DNA from: Phormidium tenue FACHB-886
GTDB taxonomy: Bacteria; Cyanobacteriota; Cyanobacteriia; Elainellales; Elainellaceae
Reading direction: 5' to 3'
Length of the DNA: 33,210 nucleotides
Assembly: GCF_014764505.1 (NCBI RefSeq)
Contig: NZ_JACXWX010000055.1
Span: 1-33,210, forward strand
Shown: one piece after another, positions 1-33,210 of the stretch
Numbering within the stretch: position 1 is the stretch's first letter
Layout of the letters: each line of letters opens with the position of its first letter
The notes under the pieces: model-generated
What the model was told of the DNA's origin: nothing
Seen by the model: the letters and a program-made list of their open reading frames with translations, nothing else
Databases searched by the model: none
Program-made: the position numbers and the translations under genes

Positions 1-45
1 ATTTTTAAGTGAGAGGGGCGCTCCGCGCCCCTCTCACTTAAAAAT
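1..45. repeat. Perfect palindrome, 20-bp arms
   Basis: Arms 1-20 and 26-45 are exact reverse complements around a 5-nt loop (CTCCG). The core is GC-rich (GAGAGGGGCG) and the ends are ATTTTT/AAAAAT. The 3' flank on both strands is A-rich rather than T-rich, the wrong polarity for an intrinsic terminator, so a REP-like or MITE-like palindrome is more likely. The preceding gene lies outside the window, so a role in its 3' end cannot be excluded. Confidence 0.8.
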
Positions 46-173
46 CATCCCCCTGTTAAGCAATGCCGAAACTTAATAGCCACCATTTAGATAGATGCAC
101 AACCTAACGCAAGGTTGCCACAATCGCTAACGGTGCACCTTAAACGCGCCAGAAGTTAGGGTGGAGCGACGCG

Positions 174-623
174 ATGCCAGCACAGATGTCATGGAACGAG
201 TGGATTGGGGCGATCTACAATGCGTCTGATGGAAAACTGGATTACTCAGGACTTGACCCAGAAATTGCCCAGATCGATCACCCTGTTTTGTACGCCAGCT
301 ACCAGTCCGGGATTGCGGCAGAAGCTTATGTCGCAAAGCATCTAGTCACTTATGAGAGCGGGCAAGTCGCTCAGATCGATCCTGATGATGCGGGAGATAT
401 CCCAGATGACGAATATGGGGGGAGCGCCGTAACTCAATCTCACAAACCTGCCGAAGCTCGGCTGCTGGCTTCACTCTCTGCTGACCAAATTAACTTATTG
501 GTAGCATGGCTCGATGAAGAGGCAAGCCTGCACCAGCGACATGCTCAGTCAGAAGTTGTTGAAACACTTAGATATATGGGACAGCGGCTAGAGGCAGGTG
601 TTAATCAAGCGAACCCGACGTAG
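174..623 (+). CDS. Hypothetical protein, 149 aa
   Basis: I do not recognise this family. The protein is soluble and acidic, with no signal peptide or membrane segment. It starts with a Trp-containing stretch (MSWNEWIGAIYNA), has an Asp-rich middle (PDDAGDIPDDEYGG, about residues 64-80) and ends in a probable helical segment (LSADQINLLVAWLDEEASLH). ATG 174 gives 149 residues; the in-frame ATG five codons later (MSWNEW) is an alternative, and neither has a clear Shine-Dalgarno sequence. A strong hairpin terminator follows 17 nt after the stop, supporting a real monocistronic unit. No function is proposed. Confidence 0.6.
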   Translation: MPAQMSWNEWIGAIYNASDGKLDYSGLDPEIAQIDHPVLYASYQSGIAAEAYVAKHLVTYESGQVAQIDPDDAGDIPDDEYGGSAVTQSHKPAEARLLASLSADQINLLVAWLDEEASLHQRHAQSEVVETLRYMGQRLEAGVNQANPT

Positions 624-639
624 CGTGTGCTCAAATTGA

Positions 640-684
640 ATAATACGCAAAAAGCCACGCAAAGCGTGGCTTTTTGCGTATTAT
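640..684. terminator. Bidirectional intrinsic terminator
   Basis: A 21-bp perfect stem (640-660 with 664-684) closes on an AAA loop. The arms contain AAAAAGCCACGC and GCGTGGCTTTTT, so each strand has a GC-rich stem base followed by a T tract. It lies between the convergent genes ending at 623 (+) and 700 (-), as expected of a shared terminator. Confidence 0.9.
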
Positions 685-699
685 GATCAACCGTAGCGC

Positions 700-1077
700 T
701 CAGGATGACGATGGAGGTGAAACCGGAAAACACCTCGACTCAGTGCTAGCTAAACGATTCACGGCTTCATATGCCCAGTGATCGGGCGTGACATCTGAGA
801 AGGCTGAAGCAAAATAGCCCGCTGGACACTGCAAAGGCGCTTCTTGAGCAACCGGATTTGTTGGAGATTGGGAAGCTGGCGTGGTTTGTGCCGGAGCGGG
901 GGCAGTGCGCTCTGCGGGCTGCACGGCGGGCGGGTTGGACAAGTTAGGCTGAGGAGCAATGGGCGTGGTGGGAGCTGTTTGTGCCATCGCTCGATTGCTG
1001 AAGCTGCAAAGGGCGATCGAGGCAAATAGCGTACTCCAATAAACAGTGGATTTCATATCAAACAAGACAGTTAGCAT
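700..1077 (-). CDS. Secreted short protein with partial SLH motif
   Basis: Predicted export: a Lys-led n-region (MKSTVYW), a hydrophobic core and an Ala-x-Ala cleavage site (NRAMA/QTAP). A Pro/Ala/Thr-rich linker of about 50 residues follows. The C-terminus (residues about 90-110) has an S-layer-homology-like signature, FSDVTPDHWAYEAVNRLAS, preceded by QCPAGYF. Only the first part of an SLH repeat is present and the protein ends soon after, so it is either a short family with a single half-motif or a truncated relative of the larger SLH porins. ATG 1077 has AGG upstream; ATG 1056 gives the neater signal peptide and is equally plausible. SLH motifs bind cell-wall polymers, so a periplasmic or cell-wall location is inferred. 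Confidence 0.7.
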   Translation of the reverse strand: MLTVLFDMKSTVYWSTLFASIALCSFSNRAMAQTAPTTPIAPQPNLSNPPAVQPAERTAPAPAQTTPASQSPTNPVAQEAPLQCPAGYFASAFSDVTPDHWAYEAVNRLASTESRCFPVSPPSSS

Positions 1078-1536
1078 CTAACCTAAATTGTAACGACTGT
1101 CAGATGTCAAGCAGCCTTTTCTTTTGATTTGGAAGTTTATTCTAATTTTGAAGCCAGATCGTCTTCTGCCTGCTTCAATTCAGGTGAGCTCGTAATTCCG
1201 ACTTCTATAGCGCTACGCGCTTACGTTAAAACACTGTTTTTATGTAAAAGATGCAGAGTGTGGCACACATTAAAAAACCTGTACCTGGCGCTATTCAGAA
1301 TTGCTAAAGGATTCAATATCTTTCCGTAAATAGCCTGGCTTCTGCTTGCTTGCGAGCAGTGATATCAAAGAGAACCTCACTGTCAGTTTTAGGTATGAAG
1401 CATGAGTAATCGCTGGCACGAGGGATGACGAAACCGATCGCCAGTGCCAGCCGTCTGCCAGCGATCGAGAGTACTGGGCTCCCGAAGTCATTGACGCAGC
1501 TACTGAAGCCATCCTAATCGGCTGCATCATGTAGCA
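1078..1536. other. Intergenic stretch, possible PAS/PAC remnant
   Basis: No intact gene is visible. On the minus strand, about 1316-1530, one frame reads ...LFDITARKQAEARLFTERY and then stops. This matches the DIT-x-RKQAE end of PAC motifs in sensor kinases. It is short, has no start and is interrupted, so it is at most a fragment of a decayed sensor gene. The rest is AT-rich with no feature I can name. Confidence 0.3.
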
Positions 1537-2862
1537 TCAGAAAATTTTTGCAGCGCTACTCACAATCCCACGACAGTCACCCAAACCAATTCTTCTATAG
1601 CCCTGCCGCTGACAATAACCCCGCAATATCACCTCATCCCCCTCGGCTAGAAACGATCGCATCTCTCCACTGGGAAGCGTAATGGGTTGGGCGCCACGTT
1701 GAGTTAATTCTAATAAACAGCCCTGTGTACCGGCTGATGCTCCTGATACTGTCCCGCTTGCCAACAAATCTCCAGGACGAAGATTGCAGCCATTACTGCC
1801 ATGATGGGTCAGCATTTGTGCCACTGTCCAATACATCTGCTGGAACGAGCTACAGCTTAAACGCAAGGACGATATTTTCTTTTGGCGCATCTGAGCTGAA
1901 GACAACAATATCTCCAAGGTTAAATCAATTCCACCCAAATTCTGATTTTCAGAAGAGCTGAGGTAGGGCAACGGCAACGGATCTTCTGAAGCCCGCGAAA
2001 AGGCAGGACAGCGAAAGGGAGCAAGAGCTTCCAGGGTAACAACCCAGGGAGAAATGGTTGTGGCAAAACTTTTGGACAGAAAAGGCCCGAGCGGTTGATA
2101 TTCCCAGGCTTGCAGATCCCGCGCTGACCAATCATTTACTAAGCAAATCCCAAAAAGATAATCTTCTGCCTGCTCGATGGCGATCGGTTGCCCTAGTTCG
2201 TTTCCCCTGCCGATGAAGCAACCCACTTCTAATTCGTAGTCCAGCATTCGAGAAGGCGCAAAGGTGGGAACAGGATCTTGCGGTTGTTTCTGCTGACCAG
2301 AGGGCCGTTGAATAGCAGTACCGCTGATGACAATCGAAGAGGCTCGACCGTGATAGGCGATCGGCACATGCTTGTAATTTGGCAGCAGCGGCTGATCGGG
2401 ACGAAACAGCTTGCCGACGTTGGTAGCATGGAAAATGGAAGCGTAGAAATCAGTGTAGTCGCCGATAACCACAGGCAGAAGCAACTGAGCGTCTGCCATC
2501 GGCACGAGGATTTCGCCGGCAAGCGGATGCTCTGATTCAGCCCGCAAAAGTTGACTGAGATGATGACGCAACTGCCACGAAGCTGTTTTTCCCAAGGACA
2601 TGATGGGATTTAAGGTCGGCGTGGCGCAGGCAGCTCGCAGTGGTTCAGGAAGTTCCCGAAGCAGCCCAACAGTACAGCAGGCAGTTAGGTCTAGAATCTG
2701 GTCACCGATCGCTACTCCAATTCGAGCTGGGTCAGCGCTGTCCTGCCGTCGGAAGACGCCGAAGGGTAAGTTTTGAATTGGAAAATCAGTGTCGGCTTGA
2801 TTGGCAGATTCAACCCAACTGCGCAAATTTGGGTCATGAGTTGCATCAATAGAGCAGTTCAT
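1537..2862 (-). CDS. fahA: Fumarylacetoacetase
   Basis: Hydrolyses fumarylacetoacetate to fumarate and acetoacetate, the last step of tyrosine/homogentisate breakdown in the cytosol. The 441-aa length fits full-length eukaryotic-type FAH: an N-terminal SH3-like domain (about 1-130) and the catalytic fold. Visible active-site residues by family alignment are D138 and H145 (GDYTDFYASIFHATNVG region), the metal pair E210/E212 in DYELEVG, D244 in NDWSARD, Q251 and K264 (PFLSKSF). The start is ATG 2862, nine nt after the stop of the upstream gene. An earlier ATG at 2875 overlaps that stop but is out of frame because of a 13-bp tandem duplication. It is in the same leftward unit as the 300-aa protein and possibly the Lrp gene, and divergent from HPPD and HGD, with which it forms one pathway. 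Confidence 0.96.
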   Translation of the reverse strand: MNCSIDATHDPNLRSWVESANQADTDFPIQNLPFGVFRRQDSADPARIGVAIGDQILDLTACCTVGLLRELPEPLRAACATPTLNPIMSLGKTASWQLRHHLSQLLRAESEHPLAGEILVPMADAQLLLPVVIGDYTDFYASIFHATNVGKLFRPDQPLLPNYKHVPIAYHGRASSIVISGTAIQRPSGQQKQPQDPVPTFAPSRMLDYELEVGCFIGRGNELGQPIAIEQAEDYLFGICLVNDWSARDLQAWEYQPLGPFLSKSFATTISPWVVTLEALAPFRCPAFSRASEDPLPLPYLSSSENQNLGGIDLTLEILLSSAQMRQKKISSLRLSCSSFQQMYWTVAQMLTHHGSNGCNLRPGDLLASGTVSGASAGTQGCLLELTQRGAQPITLPSGEMRSFLAEGDEVILRGYCQRQGYRRIGLGDCRGIVSSAAKIF

Positions 2863-2878
2863 AAGAGCAGTTCATAAG
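2851..2878. repeat. 13-bp tandem duplication at the FAH start
   Basis: The unit agcagttcataag occurs at 2853-2865 and again at 2866-2878, with two extra matching bases on the left. On the minus strand each copy contains CTTATGAACTGCT, so the start region of FAH is doubled. The upstream copy makes an ATGA overlap with the preceding stop (TGA 2874-2872), but its ATG opens only a nine-codon out-of-frame ORF. Confidence 0.85.
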
Positions 2879-3774
2879 AATCTCAAGTGATGAAGGTCGT
2901 CGATCGGTTCCTGGAACGAACAAGAACCGAAGGAACGGAAAAAATGCTGTCGAGACTGTTGAATTTCGGCTACCGAGATTGAACGATCGCGCCAGGTGAT
3001 TGCTGTGTTGGTGAACTGAAATGGCGCGATCGATTGTTCCTCAAGCATTTCCAGCGCCTCAGCTAATGTAATGTGTTGCTGATAGACGAATACAGCAAGA
3101 AGCGCCAGATTGAGAAACCCCTGCATTGTTGCAGAAGGGCTGCCCGGTTGATCAGTAAGGCGATAGCTGCCGCGTAGGGCATGGTGCAATCCGGCTGTTG
3201 CCTTAAAGGGAATTTGAGCATTGGCAAAAGATAAAATATGCTGGCTGAGTTGCGTACTGTCAGGAAAGGCGTCAGGAGCAGTGCCACCTGTACGCAGCTT
3301 GGCAGCAGTGCCTGTCTGCTGCAACACTTTCAAATACGGCTCTAAATCAGCAGAGAGTGGAATTTCAAAAAAAACTTCTATCCCAGCAGGCAAACTCAGA
3401 CCCATTTGCTGAATCTCGGCAGGTGGAAGCGGTGCAACTTCTAAAGCACAAATTTTAATCTGATTCTGATATTGGAATCCTGTTTTACGAATCTGATCGA
3501 TCTGCTCTAGCTCTGTTGCCCAGTTTCTAGAGAGAATGACGCTCAGTGCCCAGGGTTTAGATGAATAGATGCTCTCAGAAGCCGTGAAGCGGAGCTTGCT
3601 CAATTCCTGAAGGCGAGCGGCTGGTATGGCAAATCGATTGAGCAGCCAGCTCTGCGAAGAAGCTTGAGCCCGATCGTATAGGGCAACTGCCTCAGACAGG
3701 CTGAGCTGGGCGGGTGGGAAAAGCCCAGCGTAGTCTACGATCGATGCGAGAAGCTGTTTGAGTGATGTCAACAC
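2872..3774 (-). CDS. Uncharacterised FAH-associated protein, 300 aa
   Basis: No enzyme family can be named with certainty. From memory, proteins with the same landmarks recur as conserved hypotheticals, often beside homogentisate-pathway genes. The landmarks are VDYAGLFPPAQLSL near residue 13, a K-x-RTGG motif near 180, PFKATAGLHHALRG near 205 and an MQGFLNLAL segment near 235. The conserved Lys, Arg and paired His suggest an enzyme handling an acidic substrate; this is inference. There is no signal peptide or membrane helix. The start is GTG 3774, chosen because a strong AGAGGAGGTG lies eight to nine nt upstream. Its stop sits nine nt before FAH, so co-translation is likely. With maleylacetoacetate isomerase missing from the window, an isomerase role is one untested idea. 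Confidence 0.8.
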   Translation of the reverse strand: MLTSLKQLLASIVDYAGLFPPAQLSLSEAVALYDRAQASSQSWLLNRFAIPAARLQELSKLRFTASESIYSSKPWALSVILSRNWATELEQIDQIRKTGFQYQNQIKICALEVAPLPPAEIQQMGLSLPAGIEVFFEIPLSADLEPYLKVLQQTGTAAKLRTGGTAPDAFPDSTQLSQHILSFANAQIPFKATAGLHHALRGSYRLTDQPGSPSATMQGFLNLALLAVFVYQQHITLAEALEMLEEQSIAPFQFTNTAITWRDRSISVAEIQQSRQHFFRSFGSCSFQEPIDDLHHLRFL

Positions 3775-3837
3775 GGGGTTGCACCTCCTCTAATTCGGTT
3801 TTTAGTCTGTTAATTCGGCTAATTCGGCTGCGAGACA

Positions 3838-4338
3838 TTAATTCAAGTGCGGGACATCTAGCGGCAAAGAGGTTGATACTTTTACCTCACTCAATACAAT
3901 GCTGGTACGAATTTTATCGACTCCAGGCAGCCTTCTAATTTTTTCTGTGAGAAGTTGTTCCAGGTGTTGGGGATTGGAAACGACCACCTTCAAAAGATAA
4001 TCAAATTCACCGGTCAGATGATGACACTCTAGCACTTCTGATAACCCCTGCACCCGTTCACAAAATTGCCCAACCCATTCGGCACGTTGATGCGATAGGG
4101 TTACCTGAGTAAAACATAATAAATCTAATCCCAGCGCTTTCCGGTTAACTAGCGCGACATACCCTTCAATAAAGCCGTTTTCCTCCAGCCGCTTCAATCG
4201 CTTCTGTAAGCCTGGTACAGATAGCTTCAATTGACGTGCCAATTCAGCACTACTGATCCGACTGTTTCGCTGAAGTAGCTGCAGCAACAGCCGGTCTTTA
4301 TCATCGAGCTGCTTAAATGGGTCTGTCGGTTTGGTCAT
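3838..4338 (-). CDS. Lrp/AsnC family transcriptional regulator
   Basis: A 166-aa protein with an N-terminal winged helix-turn-helix (about 12-60: LDDKDRLLLQLLQRNSRISSAELARQLKLSVPGLQKRLKRLEENGFIEGY) and a C-terminal RAM effector domain (about 75-150; GEFDYLLKV and PGVDKIRTSIVL are typical). Family members bind amino acids and act as octamers on promoters. It lies 63 nt upstream of the 300-aa gene and FAH on the same strand and is divergent from HPPD/HGD, so it is probably the local regulator responding to tyrosine or an intermediate (inference). An inverted repeat in its own upstream region (4414-4442) is a candidate autoregulatory site. Confidence 0.92.
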   Translation of the reverse strand: MTKPTDPFKQLDDKDRLLLQLLQRNSRISSAELARQLKLSVPGLQKRLKRLEENGFIEGYVALVNRKALGLDLLCFTQVTLSHQRAEWVGQFCERVQGLSEVLECHHLTGEFDYLLKVVVSNPQHLEQLLTEKIRRLPGVDKIRTSIVLSEVKVSTSLPLDVPHLN

Positions 4339-4413
4339 TGGCTTCCGTCTGACTTAGCTTCTGTCTGACTTGAGCAATTTATCTCTCTAGATGCATGAAG
4401 TAACCAAACTTTA

Positions 4414-4442
4414 TCAGTAGCTTAGTAGAAGATAACTACTGA
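4414..4442. promoter_or_regulatory. Inverted repeat, candidate Lrp site
   Basis: TCAGTAG (4414-4420) and CTACTGA (4436-4442) are perfect 7-bp inverted arms separated by 15 nt. TTATC and GATAA flank or overlap the arms in mirror orientation. The site lies about 75-105 nt upstream of the lrp start codon, where an autoregulatory dimer site could be. Confidence 0.4.
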
Positions 4443-4552
4443 ATCAAGCTTAACAGTTAATAACTTTTACTAGACGAGTTTGAAAAGTTAAATCTATAAT
4501 TTAATTACAGCTTCTCAGTTAGGTTCATCACCTACTCTGAAAAGCCTTAGGA

Positions 4553-4577
4553 ACTTTACAATCGAGGACTTTACAAT
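4553..4577. promoter_or_regulatory. Direct repeats ACTTTACAAT x2
   Basis: ACTTTACAAT occurs at 4553-4562 and 4568-4577, a 15-bp period, with similar flanks (CGAGG and AGATT). It lies about 240 nt upstream of HPPD. It could be a paired operator half-site; no known regulator consensus is recognised. Confidence 0.35.
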
Positions 4578-4814
4578 AGATTTTTGCTGTTGCAACCGAC
4601 TCTTCAAGGAGTGCAACTAGAGCAATGAAGGCTACTTTTGCATTGGTAACAATTCCGAGCAAACGTAAACATTAATTGCGGCAGCAAAGAATCTTTAGAT
4701 AGTTCTCTTTAAAGATCTACAGCATCTCTGCTGTTGGTTTATTTCTGTATTCACGCTAAGTAACCCTAAGTTGCTAATTTTTCCCTTAAATTTTCCTCTG
4801 CTAGGAGGAACCTG

Positions 4815-5906
4815 ATGGCTGATTTCTTTCCTATTCTCCAGTTTGATCACCTTGAGTTCTATGTGGGTAACGCAAGGCAAGCAGCCGGTTTTTATGAAAC
4901 TTTTTTTGGATTCACTAATACAGCGCACCGAGGGTTAGAAACAGGGAGCCGTAAGGTTGCCTCATACCTGATGGAGCAGGGCGAAATTCGATTTGTTCTG
5001 AGTACAGCGCTGAATTCCGACCATCCGATCGCCCACAGGGTGCTCAAACATGGCGATCATGTGGCTGTAATTGCCTTAGAAGTTGCCGATGCCGTGGATG
5101 CCTACAAACAAGTGACTGCTCGGGGAGCGGCAGGAGCAATTCCTCCGACCGTTGCAGAGGATGAGCATGGACTACTGCGCTATGCGGCAATTCATGCCTA
5201 CGGGGATGTGCTAATTAAGTTTGTCGATCGGCGTGACTACCAGGGAGTTTTCGCGCCTGAATTTCAACCACGCCTCGCAGTTCAGCCGCATCGTGGGGTA
5301 GGGCTTCAAACCATCGACCACATTGTTGCCAACGTGGAACAAGGCGCGATGGAGCATTGGGTGAAGTTCTTTGCTGAAACAATGGGGTTTCATCTATTAA
5401 TTCAGTTCGATCAAAAAGCAATATCGACCCAATATTCGGCTTTGACGTCCAAAGTTGTGCAGAATGACTCTGGCAAAATTAAGCTGCCGATTAATGAACC
5501 AGCACCGGGTAAAGGTAAATCGCAAATTCAAGAATATTTAGAATATCATCAAGGAGCCGGGATTCAGCATATTGCCTGCTCAACCCACAACATCATAGAG
5601 ACGGTTACTAAAATGCGGCAGGCGGGCATCGAATTTCTGCATGTGCCAATGAATTACTACAAAAATTTAGCAACAAGAGTCGGCAAGATTGATGAATCGG
5701 TTGACCAGCTTGCAGAACTGGGAATTTTAGTCGATCGCGATCAGGAGGGGTATCTACTACAAATCTTTACTCAACCTGTTGCAGATCGTCCAACTCTATT
5801 TTTTGAAATCATTCAGCGGCAGGGGGCGCAAAGCTTCGGTGAAGGGAATTTCAAATCCCTGTTTGAAGCAATCGAACGTGAGCAAGCCCTACGAGGAAAT
5901 CTATAA
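4815..5906 (+). CDS. hpd: 4-Hydroxyphenylpyruvate dioxygenase
   Basis: Converts 4-hydroxyphenylpyruvate, O2 to homogentisate and CO2, using Fe(II). The 363-aa protein has two glyoxalase/VOC-type halves. The iron ligands by family pattern are H169 (TIDHIVANV), H252 (GAGIQHIACS) and E331 (PTLFFEIIQRQG), and the C-terminal gate helix FGEGNFKSLFEAIEREQ is intact. The start is ATG 4815 with AGGAGGA at 4803-4809. It is the first gene of a tight plus-strand run; homogentisate dioxygenase follows after 25 nt. In many cyanobacteria HPPD supplies homogentisate for tocopherol, but the direct neighbour here degrades homogentisate, pointing to catabolism. Confidence 0.97.
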   Translation: MADFFPILQFDHLEFYVGNARQAAGFYETFFGFTNTAHRGLETGSRKVASYLMEQGEIRFVLSTALNSDHPIAHRVLKHGDHVAVIALEVADAVDAYKQVTARGAAGAIPPTVAEDEHGLLRYAAIHAYGDVLIKFVDRRDYQGVFAPEFQPRLAVQPHRGVGLQTIDHIVANVEQGAMEHWVKFFAETMGFHLLIQFDQKAISTQYSALTSKVVQNDSGKIKLPINEPAPGKGKSQIQEYLEYHQGAGIQHIACSTHNIIETVTKMRQAGIEFLHVPMNYYKNLATRVGKIDESVDQLAELGILVDRDQEGYLLQIFTQPVADRPTLFFEIIQRQGAQSFGEGNFKSLFEAIEREQALRGNL

Positions 5907-5931
5907 GATGCCGGTCTTCGCGAGGTAGACC

Positions 5932-7089
5932 ATGACCTATTACTATCGCTTGGGTACGGTTCCCCACAAACGCCATACGCAGTTTCGTCAACCCAATGGT
6001 TCGCTCTATCACGAAGAGCTGATGGGGATTCATGGGTTTTCTGGCATGCAATCGCTGCTCTATCATTTGCATCCACCTACCCAGGTTCACAAAATTCTGC
6101 TAGAGCAGACGATCGCCCTGGAGTTTGAAGAATTTGGAACATTACAGCATCGGCATTTGCGCACGAACAAGCTATCCGCCGCAGGGGATGCGATCGAGGC
6201 ACGCATTCCGCTAATGGCGAATGCAGATGTTTGTATTTCGGTTGCACAACCCACAGAGCCGATGTCCTACTGGTATCGATTTGCTCATGGGGATGAGCTG
6301 ATTTTTATTCATGAGGGAAGCGGCGTCTTAGAGAGCCAGTACGGTCTTTTACATTATGGTGCAGGAGATTACCTGGTGATTCCTACAGGCGTCATTTGGC
6401 GAATGTTGCCGGATACCGAAGTCCCCCAGCGAATGTTGATTATTGAAGCCCAGGGGCATATCGAACCGCCTGCGCGTTATCTCAACCGCTATGGTCAATT
6501 TTTGGAGCATGCGCCCTACAGCGAGCGAGATTTGCGCCCCCCAGAAACATTAGCATTCCACGATGAGATCGGTGAGTTCGAAGTGCGAATAAAAGCCCGC
6601 GATCGGATAAATGGCTATATCTACCATCATCACCCTTTAGATGTAGTGGGATGGGATGGCTACCTCTATCCCTATGCCTTCAGCATTGCCGACTTTGAAC
6701 CTGTGACCGGACGAATTCACCAGCCGCCACCCGTCCATCAGACGTTTGAAGCACCAGGATTTGTGATTTGCTCCTTTGTGCCGCGCCTGTTCGATTACCA
6801 TCCTCTAGCAATTCCTGCGCCCTACAACCACTCCAATGTCGATTCGGATGAAGTGCTTTACTACGTTAAAGGCAACTTTATGTCGCGCAAAGGTATTGAG
6901 GAAGCGTCTATTACTGTACATCCCAGCGGCATCCCCCACGGTCCGCATCCCGGTACTTATGAGGGTTCGATCGGCAAACAACGCACCGATGAACTGGCGG
7001 TGATGATCGACACCTTTCGCCCCTTAAAATTTACGCGGCAGGCGGCTGAGTTGGAGGACATCCAATATTCCTACAGTTGGATTGCTTGA
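5932..7089 (+). CDS. hmgA: Homogentisate 1,2-dioxygenase
   Basis: Opens the ring of homogentisate to maleylacetoacetate with an Fe(II) centre in a cupin-like fold. The 385-aa protein is shorter than the roughly 445-aa human enzyme and in the bacterial range. It starts with the typical YYRLGTVPHKRHTQFR and LYHEELMGIHGFSG segments. The metal region near the C-terminus is recognisable: HSNVDSDEVLYYVKGNF, then HPSGIPHGPHPG. The start is ATG 5932 with GAGGT upstream. Together with HPPD before it and fumarylacetoacetase on the other strand it makes the homogentisate branch; only maleylacetoacetate isomerase is not seen. Confidence 0.96.
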   Translation: MTYYYRLGTVPHKRHTQFRQPNGSLYHEELMGIHGFSGMQSLLYHLHPPTQVHKILLEQTIALEFEEFGTLQHRHLRTNKLSAAGDAIEARIPLMANADVCISVAQPTEPMSYWYRFAHGDELIFIHEGSGVLESQYGLLHYGAGDYLVIPTGVIWRMLPDTEVPQRMLIIEAQGHIEPPARYLNRYGQFLEHAPYSERDLRPPETLAFHDEIGEFEVRIKARDRINGYIYHHHPLDVVGWDGYLYPYAFSIADFEPVTGRIHQPPPVHQTFEAPGFVICSFVPRLFDYHPLAIPAPYNHSNVDSDEVLYYVKGNFMSRKGIEEASITVHPSGIPHGPHPGTYEGSIGKQRTDELAVMIDTFRPLKFTRQAAELEDIQYSYSWIA

Positions 7090-7144
7090 TCGAACGGTTT
7101 GAGAAGGCAATCTGTTGATTCGTTTCTCAAGGAGGTATCACCCT

Positions 7145-8065
7145 ATGACTCCGGTCACGTCTCCCTCGCATCACCTCACTGTTTCCTCTCACATTCAGGA
7201 TCGATTGTCTCAGGGCGAGCTAACGCAGCAGCAAGTCGATGACTTTCAGGATTTTCTGAATCAGGTCGATCGCGACTTTTTCCAGCATCGCATCATCACT
7301 CATAATGCCTATACGTGCTGGTTTCGCTGGGGCAATGCCACCGATGAGGAGCTACAGTATTTTATTCAGCAATTTTCGGTGTTCTCCAATCAGTTTTTGG
7401 TAGCGGCACTGTTGAAAGTTATTAATTCACCCACGCTGCAACAATCCCGCGCCAGCCGAGAGATCCTGCTAAATGAGTTAGGTGTGATTTATCGCAGGCT
7501 GGGAGACCCCAATCAACCTCAAACCTCCAAAACAGAAGAGGAAAAAGATCGGGAAGGAGATCCGGAATTTGTCAGTACGGAAGGCACAGTGGATGGTGGC
7601 ATTTGTCGCTTTCGGGCTGCCCACTTTGAGTGGCTCACTGCTGTTGCAGAGGGCTTAGGACTACACTATGAGAACATCGGTCAGCGCAAGCACGGCAGCG
7701 CCACCACACTACACTTCTGCGATGAACTGCAACGGCTGTACGGTAGCGATGACTCCAATATTGCAGAAGGGTCAAGCTTTGCAGTGGAAAATTGGGCGGC
7801 AGCAGGGTTCTGGCAGGAGCTAGAAGACGGACTGAGCCGCATTAAACAAATGCGTCATCCCCACCTGCGATTGGCATTTTTCACCTGGCACAACCGCGTG
7901 GAAGCCCAACATGCCGGACATACCTTCGCAGAACTGGAAGCGGTCTATTTTAGCCCAGACTTTGATCGCGCCAAATTTATCCAGGGGGGCAAAGAAGTCT
8001 TGAATGCGATCGCCGTCTTTTGGGATGGCTTGGAACACGATCGCCTTACATCTCTACGTCGGTGA
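7145..8065 (+). CDS. Haem-oxygenase-like diiron protein
   Basis: A 306-aa, mainly helical protein of the CADD/TenA/PqqC-like superfamily. It has a full candidate six-ligand diiron set: E111 (LLNELG), H160 (RAAHFEWL), E215 (SFAVENWAA), then H249, E253 and H256 in HNRVEAQH, an H-x3-E-x2-H version of the H-x3-D-x2-H motif of CADD. Family members are oxygen-using oxidases or desaturases/lyases of varied substrates; the substrate here is unknown. The start is ATG 7145, chosen for AAGGAGG at 7129-7135; an upstream in-frame start at 7115 has no such site. The insert between E111 and H160 (about residues 117-150) is charged and probably disordered. It sits 55 nt after HGD and 9 nt before an acyl-activating enzyme, so a product of the tyrosine pathway or a CoA/acid substrate is plausible (inference). 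Confidence 0.85.
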   Translation: MTPVTSPSHHLTVSSHIQDRLSQGELTQQQVDDFQDFLNQVDRDFFQHRIITHNAYTCWFRWGNATDEELQYFIQQFSVFSNQFLVAALLKVINSPTLQQSRASREILLNELGVIYRRLGDPNQPQTSKTEEEKDREGDPEFVSTEGTVDGGICRFRAAHFEWLTAVAEGLGLHYENIGQRKHGSATTLHFCDELQRLYGSDDSNIAEGSSFAVENWAAAGFWQELEDGLSRIKQMRHPHLRLAFFTWHNRVEAQHAGHTFAELEAVYFSPDFDRAKFIQGGKEVLNAIAVFWDGLEHDRLTSLRR

Positions 8066-8074
8066 GGCAACGCG

Positions 8075-10201
8075 ATGGCTAAACAAGTGTCGCTAGAGCA
8101 GATCTTACAGTGTGGGGTGGCGCAATCAACGGCAGATACGCTATTGCTGCTGATCAATCAATCGCTGGTGACATTACCTGCTGGCAAATGCTGGCAGCAT
8201 CTAACTCAATTGCTCAAACCCACTCATCCGTTCTCGCTGCATCAACTGCTGTATGAAACAACCTTCGGAGATTGGGATTATTGCCAGGGTCCGCCGCCTG
8301 TCTGGTCGCCTTCGGCTGCCCAGATGCAAACTACGAATATTGCCCTGCTGATGCGCGACTTAAACATCAGTTCCTACAAGGAACTACATGCTTGGTCTGT
8401 TGGCGATCGAGCCGCTTTTTGGCAGGAGATGATCCAGCGGCTCAGCATTCACTTTCGCCAACCCTACAAACAGCTAATCGATTTATCTCAGGGTGTAGCA
8501 TCGCCTCGATGGTTGGTGAATGCGCAGTTGAATATTGTCGATAGCTGTTTTCAAGCCAAAGAGGATATGCCATCGATCGTATTTCAAGCCGAAGATAGTT
8601 CCCTGGAAACCTGGACTTACAAAGAATTAGCTGCCCTGACTAATCGGGTTGCCAATGGATTAGTGGATTTGAATTTTCAACCTGGGGATGCCATCGCCAT
8701 CGATCTGCCAATGACGGCTGAAGCAGTGGCAATCTATTTGGGAATTATCAAAGCGGGCTGTGTGGTGGTGTCGATCGCAGACAGCTTTGCCGCAGCGGAA
8801 ATTGCCACCCGCCTGCGTTTAGCCAGCGCAAAAGCAATTTTTACCCAGGACTGGATTCTGCGCTGCGGTAAGCAGCTACCGCTTTATGCCAAGGTAATTG
8901 AGGCAAAAGCTCCGCTGGCGATCGTTCTGTCTAGCAGGGGTCCAGCGGTTGAATTGCGACCGGGTGACATCCGCTGGAGTAACTTTCTCAGTCCGAAGGC
9001 GATCTTTGATGCAGTTTCAACCGCTCCAGCCGCCTATACCAATATCTTGTTCTCTTCCGGCACAACCGGAGACCCTAAAGCAATTCCCTGGACGCAGACG
9101 ACCCCAATTAAATGTGCGGCAGATGGACATCTGCACCATGACATTCATGCGGGTGATGTGATTGCCTGGTCAACCAATTTGGGCTGGATGATGGGACCCT
9201 GGCTGATCTATGCTAGCTTGATTAATCGGGCGACGATCGCCCTTTATGATGGCGCACCCACCGCCCGAGCCTATGGTCAATTTATTCAGGATGCTGGAGT
9301 CACGATGCTGGGCGTCGTGCCTAGCTTGGTAAGTGCCTGGAAAGCGACAAACTGTATGCAGGGCTTGGATTGGAGTGCCATCAAAGCTTTCAGTTCTACA
9401 GGAGAATGCTCCAACCCGCAGGATATGCTGTTCCTAATGTCATTGGCGGGCTACAAACCAATCGTTGAATACTGCGGGGGAACTGAAATTGGGGGTGCTT
9501 ATATTACAGGCACTCTGGTTCAGCCCTGCGCTCCTGCCACCTTTACCACTCCAGCACTGGGTTTGGATTTCGTCATTCTGGATGCAGATGATTGTTCTGC
9601 TGACAAAGGCGAAGGATTTTTGATTCCGCCCTCGATCGGGCTCTCCACAGAGCTGTTCAATCAAGATCATCACCAAGTTTATTTTGCGGATACTCCTGCT
9701 CTACTTTCCGTGCCGCTTCGTCGACACGGTGATTATCTAGAACGTTTACCGAACGGATACTATCGCCTTTGCGGGCGAGTAGATGACACGATGAATCTGG
9801 GTGGCATCAAAGTCAGCGCAGCAGAAATTGAACGGGTGATTAATACCGTTGAGGAAATATCTGAGGGGGCAGCAATCGCTGTTTCACCCGCTAGCGGAGG
9901 ACCGAGCCAGTTGATTATTTATGCGGTGCTTGCGCCCCAAACCAATAAACCGCAGCCAGAGCTAGAACGATCGCTGCAGGTTGCCATTGCCCAACAGCTC
10001 AATCCCCTATTCAAAATTCGCGATCTGGTGATTGTGGAAGCATTACCCCGCACCGCTTCCAACAAAGTCATGCGGCGGGTTTTGCGCGATCGGTATCGAG
10101 CGATGACAGCGGATAGCGCTATTTCTACCGTTGCCCTCCTCACTTCTAGCTCCTGTACCGACGCTCCAGCGGAAAGACTCCACTTAGCTCCTAACGCCTG
10201 A
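8075..10201 (+). CDS. Acyl-activating enzyme, AAE17/18-like
   Basis: An ANL-superfamily acid:CoA ligase, 708 aa, longer than the roughly 650-aa acetyl-CoA synthetases. Core motifs are intact: P-loop ILFSSGTTGDPKAIPWTQ near 325-342, GGTEIGG near 463, GRVDDTMNLGGIKVS near 582, and the C-terminal lysine segment PRTASNKVMRRVL. The N-terminal about 150 residues, with WSVGDRAAFWQEM and SPRWLVNAQLNIVDSCF, follow the acetyl/acetoacetyl-CoA synthetase layout. The phrase GTTGDPKAIPWT recalls plant peroxisomal acyl-activating enzymes 17/18. The substrate is not fixed by sequence; acetoacetate from fumarylacetoacetase would fit, as would a hydroxyphenyl acid made by the neighbouring reductase. It follows the diiron gene by 9 nt. 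Confidence 0.88.
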   Translation: MAKQVSLEQILQCGVAQSTADTLLLLINQSLVTLPAGKCWQHLTQLLKPTHPFSLHQLLYETTFGDWDYCQGPPPVWSPSAAQMQTTNIALLMRDLNISSYKELHAWSVGDRAAFWQEMIQRLSIHFRQPYKQLIDLSQGVASPRWLVNAQLNIVDSCFQAKEDMPSIVFQAEDSSLETWTYKELAALTNRVANGLVDLNFQPGDAIAIDLPMTAEAVAIYLGIIKAGCVVVSIADSFAAAEIATRLRLASAKAIFTQDWILRCGKQLPLYAKVIEAKAPLAIVLSSRGPAVELRPGDIRWSNFLSPKAIFDAVSTAPAAYTNILFSSGTTGDPKAIPWTQTTPIKCAADGHLHHDIHAGDVIAWSTNLGWMMGPWLIYASLINRATIALYDGAPTARAYGQFIQDAGVTMLGVVPSLVSAWKATNCMQGLDWSAIKAFSSTGECSNPQDMLFLMSLAGYKPIVEYCGGTEIGGAYITGTLVQPCAPATFTTPALGLDFVILDADDCSADKGEGFLIPPSIGLSTELFNQDHHQVYFADTPALLSVPLRRHGDYLERLPNGYYRLCGRVDDTMNLGGIKVSAAEIERVINTVEEISEGAAIAVSPASGGPSQLIIYAVLAPQTNKPQPELERSLQVAIAQQLNPLFKIRDLVIVEALPRTASNKVMRRVLRDRYRAMTADSAISTVALLTSSSCTDAPAERLHLAPNA

Positions 10202-10244
10202 TATCCTTGCTAGGTCAATCTTCGCAGTCGAATCCCTTAAACCC

Positions 10245-11225
10245 ATGCCTCAGTTCAAAGTCTTTGTCACCCGTCGCTTACCTGCTTCTTTAGAGCCACT
10301 AACCGAGCTGGCGTCGGTTGAAGTGTGGACGGAGCGCCAACCGCCATCCTATCAGGTGCTGCAGGACAAACTTCGAGCAGTAGATGGGCTACTTTGCCTA
10401 TTAACTGACCCGATCGATCGCCCGCTGATTGAAGCAGCCGCAAACCTGAAGGTGATCAGCCAGATGGCAGTAGGCTACAACAATATTGATATTGCCGCAG
10501 CGACTGCGAGGCAGATTCCCGTAGGACATACGCCCAATGTGCTGACTGATGCAACGGCAGATTTTGCCTGGGCGTTGCTGATGGCGGCCGCACGACGAGT
10601 CGTAGAAGCCGATCGGTTTACGCGGGCTAACCAGTGGCAAACCTGGGAGCCAGATTTACTGTTGGGTGCTGATGTCTCTGGAGCAACCCTGGGAATTGTC
10701 GGGCTGGGGCGAATTGGACAAGCCATGGCCCGGCGGGCTAGAGGGTTTGATATGCGGACTCTCTACACTAATCAGAAGCGCTGTGACCCAGAGCTAGAGA
10801 AAACCTTGAGCGCTGAGTTCGTGGAATTTGACTACTTGCTGCAAGCTGCTGACTTTGTCACGGTTCACACCCCCCTCACTCCAGCTACTCATCATCTGTT
10901 TGGCGAGCGGCAGTTTGAGCGGATGCAGCGATCGGCGATTTTAATCAACACAGCCAGAGGAGCGATTGTCGATCCGGTTGCTTTGTATCGTGCCTTATCG
11001 GATGGGCAAATTGCGGCAGCAGCACTGGATGTCACCGATCCAGAGCCAATTCTCGCCGATAGCCCGTTGTTAACGCTAGACAATTTGATTATTGCACCCC
11101 ATATTGCCAGCGCCAGTCGTCAGACGCGAGAAAAAATGGCAAGGATGGCGATCGACAACCTGATTGCCGGACTCCGGAGCGATCGCCTGCCTCATTGTGT
11201 CAATCCTGAAGTTTATCTAAGGTGA
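10245..11225 (+). CDS. D-2-hydroxyacid dehydrogenase
   Basis: A 326-aa NAD(P)-dependent reductase of the glyoxylate/hydroxypyruvate reductase family. The Rossmann motif is GIVGLGRIGQAMARRA (about residues 150-165). The catalytic Arg is in INTARGAIVD, Glu in DVTDPEP and His in IAPHIASAS. Closest in style to GyaR/GRHPR. Between an acyl-activating enzyme and an aminotransferase in a tyrosine run, reduction of 4-hydroxyphenylpyruvate to 4-hydroxyphenyllactate is a reasonable alternative to glyoxylate reduction; sequence alone does not decide. The start is ATG 10245; the gap from the previous gene is 43 nt. The next gene begins 4 nt after its stop. Confidence 0.9.
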   Translation: MPQFKVFVTRRLPASLEPLTELASVEVWTERQPPSYQVLQDKLRAVDGLLCLLTDPIDRPLIEAAANLKVISQMAVGYNNIDIAAATARQIPVGHTPNVLTDATADFAWALLMAAARRVVEADRFTRANQWQTWEPDLLLGADVSGATLGIVGLGRIGQAMARRARGFDMRTLYTNQKRCDPELEKTLSAEFVEFDYLLQAADFVTVHTPLTPATHHLFGERQFERMQRSAILINTARGAIVDPVALYRALSDGQIAAAALDVTDPEPILADSPLLTLDNLIIAPHIASASRQTREKMARMAIDNLIAGLRSDRLPHCVNPEVYLR

Positions 11226-11229
11226 GCGC

Positions 11230-12408
11230 ATGGAATTTGCAGAACGAATGAGTCGATTAGGCACAGAATCTGCCTTTGATGTTTTTGCCAAAGCAAAACG
11301 GATGGAGGCGCAAGGGCGATCGATTATCCATCTGGAGATTGGACAACCCGATTTTCCGACTCCCTTTACCATCTGTGAAGCAGCATTCCGTGCCATGAAA
11401 GATGGATATACAGGCTATACTCCAGCAGCGGGTTTGTGGGAATTTCGGGAAGCGATCGCTGAACATATTTCTGCCAGTAGAGGGGTGGAAGTCCAGCCGG
11501 ATGAAGTCGTTGTGACACCGGGAGCCAAACCGATTATTTTCTTCACGCTGCTGGCGTTGGTCAATCCGGGTGATGAGGTAATCTATCCTGATCCGGGTTT
11601 TCCCATATATGAATCGATTATCAATTTTGTTGGGGCAAAAGCAGTGCCTCTACCCTTACGGGAAGAAGTTGGGTTTCGCTTTCACTTCGATGATTTGAGC
11701 GCAGCGGTGTCCAATCGGACTCGTTTAGTCATTCTCAATTCTCCGCAAAACCCGACGGGCGGTTTGTTGCAGGCAAAAGATCTAGAGGCGATCGCCGCCC
11801 TGTCCGAGCAATATAATTTTTACATCCTCTCAGACGAAATTTATTCCCGCATTCTCTATGAGGGCGATCACATTAGCCCAATTCAATTTCCGAGTTTAAA
11901 ATCCCGCACGATTCTGATTGATGGTCATTCCAAAACCTATGCCATGACGGGTTGGCGGCTGGGCTACGGAATTGTTCCTAGACCGCTCGTAGAAGGGATT
12001 GTTCGCCTGATGATTAATTCCAATTCCTGCACCTGCGCTTTTACACAAATTGCTGGAATAGAAGCACTCAGAAGTTCACAAGCATTTGTCGATCAAATGG
12101 TGGCTGAATTCCAACGCCGACGAGATGCAGTTGTAGACGGGTTAAATACGATTGAGGGCATTCACTGCCTCAAACCTGCAGGTGCATTCTATGCCTTTCC
12201 CAACGTTAAGCAACTCCCCCTCACAGCTAATGCCCTGGCAGATTATCTTCTGGAAGAGGCAGGCGTATCCCTTCTATCAGGAACGGCGTTTGGCAGATTC
12301 GGTGAGGGGTATCTGAGAATCTCCTACGCCAATTCTTTGGAGAATCTTCAGCGGGCGATCGAGCGGATTCGGACGGCAATTCTCAACCGATTAGGAGAAC
12401 GGTTATGA
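11230..12408 (+). CDS. Class I PLP aminotransferase
   Basis: A fold-type I aminotransferase of the aspartate/tyrosine group, 392 aa. Seen: LEIGQPDFPTP at the N-terminus, NSPQNPTGG, DEIYSRILYEG, the PLP lysine in HSKTYAMTGWRLGYG, and a C-terminal FGRFGEGYLRISYA carrying the carboxylate-binding Arg. In this run it most probably converts tyrosine to 4-hydroxyphenylpyruvate, feeding HPPD; it could also act on other amino acids. The start is ATG 11230, preceded by AAGGTGAG at the end of the previous gene. Its last codons overlap the next gene by 4 nt (ATGA). Confidence 0.92.
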   Translation: MEFAERMSRLGTESAFDVFAKAKRMEAQGRSIIHLEIGQPDFPTPFTICEAAFRAMKDGYTGYTPAAGLWEFREAIAEHISASRGVEVQPDEVVVTPGAKPIIFFTLLALVNPGDEVIYPDPGFPIYESIINFVGAKAVPLPLREEVGFRFHFDDLSAAVSNRTRLVILNSPQNPTGGLLQAKDLEAIAALSEQYNFYILSDEIYSRILYEGDHISPIQFPSLKSRTILIDGHSKTYAMTGWRLGYGIVPRPLVEGIVRLMINSNSCTCAFTQIAGIEALRSSQAFVDQMVAEFQRRRDAVVDGLNTIEGIHCLKPAGAFYAFPNVKQLPLTANALADYLLEEAGVSLLSGTAFGRFGEGYLRISYANSLENLQRAIERIRTAILNRLGERL

Positions 12409-13274
12409 AGCACGTGGAAGGAAGATTTAGTAGCTTCGACAAGTTAAATCTTTACTATCAAAGCTGGGAACCTGACAAAGAAATACAATCCATTGTGGTA
12501 ATGGTTCACGGACTTGGAGGACATAGCAGTTTGTTTCATCCTGCTGTGCAATATCTCACTTCTCAAGGCTATATGATCTATGCCTTTGATTTACGCGGAC
12601 ATGGCCATTCTCCAGGACAGCGAGGACATGTCAACACCTGGGCTGAATTTCGGCAGGATCTGCATCTGTTTTTGCAGCAGATTCAGCAACAGCATACTTC
12701 CTATCCTTGCTTCCTGTGGGGACACAGTTTAGGAGGAACGATCGCCCTTGATTATGCCCTGCGATCGCCAGATTTTTTGAAAGGGTTGATTGTCACTGCA
12801 CCCGCATTGGAAAAAGTACAGATTTCTCCATTCAAGCTAGCTTTGGGTTGTGTGCTTTCGCAAATTGTGCCACGCTTCAGCCTCAGGCTAGGTCTTCGCA
12901 ACGATGTTTGCCTAAAAAATCCTGATATTTGCCTTGCCTATCTTCAAGATCCGTTGCGCCATGACTATGGAAGTGCTCGATTAGCCACAGAGTTTTTTGC
13001 CACAGTAAGCTGGATTTATCAGCACATTTCTGATTTGAAAATTCCACTGTTGCTGCTCCACTGCCGAGAGGATGAAGTCACCCTGGCAGAAGCAAGTCGA
13101 GATTTTTTTCAGCAAGTCATGTTTGCTGACAAGGAACATCGTGAGTATTCGGGGTGTTATCACGATCTTTATCTTGATGCAAATTACCAGATTTTAGCTG
13201 ATTTAAGTCATTGGCTAGAGCGACATGTTGGAGGCACAGCAGACGGACAGACGTTCACCCCTTGCCCTTCATAA
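12405..13274 (+). CDS. Monoacylglycerol-lipase-like alpha/beta hydrolase
   Basis: A 289-aa serine hydrolase of the lysophospholipase/monoacylglycerol lipase type. Seen: oxyanion motif MVHGLGGHS, RGHGHSPGQRGH, nucleophile elbow WGHSLGGT, an acid in LLLLHCREDEV and a catalytic His in SGCYHDLYLD. There is no signal peptide, so it is cytosolic or membrane-peripheral. It is translationally coupled to the aminotransferase by an ATGA overlap and is the last gene before the beta-oxidation block on the same strand. Release of fatty acids from acylglycerols for that block is an attractive inference. Confidence 0.88.
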   Translation: MKHVEGRFSSFDKLNLYYQSWEPDKEIQSIVVMVHGLGGHSSLFHPAVQYLTSQGYMIYAFDLRGHGHSPGQRGHVNTWAEFRQDLHLFLQQIQQQHTSYPCFLWGHSLGGTIALDYALRSPDFLKGLIVTAPALEKVQISPFKLALGCVLSQIVPRFSLRLGLRNDVCLKNPDICLAYLQDPLRHDYGSARLATEFFATVSWIYQHISDLKIPLLLLHCREDEVTLAEASRDFFQQVMFADKEHREYSGCYHDLYLDANYQILADLSHWLERHVGGTADGQTFTPCPS

Positions 13275-13836
13275 ATTTACTGGATTTTCGGGTTTTTACC
13301 GTCAAGGATCGATTGATAGGGGGAATGATCAATACAAATAAACAATGATTCAAACTACAGTTCAGACCGGGCACGCAAGCAGAAGCTACTCTCATCAAAT
13401 TTTGAAAACTTAATATCGAGAGCCTGCTTTTTCAAGAAATGTATAAAGGTTAACAAATTCATGTTTGACTTCGCTACACTAAAACTAGTTGCTGGAGAGA
13501 TTTAGACGTGTTGGAGTCGATCTCTCGGAGCGTTTAATGATTGTTGCTAATTGCTACTAATCTGAAAGGAGAGACGGAAAACTGAATCAAGGTTCAGATC
13601 TTAAAAGTCAGTACATACCTTTGTTCAAGCTGCATCTTTTTAGCTTAGGCATCGTCAGAACATCGTTGAATGTGAAGACATTGAACATGGATGTCCTGCC
13701 TTATTACTATCAGAAACTTAGAGAAGATTACTTGCATTGGTTATTTCAGCTCCAACGCACTAATCTCATTTAAACAGTTGCTTTAAAGCATTTAAAACTA
13801 CCTGTTAGAAGAAGAGAATTGTCTCTTCTAAAAAAG
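13275..13836 (+). promoter_or_regulatory. Long leader region of the fad block
   Basis: About 560 nt lacking an obvious gene separate the tyrosine run from the fad genes. It contains an inverted repeat GAGAGAT (13495-13501)/ATCTCTC (13520-13526). It also has a weak promoter-like pair TTGAAC (13681) and TACTAT with an 18-nt spacer. A 71-codon open frame, 13561-13773, has GGAGAG upstream of a CTG and an internal ATG at 13687 (26 aa, reading MDVLPYYYQKLRED...). A small ORF here is possible but unsupported by a standard start. Confidence 0.35.
13810..13829 (+). promoter_or_regulatory. Start-proximal hairpin of fad block
   Basis: AGAAGAGA (13810-13817) and TCTCTTCT (13822-13829) form a perfect 8-bp stem with a 4-nt loop, ending 7 nt before ATG 13837. 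The only purine-rich, Shine-Dalgarno-like bases (AAGAAGAGA) lie inside the left arm, so folding would hide them. This suggests control of translation by RNA folding or a bound protein. Confidence 0.5.
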
Positions 13837-16008
13837 ATGGTATGCCCTGAAAAAACTAGTCAAGTTCTGCCGGGTAACGTAATTCTAGGACGCACTCTGC
13901 CTTCACTGCTGCATGAATCCTGCACTGACGCGCTAAATACTCATGCTTTCAACCAATGGACGGAGGCAGGTTGGCGATCGCTCTCAAACCAGGCATTTCA
14001 AACTGCGATTGAAGCTTTGGCTGCTGGATTACTCAATTTGGGTTTAGAGAAAGGCGATCGGGTTGCCTTATTAATGCACAGCGATGTCAATTTTTGTATT
14101 GCGGATTTTGGCTCCCTTCTAGCGAATCTAGTGAATGTGCCGATTGATCTAACGCAGACACTCGAACACATCATCTTTGTTCTGCAACAGTGTGAAGCAA
14201 AGGCCCTGATCATCTCTAATCTGGATCTACTAACGCAAGTTGCTCCTTATCTGTGGAATACTCCCCATCTTCAGCACATCATTGTAATTACAGTTTCTCC
14301 AAACTGGCAGGAAACGCGATCGCAATGGATAAATCTGCCATCCAAATCTCAGCAGGTAGGAACGAAAGCAATTCCTGAATCGATCGGTCTAGATATCCCC
14401 ATGTTGCTCCATCCCGCCCATTTGGAGCAACCACAGTCCGTCTTTCCCCAATGCATTCAGATTTTCTCACTCAATGAAATTCAGCAAAAGGGACAGAGTT
14501 CTACAGTCAATCTACAAAACCTTTATGCCGCGTTGACCGCAAATCAGCTCGCAACAATTGTCTATGTCCCTGATGAAGCAGGACAGCCACAGGGCGTCAT
14601 GCTAACCCATGAAAATTTATCGGCAAACGCACTGGCTGCATTTGCTGCAATTTCTGACCTAAAGCGGGGAGCGCAAGAAGCGGTACTGTCTTTTTTACCC
14701 CTGAACCATGTTTTGGCTCGGACTCTGCTCTACGGGCATATTTACTATGGACACAGCATCTACTTTTCCAACCCGAACCGAGTCGTCAAACATCTCAAGG
14801 AAGTATGTCCCACTGTTTTAACAACGGTGCCGCTGTTTCTGGAGAAGATCTACAGCAAAATTTTAGAACGGGGCAGCAAAGCGCCCTCGATCGCTGAACG
14901 GGTGCTGCTGCATTGGGCGATCGGGCTAGCTAAACAATACGAGCTAGGAGTCCAGCCGCAGAGATCATATGCCGTGCGGCTGAGACTTGCAGATCGGCTT
15001 GTCTTTTCTCAATGGCGTTCATTGTTTGGCAATCGCCTTCAGCATCTCATTTGTGGAGGAGCCGCTTTAAGGGCAGAAATTGCAACTGTATTTGCTGCGG
15101 CAGGCATCCCAATCTTGCAGGGCTACGGCTTGACGCAAACGAGCGCTGTGGTTTGCTGCAATCGTACCTCGCTGAATCGGGTAGGAACGGTAGGCATACC
15201 GATTCCAGGGGTTGAGATATCAATTGCAGCCGATGGCGAAATTCTAGTGCGCGGGCCTTACGTCACTCCGGGATATTACAAAAATTCTGAAGCGACACAG
15301 GCATTAATTGATCCACAGGGCTGGCTGCATACGGGAGATTTGGGGGCAGTTACAGAGGAGGGATTTCTCAAAATTACAGGACTGAAGAAAGCGCTTTTTA
15401 AACTTTCTACTGGTAAATACATTGTGCCCCAGCCGATCGAACAGCGGTTAAAACAATCGCCTTTTGTGGCAGAGGCAATTGCCGTCGGAGCAGACCAAAA
15501 GTTTTGTGCGATGCTGATTATGCCGAATCTGTCAGCGCTGCATAGCTATGCGCTGGAAATAGGACTCGATTTACCTCATGACGCTCTGCTAAAGCACCCT
15601 TGCGTGCTGGCGCTGTATCAGGCGTTAGTCAATATTGCCAACTGCCATCTGCCCTACTGGGCAACGGTGAAGCGATTCCGACTGCTTAGTGACGCCATGC
15701 TGGAAGAACGATCGCTCACGCTATCTCAGTCTTCATCTCAATTCTTGAATCGTTCTGAGATACTTAAGGCTTTATCCAGTGAAATTGATGCTTTATTCAA
15801 AGAGGATACAACCCGGAAGGATAAAGGTACAACACAGCATACAGAAGAAATTACTTCTGTGTCAGCTTGCCCTAACCTGCCTGTAGCGACCTGTCCCGTT
15901 GTTGCTCAATCCCTTAACCCACGATTGACCACCTTGAGATCGATTGCACCGTTCATGCTTTATACAGGGATGACCATGCCCTATTTCCACACGGGAATTC
16001 CAGGATGA
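13837..16008 (+). CDS. Acyl-CoA-synthetase-like protein, catalytic residues lost
   Basis: By overall layout this is an FAA1/FadD15-type long-chain acyl-CoA synthetase, 723 aa from ATG 13837 (a TTG at 13819 would add six). Conserved are VMLTHENLSAN, LSFLPLNHVLARTL and LHTGDLG. Key sites are changed. The ATP P-loop, normally YTSGTTGxPKG, reads YVPDEAGQPQG (243-253), losing the Ser/Thr residues and the Lys. The Mg-binding Glu of YGLTE is Q434. The Arg of TGRKK is L516. The A10 lysine of LTPTxK is S632. Loss of so many sites predicts no adenylation activity. A Thr/Ser/Pro-rich tail of about 60 residues ends in MLYTGMTMPYFHTGIPG, not usual for the family. It is followed by fadN after 34 nt. A binding, scaffold or regulatory role is inferred. 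Confidence 0.88.
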   Translation: MVCPEKTSQVLPGNVILGRTLPSLLHESCTDALNTHAFNQWTEAGWRSLSNQAFQTAIEALAAGLLNLGLEKGDRVALLMHSDVNFCIADFGSLLANLVNVPIDLTQTLEHIIFVLQQCEAKALIISNLDLLTQVAPYLWNTPHLQHIIVITVSPNWQETRSQWINLPSKSQQVGTKAIPESIGLDIPMLLHPAHLEQPQSVFPQCIQIFSLNEIQQKGQSSTVNLQNLYAALTANQLATIVYVPDEAGQPQGVMLTHENLSANALAAFAAISDLKRGAQEAVLSFLPLNHVLARTLLYGHIYYGHSIYFSNPNRVVKHLKEVCPTVLTTVPLFLEKIYSKILERGSKAPSIAERVLLHWAIGLAKQYELGVQPQRSYAVRLRLADRLVFSQWRSLFGNRLQHLICGGAALRAEIATVFAAAGIPILQGYGLTQTSAVVCCNRTSLNRVGTVGIPIPGVEISIAADGEILVRGPYVTPGYYKNSEATQALIDPQGWLHTGDLGAVTEEGFLKITGLKKALFKLSTGKYIVPQPIEQRLKQSPFVAEAIAVGADQKFCAMLIMPNLSALHSYALEIGLDLPHDALLKHPCVLALYQALVNIANCHLPYWATVKRFRLLSDAMLEERSLTLSQSSSQFLNRSEILKALSSEIDALFKEDTTRKDKGTTQHTEEITSVSACPNLPVATCPVVAQSLNPRLTTLRSIAPFMLYTGMTMPYFHTGIPG

Positions 16009-16042
16009 TAACCCAGTCCTTTACGAGGAGGTTTTTAAAGTC

Positions 16043-18385
16043 ATGTTTAAGCCATTCCGAACCGCTGCTGTTCTGGGTGCGGGAGTAATGGGAACTCAAA
16101 TTGCCGCCCATCTTGCCAATGCAGGGTTAACCGTGCATTTATTGGACATTCCTGCAAAATCAGCCCAGAAAAATGACCTGGTTGAAGCAGCTTTTAAGAA
16201 AGCCCTTAAACAATCGCCTCCTGTCTTCTTTACAGAGAAAATGGCTCGTCGGGTTATTCTTGGCAATTTTGATCAACATTTCGATCGAATTGCAGAAGCA
16301 GATTGGGTAATTGAAGCTGTGGTTGAGAATTTGGAAGTCAAGCAACAGTTAATGAAACGCCTAGAAGCAGTAATTCGCGAAGACACGATCGTTTCCACAA
16401 ACACCAGCGGTTTACCAATCCATGCGATTGCGGAAGGGCGATCAGAATCATTCCGTCAGCAGTTTCTAGGAACTCACTTCTTCAATCCGCCCCGCTATCT
16501 GAAGCTGTTAGAACTAATTCCCACAGCCGATACTCGTTCAGATATTCTGAAACGGATGCAGTGGTTCGGACGAATGTATTTAGGGAAAGGCATAGTCATT
16601 GCTAAAGACACACCTAACTTTATTGCCAATCGTATTGGCATGTATGCAACTATGCTGGGGCTGCAAGCCTGGACAAAACAGGGCTATACGATCGAAGAAA
16701 TTGATACCCTAACTGGCACATTGGTAGGACGACCTAAATCAGCCACGTTTCGTACTGCTGACTTGGTTGGGCTAGATACCCTGCTGTACGTTGTCAAGAA
16801 TCTTTATCCAATGATTCCCCAGGACGAAAGCCGGGAAATGTTCCTCGTTCCTGAGGTGTTGCACAAATTGGTTGCAACCGGAACGCTTGGGGCTAAAACA
16901 GGGCAGGGATTTTATAAGAAGCAAAACCGTGAGATTCTTTCTCTGAACTTGGAAACGCTTGCCTACCAACCTGCAAAGCCGCTTGACCTGGGTGATATTG
17001 CAGCGATTGAAAAATTGCCTTTGACCGATCGCTTACGTGCCCTTTACCATGATTCTGGGCGGGCTGGAAGCTTTTTCCGTCACACCATGCTGAATATTTT
17101 AGGCTATAGCGCTCGTCGCATTCCTGAAATAGCTGATAATTCGAATGAAATCGATCGCGCCATGCGCTGGGGGTTTGGCTGGGAGTTAGGCCCGTTTGAA
17201 ATTTGGGATGCGCTAGGCTTTGAAACGGTGCTAACCGATATGAAAGCAGCCGATATCCCTCTCCCAGATTGGGTAGAGAAGATGCACTCCAACGGCTCCC
17301 GGAGTTTCTACGAGAACGATCGCTCTGGACACGAGAAGTATCAGGATGTTTCTGTAAAAACTCCACTGGATGAGATCAATTTGGTTGCCCTGAAAGCCGA
17401 TCCAAATCGCCTTCTGTGGCAAAATCCTGAAGCTGCTCTATTAGACTTAGGAGATGGCGTTGTTCTGTATGAGTTTCGCTCCAAAGGTAATACTTTGAGC
17501 CTGAACGTTATTAACGGATTGGCTGAAGTGCTTGACCTGCTAGAAGCTCATGATGATTATAAGGGATTAGTCATCGGCAACGATAATCCCAATTTCTCTG
17601 GAGGAGCCAATCTAGCTGAGATCGCCATGATGGCACAATCCGGTAATTCTGATGCGATTACTAATTTAATTATTCAGTTCCAATCCATTCTTCAGCGAGT
17701 TCACTACGCCACAAAACCAGTCGTCGCAGCCCTTCAGGGGCGAGTATTAGGGGGTGGTTGTGAGTTAGCTATGGCTTGTCCTCAGGTAGTCGCTGCTGCG
17801 GAAACTTATATTGGACTAGTCGAGTTAAGCGTCGGTTTAATTCCCGGTGCAGGTGGCATCATGCGAATGGTAGCAAGAGCAACCGAGCGAGCTGCTTGCG
17901 AATCTCCTGACTGCATTCGTCCTTACATAAAAACTGCATTTGAAACAATCGCAATGGCGAAGGTTTCAAACAGTGCTTACGAAGCTCAGGAGCTAGGATT
18001 TCTTTCGTCAACTGCTCAAATTGTCATGAATGCCGATCGTCGTTTGTTTGCAGCAAAAGCTGAGGTGCTGCATCTCGATCGCCTTGGCTACCAGCCGCCC
18101 TCCAAACAAAACGCTATTCAGGTGCTGGGTACTCCCATGCGAGCCGCATTGGAACACACGGCTTACATCTTCCAGCAGGGCGGTTTTGCCAGCGAATATG
18201 ACCGCTATCTTGCTAACCGATTGGCATATGTCATGGCTGGAGGAGAAATAACATCTCCGACATGGGTTCATGAAGACTATCTGCTGCGACTAGAGCGAGA
18301 AATGTTCTTGCCCCTGCTGAACCAGCCTAAAACACAGGAGCGAATTGCTCATATGCTCAAGACGAAGAAGCCATTGAGAAACTGA
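16043..18385 (+). CDS. fadN: FadN-type 3-hydroxyacyl-CoA dehydrogenase/enoyl-CoA hydratase
   Basis: A bifunctional beta-oxidation enzyme, 780 aa. The domain order is dehydrogenase first, hydratase second, as in Bacillus FadN (YusL) and opposite to E. coli FadB. Seen: NAD motif VLGAGVMGTQIAAHLANAG (10-27), NTSGLPI, catalytic His in LGTHFFNPPRYLKLLELIP (about 145), a dehydrogenase C-terminal domain (about 190-410), and a crotonase domain (about 470-650) with NFSGGANL, GGGCELAMA and VELSVGLIPGAGG carrying both catalytic Glu residues. It oxidises and hydrates acyl-CoA intermediates in the cytosol. AGGAGG lies 12 nt before ATG 16043. The thiolase follows after 25 nt. Confidence 0.95.
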   Translation: MFKPFRTAAVLGAGVMGTQIAAHLANAGLTVHLLDIPAKSAQKNDLVEAAFKKALKQSPPVFFTEKMARRVILGNFDQHFDRIAEADWVIEAVVENLEVKQQLMKRLEAVIREDTIVSTNTSGLPIHAIAEGRSESFRQQFLGTHFFNPPRYLKLLELIPTADTRSDILKRMQWFGRMYLGKGIVIAKDTPNFIANRIGMYATMLGLQAWTKQGYTIEEIDTLTGTLVGRPKSATFRTADLVGLDTLLYVVKNLYPMIPQDESREMFLVPEVLHKLVATGTLGAKTGQGFYKKQNREILSLNLETLAYQPAKPLDLGDIAAIEKLPLTDRLRALYHDSGRAGSFFRHTMLNILGYSARRIPEIADNSNEIDRAMRWGFGWELGPFEIWDALGFETVLTDMKAADIPLPDWVEKMHSNGSRSFYENDRSGHEKYQDVSVKTPLDEINLVALKADPNRLLWQNPEAALLDLGDGVVLYEFRSKGNTLSLNVINGLAEVLDLLEAHDDYKGLVIGNDNPNFSGGANLAEIAMMAQSGNSDAITNLIIQFQSILQRVHYATKPVVAALQGRVLGGGCELAMACPQVVAAAETYIGLVELSVGLIPGAGGIMRMVARATERAACESPDCIRPYIKTAFETIAMAKVSNSAYEAQELGFLSSTAQIVMNADRRLFAAKAEVLHLDRLGYQPPSKQNAIQVLGTPMRAALEHTAYIFQQGGFASEYDRYLANRLAYVMAGGEITSPTWVHEDYLLRLEREMFLPLLNQPKTQERIAHMLKTKKPLRN

Positions 18386-18410
18386 AAGGGAACTAGAGAG
18401 GACATGAGTA

Positions 18411-19592
18411 ATGAAAGACGCATACATCGTCAGCAGTGTTAGAACAGCGGTAGGCAAAGCCCCACGTGGAACGCTTCGCACCATGCGTCCTGATGATATG
18501 GGTGCTATTGCGGTGAAGGCAGCGATCGATCGAGTCAAGGGTCTGGAACCGGAGCAAGTCGATGACGTGGTTCTAGGATGCGCTTTCCCGGAAGCAGAGC
18601 AAGGGTTTAATTTGGCACGAATTGTGGCTCAGCGAGCCGGACTGCCCGACTCAGTTGCAGGCTGTACGGTCAACCGTTTCTGTGCCTCTGGTCTACAAAC
18701 GATCGCCATGGCTACCCAGGCAATTATGACCGGTCAGGCGGACGTAATGGTAGCTGGAGGAGCAGAATCAATGAGCTTGATTCCCATGGGTGGACATACA
18801 CTCGCACCCAACCCAAACTTGGTAGCAGAAATGCCTCAAGCATATTGCACGATGGGATTGACCGCAGAAAACGTGGCTCAGCAATACGGCATCTCCCGGG
18901 AAGACCAAGATACCTTTGCGCTGCGATCGCATCAACGCGCCCTTGCTGCCATTCAGGCTGGGAAGTTTGATGAGGAGATCGTGCCAATGCAGGTGCGAGA
19001 AACTCTGTACCAAGACGACGAACTGCAAACAAAAGAAATTCTGTTCCAGACTGATGAAGGGCCACGACCTGACAGCAGCTTAGAAGCTCTGGCTAAATTG
19101 CCTACGGTCTTTCATGTTAGAGGCAGCGTCACAGCAGGAAACACATCGCAGATGTCAGATGGTGCAGCAGCAACGGTAATTATGAATGAGCAGATGGTCA
19201 ATCGACTGGGTATTCAACCGCTAGGTCGGCTGATTGGATTTGCTACCGCAGGTGTGCCTCCAGAAGTTATGGGAATTGGTCCTGTAGCAGCCGTTCCGAA
19301 AGTGTTGCAGCAGGTAGGTTTAACGCTGGATGATATCGGCTTGATTGAGCTAAATGAAGCCTTTGCCGCTCAAAGCCTGGCTGTGATTCGCAAGCTTGAT
19401 CTCAATGAAGAGATTCTGAACGTGAATGGTGGAGCGATCGCACTGGGTCATCCTCTAGGAATGACTGGGGCAAAACTCACAGCAACAATACTGCACGAAA
19501 TGAAACGGCGCGGTGTGCGATATGGGCTAGTGACAATGTGCGTTGGTGGCGGGATGGGTGCTGCGGGAGTATTTGAGAATTTGATGGTTTGA
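18411..19592 (+). CDS. fadA: Acetyl-CoA acyltransferase (thiolase)
   Basis: Cleaves 3-ketoacyl-CoA to acetyl-CoA and a shortened acyl-CoA. At 393 aa it is standard length. Catalytic residues are C91 (NRFCASGLQ), H347 ([16 protein letters not shown]) and C377 ([12 protein letters not shown]); N-terminal [13 protein letters not shown] is typical of degradative thiolases. The start is ATG 18411 with GAGAGGA at 18395-18401; an earlier ATG at 18404 is out of frame. Position after fadN repeats the fadN-fadA order known in Bacillus, which supports a degradative rather than biosynthetic role. Confidence 0.95.
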
Positions 19593-19619
19593 CAACAATT
19601 GGGTGGAACGTTGCAGGAG

Positions 19620-19703
19620 GTAGGGACGTAATATTCGGTTAGGAACTTTGTGATGTGTAACCGCTGATGTGTAAGAGTCGCCGATCGGATGCTGCGTCCC
19701 TAC
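19620..19703. repeat. MITE-like inverted repeat between fadA and fadE
   Basis: GTAGGGACG (19620-19628) and CGTCCCTAC (19695-19703) are perfect 9-bp inverted ends around 66 nt. GTAGGGACG-type ends resemble common dispersed small repeats of cyanobacteria (general knowledge, not checked). Inside, TGATGTGTAA is directly repeated at 19651-19660 and 19665-19674. The element fills most of the 139-nt gap. Confidence 0.5.
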
Positions 19704-19731
19704 AAAATTTTCAATCATTTGGTGAAATACT

Positions 19732-22176
19732 ATGGTTTCTATTCCCTTGGTAATTTCCCTTCCAGTCTTCATTTTCTTATTTGCCACATTTGGCTACTTT
19801 GGCGTTCCGCTTTGGGCATGGTCGATTTATTTCATAGTCATACTTGTTTTGCTTCAGATGCCGTTCTGGATACTGGGTATAGCTAGTATTATTTTTGCAG
19901 CTCTAAATATATCGTTTATTCGCCAACGCTTAATCACAGCTCCGATTATCAGGGTAATCAGTGCTTTCAATGTTCTACCGAATATCTCAGAAACAGAGAG
20001 AGCAGCGATCGAAGCAGGAACCGTCTGGATCGAGGAAGAGTTCTTTTCAGGGGCACCTAATCTTAAACGCATGCTAGATGAACCTTATCCACAACTGGCT
20101 CCGGAGATCCAGGCATTTCTGGATGGACCTGTGGAACAGGTATGCCGTATGGCAACTGATTGGGAGATCTACCGTCGTAAAGATTTGCCGCCGCAGGTCT
20201 GGGATTATCTCAAGCAGGAAAGGTTTTTCGGGATGATGATCCCGACTGAATATGGTGGGTTGGGATTTTCCAACCTGGCATACAGTACAGCTATGGTGAA
20301 GCTAGCCTCGCGCTCCTTCATCCATACCGCCACTGTTGGTGTTACCAATTCTCTCGGTCCAGCAAAACTTTTGCTGAATTATGGCACTCAGGCACAGAAG
20401 GACTATTACCTGCCGCGCTTAGCCCGAGGCGAAGAGATCCCTTGCTTTGCGCTGACTGAACCTCAAGCCGGATCGGATGCTGCCAGCATTACCTCTCAGG
20501 GGATCGTGTTCCGCGATGAGAATGGCCAACTATGTCTGCGCTTAAGCTTCCGCAAACGCTACATTACGCTGGGCGCGATCGCCACCTTGATTGGGCTAGC
20601 CTGTAAACTGCGCGATCCAGACAATCTGCTGGGCAAAGGCGAGGAAGTCGGTATTACCTGCGTGCTGGTGCCTGCCCATACCCCGGGGGTAATTTTGGGA
20701 CGACGGCACGATCCAATGGGTGTGCCGTTCTATAACTCCCCTATAGAAGGGCACGATGTGGTGCTGTCAATTGATCAGATTATCGGTGGAGTAGAGCAAG
20801 CAGGACAAGGGTGGAAGATGTTGATGCAGACCCTGGCTGCGGGTCGAGGCATCAGCTTTCCCGCCACCTGTACCGGCATCGCCAAATTGGTGACGCGAGT
20901 TGCCAGTGCCCATGCTACAGTGCGACGGCAGTTTGGACTCTCGATCGGACGTTTTGAAGGAATAGAAAGTCCTTTGGCTCACATTGCCGGATTGACTTAT
21001 CTCATGGAAGCTGCTCGCCTCTATACTTGTGCAGCGGTCGATCGAGGAGAACGACCTGCTGTGATTTCAGCCATCGCCAAGTACCATTTCACCGAACTCT
21101 CACGCCAAATTATTAATGACGGCATGGATATTCAGGGTGGTTCAGGCATTTGTCGAGGCCCTAGAAACTTACTGGCAAATATTTACACAGCCACCCCAAT
21201 TCCAATTACTGTTGAAGGCTCTAACATTCTCACTCGTACGCTGATGATTTTTGGGCAGGGCGTGATTCGTTGTCATCCCTGTGTTTATCAAGAAGTAGAA
21301 GCGCTGCAGCGCAAGGATACGATCGCCTTTGATCACGCCCTGTGGCAACACATCGGTTTGATCAGCCGCAACAGTGTTCGAGCTGTTTTGCTCAGCCTAT
21401 CTCACGGCTATCTTGCCCGTTCCCCCATAGCGGGAGAAACCGCAACCTACTACCGCAAACTATCTTGGGCTGCTGCCACCTTTGCCTGCCTTACCGATCT
21501 AGCCTTGATTAGCCTTGGCGGAACGCTGAAGCGACGTGAAGCGCTGTCTGGTCGCTTTGCTGATGCATTGTCCTGGATGTACTTAATTACTGCAACCTTG
21601 CGTCGGTTTGAGGCAGAAGGACGCAATCCAAACGATCTCTCTGCTGTCCACTGGTCTATGCAGTACGCCTTTGCTCAAATTCAACAGGCATTTGAAGGGA
21701 TTTTTGCCAATTTCCCTGTTCCTGTTTTGGGTGCAGTGCTCCGAGGACCTGTCCTAGCATGGTGGAGACTAAACCCGATCGGTTCCGCACCGAGGGATGC
21801 ACTGGCACATCAAATGGCGCAAGAGATGCAAATTCCTGCAGGGCTGCGCGATCGTTTAACCAACGGCATCTACTTACCAGAGCATCCGGATGAAGCATTA
21901 GGACGATTGGAGCAAGCCTTTCGGCTGTCAGTTCAAGCAGAGAGTATTCTCAGAACGATCAAAACAGCCAGCCAGAACGGGCAGCTGCCTCAAGCCAAAC
22001 CAGAGTCTCTGATTGATGCGGCACGTGCCGCTAGCGTAATTACAGAAGAAGCCGCAAAGCTAGTTCGTGAAGCAGAAATGGCGCGTAATGATAGCATTCA
22101 AGTCGATACATTCACCTTGGAAGAGTACCAGCAAGCAAGCAAAGAAGTTGTACTGCAGGAATTGATTCACAAATAA
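19732..22176 (+). CDS. fadE: FadE-type acyl-CoA dehydrogenase
   Basis: Catalyses the first, FAD-linked step of fatty acid oxidation. Its 814 aa and layout match E. coli FadE, not the roughly 600-aa Bacillus enzyme. Two N-terminal hydrophobic segments (about 5-27 and 30-52) would hold it to the membrane. The dehydrogenase core follows, with MIPTEYGGLGFSN, CFALTEPQAGSDAAS, GRGISFPA, MDIQGGSGICRGP and ITVEGSNILTRTLMIFGQG. The C-terminal about 270 residues are the extra domain of the FadE type. The start is ATG 19732, with GGTGA upstream. A repeat element separates it from fadA, so it may be co-transcribed or have its own promoter. Gene order is Bacillus-like while this protein is proteobacterial in type. 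Confidence 0.94.
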   Translation: MVSIPLVISLPVFIFLFATFGYFGVPLWAWSIYFIVILVLLQMPFWILGIASIIFAALNISFIRQRLITAPIIRVISAFNVLPNISETERAAIEAGTVWIEEEFFSGAPNLKRMLDEPYPQLAPEIQAFLDGPVEQVCRMATDWEIYRRKDLPPQVWDYLKQERFFGMMIPTEYGGLGFSNLAYSTAMVKLASRSFIHTATVGVTNSLGPAKLLLNYGTQAQKDYYLPRLARGEEIPCFALTEPQAGSDAASITSQGIVFRDENGQLCLRLSFRKRYITLGAIATLIGLACKLRDPDNLLGKGEEVGITCVLVPAHTPGVILGRRHDPMGVPFYNSPIEGHDVVLSIDQIIGGVEQAGQGWKMLMQTLAAGRGISFPATCTGIAKLVTRVASAHATVRRQFGLSIGRFEGIESPLAHIAGLTYLMEAARLYTCAAVDRGERPAVISAIAKYHFTELSRQIINDGMDIQGGSGICRGPRNLLANIYTATPIPITVEGSNILTRTLMIFGQGVIRCHPCVYQEVEALQRKDTIAFDHALWQHIGLISRNSVRAVLLSLSHGYLARSPIAGETATYYRKLSWAAATFACLTDLALISLGGTLKRREALSGRFADALSWMYLITATLRRFEAEGRNPNDLSAVHWSMQYAFAQIQQAFEGIFANFPVPVLGAVLRGPVLAWWRLNPIGSAPRDALAHQMAQEMQIPAGLRDRLTNGIYLPEHPDEALGRLEQAFRLSVQAESILRTIKTASQNGQLPQAKPESLIDAARAASVITEEAAKLVREAEMARNDSIQVDTFTLEEYQQASKEVVLQELIHK

Positions 22177-22343
22177 CTTGAAAAGCTAGTTGATTTACTA
22201 GGAGACAAATGGAATGTGTACCAGTAAATGCGATCGCAGTTCTCCTGGCATCTTGGGCGGCTTTACATATTTCTCAATAATATTACCGACAAACACAAGT
22301 TCATTGGCGATCGCGTTGGCTACTATCCGGAATTCTTTGAACG

Positions 22344-22602
22344 CTAGGCGGAATTTCTGCCGTGAAAGCTATATTCTAAGGGATGCTCTCGCTCCGGTAA
22401 ATGCACCGTTATACAGTCGTGTAATTGATAGGGGTGATTGCCAACTCTAACCTTTCCGCAATCGAATCTCCCGCGAATAACCTCGATCTAATTGCTCAGG
22501 ATACTTCCAGGTGATATCAAACTCGTCAGCACTGGAGATAGCTTGCTCTTCCGTTTCTTGAAACAGTTTCCAATCATTGTGCTGAGAAAGGGTAATTGTC
22601 AT
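22344..22602 (-). pseudogene. Decayed AraC-family regulator, N-terminal fragments
   Basis: A frame opening at ATG 22602 (10 nt after the fecE stop) reads MTITLSQHNDWKLF and EFDITWKYPEQLDRGYSREIRLRKG, then stops at 22447. A second minus-strand frame, 22442-22344, reads YQLHDCITVHLPEREHPLEYSFHGRN before a stop. Both pieces match successive parts of the N-terminal domain of cyanobacterial AraC regulators that accompany siderophore genes, so the break is a frameshift or small deletion. No C-terminal helix-turn-helix domain is seen down to 22177; the remnant cannot regulate. Matching is from memory of the family. Confidence 0.65.
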
Positions 22603-22612
22603 TTCTGTTGCG

Positions 22613-23422
22613 CTACTTGTTGCAGGTTGATACTCGCGATCGCCGACTGATAGGCACACACATCGGTGTTCCTGCTACCGGGTCTCGCACAATACGGCTT
22701 TTCAAGCCAAACACATCCTGCACCATGCCTTCAGTCATAACCTCAGCCGGATGTCCTTGGGCGTAAATATGTCCCTGTTGCATCGCTACCAAATAATCCG
22801 CATAGCGGCAGGCTTGATTCAGGTCGTGCAGCACCATGACGATCGTGCGTCCTTGCGTCTGGTTCAGGTCGTACAGCAGATCCAGCACTTCAATTTGATG
22901 CGCTAAATCTAAAAATGTAGTGGGTTCATCCAATAGCAGAATTTCTGTATTTTGTGCCAGAGCCATTGCAATCCAAGCACGTTGTCGCTGTCCACCCGAA
23001 AGACTATCGAGGGCGCGATCGCTCATCTCACCCATTCCAGTAATGGTTAATGCCTGTTCCGTAAACTGTTCATCCTCCCGTGACCACTGTTGAAGCCAAC
23101 TCTGGTGAGGGTAGCGTCCCTGTGCTACCAGTTCACGTACCGTTAACCCTTCTGGAGCCGTTGGACTCTGAGGTAATAGCCCCAACCGTTTTGCCACATC
23201 TTTGGTGGAACGTTTAGCGATCGCCATCCCATCTAGATAGACCGCTCCACTTTGAGGTTTAAGTAATCGTGCTAACCCTTTTAGCAAAGTAGATTTGCCA
23301 CAGCCATTGGAACCCACCAGCGCCGTAATTTGGCGTGCCGGAATCTCTATATTCAAATTCTCAATAATAATGGCGCGATCGTATGCTAGCGTCAGGTTAC
23401 GAGTTGCAAGTGTTGTTTCCAT
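22613..23422 (-). CDS. fecE: Iron-siderophore ABC transporter ATP-binding protein
   Basis: A 269-aa FecE/FepC-type ATPase powering import of ferric siderophores across the inner membrane. Seen: Walker [12 protein letters not shown] (about 35-45), Q-loop [14 protein letters not shown], signature [10 protein letters not shown], Walker [13 protein letters not shown] and switch His in VLHDLNQ. The start is ATG 23422, 5 nt after the end of the permease gene upstream. It is the last intact gene of the leftward exbB-exbD-fecC-fecD-fecE run. Confidence 0.95.
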
Positions 23423-23427
23423 TCGGT

Positions 23428-24474
23428 TTACGCATTTCGATTTCGGTAGAGCAGATAAAGAAAATAAGGCGCACCAACCGTTGCTGTAATCACACCGCAG
23501 GGAAGTTCAATTGGTGCGAACAGCGAGCGCCCCAGCAGATCGGCTAACGCCACAATCAATCCACCCAGTAGGGCAGAGGCTGGGAGCAGCCCTTCATGGG
23601 CTGTGCCAACTAATTGCCGCGCCAGATGAGGAGCCACTAAGCCAACAAAGCCAATTGTGCCTGCGGCTGCCACGCTTGCCCCTGACAGTGCAACACTAAT
23701 GAGCAATAAGATTCCCCGTTGCCATTCCACTGCGCTGCCCAATCCCCGTGCCACGGCATCTCCTAGATTTAATGTGTTTAACTCACGCGCACAGAAAAGA
23801 GACCACGGAATAAACACAATAAACCAGGGAAGCAGCGCTTGAACATGTTCCCAGGTACGACCATAGACACTTCCAGCTAACCAGACTAATGCCTGACTAA
23901 CGTCGTAGATATTACCAAAGGTAATCATTAAACTAGTGAATGCGGAAGCGATCGCTCCTATTCCCACACCAATTAGAATTAATCGAATTGGTGAACTTCC
24001 ACCGTTCCACGATAGCCAATATACCAGCAAGGCAGCAATTGATGCCCCTGTAAAAGCAGCGATCGGTAAAAGCAATATTGGAATCGAGGGAAACAGCACA
24101 ATCAGCGTAACGGCTGCCAAACCTGCTCCTGCTTCCACTCCCAAGATTTCAGGAGCCGCTAGGGGGTTGCGCGTCAATCCCTGTAGCAAGGTTCCGGCGA
24201 TTGCTAATGCCATTCCCACTAGGAATGCGGTGATGACTCGCGGCAATCGCAGCGTGTAAACCACAAAATTGTAATCGGGGTTGTTTACATTCAGTCCTAA
24301 CAGCGTTTTGAGTACGTCGAGCGGTGAAATAGGATATTCCCCATAGCTCACACTAAAAATCATGACAACTAAAGTCACGCTTCCCAACACCAATAGCACC
24401 CAGGGGACCCGCCGATCGACCCGAAAGGAGAAGGGAGTATGATAGGGCTGAATCGTTAACCACTGTCTAGCCAT
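23428..24474 (-). CDS. fecD: Iron-siderophore ABC permease (FecD type)
   Basis: A polytopic FecCD-family permease of about 348 aa with roughly nine to ten hydrophobic helices. Family signatures are [42 protein letters not shown] and [16 protein letters not shown], the last being the ATPase-coupling region. Two starts are possible: ATG 24486 has its purine stretch directly against the codon, while ATG 24474 has AAGGA 12 nt upstream, so 24474 is preferred. It pairs with the other permease and fecE. The 124-nt gap to fecC carries a 13-bp iterated repeat. Confidence 0.93.
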
Positions 24475-24551
24475 TATCCTGGTCATTCCTTCTCAAAACT
24501 TATCGGTGATTGAAGCCAAAGGGTAAATCCATCCTAGCTGTAGCCTGCTTG

Positions 24552-24612
24552 CTCAATTTCTTTGCTCAATTTCCTTGCTTAATTGCTTGTCTCAATTTCT
24601 TTTCTCAATTTC
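24552..24612. repeat. Five-copy 13-bp tandem repeat
   Basis: CTCAATTTC cores start at 24552, 24565, 24591 and 24604, with a degenerate CTTAATTGC at 24578: an exact 13-nt period over five units (ttgCTCAATTTCt type). It fills the second half of the fecC-fecD gap and runs into the fecC stop codon at 24611-24613. Confidence 0.85.
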
Positions 24613-25621
24613 AATGTTGCTCTACTTTCGATGTCGAGAATCGCGCCAGGTAAATGAAAAACGGTGCGCCCACCAGTGCTGTCATAATGCCAACCGGAAG
24701 TTCTTGAGGTTTGATGACTAAGCGAGCAGCTAGATCAGCCAAAGACAGCAGAATTGCGCCCCAAATCGCAGAGTAAGGAAGTATCCATCGGTAATCAACA
24801 CCGACCCAAAAGCGAACGATATGCGGAATAATTAATCCGATAAAGCTGATTGGTCCTGCCAATGCTACAGCACTTCCTGCAAGTAGAACTACGACAACAG
24901 AGGCGATCGCTTTCACCCATTCAGTGCGCAATCCCAGCCCTTGAGCAACTTCTTCCCCTAACGTCAGTGCAGTAATTTGCTTGCCCAGGCTAAAAGCAAT
25001 GACTAACCCAACCGCAATATACGGGAGAACCTGCAGCAAAACGTTGAGGTCTCGTCCGGCAACCGATCCAGCTAGCCAGAAGCGAACTTCATCTAAGGTG
25101 CGTTGATTGAGAATCAGAATTCCAGTCGTCAGGGCGGACAGAAGGTAAGTGAGAACGGCTCCTGCCAAGATCAACTTTAGTGGAGTGATACCGCTTCGAC
25201 CGACCGAGCCTAACAGATAGACAGCAATGGCAGCGATCGCGCCGCCAGCAAAGGCAACCCAGGTATACATCTGAATCGACACCGTACCGAGCAGAAATGT
25301 CGCTACCACCACTGCTAATGCAGCTCCAGCACTGATTCCTAAAATTCCTGGATCTGCCAGCGGATTGCGGGTTAATCCTTGCATCAGCGATCCGGCAACA
25401 GCTAACGCCGCCCCAACAATAAGCGCAATTAAAACCCTCGGCAATCGTACCGTTGTGATAATTAAATGGTTGGTTGAACCATCAAATGCAGTAAGCGATC
25501 GCCAAACCATTTCTGGATTGATATCTGCTGCACCTAACGTAATGCTAAACACCAGACAAACAATTAACAGCAAGACACCAATGGCTAAACCCAAAAGCCG
25601 GAGTTTGCGCGGTCTTTCCAT
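24611..25621 (-). CDS. fecC: Iron-siderophore ABC permease (FecC type)
   Basis: A 336-aa FecCD-family permease. Seen: [42 protein letters not shown] and GPISFIGLIIPHIVRFWVG, with about nine hydrophobic segments. It forms the channel as a heterodimer with the downstream permease. ATG 25621 has AGGAGA upstream. It begins 18 nt after exbD, so TonB-energising and inner-membrane import genes share one transcript. The substrate-binding protein and the outer-membrane receptor are not in this window. Confidence 0.94.
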   Translation of the reverse strand: MERPRKLRLLGLAIGVLLLIVCLVFSITLGAADINPEMVWRSLTAFDGSTNHLIITTVRLPRVLIALIVGAALAVAGSLMQGLTRNPLADPGILGISAGAALAVVVATFLLGTVSIQMYTWVAFAGGAIAAIAVYLLGSVGRSGITPLKLILAGAVLTYLLSALTTGILILNQRTLDEVRFWLAGSVAGRDLNVLLQVLPYIAVGLVIAFSLGKQITALTLGEEVAQGLGLRTEWVKAIASVVVVLLAGSAVALAGPISFIGLIIPHIVRFWVGVDYRWILPYSAIWGAILLSLADLAARLVIKPQELPVGIMTALVGAPFFIYLARFSTSKVEQH

Positions 25622-25639
25622 CTCCCCATCTCCTATTCA

Positions 25640-26038
25640 TCAAGGACGACGAGCCGAAATACCCAGTTTCACACCCTTTACCGATCGCAGCTGATCCATC
25701 ACTGCAATCACTTGTCCATGTTCAACTTTTTCGTCAGCATTGATCACAACCAGCCGTTCTTGATTACCAATCAATGCTTTCACTCGTTCTGCTAAATCTT
25801 CAGTTTGGATGGGCTGGCGATCAAGAAATACTTTTCCCTGCTCATCCATCGTCACTGTAATCTTGCTTTGTTGTTGTGCCTGAGCCGTTTGTGCTTGCGG
25901 CAGGTTGACAGGCAAGCCTTCAGAGCGGCTTAAAAATAATGATGACATAATGAAAAATGTCAGAATGGCAAATACAACATCAATCATCGGCACGATGTTG
26001 ATGTAAGGAAGATCATCAGGTTCGTCAGGAATATTCAT
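25640..26038 (-). CDS. exbD: ExbD/TolR biopolymer transport protein
   Basis: A 132-aa single-span protein of the TonB energising complex. The membrane helix (about 14-36) contains the proton-path Asp in VPMIDVVFAILTFF. The periplasmic domain shows the usual pattern ending VINADEKVEHGQVIAVMDQLRSVKGVKLG. Its start overlaps the exbB stop by 4 nt, typical of exbBD pairs. In this context it belongs to iron-siderophore uptake rather than to Tol-Pal. Confidence 0.94.
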   Translation of the reverse strand: MNIPDEPDDLPYINIVPMIDVVFAILTFFIMSSLFLSRSEGLPVNLPQAQTAQAQQQSKITVTMDEQGKVFLDRQPIQTEDLAERVKALIGNQERLVVINADEKVEHGQVIAVMDQLRSVKGVKLGISARRP

Positions 26039-26694
26039 AGCGATTCACTCATAACTTTCGGTACAGAGCTAAACCCTTCATGGCGGCTCAAATGCAAAAC
26101 TTCAAGCTGGCTAGCAAACTCTTGAATCAGGGCAACCTGCCGCCGATAAAATCCTCGAAACAGGCTAGTGAAGAATAGGGCAAACAATGCCACAACTAAC
26201 CCCGCCGCCGTGGACACCAATGCCTCGCTAATGCCCCCCGTCACTTGCAATGCGCCCTCACTGCCTCCACCGGCCAGATCTATAGCGGCAAAGGATTGAA
26301 TTAGCCCTAGAACAGTCCCTAACAGTCCCAATAAAGGGGCTGCAGTAATAATCATGTCAAAGATGGAATTGAACCGCCGCAGCATGGGAAGTTCTGCTTG
26401 CGTTGCTCCTTCCAAGGTGAGGCGAAAGGCATGCGGAGGAAGGTGATCAACTTCCAACGCCTCCAGAAAAATTCGGGCAATGGGTAAATCAGCATTCTGC
26501 TTGAGTTTCAACAAAGCCGCATTAAAATCGTGCTGGTAGGTTCGCAGCACATCCCGCGCTACTCGTCGTTGACGACGGTTCACCCGAAACCAAAAAACAA
26601 GACGTTCCACAATGAGGGCGATCGCCACGACCGAGAACCCCAAAAGGGGAAACATGACGATTCCACCTGCCCAAAACAGTTCGATGATCAGCAT
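26035..26694 (-). CDS. exbB: ExbB/TolQ/MotA proton channel protein
   Basis: A 219-aa, three-helix MotA/TolQ/ExbB protein. Helices lie at about 3-30, 105-130 and 150-175; GLLGTVLGLIQSFAAI and ISEALVSTAAGLVVALFALFF are the family signature segments. With ExbD it uses the proton gradient to drive TonB. ATG 26694 (MLIIELFWAGG) is chosen because it gives the usual ExbB N-terminus; an open frame continues upstream to 26835 but its Cys-rich sequence does not look like ExbB. The first gene of the leftward iron-uptake run, divergent from tonB. Confidence 0.92.
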   Translation of the reverse strand: MLIIELFWAGGIVMFPLLGFSVVAIALIVERLVFWFRVNRRQRRVARDVLRTYQHDFNAALLKLKQNADLPIARIFLEALEVDHLPPHAFRLTLEGATQAELPMLRRFNSIFDMIITAAPLLGLLGTVLGLIQSFAAIDLAGGGSEGALQVTGGISEALVSTAAGLVVALFALFFTSLFRGFYRRQVALIQEFASQLEVLHLSRHEGFSSVPKVMSESL

Positions 26695-26828
26695 TTCAAT
26701 TGTCCACAGCAATAAAACCGACCTAAACGATCGGCAGTTACAGCAAAAGTCATCAGGATAAATCAGGCATTGCCCGTATCCCTGTACGGCTGATTTATTT
26801 AAGCAGCAATATAAATTTCGGCTACTTA

Positions 26829-26863
26829 TTAACAACTCTTCTCAAGAAGAGAGTATTTGTTAA
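26829..26863. promoter_or_regulatory. Nested palindrome in exbB-tonB region
   Basis: TTAACAA-CTCTTCT-CA-AGAAGAG-AGTAT-TTGTTAA: inner 7-bp arms (26836-26842/26845-26851) and outer 7-bp arms (26829-26835/26857-26863) with a 5-nt bulge on one side. It lies about 135 nt upstream of exbB, between divergent iron genes. Operator or leader hairpin; no known consensus is matched. Confidence 0.5.
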
Positions 26864-27050
26864 GCTACCTAATGTCAAGCACTCCTATTGAAAATTCAGA
26901 TCAAAACTTCCTGACCTGATAGAATGGCAACTTTTGCTACAGCTTATTTGTTTAACGAAACGCCAGGCTTTGCCTCCAGAGAGATTAGGTTCTAAAAACA
27001 ATAAACATATTGACAGCACGCCACTCGAATTTTAGGATGAGCAAGTTATA

Positions 27051-27064
27051 TGAAAATATTCTCA
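27051..27064. promoter_or_regulatory. Fur-like short palindrome upstream of tonB
   Basis: TGAAAATATTCTCA is a near-perfect 7+7 palindrome about 34 nt before the tonB ATG. It resembles the core of a Fur half-site pair (TGATAAT/ATTATCA) but lacks the central base and differs at two positions. Iron control of this locus is expected, so it is listed as a weak candidate. Confidence 0.3.
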
Positions 27065-27097
27065 ATAGACCTCGAATTAAATTAGTAGGTGGGGCGA

Positions 27098-28756
27098 ATG
27101 ACGGTTTCAGATACGGTCGCTCAACAACGAGATAAGCAGGAGAAAGGTCTCAAGCGCTTTGTTACCTGCAGCTTGGCGGGATCATTCATCCTACACGGGG
27201 TTTTCCTGTCGTTGAAAGTGCACGACTTTTGGCAGACTGCTTCCTCAGAACCAGGGGAAATTGCGATCGTTGTGACAGAACCTCCAGAAGACGAGCTGGC
27301 AGAGGTGATCCCGTCAGAAGAAATTTCTGAGCCTACAGCAGACTCCGATGGAGGGTCTGGTGGTGGCGGTGGTGGCGGTGGTGGTGGCACAGAAGACGCG
27401 GGTGCCGCAACAATTGTAGAAGCTCCCTCTGCCCCCCAAGCCTCTAGATCTACAGCGCCTGTCGAAGAAGAACCCGTTGCTCAGGAGGAGCCAGCAGCCG
27501 AGCCCAGCCTTGCGCCGATCGCAGAGGATATAGAAGCACCTGTCACAGAAGCACCTGTCACAGAAGCACCTGTCACAGATACAGAAGTTGAAACCCCACT
27601 AGCCGAACCGAATGAAGCTGCTGAAGCAACACCAGTGCCGCGAGACTTGAGCAATTTACTTCAAGAATTGCGACGCGCCCGTGAGCAAACAGGACAAACT
27701 ACAGCTGAGAGCAATGACCGCAATGGGCAACCCACATCTTCTAGCAGCCCTAGCGTGGGTAGCTCGAATGGAAATGGTTCATTCGGAGAGGGCGATCGCA
27801 ACTCAACCACCGCTGTTGGAACTTCTGGTTCCGGTTCTGGTTCGGGTTCGGGTAGAGGTAGCGGAACCGGGGAAGGAACGGGTTCTGGTAGAGGTAGCGG
27901 AACCGGGGAAGGAACGGGTTCTGGTGGAGGCAGCGGAACCGGGGAAGGAACAGGCGATCGCCCCGGTCGAGGTAGTCAATCCCGTGAGATCAATTGTGAA
28001 GGCTGTGATTTTGAATATCCTGACGAGGCTGACGGCGCAGAAGGAACGGCTCAAGTCGTTGTGGAAACCGATGACCAGGGACGAGTAGTATCCGTTATGC
28101 TTTCTCGCTCTAGTGGTAATGCTGCACTCGATCAAGCGGCTCTAGAGCAAGCTCGGGAGCAAGTCCGCTTAAACAATGCGCGAGCAGGGGAAAGTTACCC
28201 CATTGATGTCGACTTTGTACAGCCTAACTCAGAGGCAGCAGAACGGCTAAGAGAACGGGGCGATCGCCGCAGTATTACTATTTCTGAGCCTGAGCAAGAG
28301 TTTGTTGAAACTCCTGAAACTCCGTCTAGTGCGTCCAATCAGCCGATCGAGCAGCCATCTCCCTCGGCACCAGCCATCACTCCATCACCTAGCCCATCAC
28401 CACAGACTGATTCTTCCCCAACTCCTAGCCTAGAGGCGGAACAGAATGAGTTAGAAGCCCCATCCGCAGAAGAAGATCCAGCCAATTCAGTATCCTCTCC
28501 TGACCTCAGCACTCCTGAGCCTACCTCACCAGAGGAAACATTACCTGCTGATCCACTAACCTCTCCTCCTCCTGAAGCTCCGCCTGCTGTTGAAACTGAG
28601 GCTGAAGCTCCTCCTCCTGAAGCTCCTCCTGCTGCTGTTGAAACTGAGGCTGAAGCTCCTCCTGAAGCTCCTCCTGAAGCTCCTCCTGAAGCGGACAGTG
28701 CGGCCCCATTGCTAGAACCCATGCCTGCCACCCCTGCTGATTCACCTGCGCTTTGA
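27098..28756 (+). CDS. tonB: TonB family protein with Gly-rich repeats and long tail
   Basis: A 552-aa TonB-like energy transducer. One uncleaved N-terminal membrane helix (about 20-40, FVTCSLAGSFILHGVFLSL) is followed by a long acidic, Pro/Glu/Ala-rich periplasmic linker with a Gly run and three GSGRGSGTGEGT units. A TonB C-terminal domain follows at about 295-375: CEGCDFEYPDEADGAEG, VVVETDDQGRVVSVMLSRSSGNAALDQAALEQA. The CxxC at its start is common in cyanobacterial TonB. The domain is not terminal: about 175 more residues rich in Pro, Glu, Ala and Ser follow. ATG 27098 has AGGTGG at 27087-27092; GTG 27089 is an alternative. Divergent from exbB, it completes the ExbB-ExbD-TonB motor. Confidence 0.9.
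   Translation: MTVSDTVAQQRDKQEKGLKRFVTCSLAGSFILHGVFLSLKVHDFWQTASSEPGEIAIVVTEPPEDELAEVIPSEEISEPTADSDGGSGGGGGGGGGGTEDAGAATIVEAPSAPQASRSTAPVEEEPVAQEEPAAEPSLAPIAEDIEAPVTEAPVTEAPVTDTEVETPLAEPNEAAEATPVPRDLSNLLQELRRAREQTGQTTAESNDRNGQPTSSSSPSVGSSNGNGSFGEGDRNSTTAVGTSGSGSGSGSGRGSGTGEGTGSGRGSGTGEGTGSGGGSGTGEGTGDRPGRGSQSREINCEGCDFEYPDEADGAEGTAQVVVETDDQGRVVSVMLSRSSGNAALDQAALEQAREQVRLNNARAGESYPIDVDFVQPNSEAAERLRERGDRRSITISEPEQEFVETPETPSSASNQPIEQPSPSAPAITPSPSPSPQTDSSPTPSLEAEQNELEAPSAEEDPANSVSSPDLSTPEPTSPEETLPADPLTSPPPEAPPAVETEAEAPPPEAPPAAVETEAEAPPEAPPEAPPEADSAAPLLEPMPATPADSPAL
27533..27577 (+). repeat. 15-bp tandem repeat x3 in tonB
   Basis: gaagcacctgtcaca occurs three times without a mismatch at 27533, 27548 and 27563. 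It encodes (EAPVT)3 in the linker and keeps the frame. Confidence 0.9.
27851..27958 (+). repeat. 36-bp tandem repeat x3 in tonB
   Basis: Units begin at 27851, 27887 and 27923. The first two are identical and the third has a few changes (GGTGGAGGC). They encode GRGSGTGEGTGS-type 12-residue units, so copy number can change without a frameshift. Their length and identity suggest recent expansion. Confidence 0.9.
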
Positions 28757-28819
28757 GAAAATAAGAATAAAAAGCGCTAAAATTACAGCACTTCGCACTG
28801 AAACAAAACCAAAGTATTG

Positions 28820-28990
28820 TCAGCAATTGGTGGAGAAAGCGAAGAAGGATACGATCCAACGCTTGGATGGGGACGCTACAGCTCTCATTTATTCCAAAGC
28901 ACGCTGCTTTGTCGCGATGAAAACCTGAAGCTGGTTAACGATCTAGCAACAAACTACAAAATTAGCGACGATCGTAAAGTTTGGACTGTA
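28820..28990 (+). pseudogene. Fragment of NikA/OppA-like binding protein
   Basis: The frame reads EEGYDPTLGWGRYSSHLFQS, then [20 protein letters not shown] and [10 protein letters not shown]. This is the N-terminal part of a family 5 peptide/nickel ABC substrate-binding protein (YDP-x-GWG-x-Y, LFQSTLL, VNDLA, WTV are typical). There is no start, no signal peptide and no continuation: at about 28990 the sequence changes to an alcohol dehydrogenase remnant on the other strand. About 57 residues of some 500 remain. Confidence 0.7.
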
Positions 28991-29276
28991 CTACCACAGG
29001 CAATTGGGAAGGGAACAACGACGCGATCGCCAATTTTGATGTTTTTGACAGCGCTTCCCAGTTCAACGAGTTCCCCTATAAATTCATGACCCAGGGTATC
29101 ACTCTGTTCCATGATGGGAATATAGTGGGAATATAGCCGTCATACAAGTGAAAATCAGACCCGCAGATAACGGTGTGACGTAATTTTCACCACTGCATCA
29201 CGCGGATTAATAATCTTAGGATCGGGTACAGTTTCTACCCCTATCTTATTAACCCCTTGCAACAAACGGCTTTCAT
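28991..29276 (-). pseudogene. N-terminal remnant of a second zinc alcohol dehydrogenase
   Basis: Minus-strand frames give [42 protein letters not shown] and, in another frame, [20 protein letters not shown] with [13 protein letters not shown]. These are consecutive pieces of the first about 105 residues of the intact dehydrogenase encoded at 29317-30486, broken by frameshifts, a missing ITST-x-CGSD core and an internal stop. It lies directly downstream of the intact copy in the same orientation. It resembles other members of the family (VPFPIACG) at least as much as its neighbour, so it may be an older paralogue rather than a fresh duplication. Confidence 0.8.
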
Positions 29277-29316
29277 CGGTTCCCCCCCTTCAATTACGAG
29301 TGGTCACTTAGCTGTT

Positions 29317-30486
29317 TCAAGGCTGTAGCATCACTTTGATACAGTTATCTTTTTTGTGCTTGAATAGCTCGAACCCCTGCTTTGTTTCAGACAGCGGCAA
29401 ACGATGTGTGAACACAGTTGAAGGATCAACGTCGCCTTGCAAAACGTGATCGATCAGCCTGGGAATATACTTCTGACCAAACATCTGTGCCATCCGGAAC
29501 GTCAGCCCCTTGTTGATGGCAGCTCCCATCGGCATTTTGTCAATAAACCCTCCATAAACGCCCATGATCGACAGTGTGCCACCCTTACGACACGACACAA
29601 TCATTTGCCTGAGAACATGAGGACGATCGGTTTCTAGCCGCACCGCCTGTTTAGCTTTGTCATAAATTCCCATCGCACCTGTGCCATGCGCTTCCATCCC
29701 AACAGCATCAATACAGGCATCAGGTCCGCGCCCTCCTGTCATCTCTTTGAGGGCTTCGCCTGCATCCACTTCTTCGTAGTTAATAGTTTCTGCTTTAGCA
29801 AAATCTCTGGCGAGCTGCAGCCGCTCGGGAACGCGATCGATCCCAATCACTCGTTCTGCACCCAGCAGATAGGCACTCCGCATTGCGAATTGCCCAACTG
29901 GACCACATCCCCAAACGGCAACAATTTGCCCTGGCTGGATATTACACAGATCTGCACCCATGTAGCCTGTAGGGAAGGCATCAGAGATCGGCAATAGCTT
30001 TTCGTCAGGGAGGTCTTTGGGAACTTTAATTGCACCGTGGTCTGCAAATGGGATGCGGACATATTCTGCAAAGGAGCCAGCATAGCCGCCAAACAAGTGG
30101 GAGTAGCCATAGATCCCCGATGTCCCAAAGCCAAACAGCTTCTCCTGCATTGAAGCGTTGGGGTTGGAGTTATCGCACAGCGACCACATCTGCTGATCGC
30201 AATAGATGCAGTGACCACAGCCAATCATAGAGGAAACTACCACCCGATCGCCTTTTTGCAGCTTCTTCACTTCCCGCCCAACCTCTACGATTTCGCCCAT
30301 AAATTCGTGACCTATAATGTCACCGGCTTCCATCGTTGGAATGTAGCCATCGTAGATGTGTAAGTCAGACCCACAGATAGTAGTAGAGGTAACTTTAAGG
30401 ATGGCATCGCGCGGGTTGAGAATTTTGGGATCGGACACGTTTTCTACCCGCACATCATGAGCGCCGTGCCAACAAACTGCTTTCAT
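29317..30486 (-). CDS. Zinc-dependent alcohol/formaldehyde-type dehydrogenase
   Basis: A 389-aa medium-chain dehydrogenase, in style like glutathione-independent formaldehyde dehydrogenases. Catalytic zinc ligands are in TTICGSDLHIYDG and GHEFMGEIVEVG; the structural-zinc loop is GCGHCIYCDQQMWSLCD. The cofactor fold is VAVWGCGPVGQFAMRSA, followed by GIDRVPERLQLA suggesting NAD. The substrate is unknown. ATG 30486 is the start; the gene is monocistronic. A truncated relative lies just downstream. Confidence 0.92.
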   Translation of the reverse strand: MKAVCWHGAHDVRVENVSDPKILNPRDAILKVTSTTICGSDLHIYDGYIPTMEAGDIIGHEFMGEIVEVGREVKKLQKGDRVVVSSMIGCGHCIYCDQQMWSLCDNSNPNASMQEKLFGFGTSGIYGYSHLFGGYAGSFAEYVRIPFADHGAIKVPKDLPDEKLLPISDAFPTGYMGADLCNIQPGQIVAVWGCGPVGQFAMRSAYLLGAERVIGIDRVPERLQLARDFAKAETINYEEVDAGEALKEMTGGRGPDACIDAVGMEAHGTGAMGIYDKAKQAVRLETDRPHVLRQMIVSCRKGGTLSIMGVYGGFIDKMPMGAAINKGLTFRMAQMFGQKYIPRLIDHVLQGDVDPSTVFTHRLPLSETKQGFELFKHKKDNCIKVMLQP

Positions 30487-31042
30487 AATGACTAATCCTT
30501 TGAGTGAGGTCGTCCTGATGGCCCACCATCATTTGTGCAAATTTCACCCTAATATCATAAACTGCTACCTCTTTAAGGTTCTTGTGAATTGCAGCAAGTC
30601 CTCAAAGTTATGCCAGAAGTGGTAATTCCTTCTGTGAGTCTTTCGATCGCTAATGTCTTTATTTACTGAACCAATCAGTTCACTCTTATGTTGCCTAAGA
30701 AAAGTTTTGAATATCACACACTAGTGTTACAAAATGCTCTGTAAGTAATTGAAAACTAACACAATCACTCAGGTTAGGCTGTTGAGCAATTGAAATAGGG
30801 ACTTAAAATATTTAGGTTTAACCTCTCTCAGGCGAGATGACATCCCTTGAGATAACCCGCCTTGCACTAGCAAAGATTTGTAGCCCAGCCAGAGATATTT
30901 CAATCAATGTATCGCGCTATACTTCTACAATTTTTGCCGAAGGTGTATGGCGTGCTATGGTGTGTCTCACCGTTCCCGTCCTATCTCTGCTTGCTAGATT
31001 CTGCTCGATTCCATTTGCTGAGAGAGAGTTTTCGAAATATTC
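30487..31042. other. Intergenic region without recognisable gene
   Basis: About 556 nt between the dehydrogenase start and the LysE gene end. Two overlapping plus-strand open frames near 30837-31122 have no family features, no clear ribosome site, and one runs into the LysE gene, so I do not call them. The dehydrogenase promoter should be in the right-hand 200 nt (30487-30700), which is AT-rich. Confidence 0.5.
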
Positions 31043-31678
31043 CTACTTTTGGTCAGCTACAGCAACATAGGCTCCAAGTCCGATTAAAGTACAACCAGAA
31101 GCAATACGTTGACCCCGCCTAAATCCAGAGCTTGAGCGCAATCTCTGCCCGATCGCTCCTGCGAATGTAGCTACAACAAAATCAACTGTAAAATTGAATA
31201 GATCTGTAATTAAACCTAGAACCAAAAATTGCACAAAAACATTACCATTTGCAACATCAATAAACTGTGGGATAAACGCAAGGAAGAATAGTGCTGTTTT
31301 AGGATTTAAAATCTCAGTCACAACACCTTGAGAGAAGGCATTTCCTTTACGCTGTGGCTTTACTACTGTATTGGAATCGATCAATACTGCATTTCGGTTT
31401 AAGAGGGTTCGGAGTCCTAAGTAAAGCAGATAAGCCGCTCCCACATATTTCACAATAGCGAACGCTATAGCAGAAGTCATTAACAGGCTTGAGACTCCGA
31501 TCGCTGCGGCAACAACGTGGAACAATCCTCCCACAAACAGCCCCAGAGCAGATGAAAACCCTTCAGCTTTACCGCCGTTTAGGCTACGCGCCAGTGTATA
31601 GAGAATACCTGGACCTGGAGTAATGCTGAGAATAAAAGCGGCTACAAAGAAAACACCAAGGGTTGCAAGATCGGGCAT
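31043..31678 (-). CDS. LysE/RhtB family exporter
   Basis: A 211-aa inner-membrane protein with about six hydrophobic helices. Family signatures are FILSITPGPGILYTLARSL at residues 15-33, KYVGAAYLLYLGLRTL, and FSQGVVTEILNPKTALFFLAFIPQF. The LysE/RhtB family exports amino acids and similar small metabolites; the substrate cannot be read from sequence. ATG 31678; transcribed away from the alpha/beta hydrolase across a 186-nt divergent gap. Confidence 0.93.
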   Translation of the reverse strand: MPDLATLGVFFVAAFILSITPGPGILYTLARSLNGGKAEGFSSALGLFVGGLFHVVAAAIGVSSLLMTSAIAFAIVKYVGAAYLLYLGLRTLLNRNAVLIDSNTVVKPQRKGNAFSQGVVTEILNPKTALFFLAFIPQFIDVANGNVFVQFLVLGLITDLFNFTVDFVVATFAGAIGQRLRSSSGFRRGQRIASGCTLIGLGAYVAVADQK

Positions 31679-31864
31679 ATTAAATCCTGTAAACGTTATA
31701 TGTAATGACTTCTCAATTTTTTAGTTCGGAAAGAACCCTTTGCTTCATGATATTGCAGCAATTCATCCTCGACTAAACTATCAATTCTACCTTGAGAGAG
31801 TTCTTAAATACTGTGCTTCCGCTTAAGGTCAATTGATAATCTGCTGCAGAGGTTCACCCTTACT

Positions 31865-32980
31865 ATGCTCATGCCCCTCGATTTTCTTCTGCGCTGGCTG
31901 TCGGGTCTGCTAACAATTGCCTTTCTGGGGGGTGGAGGCTACATACTCTATCAATGGTATGAAGGCGAATTGGTTAGCGATCGCTGGCTCATTCTGGGTT
32001 CAGCTATGCTGCTGTGGTCATTTTTAGGATTCCTGCCGATTTTATTGTTCCATCGGCGGGGCAGAGATGAACCGAAACCCGTCCGCAGCAGCGAGGTGCA
32101 GCGCCTCGTTCGACCAGATGGCAGCGAAATCCAGGTTGAGTTTTATGGCTCAGAACACGCCCCTACTATTATTCTGACGCATGGTTGGGGACCTGATAGC
32201 ACCGTTTGGTATTACGCCAAAAAGCAACTCACCGATCGGTTTCGCGTCATCACCTGGGATTTACCTGGTTTAGGCAAATCGAAAAAGTCGGATAATCGAG
32301 ATTATTCACTAGAGAAATATGCCTGCGACCTAGAAGCCGTCTTGAATTTGGCAGGAGATCAGCCGGTTATCTTATTGGGGCACAGCATGGGCGGCATGAT
32401 TTTACTCACGTTCTGCCGCTTGTTTCCTCAACATCTAGGGCAGCGGGTTGCCGGCTTAATTGTCGTAGATACAACTTACACCAATCCCCTTAAAACCACT
32501 ATTTTCAGTAAGCTACTGCTGGCATTGCAGAAGCCTGTGCTAGAACCCTTACTTTACCTGGCGATCTTCCTCTCTCCCCTGCTATGGCTCACAAGCTGGC
32601 TGAGTTATTTAAATGGTTCCACGCTACTAACTACGAAAATTTCTGGATTTACAGGCAGAGAAACACGAGGGCAGCTTAATTTTTCAACGCTGATTGGGCT
32701 GAAGTCACCGCCGGGTGTGCTGGCGCGGGGAGTGCTGGCAATGCTGAGATTTAATGAAACGGAAACCCTGCCCAAGATCTCCATTCCCACTTTGGTAGTA
32801 GTTGGGCAGTCTGACATTGCCACCCGGCCTTTTGCCAACAAGCGAATCAGTCAGGTAGTGCCTCGGGCAGAACTTGCTGTTTTGGCTCCAGGTGGGCACA
32901 TGGGGCTGATGGAGCGCAATCAACAATTTTCAGAAGTCGTTCGGGCATTTAGTGTGGCTTGTCTTGGCTTAAAGCGGTAA
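31865..32980 (+). CDS. Membrane-anchored alpha/beta hydrolase
   Basis: A 371-aa protein. Two hydrophobic helices at the N-terminus (about 5-28 and 40-62) anchor it, followed by an alpha/beta hydrolase domain. Seen: ILTHGWGPDSTVWYYAKKQL (oxyanion region), WDLPGLGKSKKSD, nucleophile elbow LLGHSMGGMI, an Asp in VVVGQSDIATRP and a catalytic His in APGGHMGLMER. The substrate is unknown; an ester or lipid is likely given the membrane anchor. ATG 31865 or the next ATG at 31871 (MPLDFLL) are both possible; no strong ribosome site separates them. Confidence 0.9.
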   Translation: MLMPLDFLLRWLSGLLTIAFLGGGGYILYQWYEGELVSDRWLILGSAMLLWSFLGFLPILLFHRRGRDEPKPVRSSEVQRLVRPDGSEIQVEFYGSEHAPTIILTHGWGPDSTVWYYAKKQLTDRFRVITWDLPGLGKSKKSDNRDYSLEKYACDLEAVLNLAGDQPVILLGHSMGGMILLTFCRLFPQHLGQRVAGLIVVDTTYTNPLKTTIFSKLLLALQKPVLEPLLYLAIFLSPLLWLTSWLSYLNGSTLLTTKISGFTGRETRGQLNFSTLIGLKSPPGVLARGVLAMLRFNETETLPKISIPTLVVVGQSDIATRPFANKRISQVVPRAELAVLAPGGHMGLMERNQQFSEVVRAFSVACLGLKR

Positions 32981-32993
32981 TTTGTTTAGAACC

Positions 32994-33089
32994 GATCGCT
33001 GCTCCAGATCGTCTCCTAGTGCCTGAGTGGCAGATGTTTAGGTGAAGCGAAAGCAGCGATCTAGACTTCACCCACTCAGCTAATAGGAG
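32994..33089 (+). other. Structured region downstream of the hydrolase
   Basis: CTCCTA (33013-33018) and CTGAGTGG (33023-33030) pair in nested order with CCACTCAG (33072-33079) and TAGGAG (33084-33089), giving a 6+8-bp stem with a 4x4 internal loop. GATCGCTGCT (32994-33003) also pairs perfectly with AGCAGCGATC (33052-33061), which lies in the loop, so the two helices could form a pseudoknot or exchange. No T tract follows; not a standard terminator. Confidence 0.4.
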
Positions 33090-33210
33090 CACGCTCAAAT
33101 TTTGGGTCGAGTAGAGAGGGTTTCTCTGATGTTTAGGCTTGGTTTGTATTCCCCGTTGCTCTCACCTTTCGGAACACGAGAGTGTCACAAGATTCAGCCT
33201 TGCATTGTTG

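Follow-up and report, generated by a model that had tools for sequence, protein, structure and literature searches.

To our knowledge, pterin-dependent iron hydroxylases are the only established enzyme type for the 4-hydroxylation of phenylalanine. The fold of these enzymes (PAH/PhhA, PF00351) differs from the haem-oxygenase-like fold, which is shared by the haem-oxygenase-like diiron oxidases (HDOs) CADD, BesC, UndA, AetD, HrmI and FlcD, and which is also predicted for a 306-aa protein encoded in our window, i.e., the whole stretch of 33,210 nucleotides that was analysed.

Ring hydroxylation is not among the reactions that the relevant section of a review lists for HDOs (PMC13108848), and a phenylalanine-hydroxylating HDO is unreported in the titles and abstract openings among the matches listed in our literature searches. 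According to PMC11611611, AetD carries an HxxxExxH motif on the last core helix and a ligand set of three histidines and three carboxylates, and the window HDO presents the same pattern. It differs from the known HDOs in that it reaches no curated family, has a conserved segment between two of its putative ligands (see below), and is tied to tyrosine catabolism. With PAH/PhhA, it shares the proposed reaction and the position in clusters with 4-hydroxyphenylpyruvate dioxygenase (HPPD) and homogentisate 1,2-dioxygenase (HGD), yet it has no sequence match to PAH and never occurs together with it in one sampled genome. On the strength of this genomic context, we favour by a little the reading that the window HDO is a pterin-independent phenylalanine 4-hydroxylase heading the homogentisate pathway. 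A catabolic pathway for phenylalanine and tyrosine is the best explanation of the cluster as a whole (Table 1).

Table 1. Features of the phenylalanine/tyrosine cluster and its surroundings, in window coordinates.
Feature	Position	Strand	Remarks
Fumarylacetoacetase (FAH)	1537..2862	-	TIGR01266 533 bits, cut-off 375; would yield fumarate and acetoacetate
300-aa protein without family	2872..3774	-	conserved beside FAH
Lrp/AsnC-type regulator	3838..4338	-	divergent to operon
4-Hydroxyphenylpyruvate dioxygenase (HPPD)	4815..5906	+	TIGR01263 425 bits, cut-off 277
Homogentisate 1,2-dioxygenase-like (HGD), divergent	5932..7089	+	Pfam HgmA_N and HgmA_C barely over gathering
Shine-Dalgarno-like AAGGAGG	7129..7135	+	indicates ATG 7145 as HDO start
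HDO-fold protein, 306 aa	7145..8065	+	proposed pterin-independent phenylalanine 4-hydroxylase; putative metal ligands E111, H160, E215, H249, E253, H256
AMP-forming acyl-CoA ligase, 708 aa	8075..10201	+	proposed acetoacetate activation
D-2-hydroxyacid dehydrogenase	10245..11225	+	PF02826; same operon, not conserved with HDO
Class I/II aminotransferase	11230..12408	+	PF00155; candidate for tyrosine to 4-hydroxyphenylpyruvate

The open reading frame of the HDO as listed starts at TTG 7115, while the ATG behind the Shine-Dalgarno-like motif is the likelier start; the first-pass annotation of this DNA had numbered the residues from that ATG as well. The gene begins 55 nt downstream of the HGD-like gene and ends with TGA 8063-8065. 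The ligase ATG follows after a gap of 9 nt, and both genes thus lie as the first-pass annotation had placed them. The six residues that it had picked out as an apparently complete ligand set are found at their positions and are invariant in all 50 HDO sequences of alignment A2, such that the count of three histidines and three carboxylates is kept at the sequence level. They are also invariant in the seven sequences of alignment A1, which include a clade of 36-37% identity. Four of the six, E215 and H249/E253/H256, align with one glutamate and the HxxxExxH motif of BesC. The spacing between E111 and H160, 49 residues in the window HDO and 23 in the 36-37% identical clade, and a conserved GDPE-V--EGTVDGG segment between them set the protein apart from the known HDOs.

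No Pfam family was found in the HDO at E 0.001, hence no Biopterin_H (PF00351). The only NCBIfam matches were the models of BesC (NF042919, 23.9 against a cut-off of 500) and CADD (TIGR04305, 20.9 against 200). With scores far under cut-off or no match at all, membership in the BesC, CADD and PAH families was rejected. A profile of the 50 HDOs gave no match at E 0.01 among PDB sequences and weak ones at E 10; the evidence for kinship with the solved HDOs therefore comes from the fold and from single-sequence alignments that are weak.

The AlphaFold2 model of the HDO has a mean pLDDT of 84.4, and its predicted fold is of the haem-oxygenase-like diiron oxidase type. Foldseek ranks CADD first (E 1.8e-5), and VIA-align yields Z 18.9-19.8 to 3bjd, FlcD, BesC and HrmI. 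Since PqqC and TenA proteins have the same seven-helix fold and reach Z 15-18, the fold by itself is insufficient for HDO membership. All six residues, whose clustering the first-pass annotation had proposed to check by structure prediction, may meet in space; E111 and H160 fall in low-confidence blocks of the model (pLDDT 60 and 56), so that this clustering is at most partly shown.

The association of the HDO with HPPD and HGD in cyanobacteria, for which the first-pass annotation had suggested a neighbourhood search, is borne out: of 47 cyanobacterial-type loci, 46 have both genes at most 6 kb away from the HDO, and the remaining one is cut short by a contig end 320 nt upstream of the HDO gene. 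Among 33 non-cyanobacterial loci, HPPD is found within 6 kb in 15, directly downstream of the HDO in 12 of them. Neither HPPD nor HGD was seen in the other 18; in seven of these, one flank is shorter than 1.5 kb. The HDO-HPPD linkage was found in cyanobacterial, planctomycete and acidobacterial loci; planctomycetes show the order HDO-HPPD-FAH-HGD (locus L066) and lack the ligase there. Equivalent clusters of other planctomycetes carry PAH, in the order PAH-HPPD-HGD-FAH in locus L130 and downstream of HGD in loci L127 and L128; the PAHs of L127 and L130 exceed the curated cut-offs. Likewise, phhA adjoins hppD in Sphingobium. Other neighbours within 6 kb are more variable, with a class I/II aminotransferase in 7/47 and an Lrp/AsnC-type regulator in 17/47 cyanobacterial-type loci. 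A reductase gene was not seen alongside the HDO, and scans for promoters and terminators gave scores no better than chance. In Gloeothece, where no HPPD lies within 7 kb on either side, the HDO is accompanied by a 2OG-Fe dioxygenase and a cysteine-desulfurase-like gene.

HDOs like that of the window are distributed over Cyanobacteriota, Planctomycetota and Acidobacteriota and, judging from record titles, several further phyla. Among 28 chosen HDO genomes, HPPD scores over cut-off in 21, is partial or weak in three and has no match in four, while PAH is found in none. The Cyanobacteriota sample (n=292) contains seven genomes with HDO, all of which have HGD (20 genomes in the sample), and eight with PAH. 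The Planctomycetota sample (n=169) contains two with a strong HDO, 12 with PAH and 14 with a strong HGD; the Acidobacteriota sample (n=184) contains two with a strong and two with a weak HDO, 56 with PAH, and 60 with HPPD over cut-off plus three slightly under. In not a single genome of the three samples do HDO and PAH occur together. The product of the P values for zero overlap is 8e-5 for strong matches, where each P treats genomes as independent. Three of the seven cyanobacterial HDO genomes belong to one family, PAH is uncommon in the phylum regardless (8/292), and the P for zero overlap in Cyanobacteriota is 0.09 once the class of the window is left out. One family (f36) holds both an HDO genome (G035) and a PAH genome (G047). 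In 17 genomes across the samples (6, 3 and 8), HGD or HPPD is present with neither HDO nor PAH; the homogentisate pathway can thus do without both.

The weak matches, G543 and G551 in acidobacteria and G341 and G450 in planctomycetes, are proteins of 223-328 aa with 27-29% identity where BLAST aligned them (G450 has no BLAST match). No tyrosine genes were recognised in the 9-12 kb around each, and all four are absent from the PAH lists of their phyla. They were excluded from the P figure above; including the two acidobacterial ones would give 2e-6, a value on which we do not rely.

From this context, we infer the following pathway. As a non-heme diiron (or Fe/Mn) monooxygenase, the HDO would convert phenylalanine to tyrosine with O2 and two external electrons, replacing PAH. 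Tyrosine would be transaminated to 4-hydroxyphenylpyruvate, from which HPPD would make homogentisate and HGD maleylacetoacetate. After isomerisation, FAH would release fumarate and acetoacetate, and the latter may be activated to acetoacetyl-CoA by the ligase and passed on to acetyl-CoA by a thiolase. The HGD-like gene scores 27.7 for HgmA_N (gathering 20.2) and 21.3 for HgmA_C (21), and 54.3 for TIGR01015 against a cut-off of 510.75.

The ligase has the domains ACAS_N, AMP-binding and C-terminal, as in acetoacetate--CoA and acetate--CoA ligases. Its top family score is for an acetoacetate model (PRK03584, 265 bits, cut-off 639), followed by the acetate--CoA ligase model AcsA (247 bits, cut-off 724.95) and the acetoacetate--CoA ligase model TIGR01217 (212, cut-off 520.9). 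Against PDB, its profile matches acetate--CoA ligase best (243 bits), with 195 for the acetoacetate--CoA ligase 4wd1. Compared to both enzyme types, it has about 95 additional N-terminal residues, and it shows C467-G468-G469 where Salmonella Acs has W413-W414-Q415. In six relatives, a thiolase adjoins the ligase. The substrate is probably the acetoacetate released at the end of the pathway; family scores leave it unsettled, since the ligase beside HPPD-HGD in an acidobacterium (G512) has its top score, 547 bits, with the acetate--CoA ligase model; the acetoacetate model gives 413, and neither value attains its cut-off.

The first-pass annotation had joined HDO, ligase and dehydrogenase to a side branch, in which 4-hydroxyphenylpyruvate would be reduced to hydroxyphenyllactate, activated with CoA and submitted to an oxidative or C-C-cleaving HDO step. 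While the three genes do share this operon, the dehydrogenase is found at 6 kb or less from the HDO in just 3/47 cyanobacterial-type and 1/33 other loci, and a ligase like that of the window in 34/47 and 0/33. HDO and ligase are therefore not an obligate pair, given that HPPD accompanies the HDO in 15 of those 33. The reading of the operon as one for tyrosine/homogentisate that encodes a diiron-oxidase-type protein and an acyl-CoA ligase stands, whereas the joint branch, very improbable on these counts, was rejected. The data fit two separate steps within a single pathway, phenylalanine entry by the HDO and acetoacetate use by the ligase. Just as improbable is a CADD- or BesC-like enzyme, active in self-sacrificing p-aminobenzoate synthesis or C-C cleavage and a member of the operon by chance. 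The top Foldseek match and the sole NCBIfam matches point in this direction, but the latter reach a small fraction of their cut-offs, and folate synthesis would not predict linkage to HPPD across three phyla.

Two further readings keep the HDO within aromatic catabolism. Linkage to HPPD and HGD by itself leaves the step unfixed, and the exclusion of PAH rests on few independent lineages; the HDO may act at another point of the tyrosine/homogentisate pathway or next to it, for instance on tyrosine, an intermediate or a toxic by-product, with PAH absence as a lineage effect. We consider this unlikely, as equivalent clusters carry PAH and the exclusion is repeated in three phyla, including acidobacteria, in which PAH is present in 51 of the 61 other genomes with HPPD. 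Hydroxylation of phenylpyruvate after transamination, which would deliver 4-hydroxyphenylpyruvate straight to HPPD, predicts identical linkage and mutual exclusion. It seems quite doubtful in view of the characterised HDO substrates, mostly amino or fatty acids in the review section concerned (PMC13108848), and of AetD, which holds its substrate via amino and carboxyl groups (PMC11611611). If phenylalanine is the substrate, a diiron substitute would explain how phenylalanine feeds into tyrosine catabolism in bacteria without PAH, and HDOs would gain a new reaction and a role in primary metabolism. The chances are about even that we are dealing with a second kind of phenylalanine 4-hydroxylase, a haem-oxygenase-like diiron enzyme that replaces PAH and adds ring hydroxylation to the HDOs, together with a cyanobacterial ligase forming a new acetoacetyl-CoA synthetase branch. 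A confirmed role would name a family that is labelled 'hypothetical protein' in one annotated record.

The 300-aa protein adjoining FAH could, speculatively, be the missing maleylacetoacetate isomerase. Its model (pLDDT 90.9) retrieved nothing with Foldseek at E 0.001; on reading of the list, many of its weak matches are TIM barrels.

The haem-oxygenase-like diiron oxidase candidate (HDO) lies on contig C207 of the 8.9-Mb Phormidium tenue genome, in a cluster with genes for 4-hydroxyphenylpyruvate dioxygenase (HPPD), homogentisate 1,2-dioxygenase (HGD), fumarylacetoacetase (FAH) and an acyl-CoA ligase. Gaps of 25, 55, 9, 43 and 4 nt from HPPD through the aminotransferase are spaced as in an operon, and the ATG of the HDO is preceded by AAGGAGG.

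Positions of the cluster genes and of further features discussed in the text
Feature	Position	Strand	Remark
FAH	1537-2862	minus	
Protein of 300 aa without family	2872-3774	minus	
Lrp/AsnC regulator	3838-4338	minus	
HPPD	4815-5906	plus	divergent from the minus-strand FAH group
HGD-like protein	5932-7089	plus	
HDO	7145-8065	plus	start ATG 7145
Acyl-CoA ligase	8075-10201	plus	708 aa
D-2-hydroxyacid dehydrogenase		plus	after the ligase
Aminotransferase		plus	after the dehydrogenase
Alpha/beta hydrolase	12405-13274	plus	Hydrolase_4; operon end
Beta-oxidation-like row	13819-22176	plus	
Second HPPD	G000:C1:759446-760480		own genome, outside the window
HPPD-like protein	L014:8466-9245		HGD-HDO interval
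HPPD-like protein	L015:10590-11357		HGD-HDO interval
HPPD-like protein	L016:7558-8334		HGD-HDO interval
Gloeothece verrucosa HDO locus	L147:7001-9896		plasmid Cy782201

By its predicted fold and its ligands the protein is filed as an HDO. No Pfam model matches it, and NCBIfam gives only weak matches to BesC and CADD; the family tests for these two and for pterin-dependent phenylalanine hydroxylase (PAH, PF00351) failed, and thus it is classed as none of the three. The AlphaFold2 model (mean pLDDT 84.4) has a haem-oxygenase-like fold, with CADD ranking first in Foldseek; it reaches Z 18.9-19.8 against 3bjd, FlcD, BesC, and HrmI, while PqqC and TenA proteins, which share this fold, reach 15-18. 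All 50 of the aligned sequences have E111, H160, E215, H249, E253, and H256; F77, F80, and F84 are also invariant, and AetD has the same HxxxExxH motif (PMC11611611). E111 and H160 are 49 residues apart, compared with 23 in a clade of 36-37% identity (counted by hand); in CADD and SznF, too, a loop interrupts the first core helix here (PMC11611611). Because the stretch between the two residues is poorly modelled, we infer their closeness to the other four ligands. In AetD, F44 and F48 are set against the tryptophan substrate (PMC11611611); that F80 and F84 might be their equivalents is a guess.

A profile search in which each species was represented by a single genome yielded 207 relatives of the HDO, 80 of which were kept: 47 cyanobacterial-type loci and 33 others, filed under planctomycetes, acidobacteria, Vampirovibrio, Neomarinimicrobiota, and further taxa. 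In 46 of the 47 cyanobacterial-type loci, HPPD and HGD lie no more than 6 kb from the HDO, and in 45 HGD is its immediate upstream neighbour; the 47th locus is an exception whose contig ends 320 nt upstream. Outside this type, HPPD is found within 6 kb in 15/33 loci (directly downstream in 12), several planctomycetes show the order HDO-HPPD-FAH-HGD, and in one acidobacterium (G512) the HDO is oriented divergently to an HPPD-HGD-ligase run. Of the 33, 18 show neither HPPD nor HGD, and in seven of these one flank is shorter than 1.5 kb. In six of the 33 (L079, L081, L087, L088, L091, L092) an Lrp/AsnC-type gene immediately precedes the HDO, without HPPD nearby.

Of the 47 cyanobacterial-type loci, 34 carry a ligase like that of the window at most 6 kb from the HDO (as next gene in 24), and none of the 33 others does, so the two genes are separable. 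The first-pass annotation had suggested that both might form a side branch via hydroxyphenyllactate with the D-2-hydroxyacid dehydrogenase. The position of the pair in the tyrosine pathway is borne out by the 46 loci with HPPD and HGD, while the branch is disfavoured by the missing ligase outside the cyanobacterial type; HDO and ligase probably represent two ends of the pathway.

Tyrosine catabolism is covered by HPPD, HGD, FAH, and an aminotransferase, and the conversion of phenylalanine to tyrosine is the remaining oxygen-dependent step without an enzyme. The HDO would catalyse this 4-hydroxylation in place of PAH. As its substrate we slightly favour phenylalanine, whereas the same hydroxylation on phenylpyruvate appears improbable. 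Section 4 of the review PMC13108848 names N-oxygenation, C-C cleavage, desaturation, and azetidine and alkyne formation as HDO reactions, ring hydroxylation not being among those of that section; the matches listed in a literature search include no report of a phenylalanine-hydroxylating HDO.

PAH was found in none of 28 selected HDO genomes, in 21 of which HPPD exceeds the curated cut-off, while three have weaker or partial matches only, and four none; nor do HDO and PAH ever share a genome in samples of three phyla. Among 292 Cyanobacteriota, HDO occurs in 7, PAH in 8, and HGD in 20 genomes; HGD accompanies HDO in all 7 genomes and PAH in 7 of 8, and 6 HGD genomes have neither. The 169 Planctomycetota contain HDO (2 strong, 2 weak), PAH (12), and HGD (14 strong, 2 weak), the 14 strong-HGD genomes dividing into 9 with PAH, 2 with HDO, and 3 with neither. 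In 184 Acidobacteriota we found HDO (2 strong, 2 weak), PAH (56), and HPPD (63, of which 60 exceed the cut-off and 3 fall slightly short of it), the latter 63 comprising 51 genomes with PAH, 4 with HDO, and 8 with neither. The no-overlap probability, as a product over the three phyla from strong matches only, is 8e-5, a figure that assumes independent genomes. This assumption does not hold: one family supplies three of the seven Cyanobacteriota HDO genomes, and outside the window's own class P for this phylum is 0.09. Measured against the PAH rate in HPPD- or HGD-bearing relatives, its absence from all of 3 acidobacterial and 4 planctomycete HDO genomes has P ~0.004 each, in sets that include G309, G297, and G298 from outside the phylum samples. 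Family f36 has one HDO genome (G035) and one PAH genome (G047, 74% complete).

PAH is also found in similar gene surroundings. The planctomycete locus L130 has the order PAH-HPPD-HGD-FAH, and L127 and L128 carry PAH downstream of HGD, separated from it by one or two ORFs. The L127 and L130 enzymes score above curated PAH cut-offs. In Sphingobium, phhA adjoins hppD.

The ligase has ACAS_N, AMP-binding, and C-terminal domains. Acetoacetate--CoA ligase is its best NCBIfam model at 265 bits, with the acetate model at 247, and neither score comes near the cut-off; since this test failed, it is not classed as a curated acetoacetate--CoA ligase. Residues 467-469, which align with W413-W414-Q415 of Salmonella Acs, are C-G-G in 14/14 aligned ligases; given the role of Trp414, this fits an acid larger than acetate. 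Against this count both the best PDB match by profile, an acetate--CoA ligase, and the top score of the G512 ligase, again acetate--CoA ligase. A thiolase gene adjoins the ligase in six loci, and the one scanned (L020) is PhaA-like (706 of 740 bits) and exceeds the TIGR01930 cut-off. FAH releases acetoacetate; thus activation by the ligase followed by thiolase would give acetyl-CoA, and on balance we favour acetoacetate as the substrate.

The cluster shows no maleylacetoacetate isomerase, which makes the 300-aa protein a candidate for it. Of the 47 cyanobacterial-type loci, 36 have this protein close to the HDO cluster, often adjoining FAH; it has no Pfam or NCBIfam match, and its model (pLDDT 90.9) yields only weak structural matches, of which many are TIM barrels.

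HDO, HGD, and an FAH-like gene are combined in three family f38 genomes with a 255-aa protein that seems to resemble the catalytic half of HPPD, although the one tested matched no family model. The 255-259-aa proteins of L014, L015, and L016, whose genomes are without HPPD match, resemble this half on visual inspection; that of L015 matched no family. In the Gloeothece locus, with no HPPD within 7 kb on either side, and in L017, genes for a 2OG-Fe dioxygenase and a cysteine-desulfurase-like protein come after the HDO. L040, filed as Candidatus Gracilibacteria, probably by a binning error, carries a cyanobacterial-type Lrp/HPPD-HGD-HDO cluster with an HDO of 74% identity.

Other amino-acid catabolism genes lie downstream of the HDO in some cyanobacterial-type loci: an indoleamine 2,3-dioxygenase cluster in seven, a glycine C-acetyltransferase cluster in seven, threonine ammonia-lyase in five, and L-serine ammonia-lyase in L035. 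Only L042 and L057 show a relative of the alpha/beta hydrolase close to the cluster. The beta-oxidation-like row, of a kind unusual among cyanobacteria, consists of an acyl-CoA synthetase, a 3-hydroxyacyl-CoA dehydrogenase/enoyl-CoA hydratase fusion (780 aa), a thiolase, and an acyl-CoA dehydrogenase; three of its genes are also near the HDO cluster in L019. The second HPPD exceeds the cut-off with 320 bits and perhaps serves plastoquinone or tocopherol synthesis.
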